From: Gracilaria domingensis
Taxonomy: Eukaryota > Rhodophyta > Florideophyceae > Gracilariales > Gracilariaceae
DNA: 64,000 nt
Direction: 5' to 3'
Assembly (NCBI GenBank): GCA_022539475.1
Contig: VCMS01000084.1
Coordinates: 1 to 64,000, forward strand
Numbering within the stretch: the first letter of the stretch is position 1; every line of letters begins with the position of its first letter. This document shows, piece by piece, positions 1-64,000 of this stretch. Under the pieces are notes generated by a model. The model was not told where the DNA came from. It made no database searches and worked only from the letters and a program-made list of their open reading frames with translations. The position numbers were made by a program, and so were the translations under genes.

Positions 1-957
1 CGAGTGCTCAAGCGCGATAATATCAGTGCGGACAGTAACTTCCGAGTCAGTAGATTCTTCGGCTGCGCATTTCCTTCCATGCTAAAGGTGTCCTGCCGTT
101 CTTTCGTTAGCGGCTGCGTACAACACTGGAGAGTGGCTTGCAGTGAGCCGGCGCAGAATGGGAGGCGAAACGCTGGCAAGAGCGATCGTTTCTCGCTGTC
201 CAACGAGTCGGATGAAGATCCTACATTTTGTGCTTCCTCTTCTGAAGAGGACAAAGAAGACGAATCAGGTTCCAACTTAACCTTCTTCTTCTTAGCCGGG
301 CGACCCCGGGAGCGGTGGGAATGCCGAGAACCTTCGGAAACCGGGGCTCCGGGCGCAGTAGCATCAGAAATGGTGATTTGTTCGACCGTCTCTAGACGGG
401 TAGCCAGCGGTCTAGAAGAGCGGAAGCCTGCTCGTGCAGGGCAGCCGACACCTGTTGTGCTCCATGATCTGGTTGACATCAGACGGTAAAACACGGACGT
501 CGCTCGAAACACCCCGGACACCGGTTTCATTGAGCCGTTGCCGGAGTTTCGTAATATCCCGGATGAGGCCTACTTGGGAGTTCTGCAGTATGCGAACCTG
601 AACCTCTAAATTCACGGAGGGTGTATTCGTCGGACCGCGACGACATAACGTCAACCGCTGCGGCGGAATCAGCCGCAGGTGCGGTGTCAGTTGGCCCACG
701 AGTGGGTGGGGCCCCGTTATCAGAACAAAGACCCCGAGAAGCCGGTTTCGAAGCGCCATTACTGGGGACGTCGAGGGTGTTCTTCGGCAGCAGAGGCAGA
801 CTTGCCGGCAAGTAAGATGAACCGGGCACAGAAGCAGCACCTGACGCGCCACTTCTGCGACGGGATGACATCGTTCACGGACACAGTCGGCCAATTGGCA
901 ACCAAAACAACTTCCGAAAACGGACAATGAAAGAACCGTAAGAACGGATATTCCCAA
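1..957 (-). pseudogene. gag remnant of a decayed Ty3/gypsy element (gypsy-0)
   Basis: Reading the minus strand from about 957 downwards gives broken frames that resemble the gag of the gypsy element at 29-30 kb. The shared stretch includes VSSDVRVLPSDVNQIMEH (about 450-520) against VSGDLRLLRRDVNSIMEN, followed in both by a lysine-rich then serine/aspartate-rich acidic run (here about 190-310). Gag would bind and package the element RNA. No single frame is open throughout and several frameshifts are needed, so this is a pseudogene. The element leaves the window on the left, so its pol and 3' LTR cannot be seen. The primer site and LTR edge lie just upstream at 1020-1036. Confidence 0.6.
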
Positions 958-1019
958 CTATCTGGGCTCCAAACAAACGAACCAACTCCAAAAAATGTTG
1001 GCCAATAAAGCCGATTCTA

Positions 1020-1032
1020 AGTCGGGAGACCA
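1020..1032 (-). other. Primer-binding site of gypsy-0
   Basis: The minus strand reads TGGTCTCCCGACT three bases after an LTR end CCACA. The same TGGTCTCCCGAC site occupies the same position in gypsy-1 at 30278-30290. It would pair with the 3' end of a tRNA ending GTCGGGAGACCA, whose identity I cannot assign. The shared site ties the two elements to one lineage. Confidence 0.6.
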
Positions 1033-1035
1033 GTT

Positions 1036-1440
1036 TGTGGTGCAATCCCACGAGTGGGCAAACAAGAGCCGCGTCGCGGAAAGCGCACCTACAGGGTGTT
1101 CGAAACCTGCTCTCTATAGGGGTAGATGCAGCACTAGAATCCTCTGATAGTGCCAGCGCGATGCCAGGTGTAAGTCCGGGTGGCCCCGATCTGAGCGTGC
1201 AGTCAGAGGTATAGGGGAAGAATCGGCGTAGGTATCCGGATGTTCCGCCGAGCCACTGCGAGTGGGGGTATCCAGCTCGAGGATAGGGGGCAACAAAGGA
1301 TCAGCAAAAGAGCCGCACTGCGGAGCACTGACTCGTGATAAACCGGAATAAGTCCCGTCTGTGTTCTCGTTTTGCTATTTAGCAGTCCAAAAATGATAGT
1401 TTCGGAATGCTTGTTAAATTGCACTTTGGTTAGTTTCCAT
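1036..1440 (-). repeat. Probable 5' LTR of gypsy-0, outer end undefined
   Basis: The inner edge is clear: minus-strand CCACA at 1036 followed by the primer site. The outer TG end is not identifiable because the second LTR lies outside the window. The sequence is not closely similar to the 974-bp gypsy-1 LTR. No convincing coding region is present. Confidence 0.4.
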
Positions 1441-3500
1441 TAGAAGGAAAAACTAGAGAAACTATGACTAATGAGTGATTCTGAGTTATGCTAAAGTATG
1501 CTATGTTTTTGATACTAGACATCTAAAACTAGCAAGTATGAAAGATGGCAGAACCGTACTTCCAGTCCTCCCCTTTTGCTAGTGCTCTAGGTGAGTGGGC
1601 CCATTCTGGTGGTCCACCAAAGGACCATATGGCCCAGAGAAAGGACCAGTCTGGACCGAACAAAGCCAGTATCCGAGAATACTACGGCTGGGACATTCAT
1701 TTGCTGCAGTATCCCCTGAGCACCACCACCGCAACCGCATATCCTCAAAACACCATGATAAAACCCAGAACTCATCTTTACAACTTCTTCATCGGCTGTT
1801 AGATGTAATCTCTTCCTTTGCACAGTCCACACACCTCAATCGCATCACCACAGAAAGCCGTAAACGGTCACAAGGTTAGTAGCCATACTCAAAACAACCA
1901 AGAAACGTCTCTTCGATACCTGCAACACTTACCTCTCCATCTCTTTCAGTGCCAATCACCGTCCACACACTTTCATCGCGGCACCGCATAGAAACACACA
2001 CTGAAATACAGTTAGTACCCATAACACACAAACAAACCTTTCAATGCGATATCTCCCTACCTTTTCAAATCCTCCAATTATCGTATTCAAACACACCTTC
2101 ACGTCCCTATTCAAGAATCAAGACTCCGCAAGAAGCAGCGAGGAGACACACAGTTAGCAATCAGATAACACACACGAACTTCTTGATTCATTCGTGTTAC
2201 ATACCTCTCCATGTCTTCCAGTCCGCTAATGCGACACATTCACCCTCCACTGCTTCACGATCCATGTTTTCTAGAGTTTTGACCCATGTTGAATAGGAAA
2301 GTGAACGTTCCCATTCCTATTCAACATGTATAAAAAATCTGGAAGCAGTAATTCGACACACAGTTAGTACATATACAACAAAGGTAAACTCTTTTCGTTA
2401 AGATATTTTTACATACCTCTCCATGTCTTCCAGTCCTGATAATGCGACACCTTCACGGTCTACCGCTCCACCATGTACCCTCCACGGCTCCCCTGTGCCA
2501 CAGTTTCCAATCCAATTCAATGGACGACCCAAAGTTCACTAAGCCAGAACTAAAACCAAACCCAGCTGTTAGTCATTAGAACCTCACTAATTAAGTTCTG
2601 CAAGCGTCTCCAGTAAGAATTGTAGTACATTTCTCACTCGAATCGCTTCATAGAGCGTAAGTAGCGAGGTACCTTACGAGCGCGCACGTGGGTCCCTAGA
2701 ACCTTTTCTCGCTCTCCGTAAATCGCTCGCTTCAAACGGGGTCATCCAGAACTGAATTCCATGACAACCGTAGATAGAGTGTCAACCGTACCAGTATGTC
2801 ACTCGCACGATCGGCATAATACTCTTTCGCTCGTTATTCGTACATTGCTCTTATCGAACTAGATGAGCAACAAATAAGATCGCAGTAATAGTCGAAACCG
2901 TTACGTGTTTCACGTACCTGTATGCTAGCATGATCTGGAAGATAATGTGTCGCAGAGAAGTGCCATGATCAGAACTCGCATCGCACTGGTCAGTTCCGTG
3001 CCATGAAACTTTCCTGACTTCTTCAGTGCCGCACTATCTACGTCTAGTGTAGAGTTCACGCCAGCCGCAAAATTTTGGGCTCAAAAATTTAGGAATGTTT
3101 TGAGTTTCTCATAATTCCTTCACTCCTCGACGTACCCATATCATATCGTGATGTACGTAAACCATCACGTGCATGGCGCCGATTCGACTTTCCCTATATT
3201 CTCCGCCACAAGGTACGGGAACAATTTCCTACAAGTTGCAACACTGCACCTTAGACCTCCGCTCCTCACCTCCAACGTTCCAACCAATCGCCTCCTCCCC
3301 CCCATCCCCCATCTCCCCGCCCTACTGCATCATGTACATATGTTGCTTCTGCCGCTGCGCCTGACACTGACGCGCCTCACACAGACTCTATCGCCTTCCT
3401 TGCGCAATATCAGAAATGATGCAGGCACCGGCATGACCCAAACCCTTTTCTCACTCCTGCTGCCCCCTGCGGTTCCCTCTTCCCCCCCGAACGAAACGTC
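1441..3500. other. Gene-free stretch with intron-like repeats
   Basis: No open frame here has recognisable protein character. The visible structure is the set of repeated GTTAGT...CAG blocks between 1875 and 2433, reported separately, and an AT-rich unstructured tail from 2600 to 3130. From about 3150 the sequence becomes pyrimidine-rich and leads into the transposase frame. Confidence 0.5.
1875..2433 (+). repeat. Three intron-like repeat blocks
   Basis: Segments 1875-1949 (75 nt), 2153-2221 (69 nt) and 2363-2433 (71 nt) each start with GTTAGT or GTTAGC and end with a pyrimidine tract and CAG. The second and third end in the same CATACCTCTCCATGTCTTCCAG-type tail, and each is followed by a similar TCC(GC/TG)TAATGCGACAC segment. 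They look like short spliceosomal introns with repeated exons, or a degenerate tandem repeat that mimics them. No long frame results when they are removed by eye. Confidence 0.4.
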
Positions 3501-6474
3501 GCCGACTCAGCAGTACCAAACCCCCTCTCTCTTCTCCCTCCAACCGCCCCTCCGATAATGTAGCACTCGCCACTGACGAACCGTATGAAGAACAGCAGCT
3601 CTCTCTCTCCGTACGTTCTTCTGACGCAGCACATCTAGCTACACCACAACCCCCATTCAATTCTCAGTCCTTGTCCGTAGGTTCCGGTCATGCCCTCTCT
3701 CCGCCCGCTTCAAGTGATGACATTCACAATCTCGTCACATACATTTCCTCCATCGCCACGAAACTTGGAAGGCGCTCCGCAGACGAGCTTATCAACATTC
3801 TCAGGCAGTCCAACTTTCCCCCCTCTCTTTTCCAAATCTCCATCACCTCGGCTTCTGAGTGTCTCAAACTACACTCCGAAATTTTTGAAGATACCGTGAG
3901 CTCCATCGGCCTCACCTCCACCACCATTCACGATAACGACCGTCAGTTCTCTGCCACCCTCTATTTCAAGGACCCCATTCAAGTCCTTCAACAACAACTT
4001 CGGCTAGCATCCCATGAGAACTCCTTCTTTCGCCCAATTCACCACGCCTCCCGCACAGGAACCGACGCATTCGCGTATCACATGGTCTCCAAACTGGGAC
4101 ATGACGTCGTTCCCGCTCTGAAAAAGCACATCGCATATTCTCCAAACCGAGGAGTCATCTGGCATGATCCCACCACTACTGGTATAGACTCCTTCATCGG
4201 CATGCTTCAAATCTACTCCGATAAGTCCTCCACTACGCTAAAAAGCTCCTCTGTCACATCATACCCCCTCCATATTACGTTTCTCAACTTCAAGGACTCT
4301 TTCCGCAGAAAATTTATCACACACCTCAACACTCTCGTCGGCTACATTCCCACTTCCTTTACATCCTTATCTCTCGATTCTTCCTCCACCGACACCGATT
4401 CTTTGGAAATTGGCCCCTTGTCGTCGAACATAACTCGCGTTGTGCGTATGGAGCTCGTCCAGAAGTCCTTGGAAACTATCCTCAAACTTCTGTACGACAT
4501 ATGCAAAAAAGGCTTCCCCTTCAGAGACGCCAAGGGAGTCCTTCGTCAGTGCCATCCCATCATCGCTAACTATAGCGCTGACATTCCCGAAGCAAAGGAC
4601 ATTCTCGCTGTCCTCCACGGCACGAAACCAAACAAACCCTGTCATAGATGCCTTATCCCTCGTTCACAACTCAACGTCTATCAAGCAATTCTCAACGAGC
4701 GAACTGTATCTTACCTCTGCAACGAGAAAGAAACACCAAGATCTACTTGCCGCCGCTGAACAGGCTCTACTCTCCCGCAGACCTCGAGTGGCAAGGACCC
4801 TGAAAAATGAAGCTGTTCAACTACTCCAAACCACCTCCTTATCCACTTACAAGTCCTTTGTCGAATGATTCCCTATGCTCAATGTCTCCGAGCTGCTCAC
4901 TGCTTACTCAATCTTCTCCTTCGAGCCCCTTCAAAACTTTCATCTCGGAATCTCCAAACTCATCAAACTCGCTTGAACTCCTCAAGTCCGATTCGCTTCA
5001 CACTTTTGTTGGTTCTCAGGGAAACCGGAGGCCTTTCACGACCGTTCGAACTTCTATTCTCAGCAACGCCAACTCCATTCTCGCAGCCATTCAGCGGTCC
5101 TATCCGCCATCCAGACTTCACATCAACTTCTCCACATCCGAAGAAGGAAAATCTCTCAACGGTTTCTTCACGACAGACGGCATCAGGGGTATGTTGGAAG
5201 CCAAGGACTACCGTTCCCTTGATATGGTCTTCTCTTTCATTGGCGCTTTCTTTGACCGCAGTTGTGGTGAGGAGTTCTCCGCCCCTATTAGGACCGTGTT
5301 CACATCCTACGTTGACCTCGTCAACAACGTCCTTCGCTACAATACAACTCCAGAATGGACGGCGCATCGCATAGATGCGTTGGAAACTATGATCAAGAAC
5401 TTCACGTTTCACACAGTCTCCATTCTCGGCCCGTACCAAGCCTCCAACTTTCGTACTCTTAAGTTCCACCTCCTTGACCACATCATTCCAGACAAACGGC
5501 GATACAGATGCCTGCACTTTGGCGATGCAGGCGTGTACGAACATGCTCATCTTCTCTTCAAGAACCACTACTGTCGAACTTCTGGAAGGCGAACTACAGC
5601 TCATAAGGAAAGAGTGAACGCCATTCAAGAGTCATAGGACTATTTGCAATCCCTTTCGGTCAGAAGTCACTTCTCTGTCTCCTCCAACTCTCGTAGCTCT
5701 TCCATCAACCGCTTTCCGGCCATGGTTCGCGACGGTAACTCCTTCTCACTCTTTGACATCATCACAGCTGACAAGTACCTACGATCGCATCCACATGTAT
5801 CTTCTTCGGCTCTGGCAGAACTTTTCTCGACAACCACACTGCGGTTCATCAACCAAATATCTTGCGACTTTCTCACCTCCTTCCGCACCCTTTGTGTAGA
5901 AACGTTTCAACAGCTGAAGAACGCCCACGACATCAAAATCATTGTCGTTAATTCTGCATACGTTCTTAGCGGCTTTTGCCCCTCTCTCGATGATTACGAT
6001 CGGGATCTTCGATGCATAAGACTGAGAAAGCCCGATGTACAACTATGTGAACGCATCTTCGCTACGACCTCCTTCGGAACTTCCAGGTTGCCTAAGTTCT
6101 TCACGGTTCTCGTGCACGGAACACCCCCTCCCAACTGTACGTTTTCCACAGCGTGGGTATGCAAAGTATATGCATTGATTCGCGTCAGGGACAAGACCTT
6201 AGACAACTCTGAATCGGAGCTCGCTTTCGTTCGTTTCTTCGAAGTTACAGAGCCCTTAGATAACGTTGATGAAACTCTGAACTGCATATCACGCCGTTTG
6301 GCCACCGACGACGAGCATGATCACACCGTGCATCCAAGTACGTCAAAGATGAAACCTCGTTCTGCTACGGTCTCTCCTTGCTTCGGGCTTATCCCGTTCT
6401 CCTCAAGCAAAGGCTCTATACACTTCATTCGCCAGAACTACCCTGCCCGTCCATTTTTCCCTCCCCTTCACTAG
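3500..6474 (+). pseudogene. Plavaka/CACTA-type transposase, copy 1 (decayed)
   Basis: The reading frame is recoverable in pieces: about 3500-4759, then about 4740-4868, then 4807-6474. Hallmarks of the fungal Plavaka family are visible: IYSDKSS...YPLHITFLNF at about 4215-4290, the HPIIANYSADIPEAKD...CHRC block at about 4550-4655 (cysteines of a zinc site), a TDGIRGMLEAKDYRSLDMVF core at 5173-5232, DAGVYEHAH near 5525, and a long conserved C-terminal domain to 6474. The enzyme would cut and paste the element in the nucleus. It is broken by frameshifts near 4745 and 4865 and by an in-frame TAG at 5635. No ATG is obvious at the 5' end; the frame stays open upstream of 3671. Its 3' end overlaps the convergent gene below by about 70 bp. 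The family call is from motif memory and the element ends were not found. Confidence 0.7.
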
Positions 6475-9094
6475 CAATTCCATCGTTTCTACATTAACAG
6501 ATTCTATCGTAACCTTCGAGCGCACATTCATCATACTCCTACTACGTAACATTCTTAACATAAACTGTTCATGTAATTTGATATTCTCTTCCTCGTCTTC
6601 CATCTCGTGCTCATCGTCCACACCTCCCCCGTTTCGTTCCCTATTTTGTTGCCAGACATTCGGATTACAATGGATCACATTATTATCTCTGATTTCATCG
6701 ATTGCTCTTATAGGAGAGTATAAGCAATCCCGTGGGTCACAATACTCAATATAGCAATCCAATACGGCTCCAAGATATTCCGTAATCTCTTCCATGAATA
6801 CAGCTTCTCGAACGGCTAGATATAGCTTCTTCTTAGACAGTATCCAGTATGCCATAGTTTCTAAACTGTCATCATTCCCATGGGGTGGATCTTGAGCCAT
6901 TGAGTCGTTCCTGAATTTCGTTCCAAACTTCTGCTCCATTTTCATTCGTACAGCCATCAGTATACTTTCCAACGCCTGTGCAACATACTTTCCGAAAAGG
7001 TTGGAGAACAACACCTGCATTTTACCCCCCCGCTCTCCTTCAAACTCTGTAGCTCGAACAAATGACGCGATCCAAGCGTCTAAACGCGCCAACTGCACTA
7101 TTCTGCCATCCACTGGGTCCTTGTCTCCCCCATTTCTCAAATTCTTTTGGTTCACATCGTAACCCACAAACTCCCGTAAGATCTGTAGGCTTAGAACGTT
7201 TCTAAACAGTAAGTCTTGCGGCCTTTTCTCTTCGCCACGCATTTTGAACCCGGAAAATAATATGTCCTCTCTTTTGGAGGTTCTCTATGTGGAGAGAATC
7301 TCACACCCTTTTGCATCTAGCGGCAGAAGATTCTCCAGTAGTTCCTTCGCTTGTTTTAGGTATATACTCCTCTCCCTTTCATGAGATGGTGTCTTCATCG
7401 ACATGTCATACCCCAGCTCCATCAACAACTTCTCCTTTGCATGGCGTTTTCGATCCCCCACCGCATCGCTCAAGAACTGCTTCCACCTCTTCCGTAAGCA
7501 CATGTGGCTGGTCAGCTATCTGATGCAGTCTTCTTCCATCTCCATCTCCCGGATGGATTTCCAACGAGGTTTCTTTACCTCTGTCTCCACGATTTGCATC
7601 AGCAAGTTATGACCCGTATCACGAATCGATGGAGTATACGCCCTCATCTCCATCGCGACCTCCATTGGACAGCGTGAAACAATCTCTTTCCCATCAACGA
7701 CCAGGACACTGTACTCAGTCTCAGGTCCGAGTGTCTTACTTCGATTCCCCCAGTTTCTCGCCGGTGAACTCATCTCGAAGCACAATTCCCTTGTCTCGTC
7801 TTTCGCGTATCGCAGTATGGACTCGTAAGCTGTCTTCGCTACCGCTACATACGCGTCGTTCACATCAATCTCGTATCTTCTCCTTCCCCTGTGCGAATCA
7901 CGCTCCCTCCATGTTGCTCCTCGCTTCAATGTCTTTCGAAGTGATTGTATTAGAACATCTTGCTCCTTCACCTTTAGCTCTAGTTCCGTCACGCTTTTTC
8001 TGTGCAATTCTTACGCTCATTTTCAGAATTTAATTATCCTCCGTTACTCGAAAGAGATCCCCTCTCAAGTCTCCAATCTTGTGCAACAACTCGTAGCGTG
8101 GCGTTAGGCTTTCATCTTCTTCACCTTCTTCGTTTACATCAGCAAGAGCACGAGATGGAAGCGTACGGGTAATTTTCCGGCCACCTGCCTCATTACGACC
8201 CCTTTCGTTCCATGTCTCTCTTGGTAGTTGTGACCCCACGTCTGTCCGTTCCCTACGCATTTCGCCAAAGAAAACCGAGGTGGAACCCTTCCTTATCATT
8301 TGGTTGAACCTATTCTGCGAATGGTACGACCGTACGAGGAGCAGGCTGTATCTCGTCGACTTCTTCCTCGTTCGTATAACGTTCGGGATGAATGGAACCG
8401 TTTCCATTCTGGAAACTCTTCCTCGTCGGTGCGGGCGCACGTACAGAGGACTGTTATATTATCGAATTCTTCCTTGTCACTAGCACGATCGGCATGAAGG
8501 GAATCGTTCCGATTTTTTATCTCCCTTCGCGATGTTGCGAGCGCACGTACAGTGGACTGTATATCATCGGCTTCTTCTTCGCTTCTACTACTTAGAGGTT
8601 GAATGGAATCGTTTGTAATGCGCCTCTTCCTACCAGGTGAGATTGCTCTTTCATGTCTGTCCAACTCTTCTTCGATGACATTGTTTCTCAAATTTCTTGT
8701 CCGTGTTCCTTCCGCTCTCGTATGTCTCTCGGCACCTTTCTACTCCACATTCGCATCATCGATTATTCTTGGCACTTCCTCTGCAGCCATGTGTCGAAAC
8801 CCGCCCTCCCACTGAGCTGTGATGTGGTAACACTACTTCGCTCTCTGTCACTTCCGTTGTGGTCGTACTAACACTCAGCTTCGGTTTCGGATTTGCTTTC
8901 GAAGCCCGCAGTGCTGATTTCGAACCAGACTTCTTTCCATTAAGCCCGACACGGGGACCTCATAGTCGACTACTTCTTCGGGTCGCAGCAGGCGGAGGGT
9001 TCTTCCGCTTAGCGACGCCAATACCATATCGCGGGATTGTTTGGGATCCCTTAGTTTCCCGGTCGTCCGCGTTGCTGGAGTTCTGTGGAGCCAT
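6403..9094 (-). pseudogene. Broken accessory protein gene, convergent with transposase
   Basis: I do not recognise the product. A plausible start is the ATG at 9094 (MAPQNSSNADDRETKGSQ...). A basic, serine-rich N-terminal region follows, which suggests a nuclear protein, then degenerate tandem repeats (8325-8640). From 8007 down to 6403 one frame stays open for about 535 codons apart from two TAG stops at 7516 and 7285. This part contains a coiled-coil-like segment (LELKVKEQDVLIQSLRKTL, near 7980), a conserved-looking middle (YVAVAKTAYESILRYAKDE) and an acidic stretch (DDEHEMEDEEENIKLHEQF). At least one frameshift lies between 8030 and 8007 and more lie upstream. Its tail overlaps the transposase tail (6403-6474), so the two are likely parts of one transposon. 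Transposase-partner or cargo are both possible. Confidence 0.45.
8325..8640 (-). repeat. Degenerate tandem repeat of about 110 bp inside the accessory gene
   Basis: Three imperfect units each carry a GCGCACGTACAG(A/T)GGACTGT-like core followed by a CTTCTTCCT(T/C)G-like run and a GGAATCGTTCCG-like segment. They would encode a repeated basic/serine region in the minus-strand gene. The repeat probably explains some of the frame loss in this part. Confidence 0.5.
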
Positions 9095-9632
9095 GATTGC
9101 GCTTCAAAATCGCATGAAAAGAAGGGATTATGTTCGGATTATGGAGTGGGGAAACGGAAGCTTCTGGAGTTCTGCTCGTAGTGTGGGGTGAAAAAGCGGA
9201 AGGGGGGAAGCTTGTGAACCCTTTGCAGCAGGTGGTCGAGACCTTCAGTGGTTCTTGAGCCCTAAGTGAGCTGGTCCATTCCTGTGGCAGACATTCATAC
9301 CAATTTTTCACATTTCCCATGGCCGTATTTTTTATTGGCTATATTCTATGTGCCAGGTCCGTCTGTCGGGTCCCTTCATGATGAAGGTCCTCTGTTCCTT
9401 GGTCCAACCTCCCGGGTGCGAGATATTAATTCTGAGATGTTGCTTTTGAGGTGGTAGCTCTGACCGCTGTGGAGTATTCTTAGTAGCTCCTTGCTTAGCA
9501 CGACAATGTGTCCTTGTGCTACGTTGTCGATTACTGCAACAATAGGTTTACTGGAATGATAAATGCATTAAATAAATAACGCAGTAGTTATGAAATACAC
9601 TACAACAGTTTGTACTACGTCAAACTATAAAG

Positions 9633-9662
9633 CATGGGAGAGTTACAAATACCTCTCCCATG
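9633..9662. repeat. 10-bp perfect hairpin at the end of the SET frame
   Basis: CATGGGAGAG (9633-9642) and CTCTCCCATG (9653-9662) form a perfect stem with a 10-nt loop that contains the TAA stop of the SET frame. Confidence 0.6.
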
Positions 9663-10112
9663 GATAGCTGGGTCCATAGTCTACGTACAGTTTTTCGTGT
9701 TCATGAATATCTCTTTTAGCCGTCACCAACAGTAGTCTATAGCTTGCGAGTGTACCCAATGTGGTAGCTTGATGCTCGGAGGGCTATCGAATAATAACGT
9801 TTAGTAAGCGGGCTTGGTAAGGCTCAATCTCGGCCAAATCCTTCTCTTCGTCCCCATCCCGGTACGAAGAATCATTGATGTAGCCCAGTATACAGAAAGG
9901 AGCGAGTACTACCCAGGCAATGGCAGTATTGATTTCAGAATCATAGTGAGGAAGCGTGCTGTACATCTGCCCTTTCAGCTTCACTTCCATGCAATACCTC
10001 CTGAAACGAGAAACGGTGGCAACGAGCATTCCGCTTCCGTATTTGTTCTGTTTTGAATTGCGTCGGCTTATGTCATGATATACCAATGTCCATAGAAGTA
10101 CCCGACAATCTA
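9643..10112 (-). pseudogene. SET-domain continuation of the DNA methyltransferase gene
   Basis: Directly behind the stop of the methyltransferase frame the minus strand continues with SET-like sequence. The junction reads GDGVFSSRSFSEG, then TAG (10112-10110), then IVGYFYG, and after a one-base slip TLVYHDISRRNSKQ. Further on come CILGYINDSSY (compare the GRYINHSC block) and, after a second in-frame TAG at 9786-9784, AKRDIHEHEKLYVDYG, which matches the AxRDIxxGEELxxDYG end of SET lysine methyltransferases. The frame ends with TAA at 9645-9643. So the intact gene would carry a SET domain C-terminal to the DNA methyltransferase. As read it is broken by two TAG codons and one frameshift. The conserved Asn and Cys of NHSC are replaced (NDSS), so histone-methylating activity is uncertain even if the frame were restored. 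Confidence 0.6.
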
Positions 10113-12713
10113 TCCTTCCGAGAACGATCTACTACTGAACACTCCATCTCCAAATATGGGGTGTTTGATGTTTGATCTCTTCCTGTACAACCATATACCT
10201 GCTGCTTCAGCGGCGAGCGAAGTCTGTACATCCATCGTCTCCAATGTGCCTTGGAGATTCGGAGGCCACTCGTGCACCGGTTTCTCCTTGTGCTGCGCGA
10301 TGAGACTCGGTTCTCTGCAAAAAGTTGCAATGTAGGAATTGATATGAAACGGGAAATATTGGTATGACGGGAATCCTTTCGGTGCGATCCATATACGCGA
10401 AATTCTTTGCTTCCCTTCCGGGAACTTTGTCTGTACTAAATACGAGGTTTGAACGACCTCACTACTGACATTTATTCTTGCGTTGAACTCGTTACCCCAA
10501 ACCTTTCTCACATACATCACCACAGCATTGTGTTCAGCATGACCGAAGCACTGTTCATCCCTCTCACATCCAATGAAGCGTCGGAGCTCTTCCATGTCCA
10601 TGCACGCCAAGGCACTGGAAAATGTTCCTCTATAGGGATCAACCACAACGTCCCCGGGATTTGAGAACCTGGCAATGAGTTCCTTTAGCAGTGACCTCGG
10701 TTTCTGTTCGGGGCGAATCTGAACCAAGTGTATTTTGGAACGCTTCTTTACCCTCCAACGGAGTCCTTCACCAGCCTCCAGATGCGAAACCTGATCGATA
10801 ATGGAGTAATGTCCGGGGTACTGCGTGGGAACGTAGTTGAAATTTTTGTAGTTCACCATCTCCTTCTGCTCCTCGTACGCGTCTCCATTCCGGACTTCGT
10901 GCACAGCATACTCGGTTGCAGAGAACAACCGTGTTGTGTTCCTTCCGGGGTTCTTCAAAGTGTGCGTACGAGAGAGAATGAATTGCATCGGTGTGGGGTC
11001 GACTAAGAACGAAGCACTTTGCCTCCCGACTGCATCCTCCGATTTGTGCTCACGTAGAATCTCCTCCCAGTCCGCGAACTGTTCGATAGTACAGAACACT
11101 ATAAATTGACCGCCAGGGCGAAGCATTGCGGCCATCATTTCTGCAGTATTAACCATATCTTCGTCGAGAAGCTCATCATGCTTACTGTCACGTATACCAT
11201 AAGGTGGGTTTGTGAGTACGAGTTGAACATTGCCCTCTAGGGAATTATCGGAAGGGAACAGTGTACCATGAGCCTCCACTAACTCTTCATAACCAACGCA
11301 ATGCATAGAGAACTGTTGCTCCATGTTCTCTTTGACCACACCGAGAGCCTTCGTCGTTCTTACATCGCCAAAGTCGTGAGGTGGAAGAAAACCATCAGGA
11401 ACATTAGAAAGGGGGTGCGCTCCACCGTCATCATCATCCGTGTCGTCTATGAAAATGACATCCACCGGACCCAGGTCTGCACCGGATGTTTTACCGGATG
11501 TTTTACCCACCGCCCTAGCCATTGGCCTGGAGGAAATGGTTCTCTGTGCCGTAAACGTATCCTCAATCTTCACTGTGACCGTGTTGCTTCCTTCCTGACG
11601 TCCTGACAGAGTGGCCCGGGATGGCTGCTGGGAAGGTCTCAGGTTCAGCTGGACAAAAGCGGTACGAAGAGTAGCCAAATACTCATCGGAGAAAGCATCA
11701 AAGCGAGATGGAAACCATGTCCGAAGTTTCCTTCGAAAGCCTTCCAGCAGTTCCCACTTGGTAGTAGCGGACATTTTGTACAGAAATTTGTTTAAGACAA
11801 CCTTGTTCAAATCAGACAGGAACTCTTTTGACAAATCCCTTAGTTTGGTATCGATATCATCCGAGAGGGTGTGAACCCAAGGCACAGTAGCGTTGACCTC
11901 TGTGGTTGGCTTCACTTCGATCTCCAATGTTTTGAACACCGATGCTAGGCTGTATCCGGAAGAACCTGACTCAATTGCGCTGAAAGAAAGCGTCGCTTTC
12001 TCCATGGCAAGAAACGGTAACAGCATTTGTTCTGCGTCACGAAATCCAAGACTGGAAGCAAAGGAATCCCATCCTAGACATACCATTTGCACAGCATAAC
12101 CCATCAGCCTTATGTGCGCTTGGTTTGACATGACGAAACCATCCACATACGGCACATGTCTCCGAGAACCAGTTGCAGTCCTCGCCTTCTTCGCGACTGG
12201 GAGTCGCCTCTCTATAGTGATACGCTTCACTAGGGATAGATAGAAAAACTGCTGAAAACGAGTAGCAGGCTCAATCCGGAAGGTAGTTTTCTTCGTCTGC
12301 TTGGATCCGGGACCATGCTCTTTGAATAAGTCATTCCAGAACACACGCTCCATAAAAGAATTCGCGCCATCCACATTCTTATCCAAACTCCATTCGAAAA
12401 GATCCCTCACCACACGATCCTGACTCCAGTCATCAACGTCAATGATACGGACATACTTGTAGACCCGACTTATGAGCCTAACATCGGTACTTATCTTCAC
12501 TAGCTCCTGCGGCGTATAGTTTGCGTACGTGCTCTTCGTAACATCCGTGAGAAATTCCCGTGCACAAGCCAGACTGGCACGGTTTGCGACAACGTACTCA
12601 ACCAGAGCCGTGTATCCAACCTGACGAGGGGAACCAATGCCACCTCGAGACGCCGCAAACGAGTCTCTCAGCTCGAGAAGTATGCTGAACAAACGAAGGA
12701 ACCGCGTCACCAT
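10110..12713 (-). CDS. Beta-class N6/N4 DNA methyltransferase domain protein, 867 aa
   Basis: The open frame from ATG 12713 is long and uninterrupted. Residues 1-400 are of unknown function, rich in aromatic and charged residues. A hydrophobic-then-acidic patch VDVIFIDDTDDDD (417-429) looks like a SUMO-interacting motif. NPPYG at 502-506 is the catalytic motif IV of amino-methylating DNA methyltransferases. DPYRGTFSSALA at 692-703 followed by RRFIGCE corresponds to the AdoMet-binding DPFxGSGTT...RRFIGIE block. The order IV before I is that of the beta class. The predicted reaction is transfer of methyl from AdoMet to adenine N6 or cytosine N4; the target base cannot be read. The frame runs at its end into a SET-like domain (9643-10112). 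It lies next to transposon genes and has no introns. A domesticated host gene or a transposon cargo are both possible. Confidence 0.65.
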   Translation of the reverse strand: MVTRFLRLFSILLELRDSFAASRGGIGSPRQVGYTALVEYVVANRASLACAREFLTDVTKSTYANYTPQELVKISTDVRLISRVYKYVRIIDVDDWSQDRVVRDLFEWSLDKNVDGANSFMERVFWNDLFKEHGPGSKQTKKTTFRIEPATRFQQFFYLSLVKRITIERRLPVAKKARTATGSRRHVPYVDGFVMSNQAHIRLMGYAVQMVCLGWDSFASSLGFRDAEQMLLPFLAMEKATLSFSAIESGSSGYSLASVFKTLEIEVKPTTEVNATVPWVHTLSDDIDTKLRDLSKEFLSDLNKVVLNKFLYKMSATTKWELLEGFRRKLRTWFPSRFDAFSDEYLATLRTAFVQLNLRPSQQPSRATLSGRQEGSNTVTVKIEDTFTAQRTISSRPMARAVGKTSGKTSGADLGPVDVIFIDDTDDDDGGAHPLSNVPDGFLPPHDFGDVRTTKALGVVKENMEQQFSMHCVGYEELVEAHGTLFPSDNSLEGNVQLVLTNPPYGIRDSKHDELLDEDMVNTAEMMAAMLRPGGQFIVFCTIEQFADWEEILREHKSEDAVGRQSASFLVDPTPMQFILSRTHTLKNPGRNTTRLFSATEYAVHEVRNGDAYEEQKEMVNYKNFNYVPTQYPGHYSIIDQVSHLEAGEGLRWRVKKRSKIHLVQIRPEQKPRSLLKELIARFSNPGDVVVDPYRGTFSSALACMDMEELRRFIGCERDEQCFGHAEHNAVVMYVRKVWGNEFNARINVSSEVVQTSYLVQTKFPEGKQRISRIWIAPKGFPSYQYFPFHINSYIATFCREPSLIAQHKEKPVHEWPPNLQGTLETMDVQTSLAAEAAGIWLYRKRSNIKHPIFGDGVFSSRSFSEG

Positions 12714-13030
12714 AATATCCTTTCACCGGAGCTAGACTCCGTAGATGCCACGGAACATGCGCTAGTCGACATCGCTCTGCTGTTAAGACCACAGGAGGGT
12801 CTGTTTTCGATGGGCGCCATGTAACTCTCGCAAGAACTCGCGAAAGCGGAATAGACGGTGGCGATGAAACTCGCTGGAGGAGTTTTCGAAAGAGTAGTAG
12901 ACGGCGGTGATGAACCGTTATTCTAAATTCGTATTTGAGCGGGTGTTAGTCGTACACAGGAGGGTGTGAACAGGGTTCCGAGAGCGGGTGTAGTACGCAG
13001 ACTTGTGTAGAATTACCTAGTAGTGACCCC

Positions 13031-13106
13031 CCTGGTGGCCGGATGTGACGTGTTTAGACCGCAGTTTGGACCGCGGTCTGAACACTTCGCATCCGGCCAC
13101 CACAGG
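13031..13106. repeat. Nested inverted repeat
   Basis: The outer arms GGTGGCCGGATG and CATCCGGCCACC enclose inner arms GTGTTTAGACCGC (13050-13062) and GCGGTCTGAACAC (13073-13085) with one mismatch. The whole can fold into one long hairpin with an internal bulge. It could be a foldback or MITE remnant. Confidence 0.7.
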
Positions 13107-13610
13107 AGGGTACGTCTGTCTCTTGCAGATGCTAGTTTTTGGCGAGGGTCGTCCAGAAATTGGCAAGGGTCGTCCAGTAAATTTTTTGAAAAAATATCGA
13201 GATCAATTATTTCAAAATCTGCAGATAATTGCTTGGGTCGTCCAGAATCGCTGTGCAGTAAATACTGGTGGGTTTTCCACTCGTGCTAGTTCTTTAGTCG
13301 AGGGCTACCTGAACTGTATTTCGCGAAGTCTAGGTTCAGTTTCCATTAAGGTGCACATTACACGGTACCTTCTGCGGAATGATACCCTGCAACGCATGGA
13401 ATACTAGTGCTAGTACAGATGATGCCCATTATGAAATCATACCGTTTTATTCGTATCTATTCTTCTATCGACCGCTTTTGCTAACCACTACTTCGCTATA
13501 TTACATGTACCATTTCCCCATGATGGATCGGGTGTAGGCGCAATCTGCGGCAGATGCCGCAGAGGGCACCTGCACCAAATTGCGGTAACGGTAGACCACA
13601 TACGCACTCC

Positions 13611-13687
13611 GAGAGGATGAGGCGCGAAGCGCCTCATCCTCTCCGTTCGTCATGTAGGGAACCATGCCCAGATGCATGGTTCCCTAC
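13611..13687. repeat. Double hairpin
   Basis: A perfect 15-bp stem with a GAA loop (13611-13625 / 13629-13643) is followed after 10 nt by a perfect 14-bp stem with a 6-nt loop (13654-13667 / 13674-13687). Similar pairs of adjacent hairpins, unrelated in sequence, occur at 55153, 59303 and 63831. Confidence 0.8.
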
Positions 13688-13741
13688 TTGAGGAACCTGC
13701 ATCTGCAACTCGTGAGCTACGTACGCATCAAAAGTCATTTA

Positions 13742-13880
13742 CCTGTATACGCAAGCGGAAAGTATCCATAAGTTAGTCAATGATCCGTTGGATACATTTG
13801 AAATGCGATGGAACGTACCATTGATAAAGCAAAACAGAAACGTTGCGCCAGAAAAGTCGAGGGACCTAGTAACTCGCAAA
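13742..13880 (+). repeat. Direct repeat, unit 1 of 2
   Basis: About 140 bp starting CCTGTATACGCAAGCGGAAA and ending GACCTAGTAACTCGCAAA recurs at 14112-14251 with roughly ten differences by eye. The two copies lie 370 bp apart in direct orientation. They may be LTR-like or subterminal repeats of a non-coding element. Confidence 0.7.
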
Positions 13881-14111
13881 CGGAAGAAGAAGCAGGAAAG
13901 GGATCGGTTAGATTACCAGCCACCATCATCGTAAAGCGCGAAAAGGTGTCGAAGCGAGAACTCACAACCAAGGACACCAAGAATGCCCAGCAGCAAACAT
14001 ACCGCAAGATGCGATAAACGAGAGAGCAGCCTATGTCCAACCAAGTACAGAATCGCCTATCCCGAACAGCCAGAGATCGATCTTGAGAGACGAAATGAAA
14101 TTGGTCGTTTT

Positions 14112-14251
14112 CCTGTATAAGCAAGCAGAAAGTATCCATAAGTTAGTCAATGCTCCGTTGGATACAGTTGAAATGCGATAGAACGTACCATTGATAAGAG
14201 CAAAACAGAAACGTTGCGCTAGAAAAGTCGAGGGACCTAGTAACTCGCAAA
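14112..14251 (+). repeat. Direct repeat, unit 2 of 2
   Basis: Second copy of the 140-bp repeat at 13742. The 230 bp between the copies contains no recognisable gene. Confidence 0.7.
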
Positions 14252-14511
14252 AGTAACCCAAAGCTTTTTCCTGCCGTTTACATGTCGCAGAGCGCGAAGA
14301 GACGTGGTGAGGATTGGTTAGTTTAGAACAAAGATACGTAGAAGGAAATGGAAGCACGTACGAAAAGACTGCACGGAAAGACTGCAGGAATACATCCGTG
14401 AGATACGGATGCTGTCCGCTTTATGGAGGCGTCCGACGAGGGCGGAGAAAGAGAATAGGTACGCTTCATGTCCGCTTAATGGAATCCATTCTCAGCACGC
14501 TACTTCGTAAT

Positions 14512-14574
14512 CCGTCGTACTTTTTTCCGCCTCGCACTTCGTAGCGAGTGCGAGGGCGGAAAAACGTACGACGG
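14512..14574. repeat. Long imperfect palindrome
   Basis: CCGTCGTAC at 14512-14520 pairs with GTACGACGG at 14566-14574. Inside, TTTTTCCGCC...TCGCACT pairs with AGTGCGAGGGCGGAAAAA, giving an almost complete stem over 63 nt with small bulges. Confidence 0.7.
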
Positions 14575-14963
14575 AGCGGAGTAGAACGCGAGGATGGCAC
14601 GGATACGACGGTAACAAAAGATCGGACGTCGGACGGGCGGGGGCGGCGGCGGAGGGAAGAGATTTATTTTTCTGTGCGAGATTGGACAAGTGTACAGCGT
14701 ACAACGTTGGGAAACCAGGTTTATAACCAGTGGTAGATAATACGAGAAGTACACCCTTGTGTTGAGGTCGACGTGTACTACGTTCTTTTTGAACGAAAGC
14801 ACGTGATTTAACTCAAAATATATTCTCCGTTCTGAGCAACACGTCGATATTGACTGTCGCTCGACCTCCTTCTCCCTTCGGACGCCTTCCTTGCAGTCTT
14901 TGTCGTCGTTTCTCGTTCATTTCTTCTTCCCATGGTCTACTACTGTACACATAAGAAGCGTGG

Positions 14964-17480
14964 GTGCCCTTCGTTACTCGCCGAGGAGTCTTATCTCTTC
15001 AACAGCATGTCAACCATTGCCCGTTTCGTCTGAAAGCAGCGCTGGAAGACGACAATAGCCGGGCCATTCGGAGAAGCAAGCGTCTCAAGCTTTCCGCGCC
15101 GCGCCCGCATCTTCCGAAACGGTCACTGCCCTTGTCGCTTCCGAGCCTCCAGTGTCCGAGGACATCGTCGACCCACTCCGTGCGCCCTCCCATTCCGGAC
15201 ACTTCGCATTGTGTTTCTCCTTCCCGGGTCCGCGTCATTAGAGCGAGAACACGGAAGCAGTTCCGCCAGTGCCTTCTGAGGAGGCCTTGGTGATTTGCAT
15301 ATGGATTATCTCACGGTTTGTCTGGCTTCAGTAGCTTCCAACCTTGGTCATCGTGAGGCGGACGAGCTATTGGGCTACTTCGGGACCGCGATTCTCGCAA
15401 AAGCGATTCAACGAGACATAACAAGTTCAAGCGCTGTACAGAATGAAGAACGCCATTTTCGAACGATACGCCTCAAAGGACGGTTTCAATCGCAGAACTG
15501 TCTCGCCAGAAGGATGTAAGTTCAGCGCCACCTCTACACGAGAGACCCGTTCAGACACTTGTGAAACAGCTCAGTTGGCTAACAACGAAACACATTCTTC
15601 CACCTATACCTCAGACCACTCCACGAAAATATTCACCCATGTCCGGCTCTCTCGCAAGAGACGCCACTCAAAACTTAAGGAATGGTCATGGGCTCTTTGG
15701 ATAGTAGAATAGTGTGGTACTCCAAGAATAAGTTACAGTGAATCTTTCGTAGGTCTTCTGCAGGTATACACGATAAGTCTTCAACAACTCTAAAGCAAAC
15801 ATCGGTTACCGCTATCCTTTCACCTCATATTTCTCACTTCTCCGAGAGCTTCGCCGTAAGTGTATCCGTGATGACCTCACAGTAGTGGCATACTTCCTAC
15901 CACACTGATCGAGGTTTCCGCATCTGAAGCAGACGCAATGCCATTTGTTTCTAGCAAGTCTCTACGCGAGTCCAGGATGCAATCCTTCAAGAATCTCTTC
16001 GTCAAGTCTGGAGCCCATTCTAAATCTCACGCAGAAGGTTTTCAGTTCATCGGGGAAGACAAACTAAGTCGAGTGTGCATCCTCTGCTTGCAAGTTATTG
16101 TGCGGATATTCTGAGGCTAAGGACATTCTGTCATTTTCATGGGACAAAACGGAAAGCCGTGTCATAGATGCAAAGCCCTCGCTCATCTTTATGCAGTCCT
16201 ATTCCACTATTCAACGGACGTTCTCAAAAGCACACGAAAAGCATCCGAAAGACTACACAGCTATCTTGCAACATGCACAAAAGACGAGGCGGAAAGACGT
16301 CCACGTCGTGCGAGGGAGAGGAGATTCAAGGGATACTCTGATGCGTTCAATTCCATATCTCTCATTCCTTCGTTCCTCGAAACTTCGTAAGCTTGGAATG
16401 ATCCGGGATTGTCTCCATACAGTCTGTTCTCATTCGAACCATTACAACTTGCATCTCGGCATCTCAAAGTTGATAAAAGGCCACAATCGAGAGACTGCAG
16501 TCAGACACCTGTGCACCACAATAGGAACATCTGCATCGCGTTCATTTCGAACGATACGCACCAACTCCTCAACCATGCAAACGCAATTCTAGCTGCATAG
16601 AACGCGATTCTCTGCAAAGGTTTACATATCGATTTCTCCACGCAGGAGAAAGGCAAATCTTTGAATGGTATCTTCACGAAAGACGGTCTCCGTGGAATGC
16701 TGGAGGCCAAAAACTACAAAGCACTTGACATGGTCTTTCCCTTCATAGGAGCATTCTTTGACATATGCTGTGGAGAACAGGACGTTGCCCCATCACAACC
16801 GTTTTCTCTCAGTATCGGACTTGCTTCGACTTATTCAGATACAATCGTGACCCGTATTGGACTGAAAGCTGTCTCCTGTGTCTTAGTTCGGAGATTGAAG
16901 CTTCAAGCGTTCCGCAACAAAGACTCTGGCGGATTTTCATCCTCCAGACTGGAACTCTGAAGTTTCATCTCTCGATCATCTCGTGGACGATATTCGCCGT
17001 CTGGGAAGTATCAAGTACTACGACGCAGGCATATACGAACATGCACACTGCTATTTAAGAGACACTACAAAAGACGTCCAGAAGAAAGCAACGGCTGTGG
17101 AGGAGACTATTCGCTCCATTGAGCACGGACATGTTAGAAAGCAATGGAATGGCAATACTCTTACCAGCGTATCCAGGTTTACCAGGAACTTCCAACAGCT
17201 TCCTCGGTTTGCAATGAGAGGGCGTTTCTTTCACTTTACGAGCTCTTCAACATTGTGTTTCAAGTATGTCCAGTTCAAAACATGGACTGCTGTTAGAGAA
17301 ATGTTCTCAAGTACGGAACAAGGTGATTCTTGATCAGATTGGTGAACAGGCCCTTCCTCCTTTCCTCAGTCTCGTGAAAGAAACACTGGATGAGCACTCT
17401 ATTACATACTTCCCAGAAAAGACAAGGATAACTCTGGTGATTCGGCCTCGTGAAAGGCGGTTTCGTTCCGACTCTTAAAC
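14964..17480 (+). pseudogene. Plavaka/CACTA-type transposase, copy 2 (heavily decayed)
   Basis: Fragments in changing frames are homologous to copy 1. LTVCLASVASNLGHREADEL (about 15308) matches LVTYISSIATKLGRRSADEL. A CHRC-like remnant with SEAKDILSF lies near 16105. NLHLGISKLIKGHN (about 16448) matches the same block of copy 1. TKDGLRGMLEAKNYKALDMVF (16676-16738) matches TTDGIRGMLEAKDYRSLDMVF. DAGIYEHAH lies near 17026. An N-terminal segment GVLSLQQHVNHC at 14985-15020 may be the remains of a zinc finger. Many frameshifts and stops mean it cannot encode an active enzyme. It is clearly diverged from copy 1, so the two are old relatives and not a recent duplication. The minus strand of 17475-17827 has open frames that I do not recognise. 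Confidence 0.6.
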
Positions 17481-17847
17481 ACTTCGATCGTCTTCTAAGG
17501 CACTTAAGCTGGACGACCCAATACCCATCATCCAACGTGTTTCGCTTCTCCAGCATTTGGTCCCAGTAGAAAGCCAAAGTTTTCCACTGTATTGGTAGCG
17601 GAGAAGATAGAGACTTGGGTTCCCAGTAGTCCGCTCTGTTGAAATATCTCTCCTTGTTCCTGCACTTACGCACCAAGGTGGCATTCGTCGGTATTTCGAG
17701 GTTTTTTTACCCCCGCAACAAACATCGACCACATATTGAAATGCTTCTTTACGGATGGGTACAAACGATGAAAAGAACACACTCTTCTTCCCTTCGTCAT
17801 TCAAAAGCGGGGACTATCGTAGAGTAACATTCCTTGGTACGGGATTG

Positions 17848-17848
17848 N
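17848..17848. other. Ambiguous base in the assembly
   Basis: A single N sits next to a repeated AAAGGTCGCG motif (about 17858 and 17877). It marks a low-confidence assembly position just left of the palindromic array. Confidence 0.95.
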
Positions 17849-17940
17849 CTATTGCAAAAGGTCGCGTATTGTGCTAAAGGTCGCGGATCAAGTGGGTGTG
17901 AAGCGCTAGTTTTCTCTAGTTTGATATGTGTGCACGGCGT

Positions 17941-18766
17941 GTGCAGCGAAATCACTGCCAGAAGAGCCGGGAGGAGTGGTTTCGAAGGTCTCCGGAGGGT
18001 GCCAAAATGTGGCCAGAACGTGCCCGCGGGCGGAGGGGGTCGGTCGTGTTAGGGTAGCTACCCTACCACGACCGGACCCCCCCGCCCGCGGGCACGTTTT
18101 GGGCGATGTTTTGAAAAATGTGCGATATTATGCCCGCGGGCGGAGGGGGGTCGGTCGTGTTAGGGTAGCTACCCTAACACGACCGGACCCCCCCGCCCGC
18201 GGGCACGTTTTGGACGATTTTTTGAAAAATGTGCGATTTTATGCCCGCGGGCGGGGGGGGGGGGTCAGTCGTGTTAGGGTAGCTACCATAACAGGACCGG
18301 ACCCCCCCGCCCGCGAGCACGTTTTGATTGATTTTTTAAAAATGTGCGATTTTATGCCCGCGGGCGGGGGGGGTCGGTCGTGTTAGGGTAGCTACCCTAA
18401 CACGACCGGACCCCCCCGCCCGCTGGCACGTTTTGGACGATTTTTGAAAAATGTGCGATTTTATGCCCGCGGGCGCGGGGGGTCGGTCGTGTTAGGGTAG
18501 CTACCCTAACACGACCGGACCCCCCCGCCCGCGGGCACGTTTTGGACGATTTTTTGAAAAATGTGCGATTTTATGCCCGCGGGCACGTTTTGGACGATTT
18601 TTTGAAAAATGTGCGATTTTATGCCCGCGGGCGCGGGGGGTCGGTCGTGTTAGGGTAGCTACCCTAACACGACCGACCCCCCCCGCCCGCGGGCACGTTC
18701 TGGCCACATTCCGGCGCCTTCCCGGGACCTCGCAAAACACGCCGCCCCGCAGTGATTTCGCTACAC
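17941..18766. mobile_element. Foldback element with six tandem palindromes
   Basis: Inverted ends AGCGAAATCACTGC (17945-17958) and its complement (18749-18762) enclose a second inverted block, AATGTGGCCAGAACGTGCCCGCGGGC and its complement. Inside are six copies of a palindromic unit centred at about 18057, 18168, 18282, 18391, 18500 and 18658. The core GTTAGGGTAGCTACCCTAAC is its own reverse complement and is flanked by GGTCGGTCGT/ACGACCGG, G-run/C-run and GCCCGCGGGC arms. Units are joined by an A/T-rich linker (CACGTTTTGGACGATTTTTTG...GTGCGATTTTATG). The spacing is 109-114 bp except 158 bp before the last unit, where the linker is duplicated. Open frames across it are by-products of the repeat. 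Nothing codes for a transposase, so it would be non-autonomous. Confidence 0.75.
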
Positions 18767-19122
18767 CCGGCCGCCGGTACGTTGGCGCTGCTGTCCACGT
18801 GTATTTGCGGGAGTAGGCTGTACATGGAAGTGAATGAGTGTACTCTTGACTACTATGCAAAGCATTTGAAGAGCATGATTAGAGAGCGCGACCATTGCTC
18901 GCGTGAGTCATCATTGCGCGAACTCCACGACTCTAAAGCGTACAATCAGCGTGCGAGCGGCCACGGACAGGACACGGACGAGACTGGCAGTGCGCTGGGA
19001 GGAGCTGCCGAAAGCGGGGGTGCCCAGCGTAAGTCGCCATTTAAAAGGCTCGCATCCGTTCTTGTATCGTCCAGAGCGAACGTATTGTTGATATACACCT
19101 TTCACTGCAATAGCTGTTCAAC
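18767..19122. other. Gene-free spacer
   Basis: No gene is visible. A TATA-like TTTAAAAGG at 19040-19048 lies about 75 nt before the ATG of the next gene. Confidence 0.5.
19040..19048 (+). promoter_or_regulatory. TATA-like box of the 372-aa gene
   Basis: TTTAAAAGG lies 75 nt upstream of ATG 19123. The spacing resembles that of the TATAAAA of the gene at 60228-60731. The call rests on consensus and position only. Confidence 0.35.
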
Positions 19123-20241
19123 ATGAAGCCAACTCGTGTTCGAAAGCGTACGCAAAGCGTGACTCCTCGCACTCGGCGGAGCACTCGATTATTGCAAGGT
19201 GAAATGCGGGTTTCTCTGCAGATGGATATTGAGGATGAAGGAAAGGTGATAGTCGGGGAAGCGTTGTTGCATGGAATTGGAAGTGTTCTACGCCGCGAGT
19301 TGCTCGGGAAGCAATTGGACCCAGGTCTTGTGATGGTTCATAATATTCTCATCAGTCGAAGCGGTCAGACGTTCTACCCTTACCGGGCGGAGGGCCTGGA
19401 TCTTCCACAATATATCCAGGATCTCCGGACGGCCGCTCCTTGGGATGGGAAAATGATGGAACCGGTGGCAGCCAGCATTCCGGCGTCGAAGCGAGGAACG
19501 GTGAGCGCTATGAGTGAGGTGATGACGCCGACAAGCCGCACGGAGCCAATTCGAAGTTCATCAACACCGAGAGGTAGCGCATCAGTAGCACCTCCACGGG
19601 CAGGTCCGTCGTCTGTTACGAAGCGGTCTATGAAGACGAGAGCATCCCCAGCTACGAAGCGGACAGATCAAACAAAGTCTACCTCCGTTACGAAGCCCAC
19701 TGCGTCGAAAAGGGCTTCTCCTGCGATGAATCAAACCGTCGACACAAGGGGATCTTCTGCGTCGAAACAGACGGTTCAGCAGGGGACGGCTGTGCAAGAG
19801 GAGGAAGATGAGATCATAAAAGGTCCCCTTCCAGACGCGGATGCGCAATCCGCACAAGGAGCTGGTCCATCTGTACCCCAAACTGCACCAGAAACTGCGG
19901 AGCAGCAGGACGATGACGTTGTGCTTCTGTCCGCAAGAATGGCACGTTCAAGTGTTTCTGGCGAGCGGTCTGGAACACAAGGGACACCTACTCGGAGCAA
20001 GACGTACAGACGAATTCGTCAGAAGGTACCAAAGGTGAACCTCAATTCCAATTTCGTGTACAACAAACTGTGGCAGTGGAGAGAAGAAGTGGATTCTGCT
20101 ATTGGAGACCTGTTGCAGAAGATGGATGCGTTTGTTATCTATCCCGGCGATAAAAGTTGCGAAATTGTGGATAACTTCCGGTTTTCACTTCGACAGTCCA
20201 TTGTACGTGAAGTTAGGGAACAGGTCATTTCGATAAAGTAA
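19123..20241 (+). CDS. Hypothetical basic protein, 372 aa
   Basis: The product is not recognised. The N-terminus is strongly basic (MKPTRVRKRTQSVTPRTRRS), as in nuclear or DNA-binding proteins. Residues about 25-115 form a compact region that looks folded (VIVGEALLHGIGSVLRREL...YPYRAEGLDLPQYIQDL). Residues about 120-290 are low-complexity Ser/Thr/Lys/Pro with repeated TKR/TKP motifs, then an acidic patch. Residues about 300-372 again look folded (VYNKLWQWREEVDSAIGDLLQKMDAFVIYPGD...). No signal peptide or membrane segment is present. The ATG is the first after a TATA-like box and the frame ends with TAA. It has the same orientation as the palindromic element to its left but no evident link to it. 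Confidence 0.55.
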   Translation: MKPTRVRKRTQSVTPRTRRSTRLLQGEMRVSLQMDIEDEGKVIVGEALLHGIGSVLRRELLGKQLDPGLVMVHNILISRSGQTFYPYRAEGLDLPQYIQDLRTAAPWDGKMMEPVAASIPASKRGTVSAMSEVMTPTSRTEPIRSSSTPRGSASVAPPRAGPSSVTKRSMKTRASPATKRTDQTKSTSVTKPTASKRASPAMNQTVDTRGSSASKQTVQQGTAVQEEEDEIIKGPLPDADAQSAQGAGPSVPQTAPETAEQQDDDVVLLSARMARSSVSGERSGTQGTPTRSKTYRRIRQKVPKVNLNSNFVYNKLWQWREEVDSAIGDLLQKMDAFVIYPGDKSCEIVDNFRFSLRQSIVREVREQVISIK

Positions 20242-20300
20242 CTTTTATGTTTAACTATCTCTAAAAGGTTTACAACACCGAAAAGTCATGTGTTCTAACC

Positions 20301-21317
20301 TCAAAGCTGGGGGAATGGGGAGGGGGGTAACTTTTCCTTAACAACCTTGACGTAGTTTGTATGAAAAGGAGCGGGGTCACCGCCTACAATGTTTCTTTCT
20401 TGGTGGGAAAAGTCGTAGAAGTACGCGTTCCTAAACTGAAAGTCGGAGAAAGAAGTAGGGAAGCCAACGAGAGTTTTCCCATATGCAAGAAGTCGCCCAA
20501 CGGTCTCTTCCAGGTTGAAAGTAGTACCTGTCTTAAGCGAAACTATCTTCAACAGCTCTTTCATTATTGTGAGCACAACCGTACTGCACTCCGTAGCGAC
20601 TACGTCCATAGGAATGAAACCTCTTGAGGCCCCGACGATGTTGAACGCTGATAGCCACACGAGCTTCTCATAATAGCTTACGAGAAATGTGTCTTCGTCG
20701 ACAACCCCGCAAGTGAGACCCATAGACCTAAACCTGTCTGCAACGTTGGAGGCCCACTTTCCTGTTGCGACAGTGAGACCATCCGGACTTTGAGGAGTGA
20801 CACCATCCTGCGGAGCTGCGTTTCTTGAGGGGACACCAACGTATAGGACAACTTTTGAACATGTGTCCACACCGAGCTTCGAAACCAATGGTATGATGTC
20901 TCCATTCTGGAAGAAAACGAGATTCTCTCTGAGCGAATAAGGGCAAGCCTGAATTACGGTCTCCAGGGTGTTCGTTCTTCCACAAACTAGTATCGGTACA
21001 TCAGAAAGATGAGAGGTAGCAGCCATGCTGCAGAATTCGTGTGCGGAAATGACCGTATCTTCTTCGTTCGCCAGCATGGTACCTATACGCCCCCTTCCAA
21101 CAATAACGGCCCGAGTCCTTCGGGCGGGAGATGAGGCCTGAGGGACGTCAGAGTATCTGGGACTCGGAGGCGGAGTGGGAGGCATGTCGGACTGGGAGTT
21201 CATTGCAAGTGTTCGAATGTTTTTGTGTGACGATAGAAATGGAAGATGGGGCGGAGAACTGCTGGGGTAAAGAGTGATACTTAAGTACAAACGGTTGGAA
21301 GCGCAGAACGGGAACAT
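20301..21317 (-). CDS. Ketopantoate reductase-like (ApbA/PanE-type) protein, up to 338 aa
   Basis: The N-terminal Rossmann motif AVIVGRGRIG (GxGxxG, about residues 69-78) is followed by a region with ILVCGRTNTLETVI and YVGVPSRNA. The C-terminal helical half contains YYEKLVWLSAFNIVGA, matching the lysine-bearing ApbA C-terminal signature (KWxKLxxNxxxN). The family reduces 2-dehydropantoate to pantoate with NADPH in the pantothenate/CoA pathway; several eukaryotic relatives have unknown substrates. Two starts are possible: ATG 21317, which adds 38 residues rich in Ser, Pro and His, or ATG 21203 (MNSQSDMPPTPPPSP). I favour 21203 because the family fold starts soon after, but a targeting leader cannot be excluded. 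The gene is single-exon and ends with TGA. Confidence 0.6.
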   Translation of the reverse strand: MFPFCASNRLYLSITLYPSSSPPHLPFLSSHKNIRTLAMNSQSDMPPTPPPSPRYSDVPQASSPARRTRAVIVGRGRIGTMLANEEDTVISAHEFCSMAATSHLSDVPILVCGRTNTLETVIQACPYSLRENLVFFQNGDIIPLVSKLGVDTCSKVVLYVGVPSRNAAPQDGVTPQSPDGLTVATGKWASNVADRFRSMGLTCGVVDEDTFLVSYYEKLVWLSAFNIVGASRGFIPMDVVATECSTVVLTIMKELLKIVSLKTGTTFNLEETVGRLLAYGKTLVGFPTSFSDFQFRNAYFYDFSHQERNIVGGDPAPFHTNYVKVVKEKLPPSPFPQL

Positions 21318-21602
21318 GGTTCACTTTGTGAAAGTGAGCGAAATGTATGATATGTGATTGTACTGAATGAATGATAGGGCTTGTATGAGACGACAAGCCA
21401 CAAAGTGTGATGATGTTTTATGAAAGGTAGGTGGAAGAGTAGAAAGTGTGCAATGAATGAAACTGATTTCGAACCTGAGTTGTAAAGTAGTTGTAAAGTA
21501 CGAGTTACGGGGAGCTTGAATACAGGATGAAAGGAGCCATTTTGGCTTCATAAATGACGTGAACGGGTTCTATAGCTTCACTTGGATTGCCATAATTAAA
21601 AG

Positions 21603-21920
21603 GATGGAGTTGGATTGCGCCCGAATACGTCTATAAAGGTCGTAGAAGCACTTATGAACGAAGGAGTTGTAGACATGTTATTGTTGATGACGGTGGAGCC
21701 AGGGTTTGGAGGACAGGCGTTTATGGAGGGTGTTCTTGATAAGGTGCGACATGCAAGGAAGTTGTACCCAAGAATAGGGATACAGGTGGATGGAGGTATT
21801 GGACTGAGTACTGTGAAAGGAGTAGTGAAGGCCGGTGCAAACATTTCAGTTGCAGGATCTGCCATCTTTGGCTCGAGTAACCCAGCTCATGTCATAGCTG
21901 GTTTTCGAAAGGTTGGTTAG
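21603..21920 (+). pseudogene. Ribulose-phosphate 3-epimerase, C-terminal fragment
   Basis: The frame reads GVGLRPNTSIKVVEAL, then VDMLLLMTVEPGFGGQAFM, IQVDGGI and SVAGSAIFGS, ending at TAG 21918. This is the C-terminal half of the TIM-barrel enzyme that interconverts ribulose-5-phosphate and xylulose-5-phosphate. The phosphate-binding GFGGQ and the VDGG aspartate are present. The N-terminal half with the other catalytic residues and metal ligands is missing. An in-frame TAA lies at 21597 and an AG at 21601-21602 could be a splice acceptor. No matching upstream coding sequence is visible before the reductase gene on the other strand. It is therefore a captured or truncated fragment, or the last exon of a gene with a distant 5' part. 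Confidence 0.75.
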
Positions 21921-22553
21921 AGATAGTAGCATAAATTTATTGTTTATTACATTGTTACCTTTACGTGTTATCACGACTATATTCTCCGTCTCCATTGGAG
22001 ATGTATTTCTCTTGTATCACAACCGGGAAAGGATGTGAGAGAACATAAATATATCCCCAGTGGACGCTGAGAGGGAGGATGAACTACTCTACGTGCTACC
22101 ATTGTTACCCATCCGGTGTCGAGTGGTGACATATTCTTTTTTTGTCACAACCCACAAAGGATGTGACGGAAGAAGAACATGCCCCCAGTCGAGACAGAGG
22201 GTGAGCAACTCTAAGTACAATCATTAGTCCCTAGCTTGCCTCCACTGGCAATATCTTCCTGTTTTGCTATAACCATCGAGTGAGGTTATGGTGGAAGAGA
22301 AAAATATCACCGGTCGAGGCGAGGTGGGTGGGGACTATGTGAAGAGGGGACAGAGAGATGGCGCTTAAATATTGGAAGGTGCGGAGGTGTACAGTAGATG
22401 TTTTGGCGGGAAATGGGATGAGGGAAACAGGGACAATCATGGTGCTGGATATAGCCCGTGTGGTTGGACAGTGGGGGTGGACAGCACAGTTTAGCTCGAT
22501 TGCACTGTATCGCAGCGGAAACTTCGATCCAACTACTACTTCTCTTTCTGAAG
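21921..22553. other. Gene-free stretch containing tandem hairpin units
   Basis: There is no coding region. It holds three degenerate hairpin repeats (about 21985-22330), then the presumed promoter and leader of the next gene. Confidence 0.5.
21985..22330 (+). repeat. Three tandem hairpin-bearing repeats with covarying stems
   Basis: Units of about 115-125 bp each begin near TCCATTGG/TCCGGTGT/TCCACTGG. Each carries a stem-loop: TCACAACC/GGATGTGA (22017-22038), GTCACAACC/GGATGTGAC (22144-22167) and CTATAACC/GGTTATGG (22267-22291). All three are flanked by pyrimidine-rich then purine-rich arms that can extend the stem. Pairing is kept although the paired bases differ in the third unit. Confidence 0.6.
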
Positions 22554-23483
22554 ATGTCGAACGGATACGTGAAGGATGAGGAGCTGTTGGCGCTGTTGGA
22601 GGGGGAGGAGGTACCGCAGACGCCGTCACCAAAGCGGGAAGAGGACGTGATTACGGCGGCTGGTCGGATGTCGCAGAAGAAGGAAGTGGCCGATGAAGGA
22701 AAGAAGTGTGAGGCGAGGAGAGGGGATGGTGATGAGGTGGAGAAGGGTGTAGAATTGGAGGCGGAGGGGGTCGCAATGGAGAGAAGGGGTGCGGTGCATC
22801 TGAGTCAGTTAGAGGTTGGAGACCAGATAGAGAGTGGGGGCGGAGAGGGTGACAGGGAGATGCGGTTTGTGGGGGAGATGAAGGCGAGGGTGGGGATGTT
22901 GGGGTTGGTGATGAAGGAGCAACTGGACGATGGAATTGTGGAGATTGTAACGGAAATGGGCGGTGTGGTGCTGAGTGGGGGTGGTAGTGGTGTTTCGGTT
23001 GAGGTGATTTCGAGCCTGCGGAATTCGTTGTCGGTATTGGGAGTGGAGATGAGAAATCATGTGTATGGGATAGTGGAGTGTGCGGGAAGGGAGGTTGGAG
23101 AGTTGCGGGAGGAGAATAGGGTTCTGAACGAGAGGTTGGACGTGCTGGAGAAGGAGGTGAAGGAGCTGTGCAAGAGGCAAAGATTGGTGGAAGAGGAGAC
23201 GGTGAAAGGAGGTGGGGAGGGAAAGACGGAGAAGGGAAGTGTGGGAAGGGTGGCGGTGCAGAAGGGGTCTCCTGTGACACCGAAGACAAAGGGTGGTGGG
23301 GTTGGGGATGGGAAGAGCCGTCTGAAGAAGAGGCGTAAGGAGATGAAGAAGGTGGTGGAGGAGGTGCCGCGGGAGGGAGTCGGAGATCCGGTGGTGACTG
23401 GGTTTAGGAGTGCGGCGGAGGTGGCGCGGACTGCGAAGGGGATTCTGAGGGGACAGGAGGAGAGAAGGATGGGAGGGATGTGA
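22554..23483 (+). CDS. Hypothetical coiled-coil protein, 309 aa
   Basis: The product is not recognised. The start chosen is ATG 22554 (MSNGYVKDEELLALLEG); an upstream in-frame start at 22458 would add 32 residues without acidic or repeat character. The protein is very rich in Glu, Gly, Lys and Val. Residues about 165-220 form a coiled coil (REENRVLNERLDVLEKEVKELCKRQRLVEEE). The C-terminus is basic (KSRLKKRRKEMKKVV), consistent with nucleic-acid binding or nuclear import. It ends with TGA 23481. A different frame continues with DVKPFWARRVYEKGEGC to a stop at 23587, so a frameshift near the end is possible. The G-rich, purine-only style of the coding strand differs from neighbouring genes. Confidence 0.5.
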   Translation: MSNGYVKDEELLALLEGEEVPQTPSPKREEDVITAAGRMSQKKEVADEGKKCEARRGDGDEVEKGVELEAEGVAMERRGAVHLSQLEVGDQIESGGGEGDREMRFVGEMKARVGMLGLVMKEQLDDGIVEIVTEMGGVVLSGGGSGVSVEVISSLRNSLSVLGVEMRNHVYGIVECAGREVGELREENRVLNERLDVLEKEVKELCKRQRLVEEETVKGGGEGKTEKGSVGRVAVQKGSPVTPKTKGGGVGDGKSRLKKRRKEMKKVVEEVPREGVGDPVVTGFRSAAEVARTAKGILRGQEERRMGGM

Positions 23484-23587
23484 AGCCGTTTTGGGCGAGG
23501 CGGGTATACGAGAAGGGGGAGGGTTGTCCACCTGACTTCTACAAAATGACGTTGGCGGAGACGGAGAGGGAGGATGCGAACGCGTGA

Positions 23588-23895
23588 TGGGCGAGAAATG
23601 GGTAAAGAGTGGGGGTGGTGTGGACTGGGAAGAAGTGATGGGATGATTGAGGTGGGATGAGTTGCAATTGGCATTGCAACAAAAAAAAAATGGAAACGCA
23701 AACTAGCACGAATGCAGTTTTGAGAGAGGGTCGCGGAAAAGAGTGAATGGTGTGGTGCGGCGAAGTAGAACCTCTACAAAAACTAGGCGACCCAAGAACT
23801 AAACTGCGCGAAATGGAATTTAATATTCCAAAATTTCTTAATTTTTTGAGTGCCAGCCTCTGCTACCCCCTCGCGCGCCCCAAATAGCCCCAAAA
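23588..23895. other. Gene-free junction left of gypsy-1
   Basis: There is no coding region. The 3' LTR of gypsy-1 is expected here but nothing resembles the 974-bp LTR at 30294-31267. An A-run at 23681-23690 is the only notable feature. Confidence 0.5.
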
Positions 23896-26800
23896 CTAGC
23901 TTAGTTTCCAAAGCGAACAGACTATATTCCACTTTGCAGAACACAGACGTTGTGCTACCCGCGTGGGTGATTCTGACTTCGGTAGATCCGATAAGCCGCG
24001 ATCAGGGCGGAGAGTCGCAGGGCGCGAAGATACGACCTGTTCGTCCCCTGTAGCTTCACCCAGTTGGGTGTTAACGTGAACGTAGGGTGGTGGGGCCAGC
24101 GCGACACGGTCTAACGATATCCGTTCGTGGAGATTATTGATATCCAATACTACGGTATCGTCTGTGACGGAAATAACCTTGTAAGGTCCTTCCGCGATAT
24201 GCGAGAGCTTGTGGCGGCGTTCCTTCTCCGGATTATAGTATTCTTTGCGGAGAAATACCATATCGTCTGGTTTGACCTTTGGTAATGGGGTCTTAACCTT
24301 CGCATCGAAGTTGCGCTTATAAGCCGCCTGCGCCTTATCCATCGCTGTGCGAGCGACCGGTACCATTTTGGTTAACGAATCCTTCCAAGCGTTCCTGTAT
24401 AACCCAACAGACGGGTACGTAGAAAGCGTTTCTTGAGCCTCGATTGCAACCGGTGGCGGTACTCTTGACAATACCAACTCAAAAGGTGCTAGCTTCGTTA
24501 CCCGGTGAACTTGGGTGTTGTACGCATACGTATTAGCGTCCGTATACAAATCCCAATCCTTAGGATGATCTGCCACATAAGATCTTAATGCATTCAGCAT
24601 GGTACGGTTAAATCGTTCTACCTGACCATTTGTTTGGGGGTGGTAGGTGGTCGTAAATAGATTCTTGACACTCAAGATCCGACAGACGTCCTGGAAAAAC
24701 TTCGACGTGAACTTTGAACCGTTATCTGATAATAGATGAACCGGTGGACCGTACACAAAAACCCAGTGGGTGACAAAAGCTTGTGCAACCACGGTGGCCG
24801 TAATCCGTTTCAGCGGGACTGTCCGTACCAACTTAGAGAACCGATCGGTGATAACCAGAAGGTATCGATTACCTCTTGCGGTTCTGATCAATTCACCTAA
24901 GATATCGATAGCGATAAACTCCAAGGGAGACCGTGCTGGGAACAGCGTTAACTTCTTCGAGTACTTACGAAGTTTCACGTTATTCTTAGCGCACTCGGTG
25001 CAAGAGCGTCGTACTGCGTAGCAGTCCAATGCCATTGACGGCCAGTAAAAATCCCTACGCAGGGTCAAGTATAGTTTTCGACCTCCTGGGTGGGCTCCTA
25101 CCTTCACATAGTGTGTCATGACCAACACACGGTTTTGCAGCGAGTATGGGACCACAATTTGGGTATACGCTTCAACCAACCTAACCAGGTACCCCTGATC
25201 GTTAACCTGAAAAGGTATACGATCTCCTCCATTGAGACGAGCGCGAGTTCGCGTACAAAACTCATCCGTTTGCTGTTCTCGGATCATCTCCTCGGGAGTG
25301 ATGGATACAAAAGATCCAGTCAAGGGATCCAACTTCTCAGAAGTGAGCAGGATGTCGTCACAGATGTCATCCGACAAAGAATCGACCCAACCTGCTTGTT
25401 CTTCCACCATAAAGCATGGTATGTCCAGATCGTCAACTGGTGCCGCTTCTGCATTTGTTCCCAAGCGGGAGAGTGCATCTGCCTGCAGATTCAACGTTCC
25501 TTTTTTATACGTAACTGTGAAATCGAACTCCGATAACCTCAAGCGCCAACGCATCAAGCGTCCTGATGGTTCCGAGATTTCCATGAGCCATCGGAGAGAT
25601 GAGTGGTCCGTATGTACCGTAAAATGGTTGCCCATAAGATATGGCCTCAGTGTAGTTAGAGCCCATACAACGGCTAAGCACTCTTTCTCCGAAACTGAGT
25701 AGTTACGTTCGTGTACGTTCAAGGATCGCGATCAGTATCCAATTGGATGTCTCACGCCGTCTTCCGTGAGCTGAAACAGGGCGCAACCAACCTGGTGTGC
25801 ACTAGCGTCAGTGTCTACTTCGAATGGAAGTCCTAGCTTAGGCAAAGCCAAGATTGGCGGTGACGTTACTGCGTCAATTAATGCCGAAAAGGCAGACGCT
25901 TCCGCGTCGCCTAGGGGTTCCAGTTGAACTGGTTGACCTTTTCTCAAAAGGTGGTTAAGGGGGGTCGCAATATCTGCGAAGCTCGGGACAAAACGCCGAT
26001 ATACATTACAAAGACCCAGAAAACTGCGGAGTTCCGTTTGTGTCGTAGGGTGTTTCGCTTCCTTCAACGACTTCACGCGAACTGCGTCAACTGAGAGCTG
26101 TCCAGGTCGAATGATATGCCCTAGGCATTTGACAGAATCTGTGAAGAACTCGCACTTCTTGAGTTTCAGCGTAATGCCCGCGTCCCTGAGGACTCTCATG
26201 ACGTCCCGGACGTGTGTTAAGTGGTCATCAAGGTTATCGGAGAACACGATGATATCGTCAAGATACACCAAGCAGGTCTTCCACTTGAATCGAGCCAAGA
26301 GGATATCGATAGCACGTTGAAACGTAGCCGGTGCGTTGGTTAATCCGAACGGCATTCGTTTAAACCGGTACAAACCTTGGTGGCACACAAAAGCAGTTTT
26401 GTCCTTATCCTTTTCACGGATCGGAACTTGCCAGTATCCCCAATTGGCATCCAAGGCGGTGAACACTGTAGCACTCCCAAGCGAGTCAATGTATTCGTCC
26501 ATCCTGGGTATGGGATAAACGTCTTTGACTGTGACCGAATGTAGACGACGGTAATCAATACAGAATCGCCATGATCCGTCCGCTTTTGGAACTAGCACCA
26601 CGGGTGAAGCCCAAGCGGATTGAGCTGCCTCTATGACGCCAGCGCGTAACATCTTCTCAACCTGAGATTGCTCTTCTTCCCTAGCTTTGGGACCAGCCCG
26701 GTATGGGTGTTGGGAAATGGGGCTAGTACCTGGGAGTAGGTCAATACGGTGTTCCGTGATTCCAATTGTCCCGAGGGATCCATCCCACATGGGTGTGAAC

Positions 26801-27981
26801 TCCCTCAACATTTCTCTTAGCTTACCTCTATGAGAGTCAGGTACATGATCAAAATTCAACTGTTCCAGTTCCTTGACAGGGTCTGTATCTTCCGTTCCTG
26901 GTGGCAACGCTTTACCCTCGGTGGGTGCCAGCGATTCGGTAACTTCGCTCGCCGGGGTAACCGATGCGGTAAAAGCGGTTTCCGCTGACCCCTCCCCCTC
27001 CTTAGCATCGGTTATACCGAGAACATCCGTAACGGGTATCTTCGTCGGTACGATGGCAGCAGGGTGTGGGAGAGTGGTACCAAGGATTTGGTTTTTAGCT
27101 AACCACTGTCGGGTTGTGCCAAAGTTGGCGACCAAAACTCTGAATGGTTTGTCGGGTTCCACCGAGATTACTCCGTTCGCCAAAGCGAGTTGCTTCTGAT
27201 CATACAATGATGGCAATGGTTGTACCACACGTAGACCAGACTGCTTAGTAGTTATGGTGACCCAAACTTGGGATTGCGCAGGGATTGCGATGGCATGAGC
27301 CACATGGAGCTTAGATGATACCGCGTCGACGGTTGGAACTTCCTGTGCAGCAGGGAGCGGGACGCGCTTGCGTGTAGCTCTCTTTAGCGGTTTCCTTACA
27401 ATCGGTATTTCGGAACCATCATCCATGGTAACAACTCGAGCTCGAGGTCGAATCGCTTCAACAAAACGATCACAAAAGTCACAACCGAGTATCACCGGTG
27501 CGGCAATGCTTTTGCAAACCATGAAATCCACTTTAACCATACAGGTTCCTAATCGTACCATGAGAGGTATGTACCCAAGAGTACGCAACGGGTTATTGTT
27601 GGCATCCGCGATGTCCAAACCTGGACCATGACGAATTTCATCCCGTAGCGCGGGTGGCACCAACTCAAGGTGAATCAGGTTCGGTGCAGCTCCTGTATCC
27701 AACACAGACAACTGTCGAACCATGAACTGGTTAGACAAGCCAAGATCGGCATAAACTTCGTAGTTTCTCTTGGCCATCACAAGAACTCTTTCCGGAATAC
27801 GGAGATTACGGGACCGTATCCACGGACGACGTAGAACCGAAAGGTGTTCTGAGCTCACGTCAGTTGTAGCCGCTATCCTTGAAAGGGTTCTAACAGCTGG
27901 GGAGCGAAGCTGTGACTCCTCGGGCGCCTTCAACTTCGGCTCGGAAGGCGCCCCTCCCGTAGGGGAAACTCCCGAAGTCAG
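23896..27981 (-). pseudogene. pol: gypsy-1 pol: protease, reverse transcriptase, RNase H, integrase
   Basis: The frame enters by a -1 shift at 27981. The protease site is VLDTGAAPN (about 27700). RT has ALDANWGYWQVP, MPFGLTNAPATFQR and the catalytic YLDD near 26260. RNase H has EVDTDASAHQVG (about 25815). The integrase has an HHCC-type zinc region (FYWPSMALDCYAVRRSCTEC) and the DDE core with FIAIDILGEL, LLSDNGSKFTS and NGQVERFNRT. The RT-RNase H-integrase order is that of Ty3/gypsy. One in-frame TGA at 25734-25732 interrupts RNase H within GY-stop-SRSLNVHERNYS, where gypsy elements normally have an aromatic residue. The integrase part downstream (25722-23896) is open. The C-terminal 30 residues may be read from foreign sequence after truncation. 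Confidence 0.85.
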
Positions 27982-27987
27982 TTTTTC
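27922..27987 (-). promoter_or_regulatory. Programmed -1 frameshift signal with pseudoknot, gypsy-1
   Basis: On the minus strand GAAAAAC (27987-27981) is followed at once by the gag stop TGA. Shifting back one base at this point enters the pol frame with no stop. Downstream, ACTTCGG (27978-27972) can pair with CCGAAGT (27939-27933), which sits in the loop of a perfect 10-bp stem GGGCGCCTTC/GAAGGCGCCC (27953-27944 / 27931-27922). The order a-b-a'-b' is an H-type pseudoknot. Confidence 0.7.
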
Positions 27988-30118
27988 TGAACGGGGCTCA
28001 CCGAATTCGGTGCGTGAACTCCGTTCGGGGGGCCTAACTGAACCCCATGCGTGGGTACTTCGCCTTGAACCTGGTTCGAAGGTGCCTGTGCCGGAACGGA
28101 GGGCTGAGCATAGACCGGAACCGGTAATCCCAGTTCAGCTCTGGCCTTATCATATTCCTTTCGTGGAACAGATTCCTTTTCCTCGGGCGTGAGGGCGTCG
28201 TAATACGCAATAATTTTTGGCCTGTGCGACGGCGGAAATACGCACTGCGTCGATACGTGACCTGGAAGGTAGCACTGGTAACATATGACCGAGGCCGGTT
28301 TGTCGCGAGGGCGATTGTCCACTCGACGTTGTGGTGCTGTGTCCTTCCACCCTGGACGGTTCAGACGCGACGAATTGTTAGCGTAAGGTAGCGGGGCTGC
28401 AGGCACCCGGACACCTTGGGCATACAATGCGGGGTCTTCTTCCGTGCTCGGAATCGAGGTTGACGGCAGGTCCGTAGATCCGTAAGAATCGGGGTTACTT
28501 CCGATGAAGTGGACGTTATCAGCATCACCGACAGCGGTTTCACGTCGCAAAACCGACATCGATGGTGACGAACTCTCCGCGAGTAGCGCTTTCGAGCGGC
28601 GCTGCCCCGGGTTGCGGGCTCGATACGTATCTCCTTCCGCCTGGGCGTAATTAACCAACTCTAGGTACGTCATTCGGCGTTTTTCCTCACGTCGGCGAGC
28701 GACCAACGACCGAATGGTGGGGTCCAAACCATCAACAAACATGGTACACCGCTCCTGTGCGGAATACACATTACCACATCGGTGAAACGCTTTGTTCAAC
28801 CGCGTTGACTAAACCGTTTCAGATTCTCCACTCTTCTGTCTAGTGTCGCGAACAGCAAGAGTAGCGCTGTAAATCGCGTTGGAAGTCGCGTACGACCTGA
28901 GAAGGTAGTTCACGGCTTCCGGCCAACACGTGACTCCTCCTTCCGAGGCTCTCGAGGTTCCTCGAACTGAGTTGTACTGATCTTCCGCAGTCCCTGTTAG
29001 GAAGTACGGCAGTGCCACATATGCCTGTGCTTCACTCATACCGAGTATATCGGCCTCCTGGACGAACCTGGCAAGGAAATCCAAGATAAGGATAGGATCT
29101 GTCCACGAGAACTTCCTTGTTTCAAGGGTAACATTCAACCTTCGAATGTAGTCCTTCACCTCTTATCGGTTCCTCGCAAGGAGCGATTCGAAGTAACATC
29201 TTCCAACCGATAATAGCGGTACGACAACAGCTTTGTGTAGAGCGGGTCCGTCGGCTTTAACTCTTTGAGTCCCAAGTGGCGCCGTCCTTTCACGCGTGAT
29301 CTCATCACTGCCTGAGTAGACTGCGTCGCTTTCGACCGTGTCGAACGTGACCTATGACGGTTGTCATCACTATCAGATGAATCTGACGAACTGTCTTCAG
29401 TCATGCCGCTCGAGTCAGAGCGCGATGAATCCGAATCATAGTGTACTCGTTTTGAGTGTCGACGTTTCTGCTTCACCGAACGATGGTCTTCATCCGCAGA
29501 TGGATTTCCTTGAGGAACCTGTGCGTCCACAGCTTCATCCATACGGATTGTATCCTCCAGCGTTTCCAAGCGCGAACGAATTCGACCGATATCGGTGCGC
29601 ATTTCCTCGACAAATGCCCGGTACTCCGTGACGAAGACGTCTGGGGTACCCAGATTTTCCATAATGGAATTCACGTCCCTTCTCAGAAGACGTAAATCTC
29701 CTGAGACATCCCTCACCTGGGCATTATCAACCTGCGTCCTCAACGAGGTAACATCCTGTAGGAGTTCCACGTGAGCAGCGTGATTAATATCCAAGCGGGA
29801 TTCCAACCTAGCCAACTCGGCTACGGTAGCAGCGTTAGGGTTAACCATGGATGGTGTCTCAACGACGGGTTGAGCAGAACCCACATTTTCCTTAGGTGCT
29901 TCCGTAACTGAACGCGTTCTTCGGGGGCGGGGTACGACCTCAAGAGGTTGCGCCTCATCTGGGATAGACCAGGACGTCGGTGCAACGGGTGGAACCACAG
30001 CTGACGACCGCGCTGAACCAGCTCGAGAATCTCGAGGCGGTTGCGGCATACTGAAAACCAGGAAGCAATCTGATCCAGATGATCCAGTTAAACTCGTACA
30101 CGAGTCTCCAAAGAACAA
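27978..30118 (-). pseudogene. gag: gypsy-1 gag with CCHC knuckle
   Basis: The probable start is MPQPPRDSRAG near 30049. The first part (to 29156) has a coiled coil (LARLESRLDINHAAHVELLQDV), then a Ser/Asp-rich acidic region and basic SRSTRSKATQ. A two-base insertion near 29160 shifts the frame at DKR/KDYIRRLNV. The capsid-like part follows (29159-28809), then an in-frame TAG at 28811-28809, and the nucleocapsid part with CYQCYLPGHVSTQC (a CX2CX4HX4C knuckle, about 28280) to the TGA at 27980. Gag assembles the particle and the knuckle binds RNA. The gag stop directly follows a slippery site, so pol is made as a gag-pol fusion. Confidence 0.8.
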
Positions 30119-30277
30119 GAAAACTCAATAAACCTTCTCGGTAAACCACCACGTCAGCGGTTCACGTTCAAAAGTTGTCAACCTCCAAAACTCTAAAGAG
30201 TCCTCTGATCGTTGTCAGAAAACGGTGATCCGTCAACAATCAAGTCAATTCCACGACAGTGACCTAAAACGGTTCTA

Positions 30278-30290
30278 GGTCGGGAGACCA
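30278..30290 (-). other. Primer-binding site of gypsy-1
   Basis: The minus strand reads TGGTCTCCCGACC three bases after the LTR end CCCCACA. It matches the gypsy-0 site at 1020-1032. Confidence 0.75.
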
Positions 30291-30293
30291 CTT

Positions 30294-31267
30294 TGTGGGG
30301 CAAACTCGGAAGAGTGAAACCCACCAGACTGTCCGAAGGTCCGCTCTCGTGAGAGATGGCAGACCAGTGACAGAGCCCTCTGTACCACCGTAACTCGGTT
30401 GTAAGGCCGAAGTGGCAACTGGCTATACCTACAGAGGTGCTAGGCCACGTGGTGAGGAAACGATGAGAAACTCCAGAGACGGGGTGGTATCGGCAACGAT
30501 GAAACACGCCCAACGACAGGTGTAGTCCCGAGAGGGAAAGCAACAGAAAACAACAACCAAACAACACCCACACGCGACGGGTAGGGCCTCCTCGGCACTG
30601 TGCCCGGAGCGGGGCGAGATCCTCCAACGGTAATGCACGGGTTTCCGTAAACACGGCAAAACTCTATACAGAGTCGGATCACTTCGTAATCTAGTCCTAT
30701 ACCTCCTCGGTACGACCCTCAGGTCCCGACATCAACGACAGATGTTCCTCAAAGGTACCGAGAGGGTAGGACCACCGTAACCAGACGTGGCTATACTCGC
30801 GAGAGTGATAACCCACGTAGGCGGTTGGCGCCAGAGCCTCACTCGTGTAGAGTCCACTCAGGAGAGCGCTACTCGACAAAGAGTTCACTTAGAAGTGCTC
30901 GGGTTGACTTTACAAAGGTGCTCGCGACGACGAGGTCGAGCTCACCTAAGTAGGTCTAAACTAACTATGTACACGTGGTGCACACCCGCAGGGGTCCGTA
31001 CACGTGGCTAGCCCAGTGTCAGGCACCTCAGGTGCACTACCTATTGTCCCGTAATATGCACACACACGGTGGTGTAGTACACGCGTCCACCTAGCGGTAT
31101 GGGCCAGCAATGGCAACCCTGATTACAGGTAACTGTGGGAAAGCCATTCCAAAAGTAACCGCCAAAATTGGGTCCAACTCATAACTCTTCGAGTGCATCC
31201 TCGTATCACTCCCCTGAGTATATGAGGCGCATCATCCTGATAATCACGCAAATTTCGTTGCTCTACA
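30294..31267 (-). repeat. gypsy-1 5' LTR, 974 bp
   Basis: Minus-strand ends are TGTAGAGCAACG and TTGCCCCACA. The same 974-bp sequence is present as a solo LTR at 46440-47413 on the plus strand, which fixes both ends. Short open frames in it are not genes. Confidence 0.9.
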
Positions 31268-32110
31268 ACCAGCCAACATAACGAGGAACCGTATGTCGAC
31301 ATCACTACCTACTATGAATATGGTGAGCAGACTAGGGTATTTGGTGGAAGCCGATGTTCAGCGTGCAACTTAAGATACACAAAGCATTGAGATTGTAGAT
31401 ATAAACCCCCGAACCCAAGCGCTCGAAAAGCAACTCGGTTCGGGCAGACCACTTCCCCCCTCGACGACCCCCCCATTCTTGCCTCTCTCACCTTGCTTCC
31501 TCCCTTTCCGTCGTCACCAACCTTCTTTCCTTTGGCAATCCCACCTTCCCTCAGCGCAGTCTGCGCTTCCCTGCCACGAACCTTTCCCCCTACATTTCCG
31601 TATTCCCGGCGGCCCGGTCTCCCGCCGCTCCCTACCCAGTCGCCTCGTACTGCACTCCATTGGGCTCGTCCGCACATTGCGATCATACCTACATCCCCGT
31701 TCCCTCGGACGGACATGGGCAGTGGTACGCATTGCACGGGTTCCCTTCCTGTCGTCACCTCGCCTGGTTACTAGGTTTATGGTGGTATCGACGACAGGAT
31801 CGAACGCCTTAGCCCTGCCCATTCTACTGTTCCGCCGACAGCCTTGGCGTTTTGATCTGTTGGCGCTGCATTCTGTCGTTGTGTTGGCATTCGGCATCGA
31901 ACGCCGAACCACACTCTCGTTTAATTACTCTCCCCGTTTCCTGTTAGCGGAGAGTTTCTACTATCTTGGGGTTATCTTGTCTGCTCCTGCAGGCATCTGA
32001 GCTACGTTAACTTGTCGCCCCTTTTGGGCTGGTACTCTCGAGCATTTATTGTGTCGCTCTCCTTGGGTTTGTCACCACCCGCGATGTTTCCCCCAAAAAT
32101 GGCGTTAACA
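31268..32110 (+). repeat. Harbinger-like element, 5' non-coding module (copy A)
   Basis: About 800 bp of pyrimidine-rich sequence matches the minus strand of 53640-54390. Shared parts include CCCCTCGACGACCCC, the segment around 31480-31900, and CGCCCCTTTTGGGCTGGTACTCTC ahead of an AAAATGGCGT start context (32094). The match on the left stops exactly at the gypsy-1 LTR. It is probably the leader and promoter of the transposase gene that follows. Confidence 0.65.
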
Positions 32111-32112
32111 CT

Positions 32113-33199
32113 ATGCAACCAATCACCCCCGAACATGTTTGGGAAAGCATAAATCTGCTTGCTGCTCAACGTCTAGAGCGGAGGCCAATTTGCAACAAGT
32201 TTGGAATAAAAACGTTGTACAACACTTTGACGAAGAAAACGATTCAGACGGCATCATCTACGATTCGTTTAATTTTCAGAATAGCTCGCAATCAATTCTG
32301 TTGACGACAAATTTTTCAACTATTGAGTTTTTCAAGCTCTGGGATGTAATCATTCGTCTTGAGAAAAAAGCCTGAAATTCTGGACGCGGACGTCGCTTTA
32401 CATTTTCCGAGAAAGATATTTTCATATGACTTTAACAACTATTAAACATGGCGGAAAATGGGACGATCTTGGACAAATGTTCGGTATCACCGGATCTACT
32501 TCTCAAAAGGTTATAATTAAATTTAAAACAGCTGTAGCCAAAGATATGTTTCATGAGTACGTCACGCTAAATAATGGTCGTTGGACAATGAAAAAAATTT
32601 TAAAGCATGATTTAGGCTTTAAAAGGTTTCTATTTTGTCGTTACGCAACTGATGTCATGTTTCAGCAAGCCTTTTGCCCATTTGGTAGTTTCGATGAAGG
32701 AAAAAAATACTACAGTGGGGATCATAAATTACATGGCTACAAATCGGAAGTTTCTGTTTTGTCAAATGGTTTAGCAATTTTAGTTTTGCCGCATGCTTCG
32801 AGTGCTATTTCCGGCATTGATATTTGCAAAATAGTATAGACGATCACAAGACAAGATTTAAGATGCGAAACAATGAGGGTTTAAATTTTATGATCAATAC
32901 GCGAGATCTAATTTCTAGGTACAAAAATTCGTGGGGTGTTTTATGGGACAAAGAGTACTGAAGCGCAGCCGAAGCAGTGCGTGACATTCATTTGAAGAAG
33001 AAACCGCAACGTGGACACTTAATCTTTGAAGAAGAAGAACGAAACTCTAAGGTGTCATCTCATCGTGTTTTGGTTGAAAATTATTTTGGCCGATTGACTC
33101 AGCTTTGGAACGTTCTAGGTTCAAAATATTGTTGGAATGAAGCCGTATATGACTACATATTTATATTTTGTGCTGTTTTAACAAATGCGCATATAATGG
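32113..33199 (+). pseudogene. Harbinger-type DDE transposase, 5' part
   Basis: Pieces in shifting frames show a PIF/Harbinger (DDE_4-like) transposase. ITGSTSQKVIIKF (helix-turn-helix-like) is at about 32486. RYATDVMFQQAFCPFG is at 32640-32687 and YYSGDHKLHGYKSEVSVLSNGLAI is at 32708-32780. The block LVENYFGRLTQLWNVLGSKY is at about 33070-33130 and holds the family's last catalytic Glu. The DNA-cutting enzyme would act in the nucleus. TGA stops at 32373 and 32957 and frameshifts near 32840 make it a pseudogene. The sequence stops at 33199 because a copia element is inserted, and it continues at 38149. Confidence 0.75.
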
Positions 33200-33526
33200 T
33201 GTGGAGAAACTGAAACGTCTGTGAAGCACAAGTTGCTCAAGGACGTTGCAGTCTAGCTACACTGCAACGTCCGCATGGAGCAACATGGTGCAAGACGTTG
33301 TGCTGCACACTGTGCAGTGATGAGCAGCGACAAGTCAGCAGAGCGTTCCAAACGGACTGCTCTCTAAATTGTTAGAGAGAAAGCACCGAAAATACAAACA
33401 TTCGTTGTAGTCTGTGACTTAGTTGCTGGAAGCTAGCGATAGATAAGAAGGTAGCTCGAGAAGTAAAACTGCGGATCGAGGAGTCGATCTAACCTTTGTG
33501 AGACCCACGGTTCTACCTTTTCTACA
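33200..33526 (+). repeat. copia 5' LTR
   Basis: It starts TGTGGAGAAACTGAAACG and ends CCTTTTCTACA. It carries a perfect 12-bp hairpin GGACGTTGCAGT/ACTGCAACGTCC (33241-33252 / 33261-33272) and a smaller CTCTAA/TTAGAG stem near 33361-33378. Confidence 0.9.
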
Positions 33527-33540
33527 GGTTATCGGGCCTA
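33527..33540 (+). other. Possible copia primer-binding site
   Basis: GGTTATCGGGCCTA directly follows the LTR. It resembles the complement of the anticodon arm of initiator tRNA-Met (GGTTATGGGCCC), the half-tRNA primer used by Drosophila copia-type elements, and not a tRNA 3' end starting TGG. The match is imperfect. Confidence 0.35.
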
Positions 33541-33606
33541 CTGCGAACTATTGTCGTGCTTGCGTTCTTTCTCTTTCGTCTTTCTCATCGCTTTGACTGC
33601 TGTGGT

Positions 33607-36600
33607 ATGGATGACACTTTCGTTGACGTTGCAAAGCTGCGGATTCCGCTGCTTAAGGCGGATAACTACTTCATGTGGTCGCACAAAATGGAGCTTGTTT
33701 TGCGCTCCAAAGGTGTTTGGACTCTGGTGACTGGCGCTGAGCGCAAATCGGAGGACACAGAAGCCTCTGAGAAATTCGAGAAGAAAAAGGATATCGCTTT
33801 GACCTGCATCCTACTCTCGGTGCACGAGTCTTGTGTGGCATCGGTGATGACTATTCGTGACTCATCCGAGATATGGAAGACACTGAAATCAAATTTTGAA
33901 ATGGTGTCGCAGGCGAGCATCGATGCGCTACTGGAACAGTATCAGGATATGAAGATGACTACTGATGAACGTGTGTTAGACTACGTCAACCTTCTGGCGG
34001 TCATCGAGATGAAGCTTAACAGTATCGGACACACCCTGTCTGATGCCGAAAAGCTCAGAGCCATCCTGAAAGGGCTCACCAAGGACTATGATGTGACAGC
34101 TGAGGTCATAAATCAGACTGGAACTACTCTGAACGACGCCGTGCCCCGTTTGATCGCCCGTGAGGGGCAGTTGTTGAAGGACACTAGGTTCTCTGGCTCC
34201 ACTTCAGGACATGTGAGAGCACTGCAGGCGCGTACGAAGAAGACTTGTGAAGATCGGAAGTGTTTCTTTTGTAACAAGAAAGGTCACATCAAGAAGAATT
34301 GCTGGGACAACCCTCGCAGTAAAAGCTACAAGGGCAAGAAGAACCGATCAGGAGAGAAGGAATCGGATTCCGGCAGTGGCAATGAGGGTATGGCTGGCAT
34401 TGTTGCTGGTCTGGCTGTCATTGACTTCGAGGACGAAGAGGCTCATTCGATGGAAATCATCGATATTTCGCAGGATACATCAGGCGATGAAGACATTGTC
34501 CTCAAAGAGACAGGATACATCGCGAACCACAAGGTCAGAGAAGGACAGGATACATCTTGGTACTTAGACTCCGGTGCATCAAAGCACATGACGAACAACC
34601 AGAACTACTTCGTCCATGGTGTGAACGCCTCTCATAAGAAGAATGTGTCTGTTGGAGATGGAACTAAGCTGCCGGTGTGTGGACAGGGTAGAGTTGAGTG
34701 CTGGATATATGATTCAGAGGGACAAAAGACGAAGATAAGTCTGCATGACGTACTCTACGTCCCTCAAATCATGTGCAACCTACTTTCGGTCAGCGCCATA
34801 CGTCGCAGAGGATACATGACGGTGTTCATGTCTCATGATGACGGGTCAGGAATGACAGCAATCATTCACCAGCAGACCATGACGGTTCTTATAACTGGGA
34901 GAGAACTTGACGAAGGACTTTATGAGATCAAACTTGCGCCCGCAGATTACCACAATACGAGCTTATTGCTTGCTCGAGAGGGAGACTCCTTCACCCTCAT
35001 GTGGCATAATCGTCTCGGCCACGCAAGCTTAGACTACATTCGGAAGACTCTACTGCTGATCACTGGAGTAAGAAGAGAAATCATGTGCGATTTCGGACAC
35101 TGCGAACCATGCGCGTTGGGAAAAGCGCAGCGAGCCCCCAGAACGTCCAAGGCTGCCTCCCATGGGCATGTTGAAGTCCTGGACCTCGTTCACTCTGATG
35201 TGATGGGACCAATGAAGGTCGAGAGTCTGTCGAAGTCGAAGTATGTCGTCACTACCTACGACGACAAGAGTTGTGTGTCGGCGGTACGGTTCATGAGGAA
35301 CCGCAGTCAAGTCGAAGTGTGTGTGAAGGACATGGTTTCTTTACTAGAGAACCAATCTGGAAGTACCCTCAAGCGTTTCCGTTTTGATAACGCGAAGGAG
35401 TATTTGTCTAACGCATTGACAACTTGGTTCAAAGGGAAGGGAGTGGCATTGGAGCCAGCCCCAGCTTACAGTCCGGAATCAAACGGGAAGGCGGAACGCT
35501 TGAACCGTACATTGAACGACAAGGCACGGACGATGCTCCGCATGATAGAGGGTACACCACACAGCCAACAACTTTGGCCGGAAGCGGTCAACACCGCGAA
35601 CTATCTGCGGAACCGAACCTTCGTTCGTAGGGAAGGAGAACCTGACATGACACCCCTGGATGCTTTTACTGGTAAGAAGCCGGACCTATCGCACTTACGA
35701 ACCTTCGGTGCACAGTGCTACGTACACATTCCGAAGGAACGTCGTCAACGAAGTGCGAAATACGAGAAGCGTGCTATCAAGGGTATCCTTGTAGGATATG
35801 AGAGGGGAAAGTGCTACAGACTTTACATCCCTAACGAGAACAGAGTGATTGTCTCTCAGGATGTGACATTCAACGAGAAGGTAACTGGATGGACGGCTGC
35901 GTCTGACTCTGGATCAGCGGCTGGACGCGAGAATGTCGACCTCAGTGAGGTCGAGCACTGCGAAGAGCATCATGAAGCGAAGATGGAAGTGAAGCATGAA
36001 GACATGGCTGGAATGGAATCGATGAAGGAAGAAGATCAGAAGATGGAAGACTTGGCGGATAATGAAGGTAACGAAAAAGAAGAGGTTGTGAATACTCAAG
36101 GAAAGTTCTTCTATGACCCAGAGCTTGTGACTCACTACCCAGATGAGCCAAGAAGGTCCACTCGTTCCCGCCAACCACCCACTCGATACACACCAGACGC
36201 GACCATGGCATTACTCACTACAAGTGCCCTGGGAAACCCTGTGGATGACAGTCCACTAACTTTCAATGAAGCTCTGCAGGGAAACGATGCCGAGGACTGG
36301 AGAACAGCTATGCGTGAGGAGATGGATCATATGGAACAGAGATCTGTATGGGAATTAGTCCCGCCTCCAGCGAACTGTCGACCCATCACTAACAGGTGGA
36401 TCTTTCTGAAGAAACGTGACGAAACAGGCCAGATAGAGCGATACCGTGCACGATTGGTAGCTCGAGGCTTCTCACAGCGTCCTGGTCTGGACTATGAGGA
36501 ACTATTCTCCCCTGTTGTGAAGTATAGTACAGTAAGAGCCGTACTATCGCACATGGTGGCCCATGACCTTGATGCTATTCAGTTTGACGGGAGGACAGCG

Positions 36601-37821
36601 TTCCTGTATGGTGATCTCTCTGAGGACCTCTACATGAAACAACCCGAAGGTTTCGTAAATGAAGAATGTAGAGATCACGTGTACAAGCTGAAGAAAGCTA
36701 TCTATGGCCTAAAGCAGGCATCACGCGCATGGCGGAGTAAGTTCAAGGCTATCATGAAGAAGATTGGCTGCACCGTGTCTGAGAATGATCCTGGTCTCTT
36801 TCTCTACGACAGTGGTGGTGAAGGACGTGTGAGTATACTAGTGTACGTGGATGACGGTATCATCGTCGGCAAAGGCAAACACATCTTTCTGGAGTTTGTG
36901 AAGAAGCTACAGGCTCATGTTGATCTAAGAGTCTATGAACAACCACGGAAGTTCCTTGGCATGATCATCGAACGCAGTGCCGACAGGAAGACACTCAGTG
37001 TACACAACCGAACGATGATAGAGCGTCTGGCTGCCCAGTTTAATGTACAAGGAGTTGTGAGAGTGAACGTTCCTTTGCAGAACACAACACTGACAAAGGC
37101 ATCAGATATCCTTGATGATGTCGCCAATCTCCCTTACAAAGTTCTGGTAGGATCTTTGTTACATCTGGCTAACACTGTGCGTCCCGACATTGCCTTCACG
37201 GTGTCATATCTCTCTCGATTCATGCAGCAGTACACGCGCGAGCACTGGAATGCGGCCAAGAATGTTCTGAAGTACCTTAGCACTACCAAAGACGCTAAGA
37301 TTGTGTATCGTGCTGATGACACTGTTGGACTTGAAGGAACTTCGGACGCGGACTTTGCTGGGGATAGAGAGGACAGAAAGTCCACAAGTGGTTATCTCTT
37401 TACGTATGCTGGAGGACCTATTTCGTGGAGAAGGAAGAAGCAGACTGTGGTAGCTCAGTCTACCCTTGAAGCGGAATATGTAGCAATTTCTTTCGCCGTT
37501 CGAGAGGGAATATGGCTACGTAGATTGTTTAACGAACTGCTTGGACACGACACGCAGAGGTGTGTTGACATTTTTGGAGACAATCAAGGTATGATTCTAC
37601 TGTGTCATGATGAAGTTATGAACGAGAAAACAAAGCACATAGAGGTGAAGTATCATCTTTTGCGAGACTCAGTGGAGCGTGGACTTGTCAGAATCGGATA
37701 CAGGAAAAGCAGTGGACTTGCTGCAGATTTGTTTACAAAGCGTCACAACGCTAGGACTCATAGACGCCTATGTGAACTGTTTGGCATGATGATGGTGCGA
37801 TTGGAACGAGAGGGAGTATGA
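33607..37821 (+). CDS. gag-pol: copia gag-pol polyprotein, 1404 aa
   Basis: The start chosen is ATG 33607 (MDDTFVDVAKLRIPLL); the frame is open upstream but without ATG. Gag occupies about residues 1-215, followed by the zinc knuckle CFFCNKKGHIKKNC at 219-232. The protease site DSGAS starts at D321. The integrase zinc region starts at H467 (HNRLGH...CEPC) and the DDE core has HSDVMG (D531), FDNAKEY and SPESNGKAERLNRT. After an acidic linker the RT has ARLVARGF, KAIYGLKQASRAW and YVDD at 1080-1083. RNase H has TSDADFAGD, TLEAEYVA and DNQGM. All catalytic motifs seen are canonical, so the element may be active. The TGA stop (37819-37821) lies inside the first bases of the 3' LTR. Confidence 0.9.
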   Translation: MDDTFVDVAKLRIPLLKADNYFMWSHKMELVLRSKGVWTLVTGAERKSEDTEASEKFEKKKDIALTCILLSVHESCVASVMTIRDSSEIWKTLKSNFEMVSQASIDALLEQYQDMKMTTDERVLDYVNLLAVIEMKLNSIGHTLSDAEKLRAILKGLTKDYDVTAEVINQTGTTLNDAVPRLIAREGQLLKDTRFSGSTSGHVRALQARTKKTCEDRKCFFCNKKGHIKKNCWDNPRSKSYKGKKNRSGEKESDSGSGNEGMAGIVAGLAVIDFEDEEAHSMEIIDISQDTSGDEDIVLKETGYIANHKVREGQDTSWYLDSGASKHMTNNQNYFVHGVNASHKKNVSVGDGTKLPVCGQGRVECWIYDSEGQKTKISLHDVLYVPQIMCNLLSVSAIRRRGYMTVFMSHDDGSGMTAIIHQQTMTVLITGRELDEGLYEIKLAPADYHNTSLLLAREGDSFTLMWHNRLGHASLDYIRKTLLLITGVRREIMCDFGHCEPCALGKAQRAPRTSKAASHGHVEVLDLVHSDVMGPMKVESLSKSKYVVTTYDDKSCVSAVRFMRNRSQVEVCVKDMVSLLENQSGSTLKRFRFDNAKEYLSNALTTWFKGKGVALEPAPAYSPESNGKAERLNRTLNDKARTMLRMIEGTPHSQQLWPEAVNTANYLRNRTFVRREGEPDMTPLDAFTGKKPDLSHLRTFGAQCYVHIPKERRQRSAKYEKRAIKGILVGYERGKCYRLYIPNENRVIVSQDVTFNEKVTGWTAASDSGSAAGRENVDLSEVEHCEEHHEAKMEVKHEDMAGMESMKEEDQKMEDLADNEGNEKEEVVNTQGKFFYDPELVTHYPDEPRRSTRSRQPPTRYTPDATMALLTTSALGNPVDDSPLTFNEALQGNDAEDWRTAMREEMDHMEQRSVWELVPPPANCRPITNRWIFLKKRDETGQIERYRARLVARGFSQRPGLDYEELFSPVVKYSTVRAVLSHMVAHDLDAIQFDGRTAFLYGDLSEDLYMKQPEGFVNEECRDHVYKLKKAIYGLKQASRAWRSKFKAIMKKIGCTVSENDPGLFLYDSGGEGRVSILVYVDDGIIVGKGKHIFLEFVKKLQAHVDLRVYEQPRKFLGMIIERSADRKTLSVHNRTMIERLAAQFNVQGVVRVNVPLQNTTLTKASDILDDVANLPYKVLVGSLLHLANTVRPDIAFTVSYLSRFMQQYTREHWNAAKNVLKYLSTTKDAKIVYRADDTVGLEGTSDADFAGDREDRKSTSGYLFTYAGGPISWRRKKQTVVAQSTLEAEYVAISFAVREGIWLRRLFNELLGHDTQRCVDIFGDNQGMILLCHDEVMNEKTKHIEVKYHLLRDSVERGLVRIGYRKSSGLAADLFTKRHNARTHRRLCELFGMMMVRLEREGV

Positions 37822-38143
37822 AGAAACTGAAACGTCTGTGAAGCACAAGTTGCTCAAGGACGTTGCAGTCTAGCTACACTGCAACGTCCGCATGGAGCAA
37901 CATGGTGCAAAAAGTTGTGCTGCACACTGTGCAGTGATGAGCAGCGACAAGTCAGCAGAGCGTTCCAAACGGACTGCTCTCTAAATTGTTAGAGAGAAAG
38001 CACCGAAAATACAAACTTTCGTTGTAGTCTGTGACTTAGTTGCTGGAAGCTAGCGATAGATAAGAAGGTAGCTCGAGAAGTAAAACTGTGGATCGAGGAG
38101 TCGATCTATTCTTTGTGAGACCCACGGTTCTACCTTTTCTACA
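37817..38143 (+). repeat. copia 3' LTR
   Basis: It matches the 5' LTR over 327 bp, starting TATGAAGAAACTG (two changes from TGTGGAGAAACTG) and ending CCTTTTCTACA. The 12-bp hairpin is conserved at 37858-37889. It contains the stop codon of the polyprotein. Confidence 0.9.
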
Positions 38144-38148
38144 AATGG

Positions 38149-38342
38149 AAAATCTGCTCAGAGCCGCTGACGGAGAATTCTATAATAGATTTTGAAACCG
38201 GCTAATGTCTTTTGGTGAAGAATCTATGACGAAGCGGAAACTTTCTCAAAAGAAGTATCGCGCAAAACGGCAGAGGAAAATGGATGCGCATTTTAGGGCC
38301 TTCAGGTCCGATGATGAAAACATCGAACCGGGAAATATTTAA
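38149..38342 (+). pseudogene. Harbinger-type transposase, 3' part displaced by the copia insertion
   Basis: The frame that ends at the left target site (TNAHIM) resumes at once right of the copia element with ENLLRAADGEFYNRF. After one TGA (38192) it continues in the same frame with NRLMSFGEESMTKRKLSQKK, a typical basic C-terminus of this family, to TAA 38340. The continuity shows that the copia element lies inside the transposase gene. Confidence 0.75.
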
Positions 38343-38728
38343 TGATTTGCGCAATATCTAAGTATTTCGAAGATTTCAAAGTCTTTTGGTGAAGTAAACG
38401 TTAATTTCTTTGTTTCATAATGTGTGCTCTTCTACAAGCTGTTTTTTCTTTACTGTGTTACTGCGCATTGAGCAGTAATAAGTTCTTTTTCTTTTATTCG
38501 CGCAAACACCCACTATTAGTAGGGAAGATCAAATGTAGAAACCTGTCACAAACGTACTCGCCTTTCTATGCATCAAAGCACAAGATCTTGCAAGCTACTT
38601 GTACTTCAAAAAGTGGCTCTTGAGCGGCTCGGTTTGGGCAGTCGTCTACGAGCAAACCTGCATGCTCCTCCGTCTACTTATGAAGGGAGAATCACGATAT
38701 CTATGTTGATCGCCGCCGTCTATTGTAG
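38343..38728. other. Gene-free stretch
   Basis: AT-rich sequence without a supported gene. It probably holds the 3' end of the Harbinger-like element and the downstream region of the lactonase-like gene. Confidence 0.5.
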
Positions 38729-40051
38729 TTAAAAGGCAACGATTCCGGCTGGATCTGTATCAGGAACATTCATAGGGTTCTGTATTTCAGTGAGACTTCC
38801 ACCCTCTCCGATTTCGAAAACCCCAACAGATCCCACAAACAGTTGATATAAGAATTTTCCATCATCTGATATCCATAGATCAGTTGGAAATGCTCCCGTC
38901 GCACCAACTTCTTCCTCAAGAGTAGAAATGCCTGCGTCAAATGAGAATACAGAAGTCGAGTTCGAGGGGCTATTCGCCACCCAAAAGTTACTCAAATCGT
39001 TGGAAAACTCAATCCAACAACTGTCCATTTGACCTGAAGTAATTGATGATCCGACTGGAAGGTCTAGTTGCACTGGGAACAGTTTGCTTTCTTCATCAAG
39101 TGCCCACGTTGAGACTGAAGAGGCTTGGTCGAGAGGATCCATTCCATCGGGACCAGCAAAACTGCGTACTTCCGGCACTACTACGTATTGCACACCCGTA
39201 GACACCGACACCACGACTTCCAAACCAATCGCACCAGGAAGATTGCGACCTTCTGTGTTTCCTAATTCCGTTGACGTTGCAGTGGACACTGGGGTGGGGC
39301 TTAGAATGCCGATTGGATCGACGCTGAAGACCAGGATTTCTTCAACTCCACCAGTTTCGATGGCAGTAGCGCTGCAGAGCAAGCAAGTTACAACCAAAGA
39401 ACGACGATCAGGAGAGAATTGGATGGCTGAAGGACGGAAATCAAGCAGCCGGCCACTGCCAGCAAGTGGAACAAGCCTCCCAGAAGGTAACAAACGAAAT
39501 CCTGAGAGAACACCCTTCTGAGAGAAGACGTCATCAAATTCGCCGTCCGCGTCGATGCTGGCAACGTAGACTACATCATCAGAGACTGCAATGCTGACTG
39601 GCCCAAATCCGGCCACAGTTCTCACATTCACAAGAAGGAGAGAAAAGTCGGGGAGTACCCTGAAGACTGAAACAGAGCTGCTTCCCGCATTGACAGCCAA
39701 TACAAACTTCTTATCAGATGTGATAAATAGGGGAAAGGCAGAGAAAAGCGGGTCGAAAGGTGAAGTGAGACTGAGAACGGCGCCTTTTCCCCCGGTCTTG
39801 AGGGCCGGCTCCAGTAACTTAATGGTGCCGTCCGGTCGACGTGCGTAGACCACGATTGTGTTCTCAGTAACATTATTGGACATGGCATATACACCGCCCA
39901 CGAATTCGTCAGAGCTTGGAGGTATGACGAAATCATCTATCACGAGGTCGAAACCGTCTGCCTCGAGCGTGAAAATCAACGGGGATGCGTCTGAAAGCAC
40001 CCAGGTGGTTAGCAAAGCGGTGATGAGCAAAGGGATGTGAGCCATGGCCAT
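38729..40051 (-). CDS. Secreted lactonase-type seven-bladed beta-propeller protein, 440 aa
   Basis: The N-terminus MAMAHIPLLITALLTTWVLSDA is a clear signal peptide. The mature part shows repeated propeller-blade patterns: GGVYAMSNNVTENTIVVYARRPDGTI, FPLFITSDKKFVLAVNAGSSSVSVFRV, GPVSIAVSDDVVYVAS, FRPSAIQFSPDRRSLVVTC, WVANSPSNSTSVFSFD and LWISDDGKFLYQLFVGSVGVFEI. This is the layout of the 6-phosphogluconolactonase / carboxymuconate cyclase-like family. With a signal peptide the protein is probably extracellular and its substrate is unknown. Two in-frame ATGs (40051 and 40045) are equally possible. The frame ends with TAA. A TATA-like box lies about 110 nt upstream. The gene is single-exon and looks intact, a host-type gene between transposon remains. 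Confidence 0.75.
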   Translation of the reverse strand: MAMAHIPLLITALLTTWVLSDASPLIFTLEADGFDLVIDDFVIPPSSDEFVGGVYAMSNNVTENTIVVYARRPDGTIKLLEPALKTGGKGAVLSLTSPFDPLFSAFPLFITSDKKFVLAVNAGSSSVSVFRVLPDFSLLLVNVRTVAGFGPVSIAVSDDVVYVASIDADGEFDDVFSQKGVLSGFRLLPSGRLVPLAGSGRLLDFRPSAIQFSPDRRSLVVTCLLCSATAIETGGVEEILVFSVDPIGILSPTPVSTATSTELGNTEGRNLPGAIGLEVVVSVSTGVQYVVVPEVRSFAGPDGMDPLDQASSVSTWALDEESKLFPVQLDLPVGSSITSGQMDSCWIEFSNDLSNFWVANSPSNSTSVFSFDAGISTLEEEVGATGAFPTDLWISDDGKFLYQLFVGSVGVFEIGEGGSLTEIQNPMNVPDTDPAGIVAF

Positions 40052-40160
40052 GGTATGTTGGTGCTCGAGGTGATGCTCGGATGCTACGGGCGACGGCTGC
40101 TGAGGTTCAAGGTCAAGTTGAACGCCAATGGTGAGCGCATAGATGAGCTCGGGAGCATGA

Positions 40161-40168
40161 TTTATAGG
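40161..40168 (-). promoter_or_regulatory. TATA-like box of the propeller gene
   Basis: The minus strand reads CTATAAAT about 110 nt before ATG 40051. The call is by consensus and position only. Confidence 0.4.
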
Positions 40169-41738
40169 AATACAGGGTTACTCTAGGTTGGAGACTGAAA
40201 AGCGGTCAAGAGTATCGACCAAGGGTAAGTAATCTCCTGAACTCTAGATGGAATACGTCTTTAATCCTTATTAAGGCTACGAAAAGTGTGAGCACGTCTC
40301 GTCACTGGGATGAATTTGTGGCAACAGTACGGCTCTTTTCCAGTTTGCGCTTGGTGTTCACCATGAACCGAAGAGAACGGAGTATGTACGAACCCATACC
40401 ATATGCGAGATTTGCATCAGATGTCAGTTAGTTTCTATCAACGACAGAGAAAATCATATCGAAAACCGCCGCTTAGTCGTCTACTTGACCTTTGTAGCAA
40501 TAGCGGCAATTATTCTATAATGGGCTTGTTCAATATCGTTGCTCTATTTCTCTCATTTGACCTATTGGGGGAGTTTTCTCCTGGCCTGTAACAAAGGACA
40601 GTAAGGCCATATAGGAATCAGGTTTATTCGAGTTCAAGCAGCTCCAAAGAGACCTTATTATGACGACAGAAGACTAAGAGACCAGCGGTTTTGAGAAGCT
40701 CGCTTCTTGCAGGACGAGAATTGCCAAGCTCCATTGAAAGTTGCCACTATTTTATAAGTAGGTTAGCTTCATATAGTGTAGGGCCTACCCTTGGTAGGCT
40801 AGGGCAGTGAGACGCAATCGATGCGCCATCTAATACACAAAGAACGCCCCAGGGATATCGGCCTCTACCGGCTTCGGCGGCTTTCATGAACCGACCGCCT
40901 GTACGTGTACAATGACAAATGTCAGAAAAACCTATACCCTGTATCCAAAAATCAATCTGGGGGGAGCCGGAAATGGCACGTGTCCTTGGTCCAGCTGTAA
41001 TTTTGCACAGCAAGATAAAAATTTGGCAATATTTGACGAGCCTTACGTATGTCATCTGCATGTATGCTACAGTCAGCGAAGTTTGAATAGCAAAAAGCAC
41101 ATAGAGGACGATAACTCTGTGCCTGTGACTTTTTGAAAGGTTGAGCGTTAACACAATCTTAAAACATTCGAAAACGCGCTCAGAGTGTCGTAAACACTTG
41201 CATGGCGCAAAAAACGCCAGCAAAATTACAACGGATACAAACCTCTCTCTACAATATTTCCGCAAAATATTTTAGTAGTATAGGACATGCAAAGTGTGTC
41301 ATAGGTTCGAGAAATGTTTTGATATCGAATGTTCGAGGCGCCTATCATCCTTACAGTGGGCTCCAGAGCTGACAGAAGAGTTGAACGAGCCCGGAGCAGT
41401 AAACAAGAGTCAGGTTTCTCCCTCTTCCACACCGCACACACCTCCCCCCGTCGCGCCCGCACCGTGTACGCGTGCCCCCTGCGCGAGCTGCGCGCGCGGC
41501 GCGTGCCGCGGCGGCGGCAGCGGCTCCGGTCGCCGTGTAGGGTTTGGTGGTCTGCGCGCTGAATGGCGCGTATGCATTGTTGGCGGACACTCGTTTTGGA
41601 GGCTGTGCTGGCGAAAGCCGTGGGGGAGCCAGCCGGTCTTTGTCAGCCCGTTTCACGTTGCAGCGCGCGCTACAGGGAGCTTGACGATGCGCTGCACGTG
41701 TGGTGGCGCAAACCGCTGCCGTCGCAGTTTTTACTGCC
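40169..41738. other. Gene-free stretch with a short GC-rich block
   Basis: No supported gene. The segment 41440-41540 is extremely CG-rich (repeated GCGCG) and abuts the 3' end of the next gene. Open frames across it on both strands are composition effects. Confidence 0.5.
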
Positions 41739-44700
41739 CTAGACCATTTCCTCCCCGTGTGCCAGAGCCAAAACACTTTCTTCTTCGTTTTTCTCTTCGT
41801 TCCACGCTGCTTCCCCTGCGTCTTTACCCCTTGTCGCTTGCAAACAACTTCCAACGACGTCCTCATCTTCCTCTTCCGTAGACGCCCCATTCTCGTTGTC
41901 AGACCGTTCCAGCGCGAACAGAAGCGGCCATTTTTGGAACGCAGCCTGAGGCTTCCATCCCTCCCAATGCCAATAGTACTTGTTCGTACCTTCAATGATC
42001 CGTTTCTCAGCCCTCTTATCCAGTTTGTACTCGCACGCACATCTCGCGACACTATCCCAAGTAACCGATCCTGACCCAGTCCTCGTTCTAATCGACGTAC
42101 TCGTCGTGTAGTCCGTGAGTTCGGCGGAACCCACGCCCGGATGGCTTCCGTCATCGCCTCTCCGCTCGCTCTCACTCGAGACCACAGTGTGTTCGTTTGA
42201 TTCGCTGTCGTCTCCACCTTCTTCTTTCTTCTTCCAAATTTGATCCTCACACTTCCTTGCACCCTCCAACGCACTTGCACCATTCCCTTGATTTGCATTC
42301 TCATCTGCTTTCTCCAGCGCACTGAAGCAAACGCAAAGGGCATCATCCTCCGTTATTGAATGGGCCACATCTGCAATTTCTTCTTCTCCCGCCTTATCGT
42401 TTGACTCCGAACCACCGTTTCCGCGATCCTCAACGCCGTTCTTAGTATTGTCCTGATTCGCGACGTGCTCACTTTTCCCGCTTTTATTCGAGCTCATGGT
42501 TTCAACATTGGTCTTCGTATCTTCACTTGCTCTGCATCCCTCGTCGTCATTATTCCCACCACTGTTAAGCTTTTCGACGGTGCGCTCCTTCTTAAAGTCA
42601 TTCTCATTGAAATCCATTGTTAAAATTTTCATGCATCCTTCAAACAAATGTATCCAATCCTCCCAACAAAACTCAAATCCTCGCTTGCGGTGTAAAAGCT
42701 CGTCAGATTCGAATGCAGAATAGTCCCTGTCCGTTCGAATCCTCATTTGAATGTGTACATCATTGGGGCTCTTTCCTACCAAGGAAGCGTCTACAGTCAA
42801 CTCTGAATCTGGCACGACAGGCTCCAGTCTTATGACTCGAAAGTAAGGTTGCAGCTGTGCAGCACTGTGGTGAGTCCATACATTTAGTAAGGGAAGCCCC
42901 AGCAAGAAGAGCAGGACAAGTTCCACGTTTTGCGGCCCATACTCACGCTCGTCATCACTTATCAACTCCAAGAGATGTTGCTGACACTCCCAAAGAACCT
43001 GTTCGTAACATGTCCACATGAAACGGTTTTCATGTAGCCATGTGCCATCCTCTCTGTGTGGAATGCGAATGCATGAAACGTCTTCTTGCTTTTCGAACAA
43101 ATAGCAAAGCATTGAAAGGTCGCTTTTTGCGCGGAACTCCATTGACCACTCTTCAGGTATTCCTGTAGTCCAACCACACCTACGAAGCTTGCTCACATCA
43201 CCCGATGCCGTCCATTTTGCCAGACGGGTTCGCACAATCTCCATAATATATCCAATAAATCTTGCCCCCTTTGCCTCCTTTGCCTCTGAGTACCAGTCCT
43301 TCAAGTCCTTTAGCACTGGATCTCCTATAGCAGGAGGTGCAAAACACGGTAGATAAAATATACCCCAGTAGTACGACTGCGAAAGGCAATTTGGTTTGTA
43401 AGTCTTTGTTTCGAAAAACCTAGACAGTGATCGGTCCACGCGAAAGTGTTTCAAATAATCTTTCCAGTCTACCTGCTCACTGCGAGCTGCGTCGTTGAAA
43501 ACCCAATGGGAAATAGCGGACAGGTTCTCCAAATGAAGCATAAACTCAGTCTCAAACCATGTCGAGGGCACCCCACTCAAATATGATCCAATTTTCTCTT
43601 CGAGTAGCACTTTTCGATCTGCACTATTCCGTGTCTTTGCATTTGTATCCGTAACATAGCGGGGAACATAGCCAGATGTAATGACGTTCATTGAAGCATT
43701 CTCCGTAATTTCGTTGTTCTTAGGACCGGCATCAACAACAGATGCGGTCAGTTTTCTATTTCTTATTGTCCCCAGCGGTTCCACAGGGTTAATTTGCAAG
43801 AACAGCAGAAAGTTCTCCAAGTCCAACGAACAAATATTTTGGATAATCGCAGCACCTTTCGGATCGTCCTTTTCGAACAGTCCTGGAGGCAAACTGTCGA
43901 TGAGGCGTTTGATCTTGGATTCGTAATTTTTGAACGAAACCTCAAACAACGTAAGAGGAAAAACATCCGAAGACTTATCATCAGTCTCAATCACTTTTCC
44001 TGATGTACGTCCGAATGGCATTTGTAATTCTTCTGAAGTTTTGTCGTTCACGTAACACTTATATTCTTCTCGCGTCATCAAAATTCTTGACCATGTGTGA
44101 GCACGATTCTTTTCTTGCTTGTTGGCATAACTCTCAAATGCTAATAGGCTTGCAAGATGTACGAAGTTCCCCACCAGCAAACCATTCTCCATCTCCGGTC
44201 CCTTTCTAACTCTGTTCGAGTCTTGAAGCCATTCCCTACCATACTGAGCAAGAAATGTCAACATGTATCGAACACAGGAATCAGAAAAGTACCGTGGCAC
44301 AAACAAACGCTTCCTCGACGAAAACCGCTAGATCGGATGACGCAATGCTGTGGCACTCAGTTCGAAAGGGATATCACACTCAAAGAACTCATTGTCAAGA
44401 ACGGAACTGTTGACAAGCATTTTCCCAGCGAGTCTCCAAACCATGCGCTCATTCACTGCGTATTCAGAATGTCTACGATTAGAAGATTTGAACAGCTTCT
44501 TAAAGATACGTATAAATGGTCGAAGGGTTACTGCCCAGACTTCACTTTTCATTTGGGAAGCGTCTTGTACAGGATCATCCAATGTTGAAGTGCAAGTGAA
44601 AACGGAACCTGAATTAGATGAGTCAACATTTGGTCGATGAATCTCTCCGCCCGAACTACGCAGTATGGTCTGGACGCATTTAGCGATTGTTTTCGCCCAA

Positions 44701-44814
44701 AAACCACTCTCGTCATGGTAAAATTCCGTTTCAATGTGTTTGAGTGTGTATCCATGCTGATGAAGGTGCCTCAAGCTACATTTTACCCATATCTATATGT
44801 GGAAAAGCTGCCAT
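41739..44814 (-). pseudogene. Large unknown protein gene, about 1025 codons, with one in-frame TAG and one indel
   Basis: The product is not recognised. The start is probably ATG 44814 (MAAFPHIDMGK). One base too many in a run of four A (44781-44784 as T) then shifts the frame into CSLRHLHQHGYTLKHIETEF. The frame runs to a TAG at 44330-44328 (ALRHPI-stop-RFSSRKRL) and continues in the same frame for 855 more residues. The long N-terminal two thirds look folded, with many aromatics (SYYWGIFYLPCFAPP, LSMLCYLFEKQ, NRFMWTCYEQVLWECQQHLLEL, FEFCWEDWIHLFEGCMKIL). The last 290 residues are acidic, low-complexity Glu/Asp/Asn/Ser. There is no signal peptide. So few defects over this length suggest a recent pseudogene, sequencing errors, or a stop that is read through. 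Confidence 0.55.
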
Positions 44815-45336
44815 AGTGTCGAGAAATTCCGCCTTTATTAAATCCAATCTTTACCGGATTCAATAAATCCAGTAGATACAGTCCAGCAGTTCTGGTCCTC
44901 AGAAGAACTAGTCCACTCTCACAAGCGTAGTTGCCAATCCGGCCCTCTCAGAGCTGTAGACGAATAAACCTGTCGATTCTGTATAACGCAGAGGTTGATT
45001 CAAACACGTAGTTGGTTAGACATAGTGCGGTTCTTTAACTGACGTAGTAACAGTTGCAATGGTGGTCTATGCGGTCTCCCGCTCTCAGCAGAAAACTGAT
45101 AGTAAAGTTGATTTAGTCGACATTGGATATATTGATGTTCTTCTCGAAGTTGTTGACGTTCTAGATTGTCAAGCTCCGTTTTATACTACTCTAAAGTCAA
45201 CTATCCTAAATGTTATCTATTAAATTAGTTACGTGTCTTTTGGTCTATGTGTGCACTTAATAGTGTTCAGAAATAGTCATAGAAGTTCAAATGATTATGC
45301 ACGACAGTATTACGTGTCCAACCTCCATACAGCCTC
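44815..45336. other. Gene-free stretch
   Basis: AT-rich sequence between the large gene and the short LTR element. I see no gene or strong repeat. Confidence 0.5.
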
Positions 45337-45560
45337 TGTAACAATATGATGGTGAATGAAGTCTGGCCTTCCAAGATGGAGGGGAAGGCCGACTGACGCC
45401 TTTTTAATACAGATGTTGTAGCAGGTCTAGAGAGATCTACGACTATGCTACAAGCTACATTCTGTCTCTACTGTCTGGTAGTGTCTCGTAACACGTGAAC
45501 TACAAGCCAAGCACGGAAATCAGACGTGACTTGGAGCTTGTAGGCTCTCATAGTATTACA
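45337..45560 (-). repeat. TRIM-like element, LTR A (3' LTR)
   Basis: Plus-strand ends are TGTAACAATATG and TAGTATTACA. It matches LTR B and, in inverse orientation, the solo copy at 56169-56383. Confidence 0.85.
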
Positions 45561-46396
45561 CTCACCCCTGTTTTGAAGTTCAACGTTCTCGTTGAACAAT
45601 GTGTTAGTCGGCCGATGTAGGATAGAGTACAACTAGTGCGTGCATAGCAGAAATCTTTGGAGAAGCGAAACAAAACCCAGTAGATAGGTTCAGAATATAT
45701 AACGTAGCCAAAAGGGAGCGGAATATGTCAAGAAGAGAGCAAAAAATCGATGTTTTAAGTCTTTGTCGGGGCACTAGACTGAGACCTTCATTGGTGCTTG
45801 TGCATCCCATACTACACAAGCCATCATCAAAAGTTACCAACGTTTAGAACATAATTTCAGCGACCTAGCGAAAAGGAGAGATCGACGTCAGCGAATTCGA
45901 CAGTTGGCAAGAGGCCGAGAAGTGTCCAAGAACGAGACGTGAACGAAGTTGCTGATATGAGGCGATCAGCAGCGACAGTGGTACACCACGGCAAGGTGTT
46001 TCTGTACACCCAGAGCAAGGTTGGCTCAGTGCTTTCGGCAGCAGCAGCCAGTGATGACGAAAGCTGTCCGCTGGACGGCGATGTACAACGGAGGAAAAGT
46101 GAGCAACGTGTAGGCTCGACTTCAAATGCGGATGAGAAATCACGACCCGCAATGTGCGGCGTTTCTCAATGCTGACGGACGGGGATGTCCAAGGTTTGTC
46201 CGCGGTCGAGAAGGACGGAGGGTTCGGTGATTCTCTCTGAAAGAGGGCGGCAATGCCTAAAGTCTATGAGTCAAACGGTGGAATGGACGAATGCGATTGA
46301 TGCCGGCCGGACAAAGAAAGCCCAAGAACGGTTCCTGTAGATGAAAGCGTCGTACTCAGTGTTAGCGTGAGGGATCCAAGCGGCGAGGATCGAAAA

Positions 46397-46408
46397 CAGA
46401 TGCTACCA
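46397..46408 (-). other. Primer-binding site of the TRIM-like element
   Basis: The minus strand reads TGGTAGCATCTG two bases after the LTR end. The gypsy-2 site reads TGGTAGCATCTAAGGG at the same distance. This may be an initiator tRNA-Met 3' end, but the identity is not proven. Confidence 0.65.
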
Positions 46409-46410
46409 AA

Positions 46411-47612
46411 TGTAACAATATGATAGTGAATGAAGTCTGTGTAGAGCAACGCATTTTGCGTGGTTATCAGGATGATGCGCCTCATATACTCAGGGGAGTG
46501 ATACGAGGATGCACTCGAAGAGTTATGAGTTGGACCCAATTTTGGCGGTTACTTTTGGAATGGCTTTCCCACAGTTACCTGTAATCAGGGTTGCCATTGC
46601 TGGCCAACACCACTAGGTGGACGCGTGTACTACACCACCGTGTGTGTGCATATTACGGGACAATAGGTAGTGCACCTGAGGTGCCTGACACTGGGCTAGC
46701 CACGTGTACGGACCCCTGTGGGTGTGAATCACGTGTACATAGTTAGTTTAGACCTACTTAGGTGAGCTCGACCTCGTCGTCGCGAGCACCTTTGTAAAGT
46801 CAACCCGAGCACTTCTAAGTGAACTCTTTGTCGAGTAGCGCTCTCCTGAGTGGACTCTACACGAGTGAGGCTCTGGCGCCAACCGCCTACGTGGGTTATC
46901 ACTCTCGCGAGTATAGCCACGTCTGGTTACGGTAGTCCTACCCTCTCGGTACCTTTGAGGAACATCTGTCGTTGATGTCGGGACCTGAGGGTCGTACCGA
47001 GGAGGTATAGGACTAGATTACGAAGTGATCCGACTCTGTATAGAGTTTTGCCGTGTTTACGGAAACCCGTGCATTACCGTTGGAGGATCTCGCCCCGCTC
47101 CGGGCACAGTTCCGAGGAGGCCCTACCCGTCGCGTGTGGGTGTTGTTTGGTTGTTGTTTTCTGTTGCTTTCCCTCTCGGGACTACACCTGTCGTTGGTCG
47201 TGTTTCATCGTTGCCGATACCACCCCATCTCTGGAGTTTCTCATCGTTTCCTCACCACGTGGCCTAGCACCTCTGTAGGTATAGCCAGTTGCCACTTCGG
47301 CCTTACAACCGAGTTACGGTGGTACAGAGGGCTCTGTCATTGGTCTGCCATCTCTCACGAGAGCGGACCTTCGGACAGTCTGGTGGGTTTCACTCTTCCG
47401 AGTTTGCCCCACAGTCTGCCTTCCGAGATGGAGGGGAAGGCCGGCTGACGCCGCTTTAATACAGATGTTGTAGCAGGTTTAGAGAGATCTACGACTATAC
47501 TACAAGCTACCTTCTGTCTCTACTGTCTCGTAGTGTCTCGTAACACGTGAGCTACAAGCCAAGCACGGGTATCCGACGTGACTTGGAGCTTGTAGGCTCT
47601 CATAGTGTTACA
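46411..47612 (-). repeat. TRIM-like element, LTR B (5' LTR), interrupted
   Basis: Segments 46411-46439 and 47414-47612 together make one LTR. They are separated by the gypsy-1 family solo LTR and its target duplication GTCTG. Confidence 0.85.
46440..47413 (+). repeat. Solo LTR of the gypsy-1 family, 974 bp
   Basis: The ends are TGTAGAGCAACG and TTGCCCCACA, near-identical to the minus strand of 30294-31267. The target duplication GTCTG at 46435-46439 and 47414-47418 is perfect, so this is a genuine insertion followed by LTR-LTR recombination. It lies inside LTR B of the TRIM-like element. Confidence 0.95.
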
Positions 47613-47736
47613 GCCTCGAAATAATATTACAATATTTGACACATAGGCCCCAGTCCGTGTGACAAAAATAGGACATCGACAGACACACCGCCACAATTGC
47701 AGCACACATTTTTTTGTAATCTTGGCGCCATCGTTG

Positions 47737-47949
47737 TGTAATAGAGTGAAGCTCACGCTCTATTAGAATAACAATGACAATGACTCTTTACAGGTCAGAC
47801 CAGGACGCTGGCTGAACTATCACGAGAGCAACTGGAGTTGCAACTCTTATAGAGGCTAAATGGTTGTAGTTTGAATTCATGATTCAAACTACACACAAAA
47901 CGTATGGTCGTATTCTAATGACGACCGTTCTATCTCTCATTATATTACA
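47737..47949 (-). repeat. gypsy-2 3' LTR, 213 bp
   Basis: Plus-strand ends are TGTAATAGAG and ATATTACA. Directly right of it the minus strand has the purine tract AAAAGGGAGGTGAA. Confidence 0.85.
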
Positions 47950-48079
47950 TTCACCTCCCTTTTGAACTTGTTGTCCGCGACAAGTTTTCAAATTCTCTTA
48001 TGCGGTCTTTGCAGTTCACCAGCTCAGTTTTGGGCTTCCAAATTGCGTCTTCGAGACTATCTCCTTCAAATTGAACCAA

Positions 48080-49399
48080 TTAAAAGACTTTTCGTCTTTG
48101 CTTTTTCTTCTCCAGTATAGCCACAACTTCTTGGTCCACATTTTCTTCTGGGTCAATGACGATGGATAATGGTTCGTTATCATTCTTTCGTCTATTGAAC
48201 CGCTTGAGACGGGAACCATGAAATACGTTGTGAGCCTTTTTCATACCGGGTGGGAGTTCGATCTTGTAGGTGACGGGACTCATGACTTCTAAACTAGCAA
48301 ATGGCCCCATCCACTTTGGTTGCCATTTCGTTCCTGTTCCAGAACGCTGAGATATTTCTGTTCTTTCTGTTTCCAAAAGTACCAAGTTTCCCACTGCAAA
48401 GTGTACATCTCTTCGCTTCTTGTTAGTATAGAACGTTTGTCGAGCAATTTCTGTTGTGAGTCTATCCTTGGCAAGTTGTCTGAATGCTCTTCGGCGTTCA
48501 AGCATGTCAAAAGCGGCTTGACACTTTACCATGTCCTTCTTTATGGATCTCGAGAGTTCGGAATGTGGAAGTTTTCCCATATCGACTTCAAAAGGTTTAA
48601 GCCCTGTACTCTTGTTAGGACTTGAGTTGTAATGATATTCCATTTCACTTAAGACTTTGTCCCAATTGGTTGGTTGTTTCTGTACGACGCTTCTTATCAT
48701 AGACGACAATGTGCGAATTGTGTTTTCCGATTGACCGTCAGTCTCCGGGTGGTCCTTCGTCGCCATGTTCAATTCCACGTTTAGTAAGCGCGATACCTCT
48801 TTGAAATAATTTGCTTTGAATAGTTTGTCTCTATCAAGTACGATTGAGTGTGGCATCCCATACTTTGAAAACACGTGATCAAACAGCATCTGTACTACCT
48901 CGGTTAAGGTGATAGTCATCTTCGTGGGAATAAAAAGTGCTCGCTTCGAAAGTTTTTCCACAATCACGAGAACCGAATCTTTCTCTGATTCCGTAGTTGG
49001 AAGATCTGTGACAAAATCCATACAAATTACATCCCAACATTCTTCTGGAATGTCATGGGGGTACAATTTTCTTTTCTTCAGGTTCCGTTCCTCCTTTTTC
49101 GTTTGACATTCTCGGCAGGAAAGCACGAACTTCTGCACATCGTCATACATTCTTTTCCAGTAAAAATGTCTCGTGCAATTGTAGTACGTCTTCTCGGAGC
49201 CAATATGTCCAGGCATATGTGATTCTTCCATAATCATTTCACGTAGCCTTGCATCGCTCGGCACGTAAATACGTTCAGCACTCGATCCTCTCCAATACAA
49301 TATTTCGTCTCGAAAGGAATAGTTTCGGACATACATGGCAGTCTTCTTATTCGGTGGTTGCTGTTTGTGTTTAAGAACTTGTAAAAGATTTTGTGCCTA
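48080..49399 (-). pseudogene. gypsy-2 integrase region
   Basis: From ATG 49336 one frame of 418 residues holds the zinc region (HMPGHIGSEKTYYNCTRHFYWKRM...CREC), the DDE core with CMDFVTDLP, VLDRDKLFKAN and TDGQSENTIRTL, and a C-terminal part with KWMGPFASLEVMSPVTYKIELP and VFHGSRLKRF. Upstream in the same frame a TAG lies at 49399-49397, and the RT frame ends in another frame at 49414. Integrase is therefore detached from RT by a frameshift and a stop. The catalytic D, D and E look intact. Confidence 0.8.
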
Positions 49400-49413
49400 T
49401 ACGTCATTTGTAT

Positions 49414-51447
49414 TCAATTGTTTAATGACTCTAGAAGCTTCGGATTACGTAGTCGGAGACCTTTCAGCTGTGCTTCTGGTTGCTCCATTCTGCTTAACGC
49501 ATCCGCTGCTGTGTTCTTACATCCAGCAAAATGTTCCACTTCAAAACTATAGCACTGAAGTTCATCAAGCCACATACCTTGTCGTCCAGACAGTCTGCTT
49601 TTAGATTGAAGATACTTGATCGGTTCATGATCTGTACGCAGTTTAAATGGTCGATCTCGAAGATAGACTGCCCATTCGCGCAGTGCAATCATTACTGCCA
49701 ACAATTCTTGATCACCTGTGTCCCATTTCGATTCTGTTTCAGACAATCGATGGGATAGAAATGCCACCGGGTGACCGTCTTGTTCCAGTCTTGCGCCTAC
49801 CGCGAACTTAGAAGCATTGGTTGTTACCACGAATTTATGTTCAGAGGTTGGATGTCTCAAGACTGGTGCCCTTGTTAGGTTATCCTCCAGACATTGGAAG
49901 GATTTCTCTTGCGCTTCATTCCATCTGAACACCTTGCTTCTCAATATATCCGTGATTGGTCGTGCATGGTCTGCATAATTCTTTACAAACCTTCGATAAA
50001 AATTTGAAAGGCCTAAGAACCTTTGCACGTCCTTTATCGAGGTAGGAGTTGGCCAGTTGACTACAGCATCGACCAACTTTTTCTGTCTCTGGATACCCTT
50101 CTCATTATTCTTGTATCCAAGGTAATCCACCTCGCTAGCACCAAAGCTGGACTTGCTCGGTCTGATGTACAACTTGTTCTCTCTTAAAATTTTGAACAGC
50201 TTTTCTAGGTGTTTCTTGTGTTCCTCGTTTGACTTGCTGTAGATAAGGATATCATCCAAGTATAAAACCATGCAATCGCCATGCAGTTCTCTTAGAACAT
50301 GAGCCAGTAATCTTGAGAAGGCTGCAGGGGCGTTTGTCAGTCCGAAGCAAAGTACTCGCCATTCAAACGACCCATATCTGGTTCGTATTGCTGTTTTATG
50401 ACAATCTTCGTCCTTCAATCGCATTTGATGATAACCCCATATCAAATCAATCTGTGAGAACACTTTTGCTCCAGCAACTTGATCAATCGTCTCGTTGATG
50501 AGCGGGATTGGACTTGCATCTGGAATGGTGATTTTGTTTAGAGCTCTGTAATCACAGACTATTCTCAAGTCACCGTTTTTCTTCTTGATAAAGAACACTG
50601 GGGCGCCATACGGTGAGGCTGATGGGCGCAACAACCCCTTGTCTAAGTACTTCTGAAGCTGACGCTTTAGTTCCTTCAATTCTTCAGGTGAAAGCCTAAT
50701 GACAGGTCTGACTGGCGGTTTAGATCCAGGAACGAGGTTTATTTCGAATTCCATACCACGTGGTGGAGGCAACTCATCCGGAAGTTCTTCTTTGAAGACT
50801 TCCTCAAACTCTGTCAGCAGTTCTTTGAATTGAGGTGCACACTTCGCGCTCTTCGGAGGTTGTTCTTTGGGTCCGATTTGAACGGAGTAAAGTTCACAGT
50901 CTCCTTTCTTGACTTCTTTAGCCGTTTTCTTCAAGGACATATGTTTGAATTGCATTGACTTTGTAGTGTTCCCTGCGGCCCTCCTCGGTTGTATTCGGAC
51001 CACAGTTCCGTTCTTTCTTCGAAGCGTTATGGATAGTGTTTCCCGATCGATCTCTGGGTTATGGCTCTGCAGCCAAGTTCGACCCAAAATCAAAATTGGA
51101 CAATCGTTGAATTCTTTGTCGTCAATGAAGTACATGTCTTCTTCGCTAACATAGCCATTGATATTCAGCAAACCTTTTGCTGTACCTTGTACTTCTATCT
51201 CTGACGAATCTCCCAATTGCACTTGCAATTCGTGAACTTTCTGTACTTCTAATCCAAGTTTGTGAGCATCTTCCTTCGAAATGAAGTTGTGCGACTCAAA
51301 GGAGTCCACAACAACTTTGACTTCTTTACCGTTCAAATTCGCATTATACATCCAGTTCTTATCATCCGTAATACCTAGTGCGGATAAAAAGAGAGTACTA
51401 CAGTCTTCATTGTTCTTCACAACCGCACTGTCGTGCGGCATGTTTAG
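49414..51447 (-). pseudogene. pol: gypsy-2 protease, reverse transcriptase and RNase H
   Basis: The frame enters by a -1 shift at 51447 and runs as 675+ residues without a stop. RT has QIDLIWGYHQMRL, CFGLTNAPAAFSRLL and the catalytic LYLDDILIYSKS (about 50250). Two sites deviate. The protease position reads VVDSFESHNFIS, where the family has DSGATHNFIS, so the glycine of the D-S/T-G triad is lost. RNase H reads VVTTNASKFAVGA, where the family has TDAS, so the first catalytic Asp is Asn. The rest (DQELLAVMIALREW, LRTDHEPIKYL) is normal. The element probably cannot complete a cycle on its own. Confidence 0.8.
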
Positions 51448-51453
51448 TTTTTT
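51424..51453 (-). promoter_or_regulatory. Programmed -1 frameshift signal, gypsy-2
   Basis: The minus strand carries the canonical heptamer A AAA AAC (51453-51447) in the gag frame, followed directly by TAA. A shift of -1 enters the pol frame (CTA AAC ATG CCG). Eight nucleotides after the heptamer a 6-bp stem CCGCAC/GTGCGG with a GACA loop begins (51438-51423). The spacer length is the usual one for -1 frameshifting. Confidence 0.75.
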
Positions 51454-52473
51454 GAAGAATGAGTGTTTTGTCCTGCATTGATCCTACAAGTATGATCTGC
51501 GTCACTCCATCCTTTCATGCCACACTTAAAACATCTGTCGTTTTGTCTGTAATGGCCATGTTCGCCATTTTTAGTCTTTCCCCATGAGACTGCTTTGGGA
51601 TCCTTTGAATTCTTCTCTTGAGAGTTCGAACTCACAGAATCATTGTTTAAACCACAGGTCGTAGAACTATTGTTCTTTCTTTTACCGTAAGGTTTACCTG
51701 ACTGATTTTGTTCTTTCTGAGATTCTCCAGTCAACTGCAACGATAATTCTAATGTTCGGGCATAGTCGTAGGCAGGTTGAATAGAAGGATTTCCAAATGT
51801 ATCCACAGGTTGAGAAGTAGGAAATTTCTCAGCGAATTTTCCTTTAAAGGCTTTCGGTAGACTGTTAAAGAAGTAAATATATGCTTCATTATCAGCAGTA
51901 CCACAGATAGCGACAAGGTCTTCGAACTCCGTAATATGATCATTGAGGCAGTTTGAATCTTTCATTCGTAAGTCCATTAACTTGACTCGTGATGCAGCTT
52001 TCTCATTAGCTGGTACAAATTCATTCACCATTGCCTTCTGACGTTCCTCTAGTGATGTGGGTTTGCGATTTGTCTTTCTCCAGTCGCATCATCCAAGAGG
52101 CCGCTCTGTCTTGCAAATAACATTCAGCAAGATCTAACATGCTATCTTGCGAGTAATTGCAGAGCTTACCATATTTACGAATCGAATAGAAGAAGCTTTT
52201 CACCTTCTCCGAGCTCCTGTCTGTTGTCTTGCCAGAAAACACTGATATTGGGGGGGCTTTAACAGAGTTCCTACCTACAGTCGGCGTTTGGCGTTGCACT
52301 GACGTGTTTTCTGGATCGCCAAGTCGAGATTGTAACTTTTCAATCAGTTTTGATTGAAGCTTTAACGCATTACTCATAGTTTCTAATTCATCTTGCAAAC
52401 CGCTGAGTGTAGCGCTCTCTTCTTGGAGGTCTTCGTTATTCATGCTGCTTGTACTTCTCGTATTGCGCGGCAT
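51444..52473 (-). pseudogene. gag: gypsy-2 gag
   Basis: It starts MPRNTRSTSSMNNEDLQEE with a coiled coil (LQDELETMSNALKLQSKLIEKLQSRL), then capsid-like PPISVFSGKTT...LAECYLQDRAASWMMRLE. A one-base shift near 52060 moves the frame into KPTSLEERQKAMVNEF, which continues to a Cys/His region (CFKCGMKGWSDADHTC, a variant knuckle with longer spacing) and the TAA at 51446. Gag ends at a slippery site, as in gypsy-1. Confidence 0.8.
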
Positions 52474-52506
52474 GACGTACTGAACAATTCTTGTCGAAAA
52501 AGAATT

Positions 52507-52522
52507 CCCTTAGATGCTACCA
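52507..52522 (-). other. Primer-binding site of gypsy-2
   Basis: The minus strand reads TGGTAGCATCTAAGGG two bases after the 5' LTR. The first ten bases are shared with the TRIM-like element. Confidence 0.75.
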
Positions 52523-52524
52523 AT

Positions 52525-52841
52525 TGTAATAGAGTGAAGCTCACGCTCTATTAGAATAACAATGACAATGACTCTTTACAGGTCAGACCAGGACGCTGGC
52601 TGAACTATCACGAGAGCAACTGGAGTTGCAAATAGATTTTTTTTAATCCAGAAGCTACCAACTTGTCTATTAAGAAAGACACGCTCTAAGAATAAAAAAA
52701 AAAAGACCAGGACGCTCTGAACTATCACGAGAGCAACAGTGCACCTGTATAGAGGCTAATGGTGTAGTTGAATCCATGATCAAATACACACAAAACGTAG
52801 GTGTATTCTAATGACGACGTTCTATCTCTCATTATATTACA
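52525..52841 (-). repeat. gypsy-2 5' LTR with an extra, degraded duplicate block
   Basis: Compared with the 213-bp left LTR it has about 100 extra bases (about 52640-52736). These re-read the primer-site and LTR-start sequence with many dropped or run-on bases. To the right of it, homopolymer positions are also shortened. Ends are TGTAATAGAG and ATATTACA. Confidence 0.75.
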
Positions 52842-53639
52842 CGTGAATATCGATGTAATACACAATGTAGGCCACTGTTGTGATAGCAATCACTATATGA
52901 ATGACGCTCTGCAGCGCAATCGCCCTTATTGTCTTTCATCGCTCCGAGATCATGTCGATCAGGGCAAGAAATCACCATGGTACAAACACGGCAATGTAAA
53001 CGGCAATGATGAACCTCGGTTATTCCGAGGGATTGAGAGGGCAATTGTTGTCGACAAGGCTACAAACGGCCTCCCTGGTGGCGTCCGAAAGTTGTAAAGC
53101 GGACATGTTGGCCGCCATGGATGCGTGCTCATTGACTTCTCTGGCCACTCTTTGAGTCAGATGTGCAGCATTCGCTAAAGTTACTCGCGGGAGGAAATGT
53201 GTCCTGCAAGGCCAACCATGCCGTACTTTTGCCTTTTCGAGAGCGCGAGCTCGAGTGCTTCAGAAGCAAAACACAAACCCTGTAAGCGCCACTTGAAGCG
53301 GAAACACGTAGATGATTTGTTCAAATTCTTTTGCTAATTCGAATTTGCTCATATCATTGTGCACGACTTTGTACGCCAGGCGAGTACGACTCCAATCCAA
53401 GTTGGGCAAGAGAGAAGAGAAAATCAATGCTTTGACAGCGGTCGATCTCAAGCCCGGCAGCTTTTGGCTCCAATTGCGACGCATGTGCTCGGCGATCCCT
53501 AGTTCATAAACGCTCAAAGATATCTGCCGTTCGTGATTCTTGTGGACGCCATTTTTGAGGAAAACAGCGCAGGTGGTGACAGACCCAAGGAGACCGACAC
53601 AATAAATGCTCAAGAGTACCAGCCCAAAAGGGGCGACAA
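52842..53639 (-). other. Probable interior of a second Harbinger-related element
   Basis: On the minus strand this follows the shared 5' module. An AAAATGGCGTCCAC start context (about 53555) is followed by frames that break quickly. One open frame (LDWSRTRLAYKVVHNDMSKFELAKEFEQIIYV, about 53400-53300) has no family I recognise. No DDE motif is visible. Confidence 0.35.
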
Positions 53640-54390
53640 GTTAACGTAGCTCAGACGCCTGCTGAAACAAACAAGATAACACCAACATAGTAGAAACTTT
53701 TCGCTAACAAGAAGCGGGGAGAGTAATTAAACGAGATTGTGGTTCAGCGTTCGATGCTGGATATCAACACAACGACAGAATGCAGCGCCAACCTGACCAA
53801 CAAACCAAGGCTGTCGCCAAAACAGTAGAATGGCCAGGGCTAAAGCGTTTGGTCCTGTCGTCGATATCAAAATAAACCTAGTAACCAGGCAAGGTGACGA
53901 CAAGAAGAAAACCAGTGCAATGCGTACCACTGCCCACGTTCGTCCGAGAGAAAGGGGATGTAGATATGATCGCATTGTGCGGACGAGCACAATGGAGGAC
54001 AGCACAATGCGACTGTGTAGGCAAGCGCGGAAGACCGGGCCGCCGGAAATAAGGTAAATTAAGAGGAAAGGTTGATGGCAGGGAGAGGCACACTGCCTTG
54101 AGAGAAGATGGGACTGCCAAAGGAAAGAAAGTTCGTGACGACGGAAAGAGAGGTAGAAAGGCGAGAGAGGCAAGAATGGGAGAGGGGTCGTCGAGGGGAG
54201 AAGTGGTCAGCCCGAGTCGAAATAGCTGAGAACTGACTCGGGGTTATGTCTAAACTGATGACGCTTCGTATATCCTAAGTTCTAGCATGATCTTCTTGTT
54301 GTCCCAAAAACTTAACGTTTCTCACCTTTTCCATAGTAGGTAGTGATGCTAACGTACGATGCTTGTTATGCTAGCTGGTGGTTGGCCAGT
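53640..54390 (-). repeat. Harbinger-like element, 5' non-coding module (copy B)
   Basis: The minus strand matches 31268-32100 on the plus strand along its length, with many substitutions and small indels. It includes the CATCACTACCTACTAT segment (54336-54351) and the GCCCCTTTTGGGCTGG segment near 53620-53640. The two downstream bodies differ, so the module is shared by different elements or the body of one was replaced. Confidence 0.6.
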
Positions 54391-56168
54391 GGTGATATGT
54401 TGATATGTCCTAAGCCAATTTTGTAGGTTATATTCTTGTTGTTTATAATGCCATGATATTTGGTCCCAATATCTCATTATGTTAATCCGTTGTTCGCTAT
54501 TGTTCTCGTGGCACCTAATGACTCTCTCTCTGATCTGCTCAACTATTTAGGTCGCATCGGTATAAGCAGTAGCCTCAACATCATAAAAATAGTAGCAGTC
54601 ACACGGCGCGCCAATCATCCAGTAGCCGCTGCCCCACTACAAAACAGTTAAAGTCCCACAGCAAGCTCAGCAACAGTGTACCACAGCGCTTTCCTTCTTA
54701 TTTTTCGTTTACAGTGAAAGCGTCCATGCCGGTCCGTAGCAATACAAAGAATCAGCATCGCGAGAGGCGCAGCACCAGTACAGAGCCAGTGGTACCTTTT
54801 TCAGTTTCAGACACGCCGCGGCGCACGGAGCGCAATGTCGTCGCTCTCTGCTTTAGGCGCGGCGCGTGGCGTGGTGCGCGACTTAAGTGTTCTGGACCTC
54901 ATGCGCGCCGCATGGCGCGGCTCGTGATCTCATCGTGTTTAGGCGCACCGCAGCGCTTGGCGGGTGGCCCTTTCTTTGCTGCTGCGCCAAAGCGCGCGAC
55001 TTGATCATCTTTGGCGGCGCGCTGTGGCGCGCGGCGCGTAGCAGTAGGCGCAGACGGGGCGGCAGAAGAACGGAAGCAACGGGGGTGGCAGACGCACGGC
55101 AGCGAGCGCAGACGGGGCGGCGACGGGCGTAGGTCAGGGTGGAAGGTGAATTTATCTTCGGAGCGATCTCCGGAGATAAAAAATCTTTTGTCCGTGTCCA
55201 AGGGAGTGCGGGACACTCCCTTGGAACCGCCTTCACAATTCTCATTTAGCAGAACAGCAACCCTTCTGGCTTCGCTGTAAGGCTCTCGAAATCAGAATGC
55301 AAAACGACTGTCAGACGGAAGACGTGTCGAAGTGTGCCACGTGGGAGCTCTCAGACGTGTACTACTAGACTCCCCAACTGACGTGGACACGCGGCGGAAA
55401 CGCAGCAATCCCCGAATCTCCTGGCAAGCTCGCGCAAATCAGTTCGCAGTTCAAGTGGCTTGGAATAATCCCAAAATTTGCAATTCGCAGCTCTCCCTGT
55501 GCATCTATTTTCACACACGGAACTCGATAAATACGAATCTGACAGTGCCAGCTTTCCCACGTCGCCGCTCTGGCGCGCACATGTGCGTTCATCACCAACG
55601 ATGTAGTGCGTGTGCAACACAGTTGTGGGGGTTCAAGTTCGCATCCCGCTGTAATGCGTCTCTATATGTCTTTGTAGAATACTGCCAAGCAAAAATATGT
55701 CGTAAGTTTTTCAAAAAACTGTACAAACCCTATTTTCTGGGAACTCTTGTACAATAGAAAGCTTTTATTGCCAATTTTAAAACCAATGAAACCAAAACAG
55801 AGCCGCCTGGCTTGCGGTACCGTCGTACTCGTACTTTAGATTTCGTAAACAATCCTGTATCGTTTTAGTTCTACTCCGTCTACATTCGTGATCCTCTATG
55901 TTCAACCACAAGGTGCGGGCGAGCAAAAGAGCAGGCATGCAATCCACAAACACTAGCGCTTGAAGCCTTTTGTCCTCTTTAATTCAGGCTTTTATTGTCT
56001 GTCGTTTCCGCCTATGCAGGGTTTAACTTCTATGTTATCCACGACTATTCTGCTCGAACAGTCTTCCCCAAAACAGAACTGTCCACTTTTTCTTCCTTCA
56101 TTGCTACATAGGTGCGATGCTTTCGAATTTGTGTGATTCTTGTTGTGCATGAAATGCAATCTCCTCAT
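54391..56168. other. Gene-free stretch, partly CG-rich
   Basis: No supported gene. The segment 54830-55135 is rich in GGCGCGGCGC-like words, with long composition-driven frames on both strands. A double hairpin lies at 55153-55225. Confidence 0.5.
55153..55225. repeat. Double hairpin
   Basis: TATCTTCGGAG/CTCCGGAGATA (55153-55163 / 55168-55178, one mismatch) is followed by a perfect 12-bp stem TCCAAGGGAGTG/CACTCCCTTGGA (55197-55208 / 55214-55225). Confidence 0.75.
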
Positions 56169-56383
56169 TGTAACACAGAAGACAGCCTACAAGCCATCGT
56201 GACGCCTGATCACCGTCCGTGGCTTGTAGCTCACGTGCTGCGAGCCAGCACAAGACAGTAGACAGCTTGTAGCATAGTCGTAGATATCTCTAGACTTCTA
56301 CAAGATCTGTATTAAAGGAGCGTGAGCAGGCCTTCCCCTCCATCGGAGAAGGCCAGACTTCACTCAACCATCTCTTCATTACA
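56169..56383 (+). repeat. Solo LTR of the TRIM-like family
   Basis: Ends are TGTAACACAG and CTTCATTACA. It matches LTR A of the element at 45337 in inverse orientation, with clear divergence. The target duplication CTCAT at 56164-56168 and 56384-56388 is perfect. Confidence 0.85.
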
Positions 56384-56772
56384 CTCATACATACCCGACT
56401 ATCTCTTGGTCATACGCTTCAATAGTACACGTGGCCATAATTTCTCATACATACACATGCCGTCTGTAAGCAAGCCCGAACTATATCAAATGTCGCTGTA
56501 ATCAACGCCAGCTTCAAACGCCTGACAGTCTTTCAGCACACTTTTGAGCAATCAATCCGTTGGGATGACCCCATACTCTGTCGAAGTGTTGGGTCACGGT
56601 GACGACGGGTTCTACGTAGGCTCGGTGTCTTTCATTCGAAGCACTGCCATCAACGTCGTTGCTAAGCGTTGCGAAGGGAGCACATATACATCGCGCGCAC
56701 ATAGGCCGATTTGCATCTCTATCGCCATGTTTCTGCCCGTCTCCAAGTGAACACCCGCCTTTGCTCGAGAAC
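56384..56772. other. Gene-free stretch upstream of the cysteine-rich gene
   Basis: No gene is visible; it probably holds the promoter of the following pseudogene. No clear TATA box was found. Confidence 0.4.
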
Positions 56773-58736
56773 ATGAGCCCTCATCTCCAACCTGCAGCGC
56801 TTTTTGCCGCTGTCTCCGTTACCATTCTGTCTGTCCTCGCCGCTGTGCTTATCCCCGCCGAAGCAGCCACTCAGTTACCCATCATCCCACCGATACAGGC
56901 CGCTCCTGTGCCGTCGGCGAATTCGAAAACGGAAACGCCTGTGAACCATGCCCCCCAGGAACGTTTCAGGATCAGCCTAACCAGTTCTTTTGTAAGCCAT
57001 GTGAGAGGGGAAACTTTTCTCCACCTAGAATCGATCGATCGCCATATACTCCCACCACGTTTTGTACCGCATGTGGCTTTCTTTCCTTCCAAGATCAACC
57101 GGGGCAGTCGTTTTGTAAGACGTGCCCACCAAATTCAATACCAAATCAAAGGGTTACCGAACCAAATGTAGAGTGCAACACGTGTGAACCTCCTTTATTC
57201 TCGAGTTTCGGACAATGTGCCATCTGTGAGGAAGGCAAATTTCTATCTACCGATCAGTCTGGGACAAGAACGTGTTCAAGATGCCCAAACGGTACTTTTA
57301 CCAGTACTGCCAATCAGACCATATGTCAAACATGTCCGATCGGTTCCGCTCCTCGTTCTGCGCTTGTGAATTGTGCAGGCCAGGTACATTTGGTCTAGCG
57401 ACAGAATCAGGTACATTTGGTACGGCTACAGCATGCGAGCGCTGCCCTACAGATTTCTTCCAACCAAATGTCGGTGCCACAGAATGCCTTCCTTAGCCCA
57501 GATCAGGCCTACATCTTGGTCCGATGCTAGAAGCATCCGATGCGCTTTTTGTTTTGAGAACGATCAAACTATTGTATGTCCAGCCGGCCAGTTTTTATCA
57601 AATGGACGATGTGAGAACTGCCCAAGCGGGTCTGTCTCTCCAGGAGGTACAGTTACGTCATGTTTCGAATGCGTACCACCATCATTTGTAGATGAGCCAG
57701 GCTTGTCTTGTCTTTGTCCTCCGGAGTTCGGAAAGTAATGGAAACTGATACTTTTGCCGCATCGGCGATGTCAACTATGTCTGAAAGAGGTATAAGCATG
57801 GTGTTTCGTGTGAAGTCTTCCCCTTTATCGTGATGCAGCATTTTCAAATGCTCATGCAAACCTGGAGAACGGTCAATGAGAAAGTTGTGAGTGATGCCCA
57901 GATGGAATCGCCCAGGAATCGGACTGTGCTTTCTGTCCTTTGCGTTTGCGGTTAATCCTGAGTCCGGTCGATGTGAATTCTGTACCAGGCTATGAGGCGG
58001 AAATACGTTAATGAAACATGTGAATGTCCACCGGACTTTTTCTTCCTTCCTCGCGCCAGTCAGTGTATATGCATGAAATGGGATCTGCTAAGTTCCTTTT
58101 CTTGGAAGATGTGTCGACAGATGCAATGGAGAATCTCCACCGCCTCTTTTTTCATTCTTTGACGGAAGGGATGCGTAAGATGTGAGAATGGATTACAGCG
58201 GTGAATGGAAGATGTTTCCGTTGTCATGTCCTACAGGTTTGGTTCTGAGAGCTGATACTGGCCGATGTGAATGCCCGCAACTCACTTTGGAAGATGGAAG
58301 TTGTGCAGATTGTGATGGAGATGCCGGTTTTGTCTTTCACGAGACGCTCAGGAAATGCGTCTGTCAATTCGGCCTCACATTTCAGAACGGGGCATGTGTG
58401 GAATGTGAACCTGGCTTCAATACAGATTTGATGGGTAATTGTGTACCCTGTGGGGCAAAACGATTTCGAGTTCCAGGTGAGCGTGAATGTCGCTTTTGTG
58501 AAGCAGCTGATCCTGACATTGTGGTGGCAACAGAGTGTCTTCCCAGACCGTGTGCGGAAGACGAATTTCGTGACGAGAGTGGCAGTTGTACAAGATGCGC
58601 AGCTGGGCAAAGATTGTTGAACAGGCGTTGTGTGGAATGTGAAGCGGGATCTGTTAGTTTGGGAGGAAGAACCCCATTCTGTGCCCAATGTTCGGATGAA
58701 AGTGCACCGAATGACGATAGAAGTATGTGCGTGTAG
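56773..58736 (+). pseudogene. Secreted cysteine-rich (GCC2/GCC3-like) protein, frame broken
   Basis: ATG 56773 starts a signal peptide (LFAAVSVTILSVLAAVLIPAEAA). The cysteine-rich part begins at once in another frame (CAVGEFENGNACEPCPPGTF, from about 56907) and runs to about 57390 with repeats such as CPPNSIPN, CEEGKF, CPNGTFTSTANQTICQTC. It then moves to a second frame (CRPGTFGLATESGTFG, to 57496), a third (CPAGQFLSNGRCENCPSGS, to 57738), decays, and ends with a clean frame 58182-58736 (CECPQLTLEDGSCADC, CVECEPGFNTDLMGNCVPC, CVECEAGSVSLGG). The CPxGxF/CxxC pattern is that of ephrin-receptor-like GCC2/GCC3 repeats, found in extracellular proteins. At least four frameshifts make it a pseudogene unless sequencing is poor. 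Function is unknown. Confidence 0.7.
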
Positions 58737-60227
58737 GATTCGTTTGGCTCTGAACTTATGAGCGGAAAACATCACCAAGTGCTGTGTTGGTCTAGACAGA
58801 GACAGGACGGCACTGCAGTCGCACGTGGACGCTCGCGGGGACGCTGCGCGGAAAGGAGGCGAAAGCAAGAAGAGCAGGCACAAAAGGTCTCAGGGGACTC
58901 TCCTGATGATGCCTCCGGACACTACGTGTAGCAGACTGCTGCTGTGTCCGGGTATTTATTGTGCCTGACTCAGGCAGATCACAGTGTTTCTCTGCCCAGG
59001 TGCGACCCACGAAGCGCGTGGGTAACCTACGCAATTCAGTTTACCAACTGATTTCGGTGATGGTGGAACTTCTCCACCTACCCGGTGCCTACACTGCGTA
59101 GCCATCAACATGCTGCAAGAATTAAGAATCTTTTTCCCGTTACATATATGGAAAACTTGTTGTAGAACGACAAACGCTTAGGATAAGCAAAAGTGGTTTA
59201 ACAATCACGTGATGTGTGCCACATGATCAAATCGTTTGGTGCTTTATAGCTCGCTAGTTGACGAGCTCTCGCTCAAAATCTTTATGTGTCGGTAGGTAGG
59301 GGCGACAAGATCCGGACATGGATCTCGTCGTGCTGATGGAGACCGTCCATCAGCACACACAACACTGAGCAAACGTTTGCTTTATCTGTGGATGAGATTG
59401 AGAAGTTGGCAAAAGAAATTATCCCGATACTGCTAACTCTCGCCGACACTTGCATGCGACTGGACCCGCATCTAAAGCCTCGCTCTTACGACCCCCAAAG
59501 CGGAGCATCTGTTGCTGGTCTTATAACTATTCTATTGCCTCAAAGTCCAGTGGGCAATATCGAAATTCTTGTTTTAACCCTCCCGCCAATTTCCAAGATT
59601 CACATTTGAGTCTGTACCAGAGTTTTGTAATGACTTGTTTCTTGTAGCGTCATATTTTGCCGACCAACTGACAAGAACGCGGTCAGCACTAGCCGCTTTG
59701 GGAGAACCAATATGCTAACTCTTCGGCTTGAGCTTCGGTTTCCCACTTCGACGAAAGGAATTATCTGCCCCAAGAGCAGATATACCAAAAATGGGCAACG
59801 CACTGGCCCGCATCTCCCCGGTTCTGATATTCACACATCTGTGTTCTACGTTCTGGCGATGTGGACGTAGCGAAATAATTGGACATAATTTGAAAAAATA
59901 CATTTACCCTACACAAGAGTAGAAATATTGGTGGTTGTTAAAGTGCCACGTGTGTTTGTGGGCACTTTGACTGCATATGACTAAATTTGAATAGCAATTT
60001 ACTGCATTTGCTAGTCAGTCAGTCATTATTCATTTCTTGTTCTCCCTTCCAGTCAGTCAGACAAATACGGGCCTCCTTGTTCCCGGAAAATCCAAACTTC
60101 TGTTAGGAACCTGTCAGAAACAGCAGTCACAGGAGGTCTGTCAAGTTGATCGGCTAACAGTTCTGCACGGTATTGACAGTGTCCAAATGGAGCAAACGAA
60201 AAGCATCATCAGAACTTTTCGAAACAT
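58737..60227. other. Gene-free stretch
   Basis: No supported gene. After the TAG at 58734 the same frame stays open for about 60 codons of Arg/Gln-rich sequence, without family character. A double hairpin lies at 59303-59356. Confidence 0.45.
59303..59356. repeat. Double hairpin
   Basis: CGACAAGATCC/GGATCTCGTCG (59303-59313 / 59320-59330, one mismatch) abuts a perfect 11-bp stem GTGCTGATGGA/TCCATCAGCAC (59330-59340 / 59346-59356). Confidence 0.75.
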
Positions 60228-60731
60228 TTAATTGAAAAACAAATGTTGACTTATTTTCGAGATGAAGTTTTGATAGCCAAGAACACTTCCGGGGGCCATA
60301 CCCCTAGGACACGGACACACACAACCAAACGGGTTTCCAATCGACACTGGAGAGTGTAAATTGTCAACTAGTCCATTTATTGCCAATCCACCTGCTCCAA
60401 GTTTATCCAACGTACATGACGGGAAAACCCCATTACCCAGCGACTCGAACTGGATAGACGCCGGCACACCCGAAATTTCATTATGCATCACAATGGCGCG
60501 ATGAGACACCACGAATCGGTCAGTACTTTTATGGTATGTGGCGTGATATAAGGAAGCTCCGGAAGGCGGCTTTGCGTCCATCAAAGTTCTGGAAAAGCAG
60601 TTGAGACGGCTGCCGTTCTCCAGAGTGCAGATAGGCTCAGCATCGTGCGTGCACGTGATTAGCTCGGCTGTCGAGAGCTGGAGCAGAGCAAGCACGAGGG
60701 TGGTGGTCGATAGGAGACTCGTCGATTTCAT
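60228..60731 (-). CDS. Small secreted protein, 167 aa
   Basis: The start is ATG 60731 (MKSTSLLSTTTLVLALLQLSTA), a typical signal peptide with likely cleavage before ELITC. The mature part of about 145 residues has eight cysteines or so (ITCTHDAEPICTLENGSRLNCFSR, PSCTLDKLG, FGCVCPCPRGMAPG), which suggests a disulfide-stabilised extracellular protein. It contains IVMHNEISGVPASIQFESLGNGVFPSC, which looks like beta-structure. No family is recognised. A TATAAAA box about 70 nt upstream and a TAA stop support a real, intact gene. It is single-exon and isolated. Confidence 0.65.
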   Translation of the reverse strand: MKSTSLLSTTTLVLALLQLSTAELITCTHDAEPICTLENGSRLNCFSRTLMDAKPPSGASLYHATYHKSTDRFVVSHRAIVMHNEISGVPASIQFESLGNGVFPSCTLDKLGAGGLAINGLVDNLHSPVSIGNPFGCVCPCPRGMAPGSVLGYQNFISKISQHLFFN

Positions 60732-60800
60732 GACAGCCAAAAGTTGATGGGGACAAGAGAGTTGTAGAACCGAGAAGCACTCGAGCTACCTGTTCGTGTC

Positions 60801-60809
60801 TTTTATAAT
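60801..60809 (-). promoter_or_regulatory. TATA box of the small secreted protein gene
   Basis: The minus strand reads ATTATAAAA about 70 nt before the ATG, which would leave a leader of roughly 40 nt. Confidence 0.5.
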
Positions 60810-60811
60810 GT

Positions 60812-62099
60812 TTGCTTCTTGGACTTCATTTCATTGTCTATCATGATATGCTGCCATCTGTTATTATCAGTCGACCACCAATATTACAACAGCCTGATGT
60901 ATACGCACCCAGGGTACATGTGTAATCGAAATCAACCGGCAGCGATTTGCTATCAAAATTCGTCTTCGCCCAGCCACAGGTCTACCATACCGTCGGATTC
61001 TGCGAGCCAGGTGCTCACCATCTGTGCCGCACATCCTTGTTTGCTCTACAGCCAACCTGTCGAGCAGCGTTCCTCACGTGAGTTCTGCTTCGTTATCTTA
61101 CTGTTCAATCTCGAGTGTTCATGTTTCTATGAAACCTTTCGTCTCCGTCATCAGAGGAGAGAGCCGATACACAATTGCATCAACTGAAGGTATGGGATGA
61201 GTCTTTCTGTCCAGTACTTTCTGAGCCACGTTAGCTGAGGTTGTGAACGCCTTGTTTGCCACAACTCTACGACAGCAATGCATACACGTAGTTGTGCTCC
61301 TTTGGAACAAAGCTCCATAGATCGATGTTTCTCGATCATTTGTAAAGTCATGACGACATCACAGCGTGATCCTTGAGACCTGGAGCAACCAACAACGTAC
61401 GGGCCAACAACCAATGATGTCAATCGGATTCTTCTGATTCTTAGCAATGTTTGTTTCGAAACTCTTGACTTAAAATGATACAGACATGGATAAGATATTG
61501 TGATATGGTGTTGGATCTCGTTGACGGAAACATCCCAAGCGGACATCATTAAATTCTAAAATTTTAAACTTGCATACGTACTGTGGTGCTTTAATCTGCA
61601 GATGGGGATTTGCTCCCTCCTGCTCGCCACACGCATTCGTCATGCCTTTGATGCCCAAACAAATCGGTTTCTGCGCTGATTAACAAATCTCGCGTCATTC
61701 TTTCTGTCAGAGCTCAGTCAGGCAGCTGTCGTGCTTATTAGACGACAACAACGACCGAGTTAAACTGCAAGTCATAAACTGCAAGTTATATGAGTCCTTA
61801 AGAGCATATCGAATTTTGAAGTTTGCACACAGAGCAGCAGCAGAAAACCTGTCAATAGTTTTCTTTGGTAACTCATTCTTTAGTCAAAACTGAAAACAGC
61901 TTCGATCGAGTGCGAAGAGACGCATATAACACAATGAGGTTGTATGAAAATCGATCTTCTCCAATTGACGCTCATCTTTTGTGGTTGTTGAACTGTCTAG
62001 CTATCTGTTCCCCTTGGTAGACCGTCCAACCAGCTGGCTGACAACTCATCACTGCCGAAAGCATGAGATACACGCCGAAATCAAACGCTCAATACAGGT
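60812..62099. other. Gene-free stretch
   Basis: Only short, unconvincing frames on both strands. No repeat or RNA gene is recognised. Confidence 0.5.
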
Positions 62100-62700
62100 T
62101 TCGAATAAAACGAAACGCTTTAAACCCGTTTTAAACGTATTTGAAACATTGAACGTCACGTTCAAAACTTGTTCAAAACATTACAGTGAATGTACATCAC
62201 TGTAATGGTGTGTTGTATTCCGCGCTGGCCGCTTGGACACGCCGCGTCAGCCCGCGCCACGCGCGCACGTGCGAGCGCGGACTGGTCTGCACCCCGGGGC
62301 GTGCGGCGGCTTCAAGGTGCCGCCGCGCGCTGCAACAGCGTGCACTCCGTACAACCGCGTGCCCATCTTCCCCGCCCATACGCAGCCGCCGCGCCCGCTC
62401 TACCCCCTTTAGCCCGCGCGCGCGACGCGTCCGACCGCCGACGCGCCCCCCCCGCCGCCCGCCCGAGCCCGCTGCCATGCAGGTGGCCGCCAACCAGCCC
62501 GCGCAGCCGTCCTTCCCCTCGCTCTCCGCGCCCACCGTGCCGCCCGCACCGCACCTCGAGCTCAAGCGCAGCGGCAGGCCTTCTTATTGGTTGATTTTAA
62601 AGTTGTTTTGGAACCTGTTTTTGAACGTTTTATAATAGTTAAAAACATTTAAAACGTTTTGAAAAAGTTTTGAACGTTTTAAAAGTTTTGTATACCGCTT
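62100..62700. mobile_element. Possible foldback element with a CG-rich core
   Basis: An A/T-rich left arm with repeated TTTAAAC/GTTTTAAAC words (62100-62175) and a right arm with AACGTTTTAAAA words (62625-62695) are roughly complementary. Next to the left arm lies a perfect stem CATTACAGTG/CACTGTAATG (62179-62188 / 62198-62207). Between them 62225-62575 is extremely CG-rich with sharp edges. Long frames on both strands there are composition effects, although a captured first exon is possible. Confidence 0.4.
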
Positions 62701-63830
62701 TGTATGCACGCCGATGACGGTGATCAAGAGTAATCCAGGCTTACAGCTTTCCATTTGTATTCATGCGCACACCAAAACTTTGACAGGTTGGAGTAGCTTA
62801 TTTTTATAATTCCAATCGTAGCCTTCTTCATAAATCCACGAAAGAGATGCACATTTGAGAAAATAAAAACACTTGTTGAACGATATGCTAGCAGCAGCAC
62901 GCAACAGCTCGAACATTGAATTCGTTCTCAATTGCTTTCGGATTCTACGTGACAAGCAACTACGTTTTTCGCCCAAACAAGTCAAATTTTTTCACAGAGG
63001 TGTGGAACGTTGTATTAACTCGCGGAGCTTGCAATTTGGTACCCATCGTTATGATATTTGTCAATAACAGATTTACTCAAACTTCTAATCACATATATGG
63101 CCCTGCTATCGACGTCTGAGAAACAGTCCACATTTAACTATAGAAGATCTGCCCTTTCTTCATGGCGTCCGGCATCTTCGATGATGTTCAATTCCATGCT
63201 ATGCGGAACGGCTTCGCAACCGGCATCGGAAAAGTGAACTTTGAAAATAGCAAAGTTGAAGTCGAATGACGTGTGCATCGGATACGACTTTGGCGTATCT
63301 GGAGAACTCCACGCGAAAGCAAAGGTCATCCCCTTGTTCAAAAGCTTTCGATTTTGATGGGTTCATATGTTTCCATCCTTGAATGCCTAGTCGACACACT
63401 CATAGGTGGGATCGCACATGCGGCATTACAACGATGAGCGTTTTGAGGGACGAAGACTGCGAAAAGATGCGAAGTTCCATTGGTGAGGAGAAAGCATGAT
63501 CAAAAGTACCCGAGAAGAAGCACATTCGTCCTCCAGGCGCTTGAGTGCAGCGACGGTACCTATGAGCTTCAGCTCGATACTATTTCGTCGCCTTTCGAGC
63601 ATGTAAGCTTTGCATGCAAAAGCGCGCAGCAATGCGAGGCAGGTGGAGGTGCCTGTTTCTCGCCATGACAGGAGCTCAAGCTGATACTCTTCGTTCATGG
63701 ACCAGGCTTGTAGTCGGAAGTCGGGAGGCACTTCATGATGCCACCGTAGAGAGATGCAGAGGATTCGTCCTACTTTTGTTGGTGCGGAAAGATAATGATT
63801 TTCGGACAAAGTATGAGAAGAAAACCAAAA
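62701..63830. other. Gene-free stretch
   Basis: No frame has recognisable family character. The 127-codon minus-strand frame at 63426-63809 (RILCISLRWHHEVPPDFRLQAW) is the longest but I cannot support it as a gene. Confidence 0.45.
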
Positions 63831-63927
63831 ACAGAGGCTCGAGCAAAGATCTAACGGATAATATCTGTCTTAGATCTTTGCTCAAGCCTCTGTTTGGGTC
63901 AGCAACAAATATTATTTGTTGCTGACC
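63831..63927. repeat. Double hairpin
   Basis: A 24-bp stem with one mismatch (63831-63854 / 63870-63893) is followed after 3 nt by a perfect 14-bp stem GGTCAGCAACAAAT/ATTTGTTGCTGACC (63897-63910 / 63914-63927). Confidence 0.85.
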
Positions 63928-64000
63928 ATACATACACGAAGCATCAATCTCCTGGTTCGCGGAAATTCCATTCATCAGAAGGAAAACTTTTCAAATCACC

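Follow-up and report, generated by a model that had tools for sequence, protein, structure and literature searches.

What protein is encoded where a DNA amino-methyltransferase seems to run directly into a SET domain, and to which genetic entity does such a protein belong? The question is raised by a minus-strand gene in the window, the 64,000-nucleotide stretch of the red alga Gracilaria domingensis that was analysed (contig C84, positions 1-64000). The original prediction regarded it as a single-gene chromatin protein, in which a beta-class N6/N4 methylase is followed by a broken SET domain. The gene comprises two features.

10110..12713, minus strand: ORF of 867 aa, with an N-terminal part (about residues 1-470, putative) and a PF01555 DNA methylase
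9649..10298, minus strand: SET domain remnant in two frames, with two stops and one frame change, located by tblastn with the C-terminus of the intact relative L009

The ORF was recovered exactly as predicted, and a genome-wide profile search matched PF01555 at C84:10545-11228 on the minus strand with 58.2 bits. Its stop codon falls within the first part of the SET domain. The C-terminus of L009 aligns by tblastn in two parts, with 87% identity over 10298-10089 in frame -3 and 88% identity over 10089-9649 in frame -2 (E 3e-108), the runner-up match anywhere in the window having an E of 0.27; it is this alignment that identifies the window pieces as SET. Along the gene, the frame is first closed by an in-frame stop at 10110-10112, then shifts near 10089, and meets another stop near 9784. 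The sequence directly after the methylase, 9643-10112, is thus a broken SET domain as proposed, spread over two frames (-3 and -2) rather than three.

Homologues do not end before this segment but continue through it in one frame. A search of the same genome for intact copies carrying both domains in one frame, as the original prediction had advised, found several on different contigs. Three were scanned, one from each of three subfamilies: PF01555 was matched with E-values of 7e-15 to 3e-14 (53.8, 55.2 and 55.9 bits against a gathering cut-off of 26.7) and PF00856 with 1e-7 to 9e-5 (23.3, 28.4 and 32.3 bits against a cut-off of 22.4, which the subfamily A copy passes only just). At least 13 copies have a joint frame of at least 1050 aa. 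An intact subfamily C protein of 1031 aa is encoded at C171:17025-20120. Of 22 methylase loci fetched, 21 have SET homology behind the methylase; the lone exception, L025, is interrupted by another insertion. Among the first 150 methylase places listed, at least 76 have a listed SET place, a figure that says little, since both lists end at 150 and the SETs of subfamilies A and B score low. The fusion is retained between subfamilies with only about 32% identity. These observations confirm that the fusion of a DNA methylase to a SET domain is real, and although the window frame itself is closed at 10110, the intact single frames on different contigs make an assembly or frame artefact vanishingly improbable. 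A methylase on contig C6 (L036), considered as a single-copy host gene, was rejected as such, since it shares 48% identity with subfamily C and likewise has SET. No account of a methylase-SET fusion in a transposon was found in the available excerpts of the open-licence PMC literature.

The surroundings of the gene settle to what the protein belongs. The window contains the following further features.

1356..1400, plus strand: likely terminus of the window element on the side of the transposase, CGTCTGTGTT...TTGCTA...CAGTCCAAAAAT; similar to the one at C12:65379; one copy of the subfamily
3671..6474, plus strand: transposase of Plavaka type, broken up into three open fragments and facing the methylase-SET gene
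6403..9093, minus strand: remnant of the element's ORF2, broken; outer limits approximate and read from sequence; the whole stretch matches L009
13033..13102: palindromic spacer 5' of the methylase-SET gene; in the identical twin L021 it matches itself in inverted orientation over 70 bp at 82.9%
13113..13943, plus strand: start of a second like element that interrupts the first, with terminus-like CGTCTGTCTCTTGCAGATGCTAG at 13113

PF18759 is matched by the transposase piece at 3671-4759 with an E of 3.7e-19 and 69.5 bits (cut-off 26.3), and the other two pieces have no Pfam match. The region 3379-6252 is 73.6% identical to the part of an element on contig C12 that holds an intact transposase ORF, and 6747-8128 shares about 70% identity with the ORF2 region of the intact relative L010. 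CGTCTGTCTCTTGCAGATGCTAG also occurs in L018 beside a different flank, where the identity is 96.5% over 835 bp; the far end of this second element was searched for and not found. Within the window lies a large DNA transposon of Plavaka/CACTA type, in a copy that is dead and interrupted.

The C12 element measures 20.0 kb and has four gene blocks; its transposase scores 85.7 bits with PF18759 (cut-off 26.3) and shows CHRC, while H(3-4)H has no confident position. Its end was first placed at C12:84717, a breakpoint that was dropped in favour of 85355. Ten chosen elements measured 13.2-23.1 kb with four gene blocks. All ten, examined at both ends, have the termini CGTCTG...CAGACG; 2-bp target duplications are present in six and absent in four, and at least five contain a listed methylase. 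Complete elements encode the transposase, ORF2, a divergent large ORF1 and the methylase-SET gene. A convergent Plavaka place lies 4.7-8.0 kb downstream of 31 of the 150 listed methylase places; a same-strand Plavaka place lies downstream of none, and three have a Plavaka place upstream. The methylase-SET protein is a passenger of a multicopy Plavaka/CACTA-type transposon and not a host protein. The original prediction is thus partly supported: the fusion stands, but its gene belongs to a mobile element and the window copy is decaying, neither of which the prediction could have seen.

The available excerpts of the published accounts permit comparison with known elements. In Chondrus crispus, likewise a red alga, giant En/Spm (CACTA) elements of 16-20 kb with 4-5 ORFs are reported (Kojima et al. 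2013, cited in PMC6431247). They resemble the present CACTA-like element in red algal host, size and number of ORFs or gene blocks, and the element type is probably already known from them; as the comparison is by size and ORF number, the fusion may or may not occur there. Plavaka elements of fungi have the termini TGT..ACA (PlavakaA) or CATCA..TGATG (PlavakaB), target duplications of 2 or 3 bp, and a transposase with the motifs C(2)C and H(3-4)H set between its catalytic residues, and are among the fungal transposons that carry TET/JBP enzymes (PMC12730594). The present element shares with them a Plavaka-like transposase, 2-bp target duplications and an epigenetic enzyme as passenger, which is an eraser there and of writer type here. 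Because its termini differ, it is not placed in a fungal Plavaka family. SET genes occur in HarbingerS and MuDR transposons (cited in PMC12730594), and as a separate ORF in Phytophthora Helentrons (PMC4067079); these excerpts mention SET on DNA transposons but not its joining to a DNA methylase. Giant algal viruses have Mariner elements that likewise encode methyltransferases (PMC3627910), but the transposase there is of the Mariner kind, the enzymes are of the C5 or Methyltransf_26 type, and the excerpt mentions no SET.

The methylase was classified from its motifs and relatives. In the alignment, TDPPY/F precedes D-x-[YF]-x-GTF, where Phe takes the place of motif I's second Gly; a DPPY-type motif IV ahead of AdoMet motif I is the beta-class order. 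The predicted NPPYG motif is present in the window as TNPPY, shared by its near-identical twin L021 on contig C505, but is not the family state: TDPPY or TDPPF is found in 18 of the 22 fetched loci, TNPPY in one (L021), and three do not match the pattern. The closest solved structures are DpnA, CcrM and MboIIA, which are N6-adenine methylases. DPPY/F and these nearest structures suggest adenine as the target, and N6-adenine activity is predicted. The methylase domain is homologous to prokaryotic and phage beta-class enzymes (DpnA, CcrM, MboIIA and phrog_67), in which SET is absent. A prokaryotic origin was tried: no relative was found in the searched genome contigs, two matches in viral contigs cover 57-61 residues at 36-39% identity, and the 133 matching phage records, all below 60% identity, gave no close source, the 15 listed having 23.5-27.1% identity to the query. 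Intact relatives start further upstream than the window ORF, L009 by 36 residues and L010 by 39. The SUMO-interaction-like motif of the original prediction, an acidic stretch, is kept in L009 and L010 (VIVIDD, VIVILDSD), whereas in subfamily C nothing clearly corresponds to it. An AlphaFold2 model of the window methylase domain alone has a mean pLDDT of 32.6, too low to be of use.

In the SET domain, the C-terminal catalytic-tyrosine motif (E-L-x-x-D-Y) appears as ELYVDYG, EIYVDYG and ELYFNYG, with the final tyrosine retained in all three main subfamilies. The NH motif (Asn-His), part of the SET cofactor pocket, is altered to GYINDA/S, in which Asn is retained. Because Asp replaces the usual His, catalysis by the SET domain is uncertain. 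The best solved relative is KMT2A, with an E of only 0.005.

Phycobilisome genes mark the host as a red alga. It has no detectable C5 DNA methyltransferase: PF00145 has no match in the genome, and the control matched 10 of 14. PF05063 and PF12851 have no match in the genome and their controls were also without match; PF00385 occurs at no fewer than 150 places.

We regard the identity as almost certain: a transposon-borne DNA amino-methyltransferase-SET protein. The architecture, and only this, suggests the link between DNA and histone marking that had been proposed, and we infer that the protein acts on the chromatin of its own element. The methylase half would write a DNA mark, predicted to be N6-adenine, and the SET half a lysine mark, on the element's own chromatin; by analogy with the TET/JBP enzymes of fungal transposons, both marks would most likely keep the element open for expression and transposition. 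Taken whole, the account of a dead Plavaka/CACTA copy whose protein acts against silencing on its own element's chromatin is reasonably probable, and the anti-silencing mechanism as such is tentative, the observations being equally compatible with self-restraint and with control of transposition.

The same protein could instead lay marks that hold back its own element or its competitors and so spare the host some harm. This is unlikely, though precedent exists: in bdelloid rotifers the captured amino-methylase N4CMT acts with SET-type H3K9 methylases and silences transposons (excerpt of PMC8885841), and other transposons are known to carry SET genes. N4CMT resembles the present protein in its bacterial-type N6_N4 methylase, C-terminal eukaryotic chromatin domain and host without C5 methylases. 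It is, however, a host gene with a chromodomain (reader) instead of SET (writer-type), and produces 4mC, whereas the protein here is carried and selected with a transposon.

Selection bears on whether SET serves for binding only, the methylase marking element DNA for the timing of transposition or the recognition of ends. The methylase is similar to Dam-type adenine enzymes, and Dam controls IS10 transposition (cited in PMC3627910, as excerpted). The replaced His of the NH motif is compatible with such a role, and in 13 recent copies of subfamily B constraint is weaker on SET than on the methylase (pN/pS 1.07 and 0.70, respectively); with this value and four stop variants, SET shows no sign of constraint in these copies. 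Between subfamilies A and B, however, the dN of SET is near that of the methylase (0.172 vs 0.157; dS 1.5 for SET, and beyond correction for the methylase alone, hence no ratio), and SET has been kept with its final tyrosine, which renders such control of transposition quite unlikely.

That the gene is a functionless, hitch-hiking fragment is very improbable. The window copy and L009 differ by a dN of 0.049 and a nearly equal dS of 0.054, and many copies contain stops; but several subfamilies retain intact frames, and dN between A and B is low against dS (0.25 and a saturated 2.6 for the whole protein, dN/dS about 0.1), by which this explanation is largely refuted. The protein has been under long-term purifying selection, whereas decay or weak constraint marks recent copies and the one in the window.

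A more far-reaching reading would include ORF1. ORF1 was considered as a ParB and 2OG-dioxygenase protein, and the resemblance does not go beyond motifs: DGxHRxxA and, in subfamilies A and B, HTD...GDVFHAG...R, the single subfamily C copy being without the second His of the dioxygenase-like motif. With E-values of up to 10 allowed, Pfam gave no match for ORF1; there is no relevant solved structure, and its PHROGs matches are weak and irrelevant. A portable epigenetic toolkit, in which one protein would write 6mA and histone marks on the element and ORF1 would add the ParB-like and dioxygenase-like part, giving the element its own mark in a C5-less host, is rather unlikely. If true, a writer and perhaps also an eraser (ORF1) would travel with the element. 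The known cargo of transposons comprises erasers (TET/JBP), SET genes and methyltransferases, and a dual writer of DNA and histone marks would be a different strategy, which the many intact-frame copies make testable. The finding bears on the origin of amino-methylated DNA in eukaryotes, in an alga without a detectable C5 methylase, and, as a mobile-element counterpart of the rotifer case, on how bacterial methylases come to be joined to domains that act on chromatin.

Both the joining of a PF01555-type DNA methylase to a SET domain (PF00856) in one protein and the transposon setting of that protein can be taken as established from the Gracilaria domingensis sequence. The window protein gave 62 scored matches in its own 77.9-Mb genome, some of which are pieces of a single copy. 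Subfamily A lies closest, mostly at 75-92% identity to the window protein, subfamily B is about 62-64% identical, and subfamily C is 32% identical with the same layout, methylase then SET. The original prediction had proposed a search for intact copies with both domains in one frame, and each subfamily supplied one: L009 (A, 1056 aa; PF01555 3.2e-14, PF00856 8.7e-5), L010 (B, 1054 aa; 1.3e-14 and 2.3e-6) and L035 (C, 1031 aa; 7.5e-15 and 1.4e-7). All domains of L009 and L010 lie above the curated cut-offs, the L009 SET barely so. The copy in the window comprises the following features:

10110-12713, minus strand: open reading frame of 867 aa, read from the sequence
10298-10089, minus strand: piece of the SET remnant, by alignment with the L009 C-terminus
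10089-9649, minus strand: further piece of the SET remnant, by the same alignment
3671-4759: piece of Plavaka transposase (Plavaka profile match, 3.7e-19)

The predicted length of 867 aa agrees with these coordinates, and the genome-wide profile search places a PF01555 match of 58.2 bits inside the frame (C84:10545-11228). The SET-like sequence past the stop proved, by alignment to intact L009 on contig C157, to be the remainder of the SET domain, 87-88% identical to its C-terminus; it runs in two frames rather than the three first described, interrupted by one frame change and by two stops, the first in frame at 10110-10112 and the second near 9784. The NPPYG motif is present in the window and its NPPY is common to a twin copy on contig C505, but 18 of the 22 fetched loci carry TDPPY or TDPPF, and three of the 22 lack a match to the methylase motif pattern. 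The twin shares 99.2% identity with the window over 9.9 kb (window 6453-16287) and, because this identity runs past a break at 13113, is probably an alternative (uncollapsed) haplotype or a duplication.

PF01555 and PF00856 each match at least 150 places in the genome-wide profile search. Among the SET matches listed, the first eight are strong (E 2e-11 or better) and presumably host genes, and the remaining 142 score 30.7-38.0 bits. A listed same-strand SET place follows 365-445 bp downstream at 76 of the 150 PF01555 places listed; the other 74 are no evidence of absence, since both counts are lower bounds and the SETs of A and B score low. Among the matches listed, both domains share one frame of 1050-1170 aa in at least 11 places (C47, C164, C171, C237, C257, C264, C465:32469, C597 and three in C382), and C157 and C12 bring the intact single-frame copies to at least 13. 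SET homology follows the methylase in 21 of the 22 fetched methylase loci (L009-L028, L035, L036), the sole exception, L025 on C268, being cut by another insertion. A 3.7-kb repeat at window 20217-23949 is 97% identical to that insertion. A further diverged methylase-SET group, with frames of 1169-1170 aa, has three copies on the single contig C382 (10484-12090 plus, 35738-37141 minus, 110684-112090 plus).

The Plavaka transposase (PF18759) matches at least 123 places and forms an open frame of 1110 aa in the C12 copy. A convergent Plavaka place lies 4.7-8.0 kb downstream of 31 of the 150 methylase places listed; none has one downstream on the same strand, and three have one upstream on either strand. 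With methylase-SET read forward, the gene order is divergent ORF1, palindromic spacer, methylase-SET, ORF2 and convergent transposase. ORF1 occurs in at least 147 places, across B, A and C-like copies, examples being C25:320572-324270 minus (L032, L014), L060 and L061. Window ORF 19123-20241, plus strand, is an ORF1 fragment, as judged from its near-identity with the start of L060. By eye, ORF1 shows a ParB-like DGxHRxxA and, in A and B copies, a HTD...GDVFHAG...R pattern resembling 2OG-Fe dioxygenases; profile searches of ORF1 back neither likeness. Elsewhere in the window, 16574-16777 is about 70% like the C12 transposase region, and retrotransposon polyprotein-like ORFs (integrase, reverse transcriptase-like; by eye) occupy 24000-30000, 33556-37821 and 48080-51441.

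The homology of C12 and C399 stops together, on the transposase side, at CGTCTGTGTTTCCGGG; as an inverted match to this C12 end finishes at C12:85355, that element is about 20.0 kb long. Each 150-bp C12 end occurs in at least 40 places. Ten same-contig end pairs, 13.2-23.1 kb apart, were selected among the possible pairs, leaving out others such as C469, and all ten have the termini CGTCTGTGTTTCCGGGATGC...GCGTTCCGGAAACACAGACG. Identical 2-bp flanks are found in six (C277, C266, C96, C202, C25, C120), for which hand arithmetic gives a chance of about 1e-5 (at least six of ten at 1/16 each), and not in C140, C233, C293 and C12. End pairs lacking the duplication may be ends of two elements joined; C233 and C12 have a common outer flank on one side. 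A listed methylase place lies inside five of the ten (C12, C140, C277, C266, C233), two of which show the duplication. Position 1356 is the probable start of the window element, and the terminus of another such element cuts into it at 13113.

Among solved structures, the methylase matches DpnA (1.5e-8), CcrM (1e-6) and MboIIA (1.3e-3); it also matches phage family phrog_67 (1.5e-25 for B, 2.9e-21 for C), and falls far under the cut-offs of the adenine-specific NCBIfam models. The best structure for SET is KMT2A, a weak match (E 0.005). SET retains G-x-G-V-F, the NH-motif Asn and the last tyrosine; its activity is uncertain, because Asp stands for the NH-motif His.

Between A and B, dN is 0.249 and dS 2.6 over 1039 codons, a saturated dS that makes the ratio of ~0.1 rough. 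The corresponding values are 0.172 and 1.48 for SET, 0.157 with dS beyond correction for the methylase, and 0.30 and 1.57 for ORF1. The window copy against L009 (865 codons; dN 0.049, dS 0.054) appears as decaying copies do. Across 13 B copies, pN/pS comes to 0.76, 0.70, 0.85 and 1.07 for the N-terminal part, methylase, middle and SET, with 1, 2, 2 and 4 stop variants, respectively, and no constraint on SET is seen among these recent copies. This is the usual picture for a transposon gene, with selection through the transposing lineage and most copies dying, and does not demonstrate joint action of the domains.

As for the host, 10 of 12 phycobilisome matches fall on the single contig C680, the expected pattern for the plastid of a red alga. 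The C5 DNA methylase profile PF00145 had no match in a six-frame reading of the genome without introns, its control matching in 10 of 14 genomes. This fits poorly with the cytosine-methylation changes reported for Gracilaria and Gracilariopsis (PMC9861306). In the PF05063 and PF12851 genome searches, the control matched nowhere.

Transposons are described that carry SET genes (Phytophthora HarbingerS and MuDR, cited in PMC12730594; Helentrons, PMC4067079), TET/JBP (Plavaka and further transposons of fungi, PMC12730594) or methyltransferases (giant-virus Mariner elements, PMC3627910). Rotifer N4CMT (PMC8885841) is a further point of comparison. The giant En/Spm families of Chondrus crispus, of 16-20 kb with 4-5 ORFs (PMC6431247, citing Kojima et al. 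2013), probably belong, by their description, to the element type seen here. In the open-licence literature searched, no report of a transposon-borne methylase-SET fusion was found. Among readings of its role, an anti-silencing function is our first, tentative choice; self-restraint of the element and control of transposition both appear rather unlikely. Self-marking by the element would most economically explain the retention of a methylase-SET gene by the transposon.
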